64,000 nucleotides of DNA from Antedon bifida (taxonomy: Eukaryota > Echinodermata > Crinoidea > Comatulida > Antedonidae). Positions 1 to 64,000 of the stretch are shown piece by piece. Position 1 is the first letter of the stretch; every line of letters begins with the position of its first letter. The DNA is taken from the NCBI GenBank assembly GCA_963402885.1, contig OY727094.1:14696501-14760500 (forward strand), written 5' to 3'. The notes below the pieces were generated by a model that saw only the letters and a list, made by a program, of their open reading frames with translations, made no database searches and had not been told where the DNA came from. The position numbers and the translations under genes are program-made.

Positions 1-204
1 TCATACCACATCAGACAGGATGAATCCTCTCAGATATATACAGCAGTACACAGTATAATGATGAACAATCGAGTAAACTTTTTGAAATTCTCCGCTGAAT
101 CCTTCATTTGCGGATATCATTTCTACAAAGATGAGACCACATGGGATCAAGAAATAGACGAAAAAAGAGATTTAAAGCAAGAACCTAATAACAAAGAAGG
201 ATAA
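1..204 (+). CDS. Possible 3' end of an unknown coding region, open at the left edge
   Basis: A reading frame is open from base 1 and closes with TAA at about 202-204, giving 67 residues. It ends in a charged, hydrophilic stretch (DETTWDQEIDEKRDLKQEP). No family is recognised and no domain is visible. It could be the last exon of a plus-strand gene lying to the left, a fragment of a mobile element, or a chance frame. Its acidic-basic tail resembles a normal protein C-terminus more than random AT-rich translation does, which is the only reason it is listed. Confidence 0.3.
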   Translation, partial: SYHIRQDESSQIYTAVHSIMMNNRVNFLKFSAESFICGYHFYKDETTWDQEIDEKRDLKQEPNNKEG

Positions 205-1247
205 CAATAATGTTGCAGTAGTAAGACCCCTATTGCAGGAAATGATCAGCTGACACGATAAAGATGACAGTAGGCCTACATCAACTTCACTACAACTCAA
301 TCGAACACCTTAAATGAACATGATGAAATTATTGGCCACCTTCTTCTGCGAATGTCTACCTATGTTAGCAGGATTTTAAAGAGGAAGACAAATACAGGTA
401 CTACGACAGTAACCGGAAAGCAAATGAACAGGGGAGATTGCTAGAAATACCATGTAAATACTCATTTTGTGGGGACACAAAAACATCAGTTCCATGCTTA
501 CGTGCAAAACTTATGGATATATGCAAGAATGAATAAAAATTATTAAATACAATAATCAAAAAAGATTTTGCACACAATCTTCGAAATAAAGCTAATAATA
601 AAGCACAATAAAGTATCAACATTTTTTCGGGTGGCCGCTTACGGAAGGTAATTTATCGTACAAAAAATCAAATTTTTAGTAAAAAGAGGTGGCGAAGGCT
701 GCTTACGGGAGGTGGTTGCTTACGGGAGGTACCAAATGCACTAATTAGATAGGAAGAACAAACAGGCTTTTGAAAGTGCATCCGTTAAGGGAGGTGGCCA
801 CTTATATGGGAGGTGGCCACTCACAGAGGTTCAATTGAACTAGTTTGCATCAAATCCATCTTCCATAAATTTGGCCCAGGATGGTAAGTATATCAGTCAC
901 TTTGTAAATGTAAATTTTTTATTTACCAATCAAGGCATTTGTTGGTATAATATTATTATTATTTCACAATGTTAGGATTGGGTTTGAGTGTTTAGCAATT
1001 GGTTACTGTTTGAACCACATAACTCATTTTTACAGTTACAAATTTGTTTTGAAGAGGGTAAAGGTATTTTCCAAACTTTCCCATAATTTAACCAGCCAGG
1101 ATTATAAAAAGCCCCTAAATATAATAAAATGTAATTTTTTACAATTAAATGACCTTTCTTAATAATCTGATCTCTGGAATCAAATCAAATGAGCTTTTCT
1201 AAATAGAAATGATATGTTCATAGGTACAATACATCATCCAAATTAAA
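205..1247. other. Non-coding spacer with degenerate G-rich motif repeats
   Basis: No gene is seen. Between about 625 and 832 a short motif like gcttacgggaggtgg recurs five or six times in imperfect form, spaced irregularly. The remainder is AT-rich sequence without recognisable signals. Confidence 0.5.
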
Positions 1248-2030
1248 ATGAATTCACTGAACATGGGAATTTTGTCTACATCTAAAACCATAACATGCGG
1301 GGTCCCACAAGGTACCATACTCGGACCTTTGCTGTTTTCGGTAATGGTTAATGATGCGGCAAACAAAAGATACCGAAAAAAGATGGAAATACATAGACGA
1401 CCTTACAATCGCGAGCATCACATCGGTAGTAAATCCTTCTCAAGCCAGTCTACAGAGTGTCCTGCAAAATCTTGCTACCTGGTGTATGTCAAATGATATG
1501 ACACCTACACCAAGTGCAATACTTTACGTGTGGGGTTTACCCGAAACAAACCAGATCTACCGGAATTAATAATACATAATGCTGCCATTAGGGAAACTAG
1601 CAATGTGAAATTATTGGGAGTAACACTGCAAAGCAACCTGCAATGGGATATCCATATTAGTGACATTGTTGGGCGTGCTGCCAAAAGATTATACATGCTT
1701 TATATACTGCGCAAATTTGGTGCTCCGAAAAAGGATTTAATCTACACGTATCAAACCTATGTGAGACCTGTTGACGAGTACTGCTGCTTAGTCTGGCACT
1801 CCTCCATATCAAAACATCAGTCCAAGCAGCTAGAATATATACAGAAAAGATCAGTGCGCATCATAAATGGCGGTTATCAATCGTATACTGCAGCATGTAA
1901 TACCCTTGGCATCCCTAAGCTGGAGAGACTCACTTGTGATCAAATTCGGAAAAAAGCTTTTGACATCTTAAAGACATCGGCACTTCTTACCAGAATTCAA
2001 CAATACTGGGGAAAAATTGAAACTACGTAA
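1248..2030 (+). pseudogene. 5'-truncated, frameshifted LINE reverse transcriptase (CR1/L2-like)
   Basis: Three overlapping frames together give the second half of a non-LTR reverse transcriptase. Frame one carries a VPQGTILGPLLF motif (about 1299-1336). Frame two carries the catalytic-site region WKYIDDLTIAS (about 1383-1416). Frame three (1530-2030) carries the thumb and C-terminal region, with LLGVTLQSNLQWD, then RPVDEYCCLVWH and LEYIQKRSVRIING. This order is typical of CR1/L2-group LINEs. At least two frame changes and no upstream endonuclease show that it is a dead, 5'-truncated copy. The exact clade is an inference. Confidence 0.8.
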
Positions 2031-2218
2031 CGTACGCTGAAAATTTAAGGATCCCCAAATGCAAAACATCTCGCTACCAAAAAAGTACAATTCCATTCTT
2101 GGTTACCAAACTGAACGCCATAAGATAATAATAAACTAAATATAAATTTAAATTGTAATGTAAACCAGCTAAATAATGGACAATTTAAATATTTTAACCA
2201 CTTCTTTAATTTTGTGAA

Positions 2219-2250
<32 letters not shown>

Positions 2251-2650
2251 AAAGAATAATAATAATAATAACTTTACTATAAATTGTATATAATATTTTT
2301 AAATTTAAATTATGATAATAAATAGTATATTTTTGTATAAACTTTTTGAATTTTTATATTTGTAATATTTTTTTTATTGTTTATTATGCAGTTTTTCCTG
2401 TACTCAAAAATGTAGACAAGTATATAGGCTATTTGAATTTCTATATAACACAAATACATAATCGTGAAACTTTAATATGAAAAATAATTCTAATAATGTA
2501 GTATATATATTTTTTTTCCTCCCGTTTATATGTAATTAAGATTGCTTACTTGCTATTTTGTTATTTTTCTTTTTTGTTTTATGTTTTTAAATCACACGTT
2601 TGCCCGCTTGGATTGTTGTGATTTTTTTTATACCGAATAAATACAAAAAT
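2031..2650 (+). repeat. AT-rich LINE 3' tail and microsatellites
   Basis: This sequence directly follows the LINE reverse transcriptase fragment. It holds a (TA)n run at about 2221-2249 and a short (AAT)n run just after. It ends with taccgaataaatacaaaaat near 2630-2650, which looks like the polyadenylation end of the same element. No gene is seen. Confidence 0.45.
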
Positions 2651-2654
2651 TAAT

Positions 2655-3190
2655 AAAAAGAACACAATTGGAATATTTTATATGGTAAGATATGGTACAT
2701 TTTATCTTGACCCTAAAGACAAATAAAATGCAAATCTTTAAGGGCATATTTATATTTTGATGTTTTGAGAGAATTAGCATATTTTATATGGCATAATAAG
2801 TAACATTTTACATTGACCCATACAACTCAATTCCATTATTCTGAATCTTTAGGGTCATATTTATATTAAATGCATTTTTGTTAAAATAACTGATGTTTTG
2901 AGATATAATTACCATATTTTATAGGGTGTAATTAGATGACCTTTAACCTTGACCCCTCATACAACTCAATTGCATTATTCAGAATCTTTAGGTTTATGAT
3001 TATATTTTTCTTATCCAAAATACAGTACCTAATGGATAAGATAATTAATTAGCATATTTTAGAGGCTGTACTGGAATGACGTTTGACCTTGACCCAAAGA
3101 CAAATCAAATACATAATTCTGAATCTTAAGGGTCATGTTTATATGTGTGTTTAATATATTCTTTTACCAAATTCTTTATGGTTTAAGAGA
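2655..3190. repeat. Degenerate tandem repeat, about 120-150 bp unit, about four copies
   Basis: The phrases gcatattttatatgg, cttgaccc and attctgaatctttagggtca recur in the same order about four times with substitutions and indels. No coding potential is seen. It lies downstream of the last visible exon of the second Roc-COR set. Confidence 0.6.
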
Positions 3191-3194
3191 TAAT

Positions 3195-3340
3195 TGGGGT
3201 CAATTCAATTCAATTCAATTTCTTTATTGCTGTAAATGCCATCAAGGGCTAATATCCGCTTAAACATACTACATCATACAAACATATACATATTTACAAT
3301 TAAAATTGTTGTTTTTTGATTTCATGCAAGTTAGGTCATT
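3195..3340 (-). mobile_element. Short LINE 3' end remnant (antisense)
   Basis: Read on the minus strand this ends with caataaagaaattgaattg followed by several ATTGA units. That form is typical of CR1/L2-type LINE 3' termini. Only the tail is present, so it is a severely 5'-truncated insertion or a tail-derived SINE. Confidence 0.45.
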
Positions 3341-3681
3341 TACAATGGACAGTTCAAGGTAGATTTTGGATATAATAATATAATATGTATATAGTTGAGC
3401 ATGTTTCAGCAAAAAAAGTAACTTTTGGCAATTTGTTTGACTCAAGTGGCTGTTTCTAAAAATTCACCAGTCTTTTATAACCCAGGCTTTGGCAGGACTG
3501 AATAAATTCAATTTCATTTTTGAATGACCGACATTAGGTTTCAACATGGTAACAGTGAACATATTAAACACTAGGACATAATACACCCTGCATGATAGAC
3601 ATTTAGTTATAGTTTATGGCAGAGTATTATTAACAATTTATTGACACCACTCAAAAAATATAGCTCATGACGTTTGCTAAC

Positions 3682-6020
3682 CTTAAGCTTAGGATCTATA
3701 ACTGTGATGATTGTCTTAAACTTGTCAACTACTCCCATCAAATCATTTTTTTCTTTGAGGATCTTGTCATCTGGGTAGAACAGAATCTCGCCGATGTCAT
3801 GTAAGTACTCAAGAAGCACTTTGTTATTGGTTATCTTACAACGGACAAGTAAATCATTTATCTAGAAGGCAAATAAACATCACAATTAAATAAAATTTAA
3901 CTCTAAATAAAATGTTGCATTCTTGAAAGTTTTACCTAAATTTTAACCTGTGCTACTGTGTTTGTTAAACGGCATATTGGAAATACTGTAATACTTATAA
4001 TACTACAAGGTTTGCTACCGATGATGTTCAACATAAACAGATTCATTTAGACAAAAATGCAGGTTTGATATTGAAAAAAATAAGCCCGCATGGGGAAAAT
4101 TTGTAGCAACAATAAACCAACTTGTATCCTATACACTTTCAAATGCAGGTGACCATGTTGGTTACAATGATAGTTGTTTTAACAATCAACTATATTATTA
4201 TCCTCAACTAAAATTGACAGAAATAGGCCTATTTGATTTGTATTTGATTCTAAACAAATATCATCTATATATACATTTACGTAAGGGCAAAAATCGGTAA
4301 ATTGCGCGTTATTTCTAGAATGTTTACTCGATGGTATATAAAGTTGGTTAGAATCTCGGTACTGATTTTAACCACCAGATGTAACCCTGTTTACTAATTA
4401 AATTGAGTTAGATAATTAGTTATTGACAATTAAAACAAATTTAGGTTCAACGATTTGCCCCAAATAGGGGTGTTTTTCGATCGTGGTATACACTGTCTAA
4501 TGGATGTCTGTCTTGAAAAATACCCGAAAACAATAATACGAGGATGCTTCGCATTTTCCTATCTCCTACGATAATTGTTTTTAATGGCTGAAAACGGGTT
4601 GAACAGCTCGAGTACAGCATCATAATGTTGAAGACAGGCCGATTTTCTTTAAAAAATACTATTTTGATAGATTTAATATACGTTTATATAAATGTATTGA
4701 TTTGCAATGAATGGAACATTCCAATCTCTGCTCCACAAGTGTCTATTCCCTCAGGCGTTGTAAAGGCAAGTACTGTATACTCATAACAGAAATTCGATCA
4801 ATTTTTTTTCCAATCTGTACTGCAGAGGTTGGATATAATTTTTTTTAAACGGATAATGAGCTAGCGTTTTCAGTCGCCGTATATTATGTACAAATCTTTA
4901 TTATTGCATTTAAACCACCCACATCATCACCCTTCCCTCACTGGCATGAGTAGCGTTGTAAAGCCAGTAGAGGATAAGCCTATACGGTGCATCACATGCC
5001 CTAAACGGAACCAACTTAATTATGAATTGGCTCTAAGAAACAATTGAAAACCATTAGGCCTAATAATTAAGTTGAGTTAGATAATTTAATATTTATTGAC
5101 GATTAAATCGAATTTATGATTTTCCCCGAATAGAGGTGGTTTTCACAAATTGTTTAACATTATATATCAACATACGTCGTAGTGTATCGTTACATGTACT
5201 GTACTATTTCAATCGACTATGACGGTGATAGTTTCAACAAAGTATTACATCGCAATGTTTTACTGTGTTTAGTGGTATATTATTTGTAAAACATGAAAAC
5301 AATTAATATTTCGTTACAAAATAAAAAATATATTTAAAAATTGTTCCTCTTTGCACCCATCCTCTTCCCCATCCCTCAATCATAATGTTACATACAAAAC
5401 ACAAAATAAGTTTGTTTAAATCTGACTTTTAAAACAATTGGTCTCATTTTGTGAAAAGTTTCTCTTTCGGAAGTAATTCTCAGGGTGCTAATTTTAGTTG
5501 AGTACATAAATCACAGTGTCTATTTATTCGTTCCTGTAAACGACATGTATTATTGTCCTGCATTATTGTACATTTGAAATCGCCAGTTTTTTAACGCTGA
5601 AATCATTATGTATTCGAGAACCATCTGTGGGCACGACCTAGATGGTACGCGAGCGAAGCGAGCGTACCATCTAGTATTTATTAATTCATCATTGTTTAAA
5701 ACACTTTGCCTACAATAACCTGTATAGATAATTAATTGAGATTAATCTGAAAGAAAGAAAAATATATCTGTTCTAAAACTTGGTAGATATAGTTTGTCTT
5801 TTCGTAACTGTTGTATTTCCTGTAGTATTTGCAGCCATTTGATTGGCAAAGTGCGAATCATCATCTGGACTAATTTTTGTATTTGGCGAATTATTTTAGA
5901 AGCACCGCTCTTTTCAAATGGGACACTGTTTTCAATGGTAAATAGCCCTTCTTGATACACCATGTCCTCAAATGGTTTTCCCTCCAGGGCTTTCCAAATT
6001 GTATTCTCTATTTCTTCTAC
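3682..6020 (-). CDS. COR-domain exons of module 2 (two exons, splice between them broken)
   Basis: Exon 5775-6020 encodes VEEIENTIWKALEGKPF through IENSVPFEK to IRTLPIKWLQILQEI, the start of a COR domain after Roc. Exon 3682-3861 encodes KVLLEYLHDIGEILFYPDD and FKTIITVIDPK, the next COR block. The paralogous exons at 34425-34670 and 33816-34010 align throughout. The first exon should end at 5775 but no GT follows. Translation would continue 11 codons and stop, giving a protein cut inside COR unless another donor is used. About 1.9 kb of AT-rich intron separates the two exons, against about 0.4 kb in the paralogue. Confidence 0.7.
3862..5774. other. Enlarged intron or spacer with an imperfect direct repeat and a hairpin
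   Basis: No coding region is seen. Sequences around 4395-4480 and 5065-5140 are related (both include attaa.ttgagttagataatt and a cccc.aatag.ggtg block), so part of the intron is duplicated. A hairpin occupies 5638-5674. Confidence 0.5.
5638..5674. repeat. Perfect 13-bp-arm hairpin, possible transposon end
   Basis: Arms ctagatggtacgc and gcgtaccatctag flank an 11-base GAGCGAAGCGA loop. The GC-rich palindrome stands out against very AT-rich flanks. A terminal hairpin ending in CTAG next to T is compatible with a Helitron/Helentron-type 3' end, but no matching partner end was found, so this is only a suggestion. Confidence 0.4.
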
Positions 6021-6610
6021 CTAAAATAAATAAATAACATGGGCTATCTTAGGACATGCTTATGTATACTTCTAGATATTAGTGATATGTGATATGTATT
6101 ATTATTAAGTTTTCAAGGTTTTTAATCTGTTTCCTTATGCTGTTTTGTAGTTTTCATTTTCAAACACAACTGCTGTTGCTTTATAATACATCTATAATTT
6201 ATAATGTATTTCTTATAATATTGTCCTTTAATTACTCTATCCAATTATTAAATTTATTTAACATTATTTATATTCCAGTATATTTATTTATTCATTAACA
6301 AACATATAAATATAGAACAGATGCAAACATGATAAAATATTAGATATTATGACTATTGCAGCCCAAAGAGCTGAATTGCAGTAATAATAATAATTTTAGT
6401 TGCAACATCAACCTATTAACAGTTACGAAAACGAACATGAAAATACAATATACTATAAATGCAGCCTGATAACAAATTAAAAACTATGGCCTACATAAGA
6501 AAATGCTAAATATTGTGTATGAATCCAGTTATTGTCAATAAATCATAAGCAATAATTACAATACACAATTTTATAATGTTTAATGAAACAAAATGTGATG
6601 ACATATGTAC

Positions 6611-9600
6611 CCTTTGTTGTCTTTCTTGTTCAGTTTTACTAAGGCTCTCATAATGTGTACCAATCAGCATTATCTTGTTATTTTGACCTTTTCTTACGTT
6701 TACAAAAACTGAACGAATCCAAAACAGAATGAAGTCAAGATTTGTCATTCGATGTTCATACACATTTCCCTATATTACAGGCACAAATCAAATTTTAAAA
6801 ATTATGTACAACACTAAAAGTTTATAAATCTAATTAGGCTTTAAACTAATTGTGCATAATTTTCTTTTAAGAATAATAAATAGTAAATAAAATCCAATAC
6901 TATCATAGAAGTAGAATTAAGTTATAAATTTTGGTGTAAACATACTGCTATTTGAACAATGTGATGATAAAGTAAGGAAAACCAAGAAGGAAACTTTATG
7001 ATTATATACAACATACAAGGGGTAACCCATATTTTTAAAAAACTGATTACCGTTGTTGGATCACAAACTTTAGCTGGGGCATTAAGATCTTCATTCAGGT
7101 TAAATACCACACATACAACAGCAAAAGATACCATGAATATCTAGTAAACATTGATAAAACAATCATAGATTGACAATATTAAAAACTGTTTATACACCTG
7201 TGTTACAGTATAATATACTGGCACAATTGGTCTAATCATTTGATACTCATTGTTTTCCTCCCACAATGCACATATACATTTACATCAATAATCATTAGTT
7301 ATGGTAGACATCAATGAATACTACTGTAGTACTCCCAACACAAGACATCCTCCGGCTGGCATAATATGTCAGGTTTTACATAAATTCTGGTATTCCAAAT
7401 GTATTTTGGGAACTTTTTTTGACTGAAGAAAAAGTCTGGGTTTGGGATAGGTTTTTCTGATTTTGAGCGAGTCTAGCATTGAGAGATTTGGTTGTACTAA
7501 ATTGCAAGAATAAAATGTTTATAATAATATTGCAATAATAATTGTATTTTATATCTGATACTGACATACTGATATGTACCGCTTTTCGTTTTATTGTTAT
7601 TTTCATTTCTGTGTCTTATTTTATATGTTCTGCTTTTGAATGTTTTGTTTTGGCGTCCCTGACACAAGCTTTTGCTTTTTTGGTGACGCCACCTTTTTGG
7701 AAATAAATGTTGATTTTTTTATTTTTTTTTGATACTGTTACCATATGATAAAATTTAATTTTATAAGGAAGGTTATGGATTCTTACTTAAAATCAAGTGA
7801 GCAAACATTTTGATTTTAGTGCTGATATTGTACCAAGGCCAAAAGACAAAGTATACACCCTGAAACTAACAGAACCTCAGAAGAAGGCATGTATATTGAA
7901 TATTGACGGCAAAACTAATCTCTATTAATACAAATTAAATACACCAATAAAATTTACCCGCTGTATCACATGGTAAATTGGTTGACCTCCAAAGTCCCAG
8001 ATGTTGATAACAAACTTGTTGCTATCCACTTTAGAGTCACCGCCTTCTCTTGCAGAGCAAAGTTTTCTTACAAATTTGTCTAAGAACCTTTTAGGAATTT
8101 CTGGTCTCTCAAGTTTTTCTTCATACACTGGTTCTGTTGTGATAAAATATATAAAACTCATATGTGATTACCAACTATAACTTTTTTATTTAAAGAAAAA
8201 GTATTTCCAATGCAATATTTAAGTATTGTAAACCTTATCCTTTCCAATCAATGGTTTAGTGATGAGTTTATTTAACCACATTGTACTGCAAGTTGAATAG
8301 ATTACACAGCAGTGTCATACAATATACAAATATTAGTATTAACTGTCAAAGTAACTTGCAAGATAATATATGTTCATTAGCAGACACTGATGATTATGAT
8401 TAAATTTCCACTCCTTTAATCATTTCAATATTTAGCACTTTAGTCTTTATTTCTGATATCATTAATATGTATGAACAGCACAATCAAACACATTTCAAAA
8501 TAAATATTTACCCTCTTTTTGTGGACTTGGCATTGGATTTGAACTTGTTGATGTTTCACCAGATTTGGCTTCCTGTTTTGATGTTGATGCTTCTGTTGGG
8601 TTTTTTTTTTTCTCAGGTCTACTATCTGAAAAATGTGTTGATATAATTAAAGATGCTACCTTGTTATAAATAGCATAATAATAATTAATAATAACAATAA
8701 TTTTCTCAGAAAACTCAAGCAAATTAGAGTTGATAACAGTATTTTAATTCTATTTTATCAAAGTATTATTCAAAGTATTTTATCTTTTAGCATTGGATGT
8801 TTTTATGGTAACTTTACTGAAAATGATAAGAAAAATATTGAGAGACCACGTAAAATTGCACAACGTATTATTAAAGCTGATCTAACGCCTTGTTCATTTA
8901 TCTATGAAAAGAGTATTCTAAAAAAAGTAAACAATATTATGAAAGACCCCACTCATCCGTTACATTACTGTTATAACTTAAATAGATCAGGAATTAGGCT
9001 ACGACCTCCAAGAGCAAATCTTTGTAGAACTAGAAAATCCTTCGTTGTAAATAGCATTCATATTTTTAATTCTAATGTAAGACGTTAATGCAATTTTTAA
9101 TAGATTTACATTTTTAAAGATGTATTGTCCCTTGCAAACACAAAAAAATGAAAGTCAAAATATACTAAATTTTTATTGGCCATATCAAAGTAATATTAAA
9201 GTTATTCACTTTAAGTCGAAAATTCAAGCCAAAAACAACAATTTTACGTAATTAACAGCTAAATTAATTTGATTACATTTCATCTGGAAAATAGTCGCGA
9301 TTAAAAGTAAACAAAGATTTTAAACCATGAGTATACATTATGCATGATGCTAATTAGGATTGTTTACAACTCGTCACGGTTGAGAAGGTGTTTTCACACA
9401 GATCGCGAGGAAGTTTTATGATTATGCATACAGAGTAGCCAAATAAGCGCATTGCATTATAAGATATGTTTTGATCGAAAACTTTGACTGGAAGTCAAAG
9501 TTATTTTTTGAACCAAAAAACGTCTGTATTTCAGTTAAATGATTTTTTTTTTGACTAATTTTTGGTGAAAGTTAATAACTATTATGATACTTCAAAATGA

Positions 9601-12030
9601 CCCACTTTTTTTCGAAATCTTTTTATTTTTATTTTTTTGGAATTTGACAAAGGGACAATACATCTTTAACAGTATTTTTAACTTTTTATCTTGTATTTTT
9701 AATCTGTTATTATACTGCACGTTTTTAAATTGTTGCAATATTGTTGTTTTAATCTACCAAGCAAAGTGAATTTCCATTTTTATGGACAAAAATTTCTTGA
9801 ATCTTGAATGTATTAGCATTCATCATTATGCTTTATAATCAAATTAACTCGGCAAGAACAAAGGTTAGTGTAATGAATCACTTTTTGTTGATTCCAACCT
9901 GATCCAATTTGCCATCATCATTATAATATGTGTATTTTTTGTATTCTCTATTTGAATTCAAATGTCACAGCAGTAATCACAGCAAAATGCTGTATAAACT
10001 GTCTTTTATAAAAACTTTTATATTAAATTTATTTTTAAAAATCTCTTTTGTACCAATTTTATATTGATTGTATTTTGGGCTTTTAGTTTTATACTTTTAA
10101 ATTTATTTTACAGCAGATTACAATAACAATAAAGACATTTTAAAGTAAATTTGAATTAACTTTCATTAAAATCTTTTACCAGATTTTGTTTCCTGCTTTG
10201 ATGGTCCTGCTCTTGGTGTGTATCCTTTTGTATGGCGTGGACTTTTCAACATTTGTTTAACTGTGACATCAGTGACAGCATCCTGATACATGTCTAAAGC
10301 TTTTAATTTAAAAAATCTTAATAAAATCATGTATATATTATTTTATTTCTTACACAGTTACATTGGTTTTTAAAAGCATAGAAACCATTTTTATGATGTT
10401 GTTGCAATAATTTAAAAACTAATTTATCCTCAAATTGAATTTAAATAACTTGTATGTTTACATGGTAGTGGTTTTTCCATGCATTTATGAAATATCAAAG
10501 TGTGTGCAAGAACTAGTCACAAATTGTCACCCAAATATTAAACCTAGAGTGTCTATTCAATTGATTTACAATGACATGAGAACAACAATTATTTGGTAAA
10601 AAAATAAAACATAATAAAACAAGTTGTGACATGACAGTGCATGAGTTAGGGTGAATTTTAAATTTGGAGTACAGTTGTGGCTTGGTGGTTATGATGCTTG
10701 GCTACCAATTGAAGGGTCCTGGGTTGAAGTCCTGTCATATTCCAGGATTTTTTCTAATGACAAATTACAACTCCACTCCCAAAGACTTGTAATAAGACTT
10801 TGTTTATGTAGAGCATCTTGTGTATGTTTGTCTTTTGAACAAGAAGGATAGTGAATTAATTCGCTTATGGTTATCCTTGGAAATTTGCCTAAATAATTAT
10901 AAAAAATAAATTAAAAAATATAAATAAATCATCTATTTTGGTTGCAGCATGTATCTGAATAAAGTGAATACTTACAAATATCCTGCGTTGTTTCTTTCAA
11001 CACTTCTTTGTTACTGGCATCTGGTGTACACACCGTTGTTTTTACCATTGCATCTGTTATTACATGCAATGGATTAAACCTATGACAAAATGACATTATA
11101 TAATTCAGAAAAGAATGTTTGCATTGATAATCTAGAGACACAAAAATAATTTGATGGTATACTGCAATTACATTGTTTTTACGTTGCATTATAATCTTAT
11201 TTTAAACCCTCAACATACCCAGAATACTAAAGGGCCAAATACTTTAATCAAACAACAATTGTAATGATAGTAAATTTTAATCAACTATATTCTTACTCTT
11301 TTACATTGTGATATTTAGATTATTTATGTTTAGATTATAAGGATCCCAATGAAAATAAGTATTAAAGCTATTTTGGCTAGCTTTGTGTATGCTGGTTACT
11401 CTTATCAATATTTGCAATGTATTTTGATATTATTTTATAGTAAAATAAATTGAAACTATTCAGGAAAAATGTTTCAAATGTCTTATTCTTGTAATTGATC
11501 CTACAGTAACAACTGTTTGTAACAGTTAAAGTGGTTAAATGTAATAGTTGTAATTGATATAAAGTATAAGTATATTGAAATTATTCTTTTTTCCAAACCA
11601 ATAATTAGTAAAAACTAACCTTGACAGTTTCGCTGTCCTGATCGGACAGCTTCTTCAGAAATAATGACGATCTATCATCAAACAGACTGACCTCTAGAGG
11701 GCCTATTCTGTTGGTGGGTTTCTGAAGAAGCTGTCCGATCAGGACAGCGAAACTGTCAAGGTTAGTTTTTACTAATTATTGGTTTGGAAAAAAGAATATT
11801 TTCAATATACTTATACCTACAAACCAGATGAACATTTTCAATCATGATATAAAGTATGCTTACTCTTTTCTTAAAAGAGAATTTATAGTAGATGTTTTTC
11901 CAACATTCTCAAGTCCTACAAAAATAGTTCTTCACTTGATTAAACTCTGTTTGTCCTTCTTCAAGTGCATTTTGAAATGCTTTCACCGCATCAGGTCCTC
12001 GTGCCAATATCTCCTCTGGAACATGCACAT
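6611..12030 (-). CDS. Roc GTPase-domain exons of module 2
   Basis: Seven exons give the Roc domain. Exon 11864-12030 holds the pre-Roc helix (EEILARGPDAVKAFQNALEEG) and the P-loop GLENVGKTS. Exon 10976-11079 holds FNPLHVITDAM. Exons 10180-10299 and 8512-8625 form a variable Ser/Lys-rich insert. Exon 7958-8133 has the G3 motif WDFGGQPIYHV, 7051-7140 has VSFAVVCVVFNL, and 6611-6769 has the G4-like LIGTH. In Roc proteins this module binds GTP and controls dimerisation through COR. In exon 11864-12030 the helix and the P-loop are in different frames (167 nt where 166 would keep phase), so as sequenced the GTPase cannot be made in one piece. Confidence 0.75.
8774..9088 (+). pseudogene. C-terminal fragment of a LINE reverse transcriptase protein
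   Basis: A 104-residue open frame without a start codon ends at TAA 9086-9088. It contains DPTHPLHYCYNLNRSGIRLR and then TRKSFVVNSIHIFN. The pattern HPL...SGxRLRxP...R...SFvxxxixxfN is characteristic of the extreme C-terminus of CR1-like LINE ORF2 proteins. Everything upstream is missing. It lies in an intron of module 2, antisense to it. Confidence 0.65.
9114..9669. mobile_element. TTAA-flanked MITE, family 1, copy A
   Basis: Inverted ends agatgtattgtccctt and aagggacaatacatct are bounded on both sides by TTAA, the target site used by piggyBac-type transposases. The interior has no coding capacity. It is clearly homologous over its whole length to 18227-18739. It is probably a non-autonomous piggyBac-like element. 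Confidence 0.8.
10672..10870 (+). mobile_element. tRNA-derived SINE
   Basis: An RNA polymerase III A-box-like TGGCTTGGTGGTTATGATGC (10678-10697) is followed 25 bases later by a B-box-like GGTTGAAGTCC (10722-10732). The spacing and the phrase gcttggctaccaatt are typical of the tRNA-like head of a SINE. The head is followed by a non-tRNA body of about 130 bases. The lack of a folded acceptor stem argues against a functional tRNA gene. Confidence 0.7.
11564..11816. repeat. Long inverted repeat made of two Penelope-like 3' ends
   Basis: Arms 11564-11661 and 11719-11816 are near-perfect inverted copies of 98 bases around a 57-base spacer. Each arm contains ctgaagaagctgtccgatca followed by ggacagcgaaactgtc, a stem-loop with CTGANGA on one side and GAAA on the other. 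The spacer's cctctagagggcctattctg also occurs next to the Penelope-like coding fragment at 13340-13510, which ties this repeat to that element. It lies in the module 2 intron, within 50 bases of the P-loop exon. Confidence 0.75.
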
Positions 12031-12648
12031 CTTAAAAACAAAATATAAGGTACAATAATTATTGTATAACATCCTGATTGTTTGTATACTACTCTTATAA
12101 ACTCTTAATACTCTTTATAAAATTTAACAGTTTAATATGCACTAAGAATGTCTTAATCATTACTTGAAATAAATTAAGGTCATAATAGCAGAGTACAAAG
12201 ATTAAGGTATAACTCTATATAGAATAAAATACTTCAGCAATTCATCACGTAAAACAGATGACTGATTTTTATCAAATGCAACAATTTGATAAATATGTGG
12301 TACTAATAAGGTATATGCCAACACTTAAGCTTATAAGCCGATGCTCACAAATGCGACCAAAATTTAGATTTAGACATTTCTGCATATTCAAATGTTTTTT
12401 CATTTATTATTATAAACACACAGAATATTGTTACAAAGCCTTTAAGAACATGTCTGTGAAGTTGGTTACTAGTTCCTAGTTCCTAGTTCCTTATTCAAAT
12501 TCATTTAAAGGGACAGTCACAAATATTTTTAAAAACAGACTTTAATAGGTAATAACTGTCTAATTGAGTTGTTATTGCATCAACATGTTAGCCTTGACCT
12601 CCTCTACTTTTTCCGGTCAAAGTTCATTAACATTTTATTCATTTACAC

Positions 12649-13262
12649 CCTCTACGGCGAATAAGTAACTAGCTTTTACGAACGTTATAACACTTGACCT
12701 ACTTAATTTTTTCAAAATGTTTTGATATGGATCGATCACCCTTGACCTACTTTACCATTTGCCACCCCAGTTCCGCGAACTTTTTTGCATCTTCGCCCTC
12801 TACGGCGAATAAGTAACTGGCTTTACGAACGTTATAACACTTGACCTACTTAATTTTTTCAAAATGTTTTGATATGGATCGATCACCCTTGACCTACTTT
12901 ACCATTTGCCACCCCAGTTCCGCGAACTTTTTTGCATCTTCGCCCTCTACGGCGAATAAGTAACTGGCTTTACGAACGTTATAACACTTGACCTACTTAT
13001 TTTTTTCAAAATATTTTGGTATGAATCGATCACCCTTGACCTACTTTACCATTTGCCACCCCAGTTCCGCGAACTTTTTTTGCGTCTACGCCCTCTACGG
13101 CGAATAAGTAACTGGCTTTTACGAACGTTATAACACTTGACTTACTTAATTTTTTCAAAATAGTTTGGTATGAATCGATCACCCTTGACCTACTCTACCA
13201 TTTGCCACCCCAGTTCCGCGAATTTGTTTTGCATCTACGCCCTCTAACTGGCTTCTACGAAT
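12649..13262 (+). repeat. Satellite array, ~147-148 bp unit, four units
   Basis: The phrase tctacggcgaataagtaact starts at 12651, 12799, 12946 and 13094, a spacing of 147-148 bases. Each unit also contains cgaacgttataacacttgac and atcgatcacccttgacctac. The last unit is truncated. No ORF is conserved across units. Confidence 0.9.
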
Positions 13263-13339
13263 GTTATAACACTTGACCTGATTGAAAATGTTCATCTGGT
13301 TTGTAGGTATAAGTATCTTGAAAATATTCTAGAGGGCCT

Positions 13340-13510
13340 ATTCTGTTTAATGACAGGGTCATACACGTGACTGAGTTGGTGGGTGCCCTCGTCTCTGTTG
13401 ATGATTTGGTTTCCTCGTCTGCGGATCCAGATGGCTTCTCTGATGCGTCGGTTGTTTGTATCTGGTTCCCTGTCGATGATTTTAGGTTGGAGCAGAAATG
13501 AAATAACGTG
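13340..13510 (-). pseudogene. C-terminal fragment of a Penelope-like GIY-YIG endonuclease protein
   Basis: One minus-strand frame reads NNRRIREAIWIRRRGNQ and then NRDEGTHQLSHVYDPVI. The pattern R.REAI.IR......NRD.G...LS..YD is one I associate with the end of Penelope-like polyproteins after the GIY-YIG nuclease. The reverse transcriptase part is absent. Downstream on the same strand, cagaataggccctctagaat matches the spacer of the 11564-11816 inverted repeat, so both belong to one element family. Confidence 0.6.
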
Positions 13511-13518
13511 ATATACAT

Positions 13519-14319
13519 GAAGTTAATAAATCGAAGAATAACTGTTGGAAATAGCAGAATTAATTGCTTTTAAAGAATTGTTGAAAGTATCGAAGACTGA
13601 CTTTATTGATACTGATATTATTTTACGTGGAAAAGGAGAAATAAATAATTGATCAGGGAGCGGATTGCAGTGCAGAACGACATCAAGAAACATTTTAACT
13701 TAATATTTAATTTATTTATATGTCAGGAAAGAGTTGCAATTTGGGAAGAATTATAATTGGTTATACCAGCGGAACGGGAGCAGAGGCGTGGGAGTTGTTT
13801 AGTTGCAGAATCGTTTTAACTTTTATCTTTCTAATTTGTTTTGTGTCAGCATTGAGATAGAAGAAGACAAGAAGTGACGAAATTGTGGACCTTTATTATT
13901 TGTTTAATTATTGACCTTGGGATAGTATTGGATGTGAAAGGGGGGGTTTCTGGGATTTATTTGACACTAAGAAGATTGTTGATATTTTGTTTGGAAGGAT
14001 TGGGAATTTGGGGAATGGTATAAATTGTGTGGGGAATAGAGATACTGTATCATTGTTTGAGAATTGCTTGGTTTTTTTTGTGGTTTTTTTTTGTGGGGGT
14101 TTGGATTATAAGAGAAAGAATTGTTTGTCAAAGATTATTAAATTTACTTTTTACATTTTTATGTGTACAGTTGTGGCTATTTATCGTTGTTTGCCGGTGG
14201 TTACCAGGAATTACATGTCCGAAAGAGCCGTAGTTGCGGCTGTGTGACATAGACCTAGAATGTTTGAACAAATCTCTGAATTAAAAATCACCCACATAGG
14301 CCTATAATGACATCATCTT
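13519..14319. other. Spacer inside the composite element, nothing recognised
   Basis: The stretch is mixed, T- and G-rich on the plus strand at 13930-14110. No coding frame with family resemblance was seen. Short open frames at 13987-14247 give hydrophobic but unrecognisable translations. Confidence 0.4.
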
Positions 14320-14900
14320 ACAGTACCCATCTATAAGCGCACAAAAAAACAAAGCTGAACTAATGGGTTTTTTTCAAATGTCATTACAGCAACTGTTACT
14401 TAAAAACAGTTTACACTACCTTATAACAGCAAAATTAACCTATTCATTAATACTGTTACTGTTAATATTAACAATTAAAAAGCGCACACTATTCATTGAG
14501 TGATAATAGTCGTTTAAACACAATATACAGTAATATTTATATTTAAAACTATATTTGTAGTACCCGTCTATACCTCACAAACTAAACAAGTGAAATAGGC
14601 ACTAATGTGGATTTTTTAAATTTCATGATATCAACTGTTACCTGAAAACATATTAATTATAGTACAGGAAAACTATGAAATATGGTTGAAAAAATTGCAA
14701 CAGAATTTATTTCACCACAATGCATTTCTATAAGGTCCCAATATGAACATACTAAAAGTCTAGAAAAATCCAGGTAGGGGAAATAGGTTTTTTTAAACAA
14801 AATGGCCGCCAATGGCCAAAAATGCCTAAAAAAAGACAAAAAAACATAAATGATAGATCTAATTACCACTTTATAACAGTTTTTACAATGGTTTATATAT
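14320..14900. repeat. Diverged tandem repeat, unit about 230-240 bp
   Basis: Blocks beginning cagtacccatctataagcgc (14323) and tagtacccgtctatacctca (14558) share order and sequence, including aactgttac.t.aaaaca. A third, weaker copy begins near 14735. No gene is seen. Confidence 0.5.
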
Positions 14901-15179
14901 TTCTTTACAGTTTCGAAGATCTGAACTACAATATACACATTATTTTAAGTGCTATTTTAATTAGAAAATGGCCGAAAAACATCCCTATATCCCTATTGTT
15001 ATAATATATAAAACGCAGTATAATGCATAGGATTACGGTGTCTAATAATAAATCTGTTCATTTACATTTGTACTGTTATAACAATATATTACAACATTGT
15101 TGGTGCCAGCGGAGAGGTGTATAGGGATGGGAGATCATATGGGAAGGGTGAGGGAGTCTGTCCAATTGGCTATTTTCGG

Positions 15180-15520
15180 GAGTATATGTAGACAGCCAGT
15201 TACTTATTCGCCGTAGAGGGTGTAGATGCAAAAAAGTTCGCGGAACTGGGTGGCAAATGGTAAAGTAGGTCAAGGGTGATCGATCCATACCAAAACATTT
15301 TGAAAAAATTAAGTAGGTCAAGTGTTATAACGTTCGTAAAGCCAGTTACTTATTCGCCGTAGAGGGCGTAGATGCACAAAAGTTCGCGGAACTGGGGTGG
15401 CAAATGGTAAAGTAGGTCAAGGGTGATCGATTCATACCAAAATATTTTGAAAAAATTAAGTAGGTCAAGTGTTATAACGTTCGTAAAAGCTAGTTACTTA
15501 TTCGCCGTAGAGGGTGTAAA
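15180..15520 (-). repeat. Satellite array in inverse orientation, ~147 bp unit, about 2.3 units
   Basis: The complement of the 12649-13262 unit appears here. The phrase ccgtagaggg starts at 15211, 15357 and 15505, a spacing of 146-148 bases. It forms the inner part of the right end of the composite element. Confidence 0.85.
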
Positions 15521-15708
15521 TGAATAAAATGTTAATGAACTTTGATCGGAAGAAGTAGAGGAGGTCAAAGCTAACATGTTGATGCAATAAACAACTCAAT
15601 TAGACAGTTATTACGTATTAAAATCTGTTTTTAAACAATATTTGTGACTGTCCCTTTAATTGAATTTGAATAAGTACCTAGGAACTAGTAACCAACTTCA
15701 CAGACATG

Positions 15709-16208
15709 AGTAAAAGTAATGTTACCCAATTTAAGTTTGCTATTATTTGTTTATTTATGATTTAGTTCTTGATCATATAAACTCAGTACAATAGTATGAA
15801 CAGTATGCTTTATGCTATCATTCTAAATTAAGAGATTAACAGTTATTGTATCGAGGTAGCCAATGCATATGAATGATGCGTTCTATCTATTGATATCAAT
15901 TGTATTGTTAATAATAGAATGATTCTAGCAATGTTATATGAACAAACAACAAGAATTAAAAAGAATTTATTTACAAGCACATTGTTAACTGTGTACTAAA
16001 AATAAGTATTTTTATGAGGAGTAATAAAATGTTCCCCAAAAGTTTGCTATTATTTGTTCATTTATTGTTAGTTCTTGATGAACCTTGGTATGATCAGTAT
16101 GCCTTATTAATCAGGCCACTCTTGTTTAACAAATTTAAATCAGTTTTCCTACCAATCCATACAACATTTTCCCAAACTAGCTGAATTATTAAAAGCTGAA
16201 TGATAATT
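15709..16208. other. AT-rich intron or spacer, nothing seen
   Basis: No ORF, repeat or structured element is recognised in this AT-rich stretch between the composite element and the MITE. Confidence 0.4.
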
Positions 16209-16798
16209 TTAAAGACACCTTCCCACCGTTTTTTAGATCTATTTTAAGATCACAAACTATATTTAATGTAATAATAATACTATATGGTCCTAATGCGATA
16301 ACTTTTTTCCTCTTTAAATGGTTAAAAATGTGAAGAATAAGTCGATTCTAATAATTATAGCGGCCCGCTATAAATCCCAAAATGCATTGCGCGCGGATTG
16401 ATATTTCTGTTTTTCTTCTGTAATTCACCCACTTTTCAGCGAAAATTCCGGGTTTTCCCCAATTTGTATCAACGGAATCTGGCAAAAATAGAAAGACAAT
16501 TAATGCATCAACTATACAACGGCAGGCTAGGTATATAGCTAGTGTACGATGTTCGTACGTTACCAATGTTTACCAGCTAGGCCTACAAAATTAAGCCTAT
16601 CTAGACTAGGCCTAAGACCGTCCACGAGAGGTCAGTTGCGGCGAGCTACTTAGATAGTGACATTGTTTATCACTTTTTATCATAATTTACCATAAAACGT
16701 ACATTTAAGACAAGGAATGACCTGGTTTAATGTTTTTAAAGTAATATATATGTATTATTTTTACAAAACGTCACAAATTGTAGGGAAGGTGTCTTTAA
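16209..16798. mobile_element. TTAA-flanked MITE, family 2, copy A
   Basis: Ends aaagacaccttccca and its complement agggaaggtgtcttt lie between TTAA sites. The interior includes agcggcccgctataaatccc, ggctaggtatatagctag and accgtccacgagaggtc, shared with copies at 51595-52196 (opposite orientation) and 61877-62510. It is non-coding and probably a piggyBac-like non-autonomous element. Confidence 0.8.
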
Positions 16799-17689
16799 TT
16801 ATAGGCTATAAAGTTTGAAATAGAACATTATTTTTTAAATACAAGTTTAGGGTGTATTAGAAAAATAAAATCATGTGCCACCCAGAATTGTTGTTTTGAA
16901 AATAGCACTAATTGTGTGTTTTAGATTTTTATTTATTCTTCCTCACATCTCAAATGTGCAATAAAAATGAACTTGTATTTTGTTAAGTGGTACTTAATTA
17001 GGTTGACTAATCAATCAGGGATTTTTTTTCAAACAATGGCCATTTTTCAGTGTGTGAATTTTTTTGGTATTGAGGTTTTTAGTTTTCTACAAGTTTTCTT
17101 ACGTTTTTCAAAAACTTATCGGCTTTTGTGTAAAATGTACAACAAGTGCCTTTGTTTGGGACTTTAAAATGTACGTCAGTGACTAGTTTTCTTAATTATT
17201 AGTAGGCTACTAGAAATAGCACCAATCAAAATTCCTTGCACACGCTTTCTTGTACCATGGAGGAAATATATATTTCTTCCACGCTTGTACTCAGCTTTTT
17301 TCCTCTTGTTGTACCATATATTTGTTTAATACTGTTTGATTACAGTACTGTTTAGAATTGGTATTGTGGTACAGGAGACATGCATAGTTGGTGATATTGT
17401 GTTCTTTCAACCAGTTAAAGTTCCTTTCTTCCTTTCAACTAAACTATGAAAACTTGTATGAAATGCCAGAAAATGATTGAGAAACACGCCAACTGTAGAA
17501 CTATCCTAGAGTTAAAACTTGATTTTATATCAATCAGAGAGATCTGTTTTAATAAAGTTAAATTTGTATAATTATTTTGAATAGAAACCTTTTATTTTCA
17601 GTAAATTTATTCTCTGTTTTATCATTAATCAAATAACAGTCGAGTTTTGGTACTGTAGAATTGAAAGTAGAATGTAATAGATTAGAAAT

Positions 17690-18140
17690 TAGAGATTGAC
17701 ATGGTAACCCATTTGTATGCGAGATGCAGAGTGAGATTAGAGATTGACATGGTAACCCATTTGTATGCGAGATGCAGAGTGAGATTAGAGATTGACATGG
17801 TAACCCATTTGTATGCGAGATGCAGAGTGAGATTAGAGATTGACATGGTAACCCATTTGTATGCGAGATGCAGAGTGAGATTAGAGATTGACATGGTAAC
17901 CCATTTGTATGCGAGATGCAGAGTGAGATTAGAGATTGACATGGTAACCCATTTGTATGCGAGATGCAGAGTGAGATTAGAGATTGACATGGTAACCCAT
18001 TTGTATGCGAGATGCAGAGTGAGATTAGAGATTGACATGGTAACCCATTTGTATGCGAGATGCAGAGTGAGATTAGAGATTGACATGGTAACCCATTTGT
18101 ATGCGAGATGCAGAGTGAGATTAGAGATTGACATGGTATC
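17690..18140. repeat. Perfect 48-bp minisatellite, nine units
   Basis: A 48-bp unit that starts with atggtaacccatttgtatgc repeats nine times without a visible mismatch from 17701 to 18132, with partial units on both sides. Because 48 is a multiple of three, the array is open in more than one frame (for example MVTHLYARCRVRLEID repeated). Flanks show no start context, splice site or conserved extension, so I treat it as non-coding. Confidence 0.95.
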
Positions 18141-18226
18141 CTACAATTCAAGGATCTACATAAAACAGTTTAATATATAAAAGAGATTTTATAAAATAGG
18201 CTAATTTAATTTCTTAATTTAATAAC

Positions 18227-18739
18227 TTAAAGATGTATTGTCCCTTGAAACACAAAAAATTAGCCATATCAAAGTAATATTAAAGTTATTCACTTTAAGT
18301 CGAAATTTAGAGACAAGTTTACGTCATTAACAGGTAAATTAATTAGATTACATTTCGTCTGGGAAATCGTCGCAAGCGAAAGTAAACAAAGATTTCAAAC
18401 CATGAGTTATGCATGATGCTAATTAGGATTGTTTACAACTCGTCACGGTTGAGAAGGTGTTTTCACACAGATCGCGAGGAAGTTTTATGATTATGCATAC
18501 AGAGTAGCAAAACAAGCGCGTTGCATTATGAGATATGTTTTGATTGAAAATTTTGACTGGAAGTCAAAGTTATTTTTGGAACAAAAAAACATCTGCATTT
18601 CGGTTAAAATATTTTTTTTTCCGACTAATTTTTGGTGAAAGTTAATAACTATTATGATACTTCAAAATGACCACCTTTTTTTCAAAATTAAAAAAAATTT
18701 TTTTTTTTGGAATTAGTCAAAGGGACAATACATCTTTAA
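18227..18739. mobile_element. TTAA-flanked MITE, family 1, copy B
   Basis: It has the same ends (agatgtattgtccctt and its complement) and TTAA flanks as 9114-9669, in the same orientation. The interiors match through caaagatttcaaaccatgag and gttgagaaggtgttttcaca. It is shorter by about 40 bases owing to small deletions. Non-coding. Confidence 0.85.
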
Positions 18740-20680
18740 TTATTAACTATTTTTAATGATATAATGTTTATTGTTAAAAACATTGTTTAAATCGATTTTG
18801 GGTGATTTATGTTTACTTTATGGTTTGTAATATTGTGTTTCTTTATAAGAGATGTATGCGACATTATTCTACAGAGAGGAAATAAAGGAAGGAAATAATT
18901 GAGCATAATAAACCACCAATAGCTGATTAAGGAAATATACAGCTTCCTTTACCTATTTTTTAAAGGATGAAAAAAGAAAAGAATAAAAAAGCTAACAGAA
19001 AGATTTTGGGGGTGGGAGGTGGGGTTTTGATAGATGGCGAGATGGGGTTCTTGATCCCACTAAGATTTAAAAAAACTTTAGTAATACAGAGGGGTAAAGT
19101 ATAGTGGGAGGAATTGAGGTCAGCCTTACAAAATTAAAAATGATTATTGTAATGAAAATTCTTTTAAACAGCATCAATCTGTGTTCAGTCAGCCGGCCCC
19201 AACCATGATTGGGGCTGAGGTGGATGGAGATGTAGGTTTAAAAAGAAAACATTGTACACAAAACGTTCTAGTGTTAGAGTGCCATTTCCAGGCATCTAGA
19301 TGTCCATATTCCTACAATTTTACACACTTTTTAGCACTGATAGACCAGGGTGTGAAAGTTCTGCCTTTTTTTGTTTGTTAATTAGATCAATGTGTCTAAA
19401 TGTGCAAGTTGTCTGTATGTGTACAGCAAAGCTTCTGTGTGCACAATTATCATAGTACGTGTAATTGTTTAAGAGTGTGTATGTAACAGTTTCTATTTAG
19501 TGTCAGGAGAGTGAATTCATCAATGATTATTAGATTAATTGCAACAAAGGCTATATTATACGCCTATAATGCCATCAAGTGTTTTATAAAGTTATTTTCA
19601 ACAGCGCCACCAATGATTTGTAATATACAGTAACTTTGTGTTGTATCTTCTAGTTGTGTTCCCTTTCAATGTTTGTTTATTTGTATTTTACATCCTTCTA
19701 TTCATAGATAAATAAATGTAATAAATCCCATAAATAGACCTAAAAGTTGATAAGCAAACAAAGAATTCAAGCATATCGGTTTAATTATGAAATATATTGA
19801 GGTAAAGAAGACTCAAATCAAATCAAATCAAATCAAATCAAATAAACATATATTTCTTTCATTCATATTTGAGTAAAACATTATAATTTCTGATATTTGA
19901 TATATAAATATTTTTTTTTAGAGATATAATACAGTAAATCATAATGTATAAAAAAAAAGATGACTTAATGACAAGTAAAAATACAAGTGTGTAAATATAC
20001 ATTATTTCAACCAATCATTGTCAATATTGTCATAGTTATCAGATGTGATTATTTGTGAGTTTTCATAATGATAACAGGCCTCGATTTTTGAATAATATAT
20101 CTTGTAAATGGTGGATACCTATAACATTTACAAATTGCAAATTAATTTATATTTCAACCTTTTTACACTTTTTTTTACACATTGTTTTATAACTGTTAAA
20201 CTATCAATTAATTTCTTCGTTTCCATTGTTTCTTACAATTTATTGTATTTTTGTTATATAATTATATGTCATACAAAACCATGATAAAAAATAAACAAAA
20301 TGTATACACAATATATAATTTGTTTCACTTTTATTTACAAAAATAAAAGTATTTTATCCTTATTTATTTATAGCAATCAAATTTACAAATATACTAAAAA
20401 AACATGAAATAAACAAAAAAGTAAATACAAAAATAAGATATATGTAATAAGGTCACGAAAGGAACCTTATTTCAGGTTGCAAAATAAACAAAATAAAAAA
20501 TGTAAAATACAAATATATATATTGTCGAGTGTTTTGGTTCAAAACCTTAAAAACTATGACCCAATCATGTGACCCAAGACAAACATATACTGACAAGATA
20601 GGAAATTTGAAAATCTTAATGCATAAATCTACAATATAAATGAGATAGCACATGTCCTTCAAAACTGAAGGTATATAGTA
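18740..20680. other. AT-rich intron or spacer, almost featureless
   Basis: No gene is recognised. A (ATCAA)n run at about 19816-19845 may be the antisense tail of a truncated LINE. A 66-residue plus frame at 19181-19381 resembles nothing known. Confidence 0.4.
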
Positions 20681-20684
20681 CCTA

Positions 20685-20715
20685 CTATAGTATATAGTAA
20701 ACTATATACTATAGC
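20685..20715. repeat. AT-rich hairpin
   Basis: The sequence ctatagtatatagt is followed after two bases by its complement actatatactatag. It is probably a simple palindrome or MITE remnant. Confidence 0.5.
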
Positions 20716-20790
20716 AACCTACGGACCTAACACACATACCTAACGAAGTAATGTCCTATTTCTATCCTAGTGTAACACTAGGATAACGTA

Positions 20791-21191
20791 TCTCAACGTA
20801 TCAGTTTCTATTCTAGTCTTCTAAACGAATAACGGCTTGAAACGTATCTCTTAATTTCTATTTTAAGGAACACCCTAAAATAACGATTTTCAACGAATCA
20901 TTGATAGCAAAGCCTGTACTAATTCATGTATTTCACTAGCGTGATAACAGATTACGCCACTTAGTTTCGTTATCTTTGTTTCTTAGTAGTTCAAATCAGG
21001 AATTCTAAGAACGTATCGGTTTATAGTCTAGTCAATCTTTTTCTAGCCTAGAATAACGGCTTGAAACGTATCTCTTTCTATTTTATGGAAACACCCTAAA
21101 ATATCGATTTTCAACGAATCACTGATAGCAAAGCCTGTAATAATTCACGTATTATTACTAGCGTGATTACAGAGTACGACGCTTAGATCTC
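20791..21191. repeat. Two-copy direct repeat, about 190 bp each
   Basis: Copies at about 20795-20975 and 21010-21191 share aacggcttgaaacgtatctc, caccctaaaata and gatagcaaagcctgta in the same order. They start about 220 bases apart. No coding potential is seen. Confidence 0.7.
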
Positions 21192-21433
21192 CTTTCTTTT
21201 TTTCCACTCGGGAATTTCAAGGAATTCTTCAGTTCTTGTTGACGTACACACACAACAGCGTTACGAAAAGAAATGATGACAATCTGAGGTAGGTGTGTCT
21301 CATTAGTGCGGTGTTAAACGGACTATACCGTTATCAGGCGGGGTGTGGGTTTTGATATGGTTATTTATGTTAAAGTTCTTATATTTTCCTCTCTTAGGAG
21401 AGAGAGGGGCTATTGTTGGTTTATCCAGGTAAG

Positions 21434-21640
21434 CAGTGGCATAACGCAGAGGGCTAAGGCCCCTGGTTTAGGAAACCTAAGTGGACCTCCCAAGTTCCAA
21501 CACTGGAGGCCTCAGAAGTTTTAAGCCCTTTTCGGCCATTTTTTTTTCGGCCCTCTGGACACTGCTAAGGGGCCCCCATAAGCTCCGGGAACCCTGGGTT
21601 TAGTCAGTGAGCGCTCATAGCCATTACGCCACTAAAGATA
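21434..21640. mobile_element. Small TIR element nested in another repeat
   Basis: Ends agtggcataacg and cattacgccact are imperfect inverted repeats. The flanks (ttggtttatccaggtaagc to the left, cactcatagaccagcaacac to the right) are joined directly in a related repeat at about 31311-31366 (tccaggtaagctagcactta). That copy is an empty-site homologue and supports insertion here. Non-coding, possibly hAT-related by its end sequence. Confidence 0.55.
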
Positions 21641-22294
21641 AACAGCACTCATAGACCAGCAACACTACTATTGGTTTGTGTAGTCTAACTTGGGTCATTG
21701 AAGGAATGGACATATCAATTATCTAAACTCGTCAATGCATGAACTTTATTAATCATTTTCTTCTTTTCTCCTACTCTTGAACTTGAGCTCGCTGATTACC
21801 ATTTGCATCTTGTTCAGATTTCTTTGGGAATGTTGGTCACATCATCCAGATACAATTCATTCAAGTCCTGGGGCTGATAATTCTACAACAAAGTAAAGAC
21901 AAATTACTATGTTTTTGTTTTTTGTTTTATATATATAAATTTATAATAAATTTGAAAAATAATTATATGAAATGGAAAAAAGTTTTGATTAAAATACCAT
22001 AACAATAATTTAATTTTTTAATTCAATAATTTAATTTCGCCATGATATTTACTGCTGGCCTAGGTACGTTAACTCGTGCGCTCGCATCGCGCTGCTAGTT
22101 TAGGCATGCCTGGGGACGGCGTAGAATCTAAGACCACATCATTGACTTCATATTGCAATGGTCTTAAATCTAAGAGCAAGGGTTTCATGGGGTCTTAAGC
22201 CTATTCTAAGACTAGGCTTAAGACCTTTATTGCAATCCGCCCCTGGTATTTTCGCCTATAAGTTACATGTATATATACCATACTGTAAACATAC

Positions 22295-22339
22295 TTTCTG
22301 CATTGCTTGATGGTCCAGCTTCCCTTCTTGATCGTTTAC
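22295..22339 (-). CDS. Linker micro-exon of module 2 (copy 3)
   Basis: A 45-nt exon with AG before and GTATG after encodes KRSRREAGPSSNAE, entering in phase 1 and leaving in phase 1. Copies at 41077-41124 (SEQSRSEAGPSSNTE) and 29486-29530 (DKQSRSEAGPSSNVE) have the same phases. Flanking intron sequence is also shared. In the intact gene the first copy joins a DED exon to the Roc P-loop exon. By analogy this one joins to exon 11864-12030, where the phase fits (GAA A|AT GTG). Confidence 0.75.
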
Positions 22340-22896
22340 CTAAAAAGAAAGAATTTTAGGAAAATAATTACAATATCCATGTGGATGAATAGTACTAACT
22401 ATATAACATTTTATTTAAACTTCCAAGAGACATTTTGAATAAATCATAAAAATTTTAAGATTTAACTTATTATTATTTGTATTTTTGGTAACTTTAAAGA
22501 ACCAAACTCCTGACCAAACATAAAAAATAAAAATGATGAATCATTGGTGGCGTTTTGAACGTAAAGTACGTCAAAGTTACCAGTATTAAACACTTAATTT
22601 TTGCACTGATTCTGGAATAAAAACCGCAATCGAGTTTACCCACTATATTAGTGATTGATAAATGTGATTCAACCAGAAAGTGCTGTATTTATAACTTCAG
22701 ATCGCTTTTTGAGCCCGGTTTTGAGTTAGGCTAGCAAGTGCTTTGGGAGTTAGCTGATCGGAATACGAACGACACAGGTAAATAACCTCCGGTTAGACCC
22801 TTTGTTATTACCTAGCAACCGATCAAACACTTATTGCACAAGTTACGCCTCATTGAACAAGAAGTATACCTATTGTTCGGCGAACCGCTTGTAACT

Positions 22897-23968
22897 ATGG
22901 ATACAGCAGATAAAGTCAATATAACAGTTAAAAACCGGTTTTCGCAAAAGATGACGAAATTCGAAATAATCATGAAGAATATCTAAAAGAAGAAATATAC
23001 TTTGCTCTAAGCAAAATAATCAATTGTGAGCACTTAGTTGGTGTACAAAAAGTAAAGAACCTTGGCGAATATACATAAATGATCATAACCAACGGGTGAA
23101 AGTTATAACTACGGGTCTAAACATCAAGGGTAGACACGTAAACATATATGACACTAATCCATTTCTCAACCGCACTGATAATGCAATCAGAATCTTGATA
23201 AAAGATGTACCTTTATCAGTAAGGAATGAGGAAATACTCGACACTCTGAAAAAAATGGGCTGCAAAATTGTATAAAGTACTGTACAATACATAAAGTTTA
23301 GAATCGATGGGAAACTATCACGTTTTCTTAATGGAGACCGAGCGATAATTGTTGAACCGTTTAAAAACAGTTTGCCAAGATTCTGCAAAATTAATAACTT
23401 TAATGCCAGGTTATTCCACAAAGAACAAGTAGTTGACTTCAAATGTTTCGAATGTGGTATGCTTGGACATAAGGTAAACGCGTGTCCGAAGAAGCTATCC
23501 ATAGTTGTATGTCATCTTTGCAACAAACTCGGGCATACCGCCAACAATTGCGACAACCAAGTTTTTGATGATGAAAACGAGATAGAGAGAAAGAAGCAAG
23601 AAGTTACTACTATCATAAGTAGTGGTGAAGGGAAAGATGAAAGCGAAAGCGAAGAAGAACAAGAAACCATTGTTGATGACAGTGACACAGAAAATGTAGG
23701 TAAAAAAGTTCCAACTAAAGCAGAATATGTGATCGAAGTGCTGACAGATTTGCTTAACAAACCGGCAAACCCAGAAAATGCATCAGATTCCTTGGAACTA
23801 GACGGAAAAGTTCAAGAAATTGTGGAAGAAGCCTATCCAAACGGAAATTTTAGTCAAGAGGATAAGACACCACAAGATTCACAAGAAGTTAAAAAAACCA
23901 AACAAGAAAAGGAAAAACAAAAGAAACAACAGAAAAAAAGTAAAAAAGCAACAAGTGTCGACAGTTGA
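22897..23968 (+). pseudogene. LINE ORF1 (gag-like) with two CCHC knuckles
   Basis: The probable start is ATG 22897. Frameshifts or stops follow near 23015, 23080 and 23275. The last frame (23372-23968) contains CFECGMLGHKVNACPK and CHLCNKLGHTANNC, two C-x2-C-x4-H-x4-C knuckles, then an acidic and a Lys-rich tail. Upstream, FRIDGKLSRFLNGDRAIIV and a preceding VRNEEILDTLKKMGCKI match the layout of Tx1-type ORF1 proteins, which bind element RNA. It is not functional as sequenced. Confidence 0.8.
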
Positions 23969-24099
23969 ACAAAAAGGAGAAAGAAGCTGCAATAAAACAG
24001 TGAAGGGAATGCGACCAATAACAGACTTTGCTACTACAGGAAAAGTTGATTTAGCCAGTGCAGAAATATGCGCACTCATGGCAATTTTGTAAAGGCTTA

Positions 24100-24488
24100 A
24101 AATTGCCTGAAATGTACTCTTATTTCATCGAAAATAAATTTTCAAAATTTTAAGCGCGCGTACGCATGCGTTACATGCGCTACGCACGTAATTGTATTGC
24201 CATATGATGATTTATGCCCTGAAATTTATGAGTACTAAATTTTATTTAATTGTGATTCATGGTTGTGAAGATATGATTACAAACGTGATTTCGTTAAATC
24301 GTGCGTAGACCGCGTAATTTTTTATTGCGCACCGTGAAAACATAACCACATTGATTCCTGGCCATAAGAAATATACTGTGAAAAATTGACCTAGCTAGAT
24401 TAAACTGATATCAAGATAAGGTCAGAAAGCGATAAAACGCATAGTGATACCGGACCGACCGACAGACCGACAGACAGACCGACAGACC

Positions 24489-24519
<31 letters not shown>

Positions 24520-24575
24520 CGACCAACCGACCGACATAGTGAACTATAGAGTCGCTTCCACGCGACTAAAAACAC
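24100..24575 (+). repeat. GC-rich inserted repeat ending in a (GACC/GACA)n microsatellite
   Basis: Between the LINE's ORF1 and endonuclease lies a block rich in CG dinucleotides (gcgcgcgtacgcatgcgtta at about 24153). It is followed by ccgaccgacagaccgacaga-type repeats (24453-24535) and gtcgcttccacgcgac (24551-24566). Its composition differs from the host element. It looks like a separate repeat inserted into the LINE or retained as its spacer. Confidence 0.55.
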
Positions 24576-24579
24576 TATT

Positions 24580-27550
24580 ATGAATTGGCTTCATTGTATC
24601 ACCCTCAACGCTAGACGGATTAGATCAAAAGATAAAGTGAAAAAAGTATTTCAATGGTGTAAAGACCAAAAAACAGATATAATTCTTTTACAGGAAACAC
24701 ATTTAACAAATGAATTAATCAAAAAGTCTTTTTTTAATTGGGAAGGAGAGGCCATGCACAGTGTTGGTAGTTCACATAGTAGAGGTGTTTCTGTTCTAAA
24801 AAAGATTTAGAATGTAGCATTATTAAATCTTTAATTGATAAAGACGGAAGATATATTTTTATAAAATTGCTTGTACATGGAAAGCCACTTATTATTATTA
24901 ACGTATATGCGCCAAATAAATGTAAAAATAGAAGTACATTCTTCAGAAATATTAGCGAACAAGGCAAATAACTGGAGTTCAGTCATGAAATTGGAAATTA
25001 TAAAAACGAAAGTTAAAGAATTTTCAATTCAATACGGTAAAGCAAAAAGTAAAAAACAAAATATAAAAAAAGAAAAATTACAAAAAGAAATACAAATTCT
25101 AGATCAAAACATTATTAATGATTCTAATTATAATGTAGATGTTGAAACTATTTTGGAAAACAAAAAAAATGAATTAGAAAATATTTATGATGTTGAGGCC
25201 AGAGGTGCTCAGATAACATCGAGGGCTAAATGGATTGAAGAAGGTGAACGTAGTACATCTTTTTTTCTTGGTCTTGAAAAATCAAACTGTAAAAATAAAC
25301 AAATTAAGAGCCTGTTAAACAATAATGGAAAGATTGTAACATTTTAAAAGTTTGTATGAAAGTGTTAAAATATGCCCAAAAAAAATTGATGAATACCTGA
25401 AAAAGACAAAAGTGAATACACTCACTGATAAAGAGAAAGAGTTATGTGAAGGTAGAATCACTATTGAGGAATGTAAAGGGGCTGTTTTAAGTATGAAGAA
25501 AAATAAATCGCCTGGCTCAGATGGACTAGGTGTAGAATTATACATTTTCTTTTGGGACGGTGTTGGACAACTGTTATGTGATGCGTTAAATGAATCCTTT
25601 GATTCAAAGGAACTTTCAAACTCACAAAGAAGAGCTGTTATTACCCTTTTATTTAAAAGTGGTGAAAAACAAAATTTAAATAACTGGCGTCCAATTATGT
25701 GTTAAGTTATAGACTACGCAGGGTCATTAAGTCACTAATTGATTCAGACCAAAAGGTTATATTAAAGATAGGTTTGCGGGGGAAAATATACGTTTAGCTA
25801 AAGATCTACTTTATTATACGGAAGAAAATGATATTGAAGGGGCTATGATGGTTCTTGACTTTAAAAAGGCTTTTGACTCGGTTAGTAGTAAAGTAGTAGT
25901 AAATTAGTAAAATTTGGTAATGTGTTTTGTGAATGGGTAAAAATTCTGTATAACAGAGTAGGGAGTGTCACAATTAATAATGGATGGGTATCAGAAAACA
26001 TCAGAATGGAAAGAGGCATTCGGCACTTTTATATATTCTTGTGGTCGAAATAATGGCTTCTAATATAAGAAATAGTAATATTTACAAGGGAATTAAATTA
26101 CCAAATGTAAATGTCGAAGCTAGAATAAGTCAGTTAGCCGATGACACAATACTTTATGTTGGTAATGAAAAGAGTCTTCATACAGCGGTTAACACTGTGG
26201 AAGAATTTTGTGAAATGTCAGGCTTGAAATTAAACAAACATAAATCAAAAGCTATGTGGATGGGTAAATGGAAAAATAGAATTGATAAACCACTTGATTT
26301 ATGTTGGGAAAAAAAGCCGATAAAGATATTAGGAATATATGTGGGATATGATTACAAGACTTGTGAAACTAAAAATTGGAGTGATAAACTGGTTGATTTT
26401 GAAAAGATTTTGAAAGTATGGAGTTCTAGAAATTTAACACTTTATGGGAAAGTAATTATATTGAAGTCACTTGCACTAGCAAAACTTACATACAATGCAA
26501 ATATTATTACTGTACCAAAGTATGTTTATGACATAGTTAACAAACAAAGTTAAAAATCTGAAAAAATAAAAAGGAAAACCTTAATTGGAAACCTAAACGA
26601 AGGTGGAATTAAAATGACAGATTTTAAATTACATACAAAAGCACTTAATGTCACATGGCTAAAAAGGTTGTTACATGAAGATGAAGCAAAATGGAAATTT
26701 ATTCCAAAATTTTATATTAATAATTTATGTTCAGAAAATATTCTTTTTAAACATGACAGATGAAAACCACTTTATACATAAAATGCCTATGTTTTATGAG
26801 AGTATGTTGGAAGCATGCATAAAGTATAATAATTGCTGTAAAAGAAGTGTAGACACATATGATGATATAATGAATGAACAGTTGTGGGGTAATAAGTTAA
26901 TACAACTTAAAAACCAATCACTATGTTATAAACATTGGATTGAATGTGGCATTATTTTAGTGAAGGATATTATAAAAGAAAATAGATTCATAACTTCAAA
27001 AGAATTGTTGGTAAAATTAAAGTACAAAACAAACTGGTTAAATGAATACATGTGCTTATTAAAAGCGATACCAATACAATGGAAAACTATAATCAAATAC
27101 GAGGAAAATTGTTATTATAATATAACAGAAAATGTCATTAAGAATAGATATAAGGACATCACAACAAAGAGTATTTATCTCTTTATTTAAATTTTTGTCT
27201 CTTCGGTTTGTCAAGGAAAATGGGAAAAATATTTTCATAATTTGAATATTGATTGGAAGTCATGTTGGTTATCTAAAGTTTGTAAAATGAAAGATAAAAA
27301 ATTAATACACTTTAATTACAAACTGTTAAATAGAATTTTAGCAACAAACAAAAGGTTGTTTATCTGGAAACTAAAAGATACTAATATATGTGGTAGATGT
27401 GGAGAGGTACAAGATGAGGAGCATATGTTTTTTACTTGTAAATTTATTCAAAGTTTTTGGACAAAAATAGAGATTGTTTTAAAAGGTACCAATCATATAA
27501 ACAAAATTTTTTCAAAATCTGGTAATTGGAACAAGAAATATTCTTACTGA
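24580..27550 (+). pseudogene. LINE ORF2: endonuclease, reverse transcriptase and C-terminal Cys/His motif, broken
   Basis: 24580-24807 encodes the endonuclease start (LHCITLNARRIRSKDKVKK, DIILLQETHLT). About 24810-24960 continues it in other frames. Most of the endonuclease is then missing. 24995-25345 is the linker region, and 25352-25705 the RT fingers. About 25830-25890 holds MMVLDFKKAFDSV, and 25984-26553 holds the altered active site LADDT and the thumb. 27242-27550 ends with CGRCGEVQDEEHMFFTC, a C-x2-C-x7-H-x4-C motif. Many frame changes make it inactive. Confidence 0.8.
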
Positions 27551-28469
27551 TTTTATATATACATTTGCTGCTTTCACGGTTTATAAACAAAAGATACTGG
27601 CTGATGTTACAAATAAAAGTTATTTTAACTTATGGAAATCTTTTAAACAAGGAATTCTATTCAGAATGGAATGTGATATAGTGTATAAAAGAAAGGAAAG
27701 CATAAAAAAATGGGAAAAAGTAAAAAATATTATTTTAGCGAGAAAATATTATTACGACACAATACTTAGTATTGTAGTATGGTTTTACCTTACTAGTTTT
27801 ATTTACTGTGCTATATGAGTTACAGTATATTTTATTTTGTGATGTTGTAATGGCAATTGTGAACCTATATTATGTGATGTATATTTTTATATAACTTTTG
27901 TCTATTTTTTAAATGCTTTAACTTTTTATATATGTAAAATACTAAAAATAAGAAAAACAAAAAAAAACTTTAAGCTGCAGAGAAAAATTGATATAGATTA
28001 TTGTAACAATTGTAAAGAATGAAATAAAAGTGAGTGAATCTCACAAAAGACAAAAAAAAAACAACTGTAATACAAGTTGCAAAATGGCATTGAAATCATT
28101 CACTAAAGTACCACATCAGAACGTAAATCAAACTACACATCATTAAACTTTTAAAATTATAATTATATCATTGTTATTAAATTATGAAATAATAATGTGT
28201 ATACTTAATTACAAAGTAATCTAAATATACTAAATTCAAGAAGTAAATGTTAGGCCACACATCATTTAAGCCAAAGAAACTATGTTTTTTGTATATTAAA
28301 GTTCACATACATTTTACATTATAAAGTACAAATAAGTACAATTTGTGTTATTTGTTTGTGCATCATTGAATTTGAATATATATACGAATGCATTGGAACA
28401 TAAAAAAAATAATTGTTTAGTATTTAAAAACAGTACAGATGCTCTGATTGTATGATGTAAATTCCATAG

Positions 28470-29026
28470 CTAAATAGATTGTGCTAAGATTTGCGGAATA
28501 CCTTCTAGAACTTGGACAGGCCTTATAAGTTGTAGGAGCTTTATGCTGTCAATAAATGGTTGCATATCTTCCTCACAAATTTCGTTTCTTTCCTCAAGGT
28601 CCATAATCAAATGCCATTTATCTTCATAATTCTGTTTTGCTTCATTAAAATGTGAATTCATTTTCTGCATATCTTTATTGGTCAGACTATCTCCAAACTC
28701 TATCAACATTAGTCTGTGTCGAGACAACTTTGAAATGGCAATATCACTAACATTCGGGAATGCTCCGATTTTCTCTTTAATTTTTGTTGCCAATCCAAAT
28801 TGTTCCGTTACTTTTATGGTTTCATAAAACAAAGTTAAGTCATGTCTTGTTAGATGTTCTCTGTCCATTAAGGAATTTAGTAGCTCAGTTGTGTTAGATG
28901 CTTCATCTAACTCACCAGTTGGCAGGAGATCTTTATACAAGAGTTTCAGCTTATTGAGTAAACGACGATGATCATACCACTCTGAACAGTTTACTTTAAT
29001 GAGTTTAAAGTTACAATCAGAAATTT
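28470..29026 (-). CDS. Second tandem death-effector-like domain exon, with alternative donor
   Basis: The exon follows linker exon 29486-29530 in phase. Domain one includes LLPTGELDEASNTTELLNSL and MDREHLTRHDLTLFYETIKV. Domain two includes SRHRLMLIEFGDSLTNKDM and ends FIDSIKLLQLIRPVQVLEG. It resembles tandem DEDs, with the SRHRLMLIEFG segment clearly paralogous to SEHRRKLIAFG in exon 41282-41836. Read to the end it stops at 28470. A GAAG|GTATTC donor after 28502 falls at the homologous position to the first exon's donor and would splice in frame into 22295-22339. Confidence 0.7.
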
Positions 29027-32000
29027 CTATGAAAATAAAAAAAAAACATACAGTATATTTAAAATACTATTACAGGCTAAGAATAAGTATAAATTTAATA
29101 CTGTAATCAAACAAAATTTTTCTAAAACTTTTGTCGGAATTTAAACCTATGGTAATGGTAACTGTAGGCCTATAGGAATAAAGTGTAATACATGTTGCAA
29201 TGATATAATCTTAAATTATAAAATAAAACTGCCAATATTGCACTCAACAATAAAGCTATCAAATATTGTTGAATATGAAATTCCACTAGACATTACAGTT
29301 GTATATAAGTTTGAAAATTTAACTAAATATGAATAATATCTGCAAAGTCTATGCCTAAATCATGTGTTTGTCGGAAATTGTATAGCATAAATTGTTGGAA
29401 ATCCAATTCAGTTAAGAAGGTGACAACCTCATTACACAAATTAAGTAGAATATTGGCACCCCAACCCTATTGAAATAAAACATACTTTCTACATTGCTTG
29501 ATGGTCCAGCTTCACTTCTTGATTGTTTATCTAAAAAGAAAGTATTTTAGTACATTAGTTACAATATCCATGTTGACATTTTATTTAAACTTCCAAGAGA
29601 CATTTTGAATTAATCAAAAACATAAAATATTAAGATTTAACTTGTTACTTTTTGGTAACTTTATAGAACCAAACTGCCAAGTACCATGTCAAAACATAAA
29701 TCAAACTGCACGTCAAGTTTTATAGCAGTTTAATAAGTATGGTAAACGCCTATCACAACCTTCTCTTCCCCTCTTCAAAGAATATAATTTTCTCCCATCA
29801 TTAATCCGACTTCAATCCCACATTCCAAATCATTTATCCCTAAGTCAATTACAGTTTTCAACAACACCGTTACTAGATAATTTGGTTCTGTTTAAGTAAT
29901 TTTTATATAATGTATTTTTATTGTTATGTATAATGTTTTTGTGCAATTTTATATAGTGTGTACTATGTTCTTATATATTTAAACGTTCTTTTTAAATAGT
30001 GTACAAAAAACGAATTTCCGATGTTTTATTGGACCTAATAAATGCTGTGAGAGCAGCGCATTATTATTATTGAAATTATAGTTGGGTTCACTGCCTTAAT
30101 ACCATTAATTACCAGCAGCACTTACAATGAATATTAAAGTATGACCATGGAGTAAAGAATAAGTAATATTCTTAACTCCATGGTATGACACATATATTCA
30201 TTGTTGCCATGTTTAAAATTAAAAATAATAATGACAGAAATAAAATTTAGAATAGAATCATCATGGCACTAAAGGAAAAAAAAACCATACTTTTTGGGGT
30301 GCTTGATGATCCCCAAAGTCTGGCTAGGCTTAGTTTTGTAGGGCCTAGCTGGTAAACAGTGGTAATGTAGGAACATTGTACACTAGCTATAGGCCTAGGC
30401 TGGCCTTGTCTCCTTGCTGAGTTAATTGTCTTTCTTTTTTTTGGCAGAATCATTTTTTCCTTCAAACCATTCTACTACAGACCTATATTCCATTATAATG
30501 ATGATTATGATTATAATTGGTTGGATGTAGACCTAATGGAAATATTTGATCCGATGGAATGAAAGAAGCATGTTTGAAGTTAATTATTCTTTATTTTTAT
30601 TAAGGTGCTGTACGTGTATACGTAAATGTGTCAATAATTTTTTTTTATTTAAAAGGGGGGAAGAGTGCACTTTATTATTACATTTATTTATTACTGCTAG
30701 TTAAATATTATATTGCTATACTAAGAATGACTGGTTTTGGTTTTAGGTATAGTAACAATAACATAATAATAAATATAAGAAATACTTTATAATTTTAGAC
30801 CACATATTATTGATCGATTACCGGTATATGTTTGCATTTTAGAAGTATTAAAAATATTATTTAAGTCTATTCTACTGTACCTGATATTAAAGGACGTGCA
30901 TAGTCTGTCCTATCCACTTGTGGTGGTTGTCGTGGTAGATTTGAGGATGTAGAAGGCGCATCTAAAATTACAAAATATATTAATACTCTAATTTATTTAA
31001 ATTCACCTTTGAATCTGTCACACAATGCAGTCTGGTCCAATATACAAAACAGAAAATGTTGAAAACAAGAAAAACTTAATAGCGAAACTGAAATATATAC
31101 AAGCAAATTGGGGAGTTTTTCAAATTTATTTTCCTCATTTGTATTCATAGTGTCCATAAGTCATAATCATTAAAAAACTGTCATATTACATTTTTAAATC
31201 ATGGACTTTTGATACATCTACATCCTTAACAAGATTGCTGCATTCAATTCAATTTTTACATTTTGTTGTACTTTTCAAGTTATGTTCTCCCCATCGAAGT
31301 GGAAAAGGCCTATGTTGGTTTATCCAGGTAAGCTAGCACTTATAGACTACCAACACAACTATGTGTATTTTATCTATTTTAATCACTTAATTTTTGTTGT
31401 TTTGCTGTTGTTAATGTATTTTATTTGTATAGTTGCCAAAGTAAAGTCAAATTTATTTCCTGTTTAAATAATTAAAAATCTTGAAGCAACAAGTGTATTA
31501 AACATTCTATTTAAAAGAACTGTGACAAACAAAATACATGAAAACGTTCATGAGTAGAAAAACTTTTATTCGGAATTGAAACCCCACCAATATAATTTTA
31601 TAAATACAAAATCAACAAATATGTTTACCTTTTGTTAGTTCATCACCAAACAATTTACGGTAAGGTCTCACATCCATTTTCCTTTCATCACAAGGTAAAT
31701 AATCTTTGTTAAACTTGCTAATAACATGCATATGAGCATTGGTGTTTGGACTAGATGCACAAGGAATGCACATCCTCACTTTACGAACTTGTGTATTTTG
31801 AAAGTTTGGACTACATTCACAAGGGATGCACATTCTTACTTTAAGACCCCGTGCACCACTCTGACTGAACACTTTCAATTCCTCTTGGAGGAAACAAAGT
31901 ACCTAATAGTATATAATATATAGAATATTAAAATTAATTTAAAAATTGTATTGCATGTAGAATCAACAGTCCCGAGTATCAGCTGAAGCGAAATAATCAA

Positions 32001-35000
32001 ATCCAGAACATCGTGAAATAAAATCATTTATGCAATATTCAGAATGGAAACTGATTATGATCAAAATCAATTTTTCAGTATAGTACTATATTTTTCTTTA
32101 GTGAACAAAATCTATATAAAAAATCAATCAAAATACCTATACCAACTTTGTAAATAAAGTATATATATATGATGTTGTTTAGTCACTTTCATATCTACTA
32201 GCCTACCTTCTTACAGGCTTCAGGTAGTGGCTTGATTTCATCTTCTGTAAGCTGCTGTTCTAAAGGACTATCATTGAAGCTCTTTGTTCTTACTATTGTT
32301 GTCTGAAATATTTAAAAAAATAAACAATTTATTTATTTTTAGTCATTCACAATAAAAATACTATCTTCTTTGGGACCCTTGATACAATAGTATAAAACAT
32401 GATACAATTTTAAAATGCAAAAACAATTCCTAAAAGTTACCTTTGAAAATATTTATTACAATTTTCAGGGGTGGGGGAAGGGGTGCAAATTTTTTGAATA
32501 TTCTGTGAAGCTCAACTACAAAACCACCATTTTGTGGTGTGATTTCATCGATCAAAGCTGAGCTTTCCTGTGATTGGCAGAGCTTTTTTGGAATCTGGCT
32601 ATTTGATGGTTGGACGCAAATACCCACAGTGGAACTCGTGTGGACCAATTAAGTCACATGGTCTCTCTGGACTGATCAAGTGGTAAATTTAATGCAAACA
32701 AAAGAAAGACATCAGCATGGGTTTTTTTATGGGCAAACCTCCGTAATCTACAGTGTGTTTCATCAATGATCGGATGAGCTGAAGCATGAAGCATTCAAAA
32801 CCAAACTGGCTTCTGTAGGATTACGTTGCGCAACAAATGTTTCTTTCAAAAGTACATCTGGTATTTATGTATCTTTTTTTTAAACATCATATTATAGTAG
32901 CAATTTTACACAAAATTGTCAGCATTTACACAACACTAAATCACAAAATTCATATTTCCTGCAAAATATTTTTAGTTTGCGAAGTAATTTTATTGTAAAT
33001 TTGGGTAAATTTATTATTGCATTAAAAATATGGTACTAATTGTAAAATGTACCTGTAACATACGGCATTGTTTAATGGTAGTAACATATAGAATGACTAG
33101 GTGATCAGCATCAATGTTCAATTCTACATGCTCATAGGATAGAACAGGTTCTTTATCTTCCATTTGAAATTTCTCAATAAACTTTGTTGCAGCACGTTGG
33201 AAAAGATCATCTGGAAGATAGCTACCAAAATCATGAAATAGAGAAACTGCACGCTTTTTTTTAAATCCAGGTGGTGGTGAGGCATGTGGTTTCAAACGTG
33301 ACAGAACGTAGAAAATTTTTTCATTATTCTGTGTAAACAAAAAATAATTTAATAAGTAGATCAGTAGGCTATATATAGGCTAGAAAATTGAAATATTAAT
33401 GAAATTAGTATCAATACCTTTGAATTTATTTGTTCACACACTAATCCAAACTTTTGCATGAGAGACGCAAAGAATGATAATATCTCATCAGAATCACAGA
33501 ACTTCTCCCACAGATGTTTTAGCAATCCACCTTTTAAAATGCCTTGGTCCAGCATCCTCCAAGCTGGTCTCATAGCTGGTACCTATTATTTTACAAAAAT
33601 AGAATACAATTAAAATCAAATTTTAATTTATTAATTCAGAGTAACATTGGTAGGTATAGTTGAAAAAAAGTATTGATCTTTGAGTTCATATGATTGGGTA
33701 CCTGTAACTTTAGTGAAGTTATTTTCTATCAAAAGTTATTTATAATTAAATTTAGAAGCCAGTAATATTATGTTGCTGCACAGTATGCAAAACATCATTT
33801 TTGTTAATTACTAACCATATCGTCATGGTCTATTACAGTGATGATTGTTTTAAACATGTCAACTAGTCGCATCAAATCTACAACTATTATATCTCTTAGA
33901 TCCTTGTCATCTGGGTAGTAGAGGATCATGCCAATGTCATGTAAATACTCAAGCAGAACTTTGTGACCGTCTGTTACTTTACAGATTTTTTTAAGTACTT
34001 CATCTTGGATCTGTTCAAAAATAGATATGAACATACGTAAAACAATTATAATGAAAAGTTTATTAATATACTTTCATAAATTTTCAAATAATATGACAAT
34101 GTAACAGTACAATAAATACCTACTATAAAGAGATTTAACTTTATATATAAAGTACATCTATTAGTGAAAATGGTAGTTGACTGAAAGCTTCACTACAAGT
34201 AATTGTTTTATTCAGACCCGTATTAACTAGGATTTTACACCAATTACAATGTAAACTGAAAATAACATGGTGGTATACTGAAAATTGAGATCTGACTAAT
34301 AGAACAAATACTGTAAACCTTATTTGTGAATTTTTCTTTATAAAAGAAATTGCCACATTTTTAATATGGTAATTCATTAATTGTTTACATTGAACGCTAT
34401 TTTCTATTAATTCTTGCACCTAACCTCAAAAGTTGGTAAATAGATGTGCTTCTTTTTCAAGATTTGGATTTCCTGCTGGACTTGCAACCATTTTATTGGC
34501 AAAGTGCGGATCATTTTCTTTGACAAATCCAGTATTTGTTTCATGATGGCAGAAGCATTGCTTTGTTTAAATGGTACACTGTTTTCAATGGTAAAAATAG
34601 TTGAACACACCATAGTTTCATATGGTTTGTCTTTTAGGGCTTCCCAAATTTTAGATTTTATTTCTTTAACCTGAAAGAAAGAGACACTTAATCACTGTAG
34701 TTTCTCATGTTTAAAGCTATTATTATCCAACAACATGGCACCATCTTCCATTCCATCAAAAAATGATTATTACAAAAGAGTCATTTCTCTACAGTCTTTC
34801 AACTCACCTTTTGATTATTTAGACCATTTAAATGTGTACCTATCAATAATACAGGAGGACAAGGCTGACCATTTATCTTTGCATCAGGTCTACTGTTTGT
34901 GTATATGGAACGAATCCAAGAAAGAATGAACTCCAGATTTGTCATTCTGTGGTCATACTTTTCACCCTAAATTTTATAAGTACATATGATAACAAAAAAA

Positions 35001-38000
35001 TGTTTGTAGAACACTCAATTTTAATTTCTTTGATCATGTATAATACTGTATACAACAATTGAAAAAAATGTAATTGTTCAATCTATTGTTATTCATTTAT
35101 TGAGTAATGCAGGAAAAGAATGTTCATTTATTACTGTAGTTTTGTGTTAAATTGTCTATGGATAAGATGTGAGAAGCTAATTGATAAGTCTTAAAACTTT
35201 AAGATCTGTTCAGAGCAGAGGTATACATTTTTCACTATAAAGTAATCACAATATAGGAATTGAAAATAGTGTTTAAAAACTAATAAAAGTGAGCTTACAG
35301 TTGTTGGATCCAAAACTTTAGCTGGGGCATCAAGATCATCACAAAGGTTGAATACTACGCATACAACAGCAAAAGATACCATGAAGATCTATGAGATCAA
35401 TAAAACAGTGACATTCAATGAATGGTAAATATATCAAAATGCTTGATTATCAATAACATTTAAATTTAGAATTGTATAGGGTTTTTGTTTCATAGTGTTT
35501 TAATTTTTAGATTTAAAATATCATGTCTAAACATAGCTATTTTACCATAGTACTAGAATTCTTATGAATAACATTTAAAGTTTGTTTTGTTACTATATTA
35601 GTGTTGGCCTTTCCTAACTTTGTTAGTCTTATATAAGAGGAGGAAGACCTGTGCAGGCAGAACTAACTTGTTAGGCCTTTTCTCACAGAAATATATGTTG
35701 GGAATATATATAAACTAATACCATGCTGGTCTGACATTCTGTCGGAGTGGGTAATGCAGGCTTCGGGTAAAATATTCAATATATATATATATATTCCCTG
35801 CATTTTGCTTCCATGTCTGTGAGAAAAGGGCTTCATGTAATGAAATGTAACTACTTTACCCGCTGCATCACATGATAAATTGGTTGTCCTCCGAAATCCC
35901 AGATATTCATCACAAACTTGTCGCTAGTCACATTGTCATTACTTCCTTGTTTCTGAAACTCAATCTCTATTAATTCTTCTTCTCTTTTTGAAGGAATCTT
36001 TGTCTCGTCATCACTTCCATCTTTCTGAAATGTTTCTTGTTCTATATTTTTGGTTGTTTGTAATTTAAATAAATTAAAAATTGTAAAATATTGTATTAGT
36101 TGACAAATAAAATATCAATATCATGTTTCTGTATGTAATTTCTATAGGACTTTTTTAGGATAATTTATAGGATTCTGATTATTTTATAAATGGTAATTAA
36201 AATTAATAATTATTGTAGAAAAGTACATTGTCAGACAATTTAATTTTTAAAAATGAAAGTGAAAATAACGAAGGATCTACAGAATATCAACGTTTCTGAT
36301 GATTTCAGGTCCTGAGTTTGCTTTTCTAATGATTCTACTTGGCTTTTCGTTTCCTGATTGACAAGAAGACTTGTCATAGTGACTTTTCAATTGCCATATA
36401 TCTTGAAAGAAAACCTTGTCAATTATTAAGAGGAGAATTTGGCACATGCCTCTAAAGATGTTCCTCTTTCATTGAGTTTGTTTGAGAATAATAACAAATA
36501 TAGTTTCTGGTTAAAACATGAGCAGAAAATAGTAGGTCTAGTTATTTCGAGACGCAGAGGCCCATAGTTTTAAAAAACCAAAAATTGAAAGAGGCAAAGT
36601 ATATTTGTTTTGAATTATGGATCAAACATTCGAAGACACCAACTGTTTTAAAGTAAACTTCTATTCAATTTAACCACCTCTTCCATCTTTTTATTTTATA
36701 TGTTTTTTTTATTTATGACATGAATACAGAAAAAGTTTACATGATCGACAATAAAGCAGCTAGAATCATATTAAGGATTTATACTAGAAGAATAAATTAT
36801 TCTTGTCACGTATAAGATCCTTTTAAAACTAAAATAATATAGTTAACTAAGTAAACATATAAAGAAAAAGAGACAATAAATCAAATATCGAATAAATGAA
36901 AAAAAGTAATAAAAATAAATCGAATAGCCCAGGCCACAAGTCAGCCCATGTAAAATTCAGTGCTTAGTTTTGGTAGAGCAGACAGTGAAATGGTGTGAAA
37001 TGTAATAATAATACGCCCTGCACTTGAAATTCCTATTATCATTTTTTATTACCCTCGTCCATTTTGCTTTCTTCTGTTATAGTTGATTCTGCTGGATTTT
37101 CTTTTGACTGTTCTTCTATTCTGTCTTCTTTCACATGCTTCATGGGAGCATTTTCATAATTGCCAGAAGCCTGTTTTGTAGATGCTGTTGCATTTTGTTT
37201 TCCTTTCACTTGTTTCACCACTTCTCTAGCAATTGCTTTCTCATACATTTCAGAAGCTTTAAAAAAAGTGTAATTTGTTTTTGTATATTATTGTTGTGCT
37301 TGTACACTATGAATATGTTAATTATTTATTAAAATGTTAAAAAGGAAGAAACACACATTTAATTGATTCATTTGCCATGCCAGCTCAGGAGTCGCAAAAG
37401 CAGGAAACCCACTGTCGCCTAAAGGATGTGCGGCTCCCTAACAACAAACCAACAAATGCAATATAGTACAAAGCTTTCAAAACAAAAAATACATCACACA
37501 CATTTGAAAAATGAATATATCCATGATATTACAGAATAAATCCAGTTCTGTGTTATAAATAAATAATTTAGGTAAAAAGAAGCAAGTTATCAATTTATTT
37601 AAAATTTGTTTGAATTAAAGTAGTAATCAAGAAATTGTATGTAAAACAAATTATATGAATAACATCCATAAAACAAGACAATACAACTACATAATCAGAT
37701 TAAATAAATAAATATTAAACAAGAATCATACATAAAACAACAGAGGATTTAACATGGGATTTTTAAAGCAATAAAAGAGAAAAAAAATTACTTTTTAATC
37801 ACGGTGGATTGATTTGAATATTAGCCATTTGTATGAATTAATTTTCAAAGTTTTCAAGGGCCTTATCTATGTTATGTTCTATGATTGTCATCCAGTTTTA
37901 TTTTATTAATTTATTTTTATTTATTTAAATTTGTCTCCAAACTTATTTTGGCCTCCTTCTGCACTCTCGTATTTTTCTACTCTTGTAATTTTTTCCTTAG

Positions 38001-41000
38001 CTAAAAATTGTAAATGTGTGTGCAGAAAAGCAGTTTAGATTTAGTTTAAAATTTAGTTTCATCAAAGTTTTTGTAGTTTTTACTTGTTTTATATCTATGG
38101 TTATTAACATTTTCCTTTTGTTTACCATTACAAAATAAATAATAGAATAATCACTGATTATGCAATACACTGGCCTGGCTTACCCTTTTCTGTATTTGTG
38201 ACATGTATATGAAGGTTAATGTATTTTTTTAAATCTTGTAAAATCAGTTATTAGAGAGCTTTCGCTATCTCGATCGGGAACGAGCCGCCGAGAAAGTAAG
38301 GGTTTTTTGTGTATGACGTCATTAGTTTATGTGAAATTTTAATTAACTAATGCTCGTAGCCCAAGATACAGAAGCTGGTTCTCGTTCCCGATCCGAGATA
38401 GCGAAAGCTCTCTATTATATTTTATAAATAATGAGTTTACTGAAGCCAGAAAAATATGGGTTTGTCACAAAAGAAATATTTGCATACTTGTGTCAATAAA
38501 TGTTGGTTGGTTTTGACAGTATACTTGGAATTATATGTACTACAAACAATTTTTTTAACATCTATGAACCATTATTTCACGCATCTTAATACTTACATGT
38601 GTCTGGTAGTTCTTCTTTCAATGTTGTTTCATCGACATCATCTTGAGTGCACACCGTTGTTGTTGCTATAGCGTCAGTTATGTCATGATTTGGATTGAAA
38701 CTATAAAAGAAATGTTGATTATAAAATTAAATATCGAATGTCAAAAATGACAAGAAAAAATGCTTTCTTGGTAGAGAATACTGTATTTGTTTATACTACG
38801 TCATATTATATTAGTTAGGGCCACAAAATATGCTTTTTTTGTAGAAAAGGCAAAATTACATTAAATTGGTATTTATGAATTCTTGGTATCAATGTCCGAT
38901 GACTTAATGTGTTTTACACCCTTTCGTCAATCAATTTCACACTTCAGAAAAATGTTTGTATATTAATAGGAAATGTGGTAAAATGAGATGGTAATGAAAT
39001 GATATTTTTATATTTTCAGTGTTTGTAATGTTCACAATTCAGTTCATTAGTGGAAAAAACTCTGGTTTTCAGATGGAGGCACACACATATTTAGTGACAT
39101 GATCCTTTATTTTTCTGGCAGCTATTGAAGATGTTAAGTTGTTTATAATTTTGTAAAGTGTATCTTACATATAATGTAAATAATAATAACCTTTAAACAA
39201 TATTGTAACATGAAACTAAAAGAAAGTGCAAATACTTCTTTTGAGAAGTGTATTTTATTGTTACTTTATTTGAAAATCACTTTTAATTGTAATTGTATGT
39301 GTGTGCTATCTTTTAATTTGACTTGACAGTTTTAATAGATTTGCTTACCTTTTCTTTAGCAAAGCATTGATAGTAGAAGTTTTTCCTACTCCTTCAAGAC
39401 CTACAAAAATAACTCTGCCTTGTTTAACTTCAGTTTTCCCTTCTTTCAGAGCTTCATTGAATGCTCTAACTGCTTCTGGTCCTCGAGCCTGTATCTCCAC
39501 AGGAGTTAAGTCTTGAAAATAAAACTTATTACAATTAGTACACAATCAATGTAATTTACCAAATGGGGCATTCCACAGTATTTGGTCCGTGGGTTGAACA
39601 ATTGTATTTACTGATTTTGATATTACTCTTGGCCATTTCTCAAAGTAGAAGTTTATTAAATAACATTTTTTTTATTTTTCTGATATATAGTTTCTAAGTT
39701 ATTGAATATTAAATATGAAAAAAACATATTTCACGGACAGGACATTTTAAAATTCTATTTATTTCATAAACTATGCATCTTATTACTGTTTTATCAACAG
39801 ATATAATTACTTTATGTCTCAATAATACATAATTCAAGTATTTAATTAAAATGTTGTTGTTTATTAATTCCATACATGCATTTCAAATTCATAAATGTCC
39901 ATGACGTTTTAGGCGGTTTTTTTACATTTATTTTAATGATGCCAAAAATCTTGATATTTCATTTTCTCCTGAGGTCTATCATTAGATTATTAACACATTT
40001 TTTGAAAAATTTTATATTTTGATGAAAATATATTTCAAAAACATTTCAGGACATTTTTGTTACGGACGAGATATTCAGTATCATTTAAATCCTTATTATT
40101 TCACAAACCATGAATCTTTTGAACATTTTTTTGCCAGATATAGTTATTCTTTGTCCCTATTGTACATGGTAAAGCATTTTATAAGACATATTGTGTTTAT
40201 TAAATTTCCTATATGCATTTCAAAATTCATAATTGTCTCGTCCACGGCATTTTAATAGTAGTTTTGGGGTGTTTTTTACATTTCAGTTAAAAGTATTAAT
40301 ACCACAATTTAATATTTTTGTTTTCTACTTTTAAGAACTATATGTAATACATTATAAACAAATATTTTGAAACTATCATATTAAAACAAATATATTGATG
40401 ACATTTTTCGTCGGAACGGGACAGACATTTTTGTTACGGATGGGACATATCATTTAAAACATTTTTATTTCATGCATCTTGTTAACATTTTTTCCCATAA
40501 ATATACTATACTATTACTTTTTATTTTACAGTAAGCTCCAATTGTTCATAATTTTTTATTAAAATTAATTTCATACTTGCATTTAAAAATGCATAATTGT
40601 TAATTCTGAGACATTTTGATTACGTTTTTCCTCACTTTTCCTCAATTATTGAAGTAATGTCTAGAATCTAAGACCACAGCGTTGATATTCATTTTGTGTT
40701 ACTTTTTGGTAACTTTATAGAACAAAACTGTAATACAAGTTGCAAAATGGCATTGAAATCATTCACTAGAGCGTTAAAATTATAGATTAGGTTAAAAAAT
40801 ATCAAATTGCGTGCGATGCATGCAGGTATGCATGGCAGGCCTTTTAAATTATCAGAATCGACTTATTTATTTATATCGTTTAATAAAGACGAAACATTAT
40901 AGACCCTAGTATTTATTTTTACATATAATGCAGTTTGTGACCTTATTAGATCGTTAAAACGCATATGAATGCTATTAAATAAGTACAATACTCAAAGTGA

Positions 41001-44000
41001 ATTTGTAACACAATGTTGACTTACAGATTGCAGTAACAGAATATTCACTTTTTGAAAAAAAAATTAAAAAACATACTTTCTGTATTGCTTGATGGTCCAG
41101 CTTCACTTCTTGATTGTTCACTTCCTAATTTTAGTACAGTATTACAACATCCGTTTTGATGAATATAATATTATAAAGCCTTTTATCAATAATATAATTT
41201 GTTTCCCTAAAACCATTCTACTACAGACCTATATATCAAGTTATTTCTGCTATATTTATGAATGAGCTTATACTGCTTTACCTTTTAATGTTGTCAATGC
41301 CTCCACTTCTTTCGTCATCTTCATATCTGTAAGTAGTTTAATGAATTTGTCCATCTTCTCTCCTTCTGCAAGTGTGCCTTTCATTTCCAATTTTAAGATT
41401 AATAAAAACGGATCTGTGTCTTCGTTGACCTCCTTAATGCCTTTAAGGCGGCCAATAGTTACTATGTTCTCTGTATTCAATTGCTGACCAAACGCTATCA
41501 ATTTTCTTCGATGCTCTGAAAAATGTTTGAATGGAATGCATTTGAAGTTTGGTAATTTCACTATTTTCGCAATCACGTCTTGCACCCCCTGAAGTCCGCA
41601 TATATTAGTAGCTTCAATGAGGATACCAATGTCTGCCGGTTTGAGAAGTCCAGGACCCTTAAGTAAACTAATCAGATCATAGGGTATATTTTCATCCTCT
41701 ATTTTTTTCAAAGTAATGGTTGTATCACGATTCGTGAACTCGCTAAGTAACACTTTCAGCATGTCAATGTTTCCATGTTTCTTCCACCAGTCTGATACCT
41801 CTACAAGCAGTTCATTGTAATCATCCTCTTTCAATTCTAATAATAGTAATAATATGATTCATTAATGATAATAATAATATCATTACGTGTTAAAGAGTCA
41901 AAACTGTACCATATAATAATAATTTATTGATTTTATATTTATTCTGCTATTCTATTAAGGAATTTGACCTTATTGATTAAAAAGTATTTTAACAAAATAG
42001 GGAAAAGTGACAACCGACTAAACTACTATCAAAAGTTAAGACTGAAAGAGCAAAGAAATTCACCACCAATGTGGATGACCGAAAAACATGCGCATCATCC
42101 ACAGGTCGTAACTCTTCTAAGAGAGTTTAAAGCCTTAGAATTCTCCAGTTTCACTGACGCCAGTGTTTGAGTGCGGAGCTCAGTGCCATACCTTTGCTTA
42201 ACATGTCTGTGAAGTTGGTTACTAGTTCCTAGTTCCTTATTCAAATTCAATTAAAGGGACAGTCACAAATATATAAAAAAAAACAGATTTTAATATGTAA
42301 TAACTGTCTAATTGAGTTGTTATTGCATCAACTTGTTGTTGCAATACGGCGAATAAGTAACTGGCTTTTACGAACGTTATAACACTTAACCTACTTAATT
42401 TTTTCAGAATATTTTGGTATGAATCGATCACCCTTGACCTACTCTATCATTTGCCACCCCAGTTCCGCAAACTTTTTTGCGTCTACGTCCTCTACGGCGA
42501 ATAAGTAACTGGCTTTTACGAACGTTATAACACTTGACCTACTTAATTTTTACAAAATATTTTGGTATAAATCGATCACCCTTGACCTACTCTATCATTT
42601 GCCACCCCAGTTCCGCGAACTTGTTTGCGTCTACGCCCTCTACGGCGAATAAGTAACTGGCTTTTACGAACGTTATGATCTACTTAATTTTTTCAAAATA
42701 TTTAGGTATGGATCGATCACACTTAACCTACTTTATCATTTGCCACCCCAGTTCCGCGAACTTTTTTGCGTCTACGCCCTCTACGGTGAATAAGTAACTG
42801 GCTTTACGAACGTTATAACACTTGACCTACTTAATCTTTTCAAAATATTTTGATATGAATCGATCACCCTTGACCTACTCTACCATTTGCCACCCCAGTT
42901 CCGCGAACCTTTTTGCGTCTACGCCCTCTACGACGAATAAGTAACTGGCTTTTACGAACGTTATAACACTTGACCTACTTATTTTTTTCAGAATATTTTG
43001 GTATGAATCGATCACCCTTGACCTACTCTATCATTTGCAACCCCAGTTCCGCAAATTTTTTAAATCCTTTTTTTTATAGATTTGGAAACAATAGCCCTAT
43101 TGTGGGGCATTGAAATTGAAGAATATTCATACCTGACGATGTCATTTCGATGTAAGGTAAAGGTCCACCTAAACAAGTAAAATGAATGTGTATATCAAGC
43201 TTTTCAGTGCAGAATTACAGATTGGAAATAATGTAGGATATAAAGGACAAACATATAAATTACCTTTGGGACCAACATGTAGATATTTATAACAGAATTA
43301 GTAGCACACAAAATGGAAGACAGGATAAAATGCACAACTGAAACCATATTACATGAAGTACCGTACGCCTTGTGCTAGATAACAAACCTAACGCTGCGAG
43401 TCTGAACATACCCTGTACCAACAGTAGTTGAGATGAGCCGCTATTTGAATCAATCTACTTTTTTTTTATAAATCATATTTTTTAATTTGTTTGACTATAT
43501 GACTGACTACAAATACTACTAAAAAGTGATCATTAATTCTATTTTTAGAAGTTCATGCTTTTATTTGCAGCACAATGTGTTTTTTAACTTACCATTCAAA
43601 ATTGCAAGTATTTCTGTTTTCTTCTGTTCACCATCGTATTTATCGCACACATTTTCATTATAGATATCAGATGCACACTCTCCATTCTGACAATCAAAGT
43701 GTTTGTGATTTAAAATAACAATATTAGCAATTCTAGTTATAAGCATAAGTTCTGATAAATCCCTCAGCTACTCTTTTAAAAAAAAATTAAAATTCAGCTT
43801 AATTTCATAATTTGCAAGAACATACTAAACCAAAAGATAAGCCAAACTAAATAATACTAATATGTGAAATAACCCTGGCCATTAAAAAAAATCAAATTAT
43901 GACAGACTAAATAAATATATTTCATAATAGGCAAATTCTAGATATTTCAAAGGTCAATAACTTTACTTTTGTCAATATCTTAAAAAAATATGCCACTGGA

Positions 44001-46044
44001 CTAAATCTACTTCCACTCAGTGCGATTTTATGCATTAATATCACTAAACCCATTTGCCACGATATTTTTCCCAGGGTGTCGGACACGTTAATTCAAAGCA
44101 TGATGTGAAATCAGCTGAAATAAAATATTTATCATTATTTTCAAAAGCCATATAATAACCACACATGCCATTAGATCTAAACTAATTAAATAAATGCTCT
44201 GAAAGAATTTGAACAAAATAAATCATTTTTGGACTAAATCATGTAGCTTACTAATAGTCCAAAAGTAACCTGCAACTGAAATAAATGTTAATGATGAGCA
44301 ACTGAGAAGATAAATTTAATATCAAATGATATGTCAACAACTATAATTTAAAGAAATATAGAACAAATACTTATGTAGTTTCATTATTTATATTATATGT
44401 ATTTAATTATATAACATATACTTCAGTATACAGTTAAATATGAGACTAAAAGTAAAAATAATGGAAGCATGCTGTTTAAACAATTCAATTTAGATTTACA
44501 ATTTAACAATACAATGTGAATACTGTAATGGAAAAATAAAAAAGAAATGTTAATCACTATAAATATATACGATATTAATTTTAATATTTCTGTAATTAAT
44601 TCCATCAAACAAATATACAGGTACATGTGAGGAGGTGGATGGGCAATAGACTGCTCGAGGGTCAGACAAGAAGAAAATAGCTTGTAATATTTTCAATGAT
44701 AATTCTCCTGAGGACGATCAAAGCATATTGATCGAAACGTCGAGAAAATCAACAGTTTTTTTCAGAACTAATATACATGGTGTACCGCAAACTTTATATC
44801 AACAAACAATAATAAACCTTTTTGTTTCTATTTGTTATATTTTATATAACTTTTTAAAAAAAAGAATAGAACTAAACTTTATTATTAAAATAATTGCATT
44901 GCAGTACTTAATAACAAACTAACCTTATTTTTCTTGCTAATGTCCATACGTCCTTCCTTTATGAAGAACACAAAGGCATTTTTGTGCTCTTCATAAGTAA
45001 GGTTTTGTTGTGCAATTATATGCAGAGCGTTGTCTCCATTCTTGAAAAAAGTGAAAAAAAAACAAAGTGCACAAGCTGTACTAATACTGTGAATATTATA
45101 TTTTGATTGTACATACAACCCTTTAGTAAAAACTCTCCAATTTCATTTACGAAACATGGATGATTTATAAATAATATAATCAAAACCTACTGAATGTTTA
45201 CCATTACTTATCTATCATTTGATTGATTATATTGATTGATTATATTTACTGAATACAAAAAGAGCATATTTATTTAGCAAGATATCTGGAGAGAAAAAAC
45301 CTTTTCATTTAAAGGACATAGTTCTTTAGTGAAATTTCAATATACTTTGCAAATTGCAGACGATAAAAATGGTATACTTGGATATCAGTTATAATACTTT
45401 ATGTTTGATTCAGCTTAGAATTCATTATAATGCTATACAAAAGCTTCTTGTCAGCTTTTTAAACTATTTTACATCAAATCTTTTTGAATCAAAAGATAAA
45501 ATATTTGGTTTTATCTCAATATCTCTATGGTTTTATATACTTTTTGCTTTAAGATTCTATAAATAGGTTGGTGAATTTACAGTGGAATCAATAATACCTA
45601 CAATAATATCATGGCACTAGCCAGGTACAGATATAGGAAGTTTGCATAGAGTGTGGTACACAAATAGAATGCACTAATTTGAGGATAACAAATATAGGCC
45701 TAAAGAACATTTAACATTCAGGATTGAATGGTGGTAGCTGATCAACTTGGATAATAATATGGTAAAAAAAATCCAGATTATGCTGTCCTAGTGATGGAGC
45801 GAAATGGTGAGGGGGTAGGTGCAGCAAATAGTATAATCCTCTGAGTTTTGTGTAATACCGGCATACACTGTGATATTTGCAATACGATGCAATAATACAT
45901 GCATAATTATGTGAAATTACTAGATAGACTGTGTATACAACTTACTTTGTTTTGCTGGTTCACATTTGAACCAGCATCAACTAATGTCATACAGCATGCA
46001 GTTTGACCATTGGCTGCAGCCTCCAATAGTGGTGAATTTCCATC
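28470..46044 (-). CDS. Modular ANK / DED-DED / Roc-COR / DED-DED protein gene (21 exons, 5' end not seen)
   Basis: Exons on the minus strand: 45946-46044, 44924-45040, 43593-43686, 43133-43168, 41282-41836, 41077-41124, 39349-39511, 38597-38700, 37053-37256, 35860-36041, 35299-35388, 34808-34966, 34425-34670, 33816-34010, 33418-33582, 33053-33328, 32207-32302, 31629-31902, 30881-30961, 29486-29530 and 28470-29026. All 20 introns are GT-AG and phases join without a break, giving 1,261 codons and a stop. Order: ankyrin-like repeats (about residues 1-115), DED pair (116-300), linker, Roc (318-617), COR (618-911), tail (912-1061), linker, DED pair (1077-1261). Roc-COR proteins are GTP-controlled scaffolds; DEDs recruit caspase-8/FADD-type partners. 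I infer a cytoplasmic immune or death-signalling scaffold. The first visible exon starts in phase 0 after an acceptor, so more exons lie upstream. An alternative split into two genes at 41.3 kb is possible because the DED exon has a stop 12 bases past its donor. Confidence 0.8.
29740..30075 (+). mobile_element. LINE-like 3' end with ATT tail
   Basis: A short plus-strand frame ends near 29899 and is followed by T-rich sequence. The block finishes with aataaatgctgtgagagcag and cgcattattattattg. The layout suits a 5'-truncated non-LTR element. The family is not identified. Confidence 0.4.
30144..30190. repeat. Hairpin with 17-bp arms
   Basis: The sequence accatggagtaaagaat is followed by attcttaactccatggt after a short loop, with one mismatch. 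It is intronic, between the linker exon and exon 30881-30961. Confidence 0.55.
30305..30445. mobile_element. Degraded fragment of MITE family 2
   Basis: It shares ggcttagttttgta, cctagctggtaaaca and ttaattgtctttct with the MITE copies at 51595 and 61877. The ends are missing. Confidence 0.6.
30881..32302 (-). CDS. Post-COR tail exons with an internal Cys-motif duplication
   Basis: Exon 32207-32302 encodes 32 residues (ends PLPEACKK). Exon 31629-31902 encodes a Cys-containing segment in which KVRMCIPC plus SPN occurs twice, 20 residues apart, followed by HMHVISKFNKDYLPCDE and RKLFGDE. Exon 30881-30961 encodes a Pro/Ser linker (STSSNLPRQPPQVDRTDY). A metal-binding role for the paired CxxC-like motifs is possible, but the second repeat is CASS, not CxC, so this is uncertain. 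Confidence 0.7.
33053..34670 (-). CDS. COR domain exons (intact copy)
   Basis: Four phase-0 exons. 34425-34670 has IENSVPFKQ and IRTLPIKWLQVQQEI. 33816-34010 has VLLEYLHDIGMILYYPDD and FKTIITVIDHDD. 33418-33582 has MLDQGILKGGLLKHLWEKF and LMQKFGLVCEQ. 33053-33328 has FYVLSRLKPHASPPPG and SYLPDDLFQRAATKFIEKF. This is the classical COR order: LP-x2-W helix, hydrophobic hairpin block, W/GIL-lw block and beta-rich end. COR follows Roc in every known family member and mediates dimerisation. Confidence 0.85.
34808..39511 (-). CDS. Roc GTPase domain exons (intact copy)
   Basis: Exons 39349-39511, 38597-38700, 37053-37256, 35860-36041, 35299-35388 and 34808-34966. Visible motifs: P-loop GLEGVGKTS (about residue 354), a G2-region FNPNHDITDAI, the G3 motif WDFGGQP, the hydrophobic strand MVSFAVVCVVFNL and a G4-like LIGTH. 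The G4 Asp common in Roc (THxD) is replaced by Asn-Gly here. Exon 37053-37256 adds a charged, low-complexity insert (EDRIEEQSKENPAES) between G2 and G3. It is less conserved with module 2 than the surrounding exons and so is probably a loop. Confidence 0.85.
38252..38413. mobile_element. Short TIR element (MITE) of about 160 bp
   Basis: Left end agagagctttcgctatctcg and right end cgagatagcgaaagctctct are inverted repeats extending about 30 bases with one indel. It has no coding capacity and lies in the Roc intron between exons 37053-37256 and 38597-38700. Confidence 0.75.
39650..40640. repeat. Degenerate tandem repeat, unit about 350-380 bp
   Basis: Blocks of the form ggacattttt.ttacggac followed by ttcataaact(a/c)tg(c/a)atctt recur at about 39733, 40048 and 40425 with long AT-rich spacers between. 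It is intronic and no gene is seen. Confidence 0.5.
40690..40960. repeat. Duplicated intron segment plus MITE family 2 fragment
   Basis: The 40700-40770 sequence (actttttggtaactttatag, then acaagttgcaaaatggcatt) recurs beside the other linker exons at 29650 and 28065. From about 40790 a fragment related to the TTAA MITE follows (gcgtgcgatgcatgc, cagaatcgacttattt). Confidence 0.55.
41282..41836 (-). CDS. First tandem death-effector-like domain exon
   Basis: One 555-nt exon encodes 185 residues with two helical domains. The first contains LISLLKGPGLLKPADIGILI. The second begins SEHRRKLIAFGQQLNTENI and ends with FIKLLTDMKMTKEVEAL. Helix spacing, the terminal L-x2-A/L-D-x2-L/F pattern and the side-by-side arrangement resemble tandem DEDs of FADD/caspase-8/c-FLIP type. 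It is homologous along its length to exon 28470-29026. The donor AAAAG|GTAAAG leads in phase to the linker exon; reading through instead gives a stop at 41268. CARD or another death-fold member cannot be excluded by eye. Confidence 0.65.
42197..43055 (+). mobile_element. Truncated copy of the composite element with five satellite units
   Basis: It starts with acatgtctgtgaagttggtt and aaagggacagtcacaaatat, as at 12448. It then enters an array of about five ~147-bp units (tacggcgaataagtaactgg near 42347, 42495, 42641, 42784 and 42930). No inverted right end is present. It lies in the intron upstream of the first DED exon. Confidence 0.8.
43133..46044 (-). CDS. Ankyrin-repeat exons of the Roc-COR gene
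   Basis: Exon 45946-46044 is exactly 99 nt and encodes one 33-residue repeat (DGNSPLLEAAANGQTACC...LVDAGSNVNQQNK). Exon 44924-45040 encodes a 39-residue repeat (NGDNALHIIAQQ...KEGRMDISKKNK). Exon 43593-43686 encodes a terminal, weaker repeat (NGECASDIYNE). One-repeat-per-exon, phase-0 structure is usual for ankyrin genes. Exon 43133-43168 is a short linker (GGPLPYIEMTSS). Ankyrin repeats mediate protein contacts. The number of upstream repeats is unknown, because a LINE and then other sequence follow to the right. Confidence 0.8.
44640..44830 (+). mobile_element. Penelope-like 3' end with hammerhead-like stem-loop
   Basis: The segment 44708-44741 reads ctgaggacgatcaaagcata then ttgatcgaaacgtc. 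It gives CTGANGA, a six-pair stem (gatcaa/ttgatc), then GAAA. That arrangement matches the 11564-11816 arms. It is followed by a short tail. No coding part is present. Confidence 0.5.
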
Positions 46045-46765
46045 CTAAAAAAATAGATTATAATATGTCATACAACAAACCTCTTTAGCAATGCACAGTA
46101 GAAGCATGACCATTAATAATTGTGGTATATTTAAAAATATTTTTTAATATATATTGTTAGATTATTTAATTTAATCATGATCATAATAAAAAGTTTACCC
46201 AGTGAAGATATACATTATTGAATATTTTGAATGTTAAATGTTCTTTAGGCCTATATTTATTATTTTTTCAAAAATAAACATATTTTAATGTTTATTGTGC
46301 AAACATGATATTTTTCATCGCTATTTAGTATTATATTGTAACTATCTATATATTTTGGTATTAATATGTTATAAGTAATATAAATAATCAAAACACATAT
46401 GACCATTGTAAAACTTTTGATGAAGTGTTATAAATTGCACTAAATGAATCAATGGTTAAAATGTCTAAAATGGCATTTCAACTAAGTATTAAATAGGCTG
46501 TGTACATCATAAGTTAACAGTTTTTAGTCTCATTGAGCTTTATGATAACTTTTTTTGAAGATATAATTTGTCGATCATCCTAGGCCAAACAAGGGAATAC
46601 AAGCTACTAAGTGGAGCACATTCCAGCCCTTTGACCAAGTTGTCTAGGCCCAAGCTACTCGAATAAACAACTAGTGCACTGATACTTCCTGTGCTGTTAT
46701 TCTATTGTTCTTAAACAAAAGAACTTAATTTGCCCACCAAACAAATATTCTGGATATCTTGAATA

Positions 46766-47949
46766 ATGGGTAGTGCTAAGAAAAACGTGAGCCCTCGGAA
46801 ATCGCAATCTGACTCGAGCCCTAGTAGTAAAAGTCGTTCACAACCGCAACCAATCACCAACAGAAAGATTAAGTGTATTGATAACTGCAAGTTAAACTTT
46901 GATGAAAGTAATGGAAAGTCAACAGAATGCCTATTGTGTAAAGAGACATATCATAGAGTGTGTGTGGACATTAACCCAAATTCTACATCCAAGTCGTGGA
47001 TCTGTTTATCATGTTGTTACCTACCAAGGAATGTCTTGGAACTTGAAAAACAGAACAAGTTACAACTAGATATGCTGAACAAACTAGTAGACGATGTTGC
47101 TTCCTTAACAAAGCTAGTAGATGAACAAAAGTCTGTAATTTTAGACATGCAGCTCAATAAAAGTAATACAAGCTCTATGCCCAATAACTTTCAAGAATTG
47201 AGAACTACTGATGACAAACCAAGCTGTATAATAGGTGACTCTATTATAAAGGACATATGCGAAAGAGGCCTTAGTAACTCAAAAGTGAACTGCATACGTG
47301 GAGGGAAAGTTAAGGATGTAAAACAACAACTCAGTAAACCAGATGATTTTAGCTCGATCCTCATTCATGTTGGTACAAACAATTGTACATCCGATAATGA
47401 TTTGGAAGAAGGTCTTGTCAACTATGAAGAAATGATAAAGGAGGTAAAACTTTAAGCTCCAACAACAAAGATAGTGCTTTCTACAGTGTGCCCGAGAACT
47501 GACAGCGATGATCATTTACCTAGGATTGCTTTGATGAATGCAAAAATCAAAGAGATAGCTAACAACAGCTCTGTAGTCTAGTTGATAACGATGAAACATT
47601 TTTCCTGAAGAATGGTACAGTTTTACAATCGCACCTCAACGGAAGTGGTTTGCACCTTTCCAAATCTGGTACAAAATGCCTTCTTAGGAACTTAAATGAG
47701 CGACATACAATCATAAAACCATTTGTACGAAGACAGCAACCAAGGCAATATGCAACAAACTACCAAAGACAAGATCAATTGAGAAGTGGATCATACAGAG
47801 GTTGGAGAACCAGATCATATTCAAACACCACATCACATGATTATGGAAACCATCCCAAGAAATTTGGCTACACAAATGCTAATACCAACAGAAATGGACG
47901 CCTAGAAAATTCATTCAGACAGGACCAGCTCAATAATCATCACCAATAG
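46766..47949 (+). pseudogene. LINE ORF1: PHD-type zinc finger plus SGNH esterase
   Basis: Residues about 32-85 give a C4HC3 pattern (CIDNC, CLLC, YHRVC, WICLSC), a PHD-like finger. A coiled stretch follows, then IIGDSIIKDI and ILIHVGTNNC, the first and third blocks of an SGNH-hydrolase fold. After a stop near 47453 and another near 47578, GSGLHLSKSGTK supplies the catalytic-His block, though the usual Asp is Gly. The remainder is an Arg/Gln/Asn-rich basic tail. ORF1 esterases with PHD fingers are known in CR1-type elements. Confidence 0.75.
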
Positions 47950-48149
47950 GACATTGCAAGCAACAATGCTTTACTCTCAGCAAACAATTTCTACCCTCTT
48001 AGCGACGAATTTAATTGCAACAGCAGAGACTTTATACCGAGTGAAACCACTTATTTAGAGACACAAAGCTTAACAGTACAAGAAAAGAACACACCTAAAA
48101 GAAAACGAAATAGACGAGGTGGTAAGAAAAAATTCCAAAATAGTAATAC

Positions 48150-48288
48150 TAATTCATTCATTCATCTTTTATTTCGGAAAAAAAAATTCTCCATAGTTCA
48201 GCAACAAATATAACGAATACACATATATATATATAAATATGTAGATATATAAAGAAAGAAAAAAAAAACCAACGTTACATAGGCCTAA
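48150..48288 (-). mobile_element. Tiny LINE tail inserted antisense between ORF1 and ORF2
   Basis: Read on the minus strand it ends with ccgaaataaaagatgaatga and GAAT units, a typical LINE 3' terminus. It interrupts the spacer between the two ORFs of the larger element and shows a nested insertion. Confidence 0.5.
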
Positions 48289-51200
48289 TGATAACATTAA
48301 ATTAGCTTTTAACAATGTTAATCACTTAACAAAAGCTAAAATAAAGGAAATATCAGATATTATTGTACAAAATAATATACAAGTTTTTGGAATTGCAGAA
48401 ACCTTTCTAAAAAATGATGCTTATATAAATATAAGTGGTTATAAATGGATAGGTAAAAACAGAAAAAATAAGGGAGGTGGGGGAATAGGAGCCTTCATTT
48501 CAAATAATATTATTATTTTAGACGATGATGTATTTAAGTGTAAAGATGACGATTTTGAAAGGCTATGGGTAAAAGTTAAATTCAATGATTGTGGTACTTT
48601 ATTTATCTCTGTTGTTTATTTCCCAGTAGATGGGGCTGATACTGATAAGTCTAATGAATTATATAACCAGCTTTTATCAGAAGTTATTCAACTAGAAAAC
48701 AATGACAGTGACTCATCCATTATAATAATGGGCGATTTCAATGGTCACATTGGTCATAATATACCTAATGGTGACCCTGATGTTAATAACAATGGAAAAG
48801 GTTTACTAAATTTCAGAGATGATTCAAATATGACAATCTTGAATTGTACTATATTTTGTGAGGGTACAATAACTTGGTGTAGGGGTTATCAGAAAAGTAC
48901 GATCGATTACATGTTGTGTTCAAGAAATATTATTAGCTATGTTGCTAAATTTATTATAGATGAAGATAGAAAACTTGGCACAGGAAGTGACCATAATACA
49001 TTATTATTAGAACTAGAACACAATATGAGCCAATCTAAAATTAGAAACAATGAAACAAAAAACCATATATGGAACATAAAAAACTTACAAGACTACTCAA
49101 ATTATCAGCAAAATCTCCAAGAAGCTTTTGCAATTTGGGACATAGAAAAATTTAATGATGTAGATATTCTGTGGGATTCTTGGAAGAAAATTGTAATAGA
49201 CGCAGCAAAGAAAGGCATAGGAACTAAACAAATAAACAAAAAACAAAAACATTGGTTTGATAATGAAATAAAATCCGCAATTTTGGAGAGAAGAAAAGCT
49301 GCAAGAGAACATAGATACAGTACTAAAACTGGTTTGAATAAAAACCACAATGAAACATTATGGCAAACGTACCAGGAAAAAAGAATCTATGTAAAAAATT
49401 TAATTGCTAGGAAAATTACAGAGAGTAGAGTTAATAAATCTATTGAAATTGCAAATAAAGGGGGGCCTTCCTGCAGGGACTTCTGGAATATCTTAAAAAG
49501 TGCTGATGGAAAACATAAATCAGGTATCACTTGTATTAAATCTTTAGATTCAGGGGAAATTATTACAGACAAAAAAGAAATTTTGGACAATGCTAAAAAA
49601 TACTGGGAAAATCTTGGTGAGCCTAACACAGATAAAGATTGCTTTTCCTATCTAATAAACAGAGAAGTTAATGAATTGTACAATAGATCTTACAATACTC
49701 ATGACAATAACAATGATAATCAAAACCTTTTAACAGATATAATAATAGATCTACAGATAATACGGGAAGCATTGTTGGCTGCAAAAAATAATAAAGCACC
49801 AGGAGTTGACAATATTACGAATGAACTTCTTAAAAATGGTGGTAATGCAATTGTAATGTCTCTAATGCAGTTATTTAACAAATTAATTCAAATCGAAAAG
49901 ATCCCAAGTGAATGGAACTTGAGTATAATTGTTCCAATCTTTAAAAAAGGGGACAAAGCAGATTTAAACAACTATAGAGGTATTTCACTAACTTCATGTA
50001 TATCAAAAATATTTAACAGAGTTATTTCTATGCATATCTCTAGTTTCATTGAAAAAGAAGATCTGCTCTCGGAAGTCCAGGGAGGCTTTAGATCCCAACA
50101 TAGATGTGAAGATCATATTTTTACCCTTAAAAGTATTCTAACATGTCGAACAAAAGAAGGGAAAAATACATATCTAGCCTTCCTGGACTTCCGAAAAGCT
50201 TTTGACAGTGTGTGGCGGGAAGGCCTATTAAAATCAGCGTGGGATGCCGGAATAAGGGGAAAGGTTTGGCGAATCATTAAATGTTTGTATAGTAATGTCA
50301 AAGCAAAGGTTAGAATGGGGAATGATCTTACAGATCAATTTAATGTAAATAAGGGTGTAAAACAGGGATGCGTTTTATCCCCAATATTATTTTGTATCTT
50401 CATAAATGAATTTGTTAAAATGCTTCGTAGTAATGATTTAGGAGTTAGAATGAATGGTTCATGGATGGGTGGCCTCTTTTGAGCCGATGATGTTGTTTTG
50501 CTAGCTAATAATGAATTTGAAATGTTAAAAATGCTAGATATTGCAGGGAAATATGCAAAGGAGTGGAAGTTAAGCTTCAATTATGACAAATCTAATGTAA
50601 TGGTTACTGGGAAACGTGTCAATCGTGATAAAAAAATGGAAAATTGGAGATGAATAAAAAACACATGAAATTACTAAAATCAAATACCTCAAACGTGTTA
50701 TAAATATGAATGTAAATAGATGGCCTAATATTTCACTCCATTGCATGTTTCAACTTAACAGTGATTTTGATTCTTTAAAATACAATTTTTTAGCTTTATG
50801 TAAAGAAACTTTAGATAAATGCCAAGACTTAAATATGTTTGAACAAGTTTTTGATACTGAAAATTATACTTTTAATTCATTCTCTGTTAAAACCATAGAT
50901 GATCATGTTGCAGATGCATACACTTTGGATTGGTTAAATAATATAAACCAAAAGTCATCCCTTGAAGATTACTCCAAACTAAAAGAAAGTCCTAGCCTTG
51001 AGAGTTATCTTCTTGATAAAACCAATTTCACAGGTGCAAGCTTAAAATTTAAATTAAGATCCAACACTTTACCTCTAGATGGACGAACCTGTAAATGGTC
51101 TAAAGAAATATCTGGCCACTGCACTTTATGTCAGAGTGGTGAAATAGAAAATGTACAACACTTTTTATTTAATTGCCAAGCTTTTAATGCTATAAGGGAG

Positions 51201-51419
51201 ATCCAATTAGTGAAGCTAAATAATGACCTTGAAAATTTGGATGAGTCTGCAACATGGGAACATTTTATAAATGCTGATGTTAATGGAAAAACTACTATAG
51301 TTTTAGGGGGGGATATTAACTTGGATCCTAGTAAAGCTGTCTTGACAGCATTTGACAAATACTGTAAGAATTTTCTTAAAGTTGCCTGGAAAAAAAGATC
51401 CGAGTTAAAAAATAGCTAA
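48289..51419 (+). pseudogene. LINE ORF2: endonuclease and reverse transcriptase
   Basis: The frame is open from about 48289 through ATG 48728 to 50482. It gives an apurinic-type endonuclease (FGIAETFLK, GGGGIGAFISNN, IIIMGDFNGHIGH, GSDHN), then RT blocks NNKAPGVDNITNELL, YRGISLTSCISKIF, AFLDFRKAFDSVW and GVKQGCVLSPILFCIFINE. The active site reads LF-stop-ADDVVLLA, a TGA directly before ADD. After a frame change near 50650, 50706-51419 carries the C-terminal part with CTLCQSGEIENVQHFLFNC. A single nonsense change and one frameshift distinguish it from an active copy. Confidence 0.85.
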
Positions 51420-51594
51420 TTTGCATTGTTGCTTTATAATTTTGTTTATTAATTTTCCCTATTATTGTATTTAATGTTACAGAGAAAGACTGGTGTACAT
51501 CTCTGTAAATCTTTTTAAAATTACTATTTGTGTTTACTGTATTCGTTGATTTTAAATGTTTATTTTCTTATGTTTAACTTCATACTTTAATTTG

Positions 51595-52196
51595 TTAAAG
51601 ACCCCTTCCCTGCAATTTTGGACGTTTTTTTGGAAAATAATACATATATATCACTTTAAAAACATTAAACCATGTCATTCCTTGTCTTAAATGTACGTTT
51701 TATGGTAAATTATGATAAAAAGTGAGAAACAATGCACTACCTAAGTAGCTCGCGGCGATCGACCTCTCGTGGACGGTCTTAGGCCTAGCCTAGCTAGGCT
51801 TAGTTTTGTAGGCCTAGCTGGTAAACATCGGTAACGTACGAACATCGTACGCTAGCTATATACCTAGCCTGATGTTGTATAGTTGCTGCATTAATTGTCT
51901 TTCTATTTTTCGGTATTTTCGCTGAAAAGTTAGGAGTCTTCCATTTGTTTTGGCCTCACGATCGATCGAAAAGTGGGCGAATTACAGGTGAAAAACAAAA
52001 ATATCAATCCGCGCGCAATGCATTTTGGGATTTATAGCGGGCCGCTATAATTATTAGAATAGACTTATTTTTCACATTTTTAACCGTTTAAAGACGAAAA
52101 AAGTTATCGCAATAGGACCATATAGTATTATTTTTACATTAAATATAGTTTGTGATCTTAAATTAGATCTAAAAAACGTAGGGAAGGGGGCTTTAA
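51595..52196. mobile_element. TTAA-flanked MITE, family 2, copy B (inverted)
   Basis: It begins TTAAAGaccccttccct and ends agggaagggggctttaa, with TTAA on both sides. It is the reverse complement of copies at 16209 and 61877 through most of its length. Non-coding. Confidence 0.85.
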
Positions 52197-52585
52197 TTTT
52201 TACAAATGCTAAGTTTGGTTTATTTTAGGCCTTTCATATTATTAATTATTTTATCACTGTAAACAACACTTAACTGTTACATTAGGCCATAAGCAGTAAA
52301 TTCTAACGTTTCATCTCGTTCCGATGTCAGGGATCTACATTTTCTTAACATATTTCAATTCATAATTTTATGTTTAACAACATATCAAAAGTTCTCCATA
52401 ATCGATTTAGACAACTTTGAGCAATTATCGATTAATTACGGTACTATATTTTAATATACGCCGATAAGAGTAATATGGTCGTGGCGAACGTTGATATGAA
52501 ATATATCCGCGTCAGCCAAATAATTGTACCACGTGAGCGTTATTAACCAATCACCTTTTGGGTCATAGTTCGGGGAAACCCCAAA

Positions 52586-55500
52586 ATGACCAAAACAATC
52601 ACATTGGCAACAACAATCATGGAGTCGATGGACGTGGTAGAAGATGAGGATAAAAGAACAACATGTTTTTGTCACCAAATTAATGTAGTAAATGAAGAAT
52701 CGCAGCCAATTACAGAATTGCGTTGGCATAAGATAGTTTCCTGTTCAAAAGAATGGATTGATTTGACAGTTAGAGAAGGTGATATGGCCCGTTCAATCCG
52801 AAACTTGTTAGATTTATCATTCGATGAAGTTTGTCAAGGCCACCCCGAGTTAGGCTTCCATTCGACATGTTATCGTCGGTACACTGATAATAAAAGGATT
52901 TCTGCTGCTAAAAGGCGAGCTAAATCATCAAAACAGCCTGAAACTGAGACAGTAGACACGAGTAAGCCTACTCACAAACGACGTCGATCACGTTGTGGGC
53001 ATGGCCCTGCTGTCCGTTCGAGTCCTATATTGCCTGCAAAGTGTATAATTTGTGATAAAGTGACCAGGTTTGTTATCGATAAACGTAGCAGAACGAAGGT
53101 TAGAGACAAGCTATGTAAGGCTGAAACTGAAGACGCAGGTGAGAATATTTTAAATATATTTATATATATATTGGCTAGGCCTAGTTCCTAGGAGTAGGCC
53201 TACCTAGGTTATTAATTAGGGCTAGCCCTAGTGAATCAATATTTACTCATCATACTTAACGAAACTTGGGTGGGCCTGTTCATTGGTAATTATATCCAGA
53301 CACCTTGCTTAGAAGTAATAGCAGGCCTTGGTTTATACATGCAAGGTCGCCTAGCTTCATTTATATGTGAATCACATATTCTTACTATTAGTACTATATG
53401 TACAGTATAAGGCCTATAATTTATCAAAAGTATACAGTGTATAATTAAATTCCTATGAAATCCTATATTACTATTTGTTTTACCAGCCAGCAGTATAAAT
53501 AACTTTTTGTATGCTTATGGTTACTAATTAATAACACTATACTTGGTAAGTGCAGGGAGATGTAAAATAATTTATTTTACATCTCCCTGGTAAGTGTAAG
53601 TACTTAAACATCTGGCTGTAACCCAAGCCCAAGCCAAGCCAAGGACAGGTAATAAAAATAGCAGTCTCTAAGTGGGTCTCTTGTCCATGCTAAAAAAAGT
53701 GCCTTGTAAATCATGAATGTTAATAAATGTTTAGGTTGTGAATGGATGTTAGTTCATTTGTTTTATCAACATTAATGCCATTTACAGGTAGATGGTTTTT
53801 TCCAAATCAATTTATGTGCAAACTTGTTTTGAATAGGTAACCTTCGTAAAGCAGCAATATACAATGAAGATGAGAACATTCTTGTGCATATTCGAGATAA
53901 AGACTGTGTAGCGATTGAGGTTAGGTACCATAGAGAATGCTACCAAAAGTACACAAAAACGGCTTTAAGAAAGATCAATTTATCTTCTGGAGAATTGTAA
54001 GTTTTATTTGAACTTTACCGTGAAATGTTTACTGAATATAGTTGTTTTTTTGTTAAATTGTTTGATGTAATTTAATTATTTTCTTTAAATAGATTCATTT
54101 TCATTAATTTATATTCATATATAGAAAATTACAAAAGAAACTTGAAATTCACAAGGGATATCACGCATTTTGTGAAACTGTTGTTAAGCAAAAGCTGTTT
54201 GCTAACCAAGAAATATTACGAATGTCTAAATTGACGCAATGTGTTATCAGAGCAATCAAAGAAGTTGATGGCATTGATCCAATTGATATAAGGTTAGTAC
54301 AAACACATGGCTGATTTTGCAATTCTTTATTAAATACTAATTACTGTAACATTAGTAACCAAACATTCATTAAAAATGTATTAACAAATATATTTTTAAA
54401 AAATCACTTGGTAATGTAATGCATTAAATACACTGTTGCAAAATATTTCCTACAGTTTGTGTTTCACAGCCCAAAAAATAAATATACAATTTCAATTTTT
54501 TTATAAATAGAAAAGATAAATTGAAGAAACAGCTTCAGAAGGATTTCCCACAGCTTGTGTTCCATAGACCTGGCAGGTTAAATGAATGTGAAATAGTTTA
54601 CTGTTCAGAGGTATCTGCAGGAAATGTTGCTGAATCGTTGTCTTTTTCTGAAAGTACTTCAACATCCTCTGGAATGGAAAGTGAGATGCCAAAAGAATCT
54701 GTCAGCTCATCTGAAGTTCATATTGACCCAAATATTGGGAGAACTCTGCATATGGCAGGTCAGTTTTCAATTATTATTTTTATACAACAATCCTGTCTGT
54801 AAATGTTCACATACTGTATTTAAAAATTAAATATAGGGTTCTTATGTTATAATTTGATTGTTGGCTATTTTTTAAGGACTGTAAGCAATTAATAGTGACA
54901 GAAGAAAGTTTGATTGTGTTTCTGTTTGAATTAAAGCCTTGAAGTTCTGAAATAATTCATTCAATTCAATACTGGTTATTTTCAAATTATAGGTGTTCTT
55001 GTAAAAAATGCTATCAAAGATGCGCCAACTATGAAAGCAAAATGGCCACCAACTGCAGATGATTTACAGAAGGAAAATATTGAAAAATTCATCCCGTACC
55101 AGCTATTCAACCTACTTGCTGTTTGTGTTGGTGCAACTGAAGAACCTAGTGTATCATCATATGTAGATGTTGATGAAGAAACTCGAAACAAAATTGTTCC
55201 CATCAGTCAAGACATAATTTATCTTGCCTCAAGAGGAAAAAGACAGACACCAAAGTCATTGGCACTGAGTTAGTATTTTGTTTATGTTGGGATACAACCT
55301 AGAAACATATGCCACAAGGGTGTGTTTTATATATTTATACTATAACTAAGTATAACCATTATAAATGCTGGTTATTCATATACATTTGAGTTCTAGTATC
55401 TGATGACATTTAAGATGCACTAAAATGTTTTTTATATTAGTTTTACACATTTTTTAAAATAGTTTAAATGTTATTTTACAGTCTACTTTCATTTTATTTT

Positions 55501-58500
55501 TCAAATCCAGGTTTGACTATAAGGCACCTTACTGGCTCGTCACACTTATTAAACCTTTTACATCATTATGGTCATTGCGCATCTGCTGAAACTGTTCGGA
55601 GATATGAAACTAGTTTAGCTCTTTTGCGTTTAACAACGAACAATCAGATACCCAAAGGGTTTGCCCCAGGAAAACTTATTACTCTGATTTGGGACAATAT
55701 AGATTTCCAAGAGGAAACTCAATCAGGAAGTGGAACAACCCACCATACTAATGGAATAATGGTTCAAAAAGAGGAGTTCTTCCACATTATGCAGACCAGA
55801 CCAGTAATAAAGAAAGATGTCCGTACTCTAAAACCCAATGCACCTTTCATGAGAGACTACCATCATGTGCAACGACAAGGGCCACAGATGGATACCGACT
55901 TGAGTGTAATTGAAACTGATAAATGGGAACCATATATTATACGACCTTTAAAGACCGACTTTCAATACATACTTGCAAGACTTAACAACCCCGATCAACC
56001 AGGATGGACAGGTTACAATATTGAACAAGCAGTAAATGAGCCTTTACAGAAATCTGCCCTGTTTTACTTGCCAGTCATTGAGTCTTCACCTACTGAGATG
56101 GGTACTGTCAAAGAAGTAATACTTCGAAGTCTACAGATGGCAGATCTATTCCATTTACCTCAAATTGTTCTTGTTTTTGATCAGGCAATTTATGCTAAAA
56201 TACAAGAAATTCGCTGGGCAAACGAAAGTTACCGAGAGAGGTTGGTTGTTAGATTGGGCGAATTTCACACAGCTGTGTCATTCATGTCTATAATTGGAAA
56301 GCGATTTGGCGAGGCGGGATTGAGAGATATAGCCATTGAGTCCAGAGTTGTTGCCCAGGGATCCATCAACGGTGTTCTAAATGGTCATCACTACAACCGA
56401 AGTATCCATACTATAAAAGTTATGTTTGAAGCTTTCCAGAGGCTGAGGTTTGGATGCTTCCTAGATACAATGAGTGATGAAGATTTCAAGTCCTTTGAGG
56501 ATGTTATCCACTGCCGTTTGGGAGATGACCCCACAAATTCACCAAAGTTTGATGACCTTCTAATCAAATACAATGAATTTATCAAAAGAAGAAGAGCAGA
56601 AGATCCTACATTTGATTTGTGGTGTACATTTATTGAGATGGCTTCACTCCTCCTTACCTTCGTACGAACTACCCGGGAATCTGATTGGAATCTGCATATT
56701 GCAGTTATTCGTCTTATGATGCCCTGGTACTTTGCATATGACCGTACAAATTATGCCAGATATTTGCCTGCTTACTGGATGGAGATGGTAAATCTACCAA
56801 CAACACATCCAATGGTATACCAAGAATTAAGTCAGTGTGGTGCATGGACAGTTCAAAGGTCATCCCGTGCATTTTCATCAATTGCATGTGACCAGGCCAT
56901 TGAAGAAACACTGAATAGAGATTGTAAGACCCCAGGAGGAATCAAAGGTGTAACTCTACATCGTGGTGCTGTTCAGAGATGGATATTGGCTCAGCCTGAA
57001 CGATCAGCTGTAGCAAGGTTATGTGAAAACATGTGCGGTTATAACAGGAGAGAACGAGTTTCAAAAGAATTTGACCGACCTCGTATCAGCAGATTAGAAA
57101 ATGCAATTGTGTCAGTGATCTCAACAGTAAAGAGCATGATAAATCCTTTTGAAACTGGTTCTGCAAGTCTTCTTTCGCTTAGCTCTGGAGTTGTTGCCAA
57201 TGATGCTGTAAAAGATGACCTCCTAAATGCCAAGAAAATCGGTGAAGAGGCTGCTGCCAAGTTTGTAAGAGCCCGTCTTATAGAAAAAAGTGAAGACTTC
57301 TTTTCAGTGATTAAGCAACAGAAACTCAAAACTTTCCTTCACAACACTACAAGCACAAAGAAAGTTGGCAAAGAAATGCTATTGAAGACCAGTAAAGTTT
57401 TCTTCTCACGTCTCCTTGTGGTTGGGCAGAAAAGAAACATTAAACTACCAGAAGTGTTCAAATACTCACTTGGTGATGTTTCTTTTCCATTGTCAAATGC
57501 TAAAGGAACGTTAGCAAAGACCGACAAGTCAGCTTTACTGAGAGCGTTAGAAGAGAAATGTGAAGATGTGATAATTAAGGAATCACCTGGAGCAGCCTTA
57601 ATAGTTGATGGAATGGCCCATCTTCAAGCAATGCGTGATGTTCCAGAAACATTTGGTGAATATGCAGATTCTATATTGTCGCAAATAATCAACACAGGTA
57701 TTACAAATGGCTTTTCCAGAGTAGACTTTGTTTGTGACACATACCCTGAAGCTAGCATCAAAGATTTAGAAAGATCAAGAAGAGCAGGAAGTGGGTCAGA
57801 AGTAATCAAAATTTATGGTCCAGAACAAAAGACACCAAGGCAATTTAAGAAATTTTTAAGTCATGGGAAGAACAAGGAAGAACTGGTAGAGTTTTTATTT
57901 CAGTCCTGGAGGAAAGCACAAAAGATGACACCAATGAAAATATTAGTGACACATGACAAGTTATGCCATGAGCTCTCTTGGAAGGATGGAGTGTGCAGAT
58001 CCAAAGAAATTCACATATTAGAGAGTGATCATGAAGAAGCAGACACAAGGCTTTTGCTTCATGCCAGTCATGCCAGTACACACCATCCTTCTGTAGTAAT
58101 CAAGAGCCCAGACACTGATGTTGCTATCCTGGGTATTTATCACCAGCAAGATATCACATCCAATTTATATTTCTGGACGGGGATAAGAAATAAACGGAGA
58201 ATTATTGATTTGAAGAAAATGTCAGAACAGCTTGGGTTGCCACTGTGCAAGTCCTTAATTGGACTTCACACATTCACCGGATGCGATTCAACAAGCGCCT
58301 TCTACGGAAAAGGGAAAAAAAGAGCACTTCAAATTGTTGAACAACATCCCCGGTTCCAAAAAATGTTTTCAAAGGTTGGAGACAACTTTCAAATTGATGA
58401 AAATACACAACTTGAACTTGAAGAGTTTACATGTCATCTATATGGTCAACCTGGCAAGAACATAGATGACGTAAGGTACAGGTCTTTTTGTGCATCATCA

Positions 58501-58914
58501 ACATCAGAACAAAGCTTGCCCCCCTGCAAGAATGCCTTAATACAGCATATTAAACGAAGCAATTACCAAGCTGCCATACACAAAAGTGCATTGAATTCAA
58601 ATATATTTGCACCCCTTCCTAAGGACCATGGTTGGAATGTTAGTGAAGGAGTCATCAGCATTGTGTGGATGACACAGCCCAGTGCACCAGACAGCCTAGT
58701 ACAATGTGTCAGTTGTAGTTGCAAAGTTGGTAAATGCATACAGGGAAGATGCTCTTGCAAGAAGCAAGATTTACCTTGCACAGATTTGTGTAAATGTACA
58801 GGGTGTGAAAATTCAGGATCTGATGTCAAGGAGCAAGAGGAGCCAACAGCTGATTCTTTTGATGACCTAGAAAATGATGTAGATGACTTTGAACTAGATG
58901 AGTTTGAATTTTAG
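52586..58914 (+). CDS. Multi-exon protein with Cys/His N-terminal modules, PIN/FEN-like core and Cys-rich tail
   Basis: Exons 52586-53138, 53837-53996, 54125-54292, 54511-54758, 54993-55268 and 55511-58914 join with GT-AG borders in phase: 4,809 nt, 1,602 aa. A second Met at 52619 is an alternative start. The N-terminus has two related modules, CFC...FHSTCYRRYT and CIIC...YHRECYQKYT, likely zinc-binding. The middle has RHLTGSSHLLNLLHHYGH and VFDQAIYAKIQEI...GKRF. The core (about residues 1160-1400) has VDGMA, DFVCDTYPEASIKDLERSRR, HEEADTRLLLHA, SPDTDVAIL and TGCDSTSAFYGKGKK. The spacing of acidic residues and EADT/DTDV resembles FEN/PIN nucleases (EAEA and DxD blocks). The tail, about 1535-1570, is CVSCSCKVGKCIQGRCSC and CTDLCKCTGC. 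Domesticated-transposon origin is possible: the family seems multicopy. Function is unknown; nuclease activity is inference. Confidence 0.85.
53545..53596. mobile_element. 36-bp hAT-like micro-element with 8-bp target duplication
   Basis: A near-perfect palindrome at 53553-53588, starting cagggagatgtaaaa and ending ttttacatctccct, is flanked on both sides by ggtaagtg. CAGGG ends and 8-bp duplications are hallmarks of hAT transposons. Only the two terminal repeats remain. It sits in intron 1 of the PIN/FEN-like gene. Confidence 0.7.
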
Positions 58915-61876
58915 AAGTACATCAATTAATTCATGTTGTAGAATTGCTATTTAATTTTATTTTAAATATTGCTATTTTGTACATCAAAATGTGAACTTAA
59001 TTTCATGGTATAGCTATAATCATTGAAACATTATAGTGCATAATACAGTAGTTATTGAATTACAATTATATTTTTTGAATTTTATTTAACGTTTAAAATT
59101 CATTCTTCACGACTTGCAAGACTTTTAAACTTGGTGCATTTTGAAACCAATAGGTTCAATACCGTATTTGGTAAACATACATTTAAATACAGAAGCGTTT
59201 CATGATATATTTCATTGAAACATTTGGTGCATATTGTTGTTGAATTACAATAATAATTTGTTAATTTTGTTTAATGTTTAACATTTATTCTTCATGACTA
59301 TAATTATTTATATTATGATTACTATATTCACATGCAAACTTTTAAATTACATTACTGTACATAGTTATATATTTTTTTGTATGATGTTTCAAAAATAATT
59401 CTTCATTACTATAACCTGTAATTTGTTATTTAGTTGGGCAAGAAGGGACGGATTATAACTTTACAATCACTAAATAATACTTCTTTCTGTACAGTATTTA
59501 TATACTAAATGCATGACAGTATACTTTTAAATGTGTACATATAGTTGATGTCGTCAAAATAATCATCTGAGTGTTTTTTTTTTTTTTAAATAATAATGAT
59601 TTTTATAGATGTAATACTGTACTTTCACCATCTTTTTGGATGTTCTTTTTCAGATTTGAAATAGTATTGCAATAAAACTAATTATTTTAGAATAATTATT
59701 TTGATGTATATATATTTCATTTTCTTGTTTTTGATTTAGATACCATTCATTATTTTGTAAAACTCACACAACCCAATGATATCCTTTTTAACATAATTAT
59801 ACTCTCTCAGAGTCTACTGTAGTGATGTAATGCTTTATAATTACCCTTAAATTACAATTAATTACAATGTTGGGTGATACCTGTATATATACTAATGGAA
59901 ATCCAACTTAAAAATGGCAACATTGCTTTTTTGGGGGGGGGGGGGGGGGGTTTGTCATTAAAGTAACGGTAAAAAATGAGGAAAATATAATTTTTCAGTT
60001 GCAATAACTCATTTGAAATTTATTTTTTTCTATCAGAAATGACAGGAGAGTGTTACTGACTAACACATCTACCATACTTATAAATATGAAGACGTGTGGA
60101 ACCCAAGTTATCAGTACTCAAACTGCCTAAAAACTAAAAATTTGCTATATAATTGGAAGAAATCACAGTTTTTCCACCCCATTATATTAAAAAAAATTCA
60201 TTCTTACAAGATTATTATTACACATAATGATTGCTAACTGTCTCAAGAACCCATAGAAAAAATAGAATTATGTTGGGTAAAGTAGTTAAAAAGATACTGT
60301 GTCTCAAAAATCCGAAAAAGTGCAATTACAACTAAATAATTGAAATTTTTCAGTTTTCCTCACATACGAAATACTTATTTTTGAAATTTAAAATTTTGGA
60401 TAAGTGTTCACAATATACTGGACTACTCACAGAGAAAAGACAATTGCATTTGGACATTTACTTTTAAAGATATTGGCCCATAAAAGTACCTCCAGACCTC
60501 AAAAAGTGCCTTTTTTGCAGTAGTGGGGTACCTTCGAGAGGCCATTGCTCAAAAGTGTACAGGTATTTCATGGAGAACTTTTGATATAGTATGGGTAACA
60601 TATTCATTTCACAATATCAACTTTCAAAATGTAGATCCAAGAGGTGGGAACGAAATCCATGTTCTAGGCATCTTTTGAGCTACTGCTTATGGCCTACATG
60701 GAGGTTTCTTCTTAAAAATTTATATTCATTTTAACTCTCAAAACATAAATCATGATTTTTCTAAGATAAAAATGTTAATAAAATACTAAAAATAAGACTA
60801 AAGTATAAAAATAATTAGGAAAACATAAATAATAATAAAAATAGTACCACTGTAAATAAATTACAATTAACGTTCATAATAATACAGTATTAACAAGAAC
60901 ATAAATAATAATAATAATGAATAAATATACTTATATACAGTAGGCCTATACTCCATCAAAAGTTAAGTGTTGTACTTTTTCACTTTGTATAATTCATTTC
61001 CTTTTCTTTTTTTCTTTAAACTTATGAACGCACCGTCATAAAACGTGTGCCGCTGTTCTAAAAGCGTCTGTTCAATAAAGTTATTATTATTATTATATTA
61101 TACTGTAGCTCCATAATTTGGTAGACTGCAATTTTATTTTAAGAACAGCACAAAAATATAAATACAATTGAAAATTTTTAATGTAAATGATTTTAATTAA
61201 GATAATTTACATTGTCAGATCTCACTCTGAATACATTTAACCATTTCACATTAAACATCAGTGTGGTAAAAGACCTACTTGACAAACAATAAATTATATG
61301 GACACATTTAATATTAAAAACTCATTACAATTCAGCATTTGAGCAGAGAAATGTTATTGAGAAAGGTTTTCATTTAATTTTCTCCCTGTCACCTTATTCA
61401 AGCTGTGACAATTGTATTTATCATGGCTCTGCACAACCATGAACACACATCAGAATGGTTGTCAATATTATAATTATTAATAAAGGACAAAATAAAATCT
61501 GATCCCATCATAATGCACTTTTATATGATGATCTAGCGAACTCAAGTAGAATAATATAGGTGGTTTCTTGTGTCTTGTGCCTTGTGTTGGAAGGCATTGG
61601 ATAATAAGGCACAAAAAGGTGTACAAGGGTGTCTTTAGCTGTGATTGATAGGCTGCACTATCATAGATGGGTAGATGTTTGTGTATTAAATAGTTTAAAA
61701 AAGAGATGATAGCATTCGGTTTATTCTATTAAAAAAAGTGGTAGGTTATATAGGTTATACGATAATGTTACTATTGTAGTTTTAATGGAATGAAACTATG
61801 TTATGGAATGAATCTACAAAGGCATAGTATTATTCGCTGTTTAAACACTGTATTCATGCTGGATAAGGTATTCAGA
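58915..61876. other. 3' flank and intergenic AT-rich DNA, no gene seen
   Basis: Likely 3' UTR of the upstream gene comes first (aataaaac near 59672 is one possible polyadenylation signal). A run of 18 G residues lies at 59933-59950. A block near 61020-61090 (cgccgtcat-like sequence, then ttcaataaagttattattat) resembles a retroelement tail. Nothing else is recognised. Confidence 0.45.
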
Positions 61877-62510
61877 TTAAAGCCCCCTTCCCTACGTTTG
61901 TTAGATCTAATTTAAAATCACAAACTATATTTAATGTAAAAATAATACTATATGGTCCTATTGCGATAACTTTTTTCGTCTTTAAACGGTTAAAAATGTG
62001 AAAAATAAGTCGAATCTAATAATTATAGCGGCCCGCTATAAATCCCAAAATGCATTGCGCGCGGATTGATATTTTTGTTTTTCACCTGTAATTCGCCCAC
62101 TTTTCGATCGATCGTGAGGCCTAAACAAATGGAAGACTCCCAACTTTTCAGCGAAAATACTGGGTTTTCCCCAATTTGTATCAACGGAGTCTGGCAAAAA
62201 TAGAAAGACAATTAATGCAGCAACTATACAACATCAGGCTAGGTATATAGCTAGCGTACGATGTTCGTACGTTACCGATGTTTACCAGCTAGGCCTACAA
62301 AACTAAGCCTAGCTAGGCTAGGCCTAAGACCGTCCACGAGAGGTCGATCTCCGCGAGCTACTTAGGTAGTGCATTGTTTCTCACTTTTTATCATAATTTA
62401 CCATAAAACGTACATTTAAGACAAGGAATGACATGGTTTTATGTTTTTAAAGTGATATATATGTATTATTTTCCAAAAAACGTCCAAAATTGCAGGGAAG
62501 GGGTCTTTAA
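61877..62510. mobile_element. TTAA-flanked MITE, family 2, copy C (longest)
   Basis: Ends aaagcccccttccct and agggaaggggtcttt lie between TTAA sites. It contains all blocks seen in the other copies, including cgatcgatcgtgaggcctaa, which copy A lacks. Non-coding. Confidence 0.9.
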
Positions 62511-62639
62511 GGTGTATTTAGGCATGTTAAGGTGCATATTTTAGGCAAATCCTTCAAATTGTGATAACATTTTGAAACTTTGCACAGTTATTCATTAGGG
62601 TGTCAAAAACATGAAATGGAAGGGTTGCACAAAATTTGG

Positions 62640-63415
62640 TGAGGGGAAAGCCGCCATTTTGGATTTCAAAATGGCGGACCCCAAATGTTCACTTTTCAGG
62701 TATATCTCTTCTGAAGAGGCACCTAGAGTTCTGATTTTAGGTGCAAATTATATGGTAGTGGGGTCACCAAACATATTGGTATAACTAACATTTTGATTGC
62801 ATGGCGGCCATGTTGGATTTCAAAATGACGGACTTCAAATGTTCACTTTTCAGGTATATCTCTGCTAAAAAGACACCTAGAGTTCTGATTTTAGGTGCAA
62901 ATTATATGGTAGTGGGGTCACCAAACATATTGGTACAGTATAACTGACATTTTGATTGCATGGCGGCCATGTTGGATTTCAAAATGGCGGACTTCAAATT
63001 TTCACTTTTCAGGTATATCTCTGCTAAAAAGGCACCTAGAGTTCGGATTTTAGGCGCAAATTATAATGGTAATGGGGTCACCAAACATATTGGTATAACT
63101 AACATTTTGATTGTATGGTGGCCATTTTTGATTTCAAAATGGTGGACCCCAAATTTTCACTTTTCAGGTATATCTCTGCTAAAAAGGTACACAGAGTTCT
63201 GATTTTATGTGCAAATTATATGGTAATGGGTCACCAAACATATTGGTATCTAACATTTTGATTGCATGGCGGCCATTTTGAATTTCAAAATGGCGAACTC
63301 AAAATGTTTCAGTACGGTACCTACAGTTATAATTTTAGGTACAAAGTATAATATGGTATTGAGGTCAACAAACATATTGGTATAACGTCTTTGATTGCAT
63401 AGTGGCCATTTTTAA
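62640..63415. repeat. Tandem repeat, unit about 155 bp, five units
   Basis: Each unit contains ggcggccat.ttggatttca with aaaatggcgga, then caggtatatctctgctaaaa, cacctagagttctgatttta and ggtcaccaaacatattggta. Unit starts are near 62650, 62802, 62961, 63117 and 63267. The core gccattt...aaaatggc is itself an inverted repeat. A short frame at 62960-63202 is a by-product. Confidence 0.85.
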
Positions 63416-63485
63416 TGTAAATCAAACCGTACTGGCTTTACACTATTTGTTTATGCTTATATTTACATGCATTTAACACGGACAC

Positions 63486-64000
63486 TTATTGTAGGTCACA
63501 TTTTTCCTGGCAACCACACAGCTCTGTACATCGTAAATCACTCTTTCTGCATTTACAGCGTCTAAGATCACAGTCGGTGTGTCCACAGTAAATTAAAACC
63601 TTTGTGACATCTGAAAGTTCCAGCAATGAACTCCAAACTGGACTAAATTTGTTGCCGTCCTTCCTCCATCCCTGGTTCGCTGGGTCTAGTTCAACCCTGA
63701 AGGCATCTAGACAGTTGTACCACTTCAAGGCTTGTAGAGCAGACCGTTTCACATGTTCTCTTAATGCCGCAGATGTTGGGGGGATATTTTCAATAGTCTT
63801 TCCCCTTGTTGTAAAAAGATATCGTCTTGCATCATTTACCTTCTTTCCATTAAATGTTCTGCAGTACATTGTTACAACAGATAGATAATCTGTGTCTGTT
63901 ACACTAACATCCACTACAGACAATGACATCCTCTCGAAAACTGGAGTCATGGCATCTTTTTCCAAGTCTCGTTAAATGTAGCTTTACCTTTTCCTTGAAC
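63486..64000 (-). pseudogene. C-terminal part of a homologue of the PIN/FEN-like gene, frameshifted, cut by the window edge
   Basis: The frame 63486-63965 reads FTTRGKTIENIPPTSAALRE, HVKRSALQALKWYN and a tail with CGHTDCDLRRCKCRK then CTELCGCQEKC. It matches the end of the 52.6-58.9 kb gene (LPPCKNALIQHIKRSNYQA, CSCKVGKCIQGRCSCKK, CTDLCKCTGC). Upstream, VQGKGKATFNETWKK (63956-64000) corresponds to FYGKGKK in the complete gene but lies in another frame. The frame change falls in an A-run near 63957, so this copy is probably a pseudogene unless the run is an assembly error. Confidence 0.75.

Follow-up and report, generated by a model that had tools for sequence, protein, structure and literature searches.

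A predicted crinoid ROCO protein with a tandem death-effector module on each side of its Roc-COR core

On the minus strand of a 64,000-nucleotide stretch of Antedon bifida DNA (the window; GCA_963402885.1, contig OY727094.1, positions 14,696,501 to 14,760,500), 21 exons likely form a single protein in which a Roc-COR GTPase core is flanked on both sides by predicted tandem death-effector domains (DEDs). ROCO proteins are best known from LRRK2 and DAPK1, and tandem DEDs from caspase-8 and the FLIPs. Rebuilt from the DNA, the exons run from 46044 to 28470 with GT-AG at all borders and no phase error, and join into 1261 amino acids with a single stop, at the end; this reproduces the count of 21 in-phase exons and the coordinates of an earlier sequence-only reading. 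The domain order proposed there, borne out by the joined protein, is ankyrin, a tandem-DED module (exon 5), a linker, Roc-COR, a Cys-rich tail, linkers and a second tandem-DED module (exon 21). A gene prediction of Antedon mediterranea, P0001 (1184 aa), matches 15 of the 21 exons (exons 3-5 and 7-18) at 84-100% identity and has 12 of the 20 exon junctions in exactly the same place. It likewise consists of a DED pair, Roc, COR, Cys tail and DED pair, and the layout, first put forward as new, is therefore not unique to the A. bifida chain.

Exon 1 (45946..46044, 33 aa, phase 0-0) holds the one ankyrin repeat that passes in Pfam (Ank, 27.7 bits against a cut-off of 21.1; scores for the joined protein were taken on its 22-exon version of 1276 aa). 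It is not the coding start, which lies beyond the window's edge. Exon 2 (44924..45040, 39 aa) is ankyrin-like by eye and falls partly within an Ank_2 stretch (6-66) scoring 25.4 bits, under the cut-off of 27.3, and exon 3 (43593..43686, 84% identity with P0001), also judged by eye, ends the ankyrin-like region. A further ankyrin exon in the same orientation is seen 35 kb more upstream. The linker exon 4 (43133..43168, phase 1-1), with 12 of 12 aligned amino acids identical in P0001, is followed by the N-terminal tandem death-effector module in exon 5 (41282..41836, phase 1-1, 98% identity) and by exon 6 (41077..41124, phase 1-1), a linker, SEQSRSEAGPSSNTE, that recurs in exon 20, at the P0001 C terminus and in P0117.

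Both Roc (45.3 bits, cut-off 27) and COR-A (47.6 bits, cut-off 35.3) score above their Pfam cut-offs, with COR directly after Roc as defines a ROCO protein, and the predicted P0001 model matches LRRK2 and Roco structures. The G1 P-loop GLEGVGKTS lies in exon 7 (39349..39511) and the G3 motif DxGGQ, as WDFGGQ, in exon 10 (35860..36041); both motifs are identical in P0001. Identity with P0001 is 100% in exons 7 and 8 (38597..38700, by eye the probable switch I region), 99% in exon 9 (37053..37256, phase 1-1), which carries an acidic insert between G1 and G3, and 100% over 60 aligned amino acids in exon 10, which contains the insert's end and at whose 5' border P0001 has 9 additional amino acids. 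An exon at 36353-36292 in a first-pass model of 22 exons was dropped because the in-phase acceptor at 36041, used instead, makes it superfluous and P0001 has the sequence beside this acceptor in frame. Roc continues in exons 11 (35299..35388, 97%) and 12 (34808..34966, 100%) and gives way to COR-A in exon 13 (34425..34670, 100%, Pfam COR-A), followed by COR-A in exon 14 (33816..34010, 97%), COR in exon 15 (33418..33582, 100%), probably COR-B in exon 16 (33053..33328, 99%), the P0001 model matching LRRK2 through COR, the end of COR in exon 17 (32207..32302, 100%) and the Cys-rich tail in exon 18 (31629..31902, 96%). In ROCO groups 1 and 2 an LRR precedes Roc and a kinase follows COR, and the DAPK group has a kinase and a C-terminal death domain. 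The joined protein, from exon 1 onward, matches 16 Pfam families at E <= 1, none of them an LRR or kinase family; Pfam gives no Death or kinase match in exons 1-21, the 5' end being beyond the window, and no protease domain in the joined protein.

At G4, the base-specificity motif whose form in ROCO proteins is THxD, exon 12 reads GTHLN. Of 13 crinoid proteins whose motif can be read, none has THxD, and the D is also missing in P0015-P0017, which include a hemichordate and a limpet protein; several other listed ROCOs retain it. Passages of PMC6337361 describe G4-G5 as differing among ROCOs, and because G4 varies within the family, the missing D is not grounds for exclusion from it.

Downstream of the tail, exon 19 (30881..30961, phase 1-1) is a linker delimited by its splice borders; no homologue supports it, and the frame is kept if it is skipped. 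Exon 20 (29486..29530, phase 1-1) is the linker DKQSRSEAGPSSNVE, which in P0117 directly precedes an exon-21-type module. Exon 21 (28470..29026), the C-terminal module with the stop, is predicted to fold as a tandem DED: its model has two packed six-helix DEDs at pLDDT 89, and the 50 Foldseek matches listed for it are all caspase-8, c-FLIP or viral FLIP, at 12-20% identity. Exon 5 is homologous to exon 21 (hhalign E 1.8e-16, 172 columns aligned) and is predicted to share this fold on that ground. The two exons sit in the longest minus-strand stop-free runs of 28.3-48.0 kb (196 and 198 codons); first-order Markov simulations of 28.0-47.0 kb, 200 in all, gave runs of up to 151 codons.

Profile and structure searches of the kind proposed with the sequence-only reading support in part the DED identity inferred there. 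Roc, COR-A and Ank pass in Pfam, but DED (PF01335) reaches 27.0 bits (E 5e-6) on exon 21 alone, under the cut-off of 35.9, and has no match on exon 5; a relative, P0009, scores 49.6 bits. The structure of exon 21 agrees with a tandem DED, but the N-terminal module in the P0001 model has a block-mean pLDDT of only 38-76, and the listed structure matches of the full-length P0001 model are almost throughout Roc-COR and other GTPases and do not cover the DED parts. A profile of the DED-pair family scores best against c-FLIP (E 3.6e-5) and one of exon-21-type members alone against caspase-8; the exon-5-type profile alone finds no PDB chain, and the sequences of exons 5 and 21, each searched singly against PDB, give best E values of 0.51 and 1, to unrelated proteins. 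A protein search with exon 21, among short candidates only, gives 1 match. With the Pfam DED scores in its favour, the idea that the helical exons have some other helical fold is nevertheless hardly credible, and for exon 21 a different fold is ruled out by the caspase-8, c-FLIP and viral FLIP matches of its predicted structure and by profile homology.

Caspase-8 residues were compared by aligning the family profile with 4zbw_A and carrying the positions onto the exons by alignment, with the RLDL motif named RxDL and residues in native caspase-8 numbering (F122, L123). At the F122 position exon 21 has Ser and exon 5 has Arg; at L123 exon 21 has His, exon 5 and the consensus Leu; and where RLDL has R and D, exon 21 and the family profile have Gln and Gly. 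Neither exon has the combination of FL in DED2 and RxDL in DED1 of caspase-8-type filament DEDs, motifs whose role is treated in parts of PMC7864959. The absence of F122 and of the R and D of RLDL, the c-FLIP score of the family profile (caspase-8 being best for exon-21-type members) and a joined protein with neither protease nor kinase domain would suit a FLIP-like brake, in which DED pairs devoid of a recruiting surface cap other proteins' DED assemblies or titrate them and so restrain death signalling. We regard this as rather doubtful, as two pairs per chain and a dimerising core favour clustering and a related Roc-COR protein, P0025, carries a caspase domain.

Whether the two pairs share a chain depends on the junction between exons 5 and 7. 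In the exon 5 frame a stop (41268) is met 14 bp beyond the donor, and five AATAAA sites follow it by 0.35-0.8 kb, as if an ankyrin and tandem-DED gene or transcript class ended here and a separate Roc-COR and tandem-DED one followed, the pairs never sharing a chain; most relatives that have a pair also have it on one side only. However, AATAAA occurs about 2 times per kb on the minus strand anyway. Upstream of exon 9 the frame of exon 7 contains no Met, which means that exon 7 cannot be the first coding exon, and with a stop reached 35 bp upstream in the open frame an upstream phase-1 exon is required, which exons 5 and 6 both supply. P0001, moreover, splices exon 5 to exon 7, skipping exon 6, and thereby joins the N-terminal DED pair to Roc-COR in a second species' prediction. 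Two genes or transcript classes are therefore unlikely, and we infer one transcript across the chain. The P0001 model differs in starting in sequence that is intron in A. bifida, without ankyrin exons 1-2, in lacking equivalents of exons 19 and 21, and in its C-terminal pair, which is of exon-5 type (86% to exon 5) and not, as here, of exon-21 type.

Repeats are abundant at the locus, and a neighbouring Roc-COR gene (12.0-3.6 kb) has its P-loop exon broken over two frames, as might be expected if the chain were a decaying copy with little or no product inside a tandem, transposon-rich cluster. This is most improbable for 21 exons with intact borders, 14 of them 96-100% identical to the A. mediterranea protein. 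An exon-by-exon Roc search of the species' own genome gave 149 matches among the best 150 scored of 299 candidates, none of them in the window.

Members of the DED-pair family occur in 13 predicted proteins from crinoids, and exon 5 has phase 1-1; the A. bifida protein is therefore probably one member of an exon-shuffling crinoid ROCO family, in which the DED pairs are probably exchangeable cassettes of phase 1-1. Four pairs precede one Roc, and one pair precedes NACHT. In P0002, P0003, P0014, P0119, P0121, P0122 and P0123, several of them partial predictions lacking the P-loop, COR and/or Cys-tail sequence is followed by a same-family DED pair, but unlike in the A. bifida chain no pair stands before Roc; P0003 has TAZ and KIX domains in front. 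A. mediterranea P0009 (predicted 1351 aa) resembles the A. bifida chain in its same-family pairs before Roc, but has four of them, no ankyrin and no C-terminal pair. The DED-pair profile gave 8 matches among 3994 candidates, one previously known; none of the 7 further proteins has a caspase domain, which is weak evidence of absence. PMC11378527 describes exon shuffling for brown-algal ROCO genes, a family proposed as immune receptors; these shuffle single LRR exons, whereas the crinoid family appears to shuffle DED-pair and linker exons.

The sequence-only reading had limited known Roc-COR partners to LRR, kinase, ankyrin or single death domains, which is contradicted by Owenia P0025, with its caspase domain, by the amphioxus prediction P0026 (Roc-COR with DED, OTU and Death) and by Trichoplax Roc-COR proteins with CARD and death domains (described in part of PMC4104024). 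In P0026 (Branchiostoma lanceolatum Hypp5498) death folds also flank Roc-COR, a DED before and a Death domain behind, but the DED is single, there is an OTU protease domain, a Death domain replaces the DED pair and identity is 23%. DAPK1 contains ankyrin repeats. Like the chain described here, DAPK1 (ROCO group 3) combines Roc-COR with a death-fold domain and a link to cell death, according to passages of PMC6337361; the joined exons differ in having no kinase found and tandem DEDs instead of a single C-terminal death domain. The likeness to caspase-8 and c-FLIP lies in predicted fold and profile homology, without a caspase domain. No paper on a DED-carrying ROCO or a crinoid death effector domain was found in the main texts of open-licence PMC articles.

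An LRRK2-like GTPase core with a caspase-8-like pair on each side would therefore likely seed cell-death or immune signalling in a switchable manner, and on balance we lean towards a crinoid ROCO protein that works in this way. The ankyrin repeats may bind a ligand or anchor; Roc-COR would pair two chains, dimerisation being the putative trigger; pairing would expose or align the flanking modules; and these would seed a DED assembly whose oligomers may be the cell-death or immune output. A GTP switch on a FADD/caspase-8 platform, as first suggested, is a conceivable version, with G4 THLN and the replaced F122, R and D speaking against it; since residues central to those contacts are not conserved, the DEDs could have a partner other than the FADD or caspase-8 of vertebrates. 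More tentatively, there may be a crinoid class of innate sensors, with a ROCO switch and caspase-8-like tandem DEDs at both ends, whose phase 1-1 cassettes have been doubled, quadrupled, swapped between species and put before NACHT, one dimer seeding DED polymers from four modules. A ROCO protein bearing DED pairs at both ends would make it possible to ask directly whether death-fold polymerisation can be gated by a ROCO dimer. It would also show a family that diversifies signalling output as well as the ligand-binding end, through the shuffling of entire DED-pair exons.

The exon chain was rebuilt from stop-free minus-strand frames in 28.3-48.0 kb, linked by GT-AG borders and phase. The refined chain comprises 21 exons (28470-46044, minus strand) and 1,261 aa with a single, terminal stop, which bears out the sequence-only reading that these exons join as ankyrin / DED-DED / Roc / COR / Cys tail / DED-DED. 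A first chain had 22 exons, one of them weak; it was dropped, as an in-phase acceptor at 36041 makes it unnecessary. Exons 5 and 21, which encode the putative N-terminal and C-terminal tandem-DED modules, sit in the longest stop-free runs of the minus strand in this interval (196 and 198 codons). The longest run in each of 200 first-order Markov simulations averaged 97 codons and never exceeded 151. The window does not reach the gene start, as exon 1 opens with a phase-0 acceptor. The next ankyrin exon found is an isolated one some 35 kb farther upstream (upstream stretch L010, 7421-7323, minus strand). It shares the phase pattern (0-0) of exon 1, with QQNN at its end in place of QQNK, and is probably a further 5' exon of the Roc-COR/DED gene. 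Between it and exon 1 lie a LINE and one more transposon-like open frame.

Among its relatives, the joined protein comes closest to P0001, a predicted protein of the feather star Antedon mediterranea; 14 exons are 96-100% identical between them and a further exon 84%. By our reading of its alignment against the exon table, P0001 shares 12 of the 20 junctions exactly (3-4, 4-5, 7-8, 8-9 and all from 10-11 to 17-18). In place of two others it joins exon 5 straight to exon 7 with unchanged phase, at junction 9-10 there is a difference of nine residues, and two precede its usable start. The remaining three (18-19, 19-20 and 20-21) belong to the C-terminal module, which in P0001, itself a gene prediction, is a second module of the exon-5 type, whereas here it is of the exon-21 type. 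Junction 20-21 has a parallel in P0117, in which the linker of exon 20 stands directly before an exon-21-type module; for the linker exon 19, no homologue support was found. Exon 7, which carries the Roc P-loop, has no methionine; upstream, its open frame is closed by a stop after 35 bp, and downstream the chain offers no methionine before exon 9. Exon 7 must hence be joined to an exon upstream of it, and both exon 5 and exon 6 end in a phase that fits.

Of the domains proposed, Roc (45.3 bits), COR-A (47.6 bits) and one ankyrin repeat (27.7 bits) exceeded their Pfam cut-offs in a run on the 22-exon version. Pfam DED matched exon 21 only (27.0 bits alone, E 5e-6, below the cut-off of 35.9) and gave no match on exon 5. 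A DED-pair profile was built from eight sequences (two from the window, one from the downstream stretch L013 and five from crinoid proteins); Pfam DED itself matches four of them at E <= 1, the best with E 1.8e-9. When the profile was run against all PDB sequences, c-FLIP or caspase-8 DEDs took the first 13 places among the 26 matches listed (E <= 10), with a best E of 3.6e-5, and caspase-8 covers profile positions 4-152 of 177 (E 0.002). A profile restricted to the four exon-21-type members likewise places caspase-8 or c-FLIP in the first 13 of 17 matches (best E 0.0073); one restricted to the three exon-5-type members gave no match to PDB sequences. Profiles of the two types align over 172 columns (probability 98.7, E 1.8e-16) with a score of 102.6, compared with 19.7 for the best of 40 column-shuffled profiles, 13.1 for a reversed profile, 10.0 for crinoid death domains and 12.1 for COR-A. 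On this profile evidence, exons 5 and 21 are relatives.

Published work describes a monomer/dimer cycle with nucleotide in Roco proteins (PMC6337361) and FADD-nucleated tandem-DED helices that align and activate caspase-8 (PMC7864959). In a corresponding mechanism, the ankyrin repeats would bind or anchor, Roc-COR would dimerise and the flanking DED pairs would seed an assembly. Roc-COR relatives with other fusions (a caspase domain in Owenia P0025; TIR and Death in P0015; OTU, DED and Death in amphioxus P0026) suggest outputs in cell death and immunity. A strict FADD/caspase-8 platform is disfavoured by two sets of positions. The base-specificity motif is THLN in place of the aspartate form, and none of the 13 crinoid proteins whose motif can be read keeps the aspartate; it is also missing in P0015-P0017 and kept in P0018-P0022, P0025, P0028, P0029 and P0034. 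In the alignment to caspase-8 (4zbw; native residue numbers), the comparison is by position and not by letter, as 4zbw has Ala at 122. Where caspase-8 has F122, exon 21 has Ser and exon 5 Arg. At L123, exon 5 and the consensus retain Leu and exon 21 has His; exon 21 also has Gln and Gly in place of the R and D of RLDL. Because motif and contact positions both speak against the strict version, a FLIP-like brake is a serious rival.

Another Roc-COR gene, oriented alike, lies nearby (12022-3610, minus strand, continuing in L013 at 7840-6548). It matches A. mediterranea P0010, which has COR and three Death stretches and starts behind the P-loop, at 66-94% identity per matched exon in the window and 57-70% in L013; the P-loop exon of this second gene is broken up between two frames. 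Between the Roc-COR genes and upstream of them, the sequence reads as LINE-like reverse-transcriptase frames and one large open frame that is transposon-like and has a Cys-rich end (24865-27815, 46763-51416 and 52547-58911, plus strand). A 147-148 bp tandem repeat, about 85-95% alike, occurs in the intron between exons 4 and 5 (42345-43061) and at 12633-13246 and 15194-15529, and a perfect 48-bp repeat (17688-18138, 9.4 copies, 100% identity) is open in several frames. Genome-wide, a Roc search found at least 149 places with 150 of 299 candidates scored. By hand count, at least 28 of these places fall within open frames that run uninterrupted for 919-1030 aa; 26 of them are on contig C15 (13.46-13.55 Mb, 17.17-17.33 Mb and elsewhere) and form a cluster of apparently intronless Roc genes.

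Death folds on Roc-COR proteins are already known, and the layout here is a variant with tandem DEDs. Examples are DAPK1 (PMC6337361), Trichoplax proteins with CARD and death domains (PMC4104024) and a sea anemone gene with kinase, Death, Roc-COR and TIR (PMC5094078), and predicted proteins found in this analysis share the feature. No paper on tandem DEDs joined to Roc-COR was found among those listed from open-licence PMC. For brown-algal ROCO genes, exon shuffling of LRR exons is described (PMC11378527).

By profile search at E below 1e-30, the DED pair occurs in 13 of 124 proteins (12 from A. mediterranea, one from Anneissia japonica), a set enriched by design, as it is the yield of three protein searches, one run with the DED-pair profile, which itself holds pieces of P0001, P0002, P0003, P0009 and P0014. 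One of the 13, P0124, has only part of a pair. In P0001 a pair flanks Roc-COR on either side, and in P0009 four pairs precede Roc; in P0002, P0014, P0119, P0121, P0122 and P0123 the pair follows sequence matching the COR and/or Cys tail of P0001 at 30-71% identity. In a single predicted protein, A. mediterranea P0003, a TAZ zinc finger and KIX (94 bits), a CBP/p300-like pair, precede Roc-COR, whose Roc scores slightly below its Pfam cut-off, and a terminal DED pair. A. mediterranea P0120 has the family DED pair before NACHT (29.3 bits, above cut-off) and lies on a contig equal in length to that of P0001, and P0123 has a long hydrophobic stretch between Cys tail and DED pair that, by eye, is possibly membrane-spanning. 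Downstream of the window lies a DED-pair exon of the P0009/P0119 type (L013 2215-1619, minus strand). In the window gene, phase 1-1 is found in exons 4, 5, 6, 9, 19 and 20, and short stretches of intron around exon 6 turn up again around exon 20 and beyond the stop. Some 6 kb behind the stop, at about 22287-22508 (minus strand), lies a stray copy of the SRSEAGPSSN-type linker exon, perhaps an alternative 3' exon. We infer exchange of DED modules as the simplest reading.
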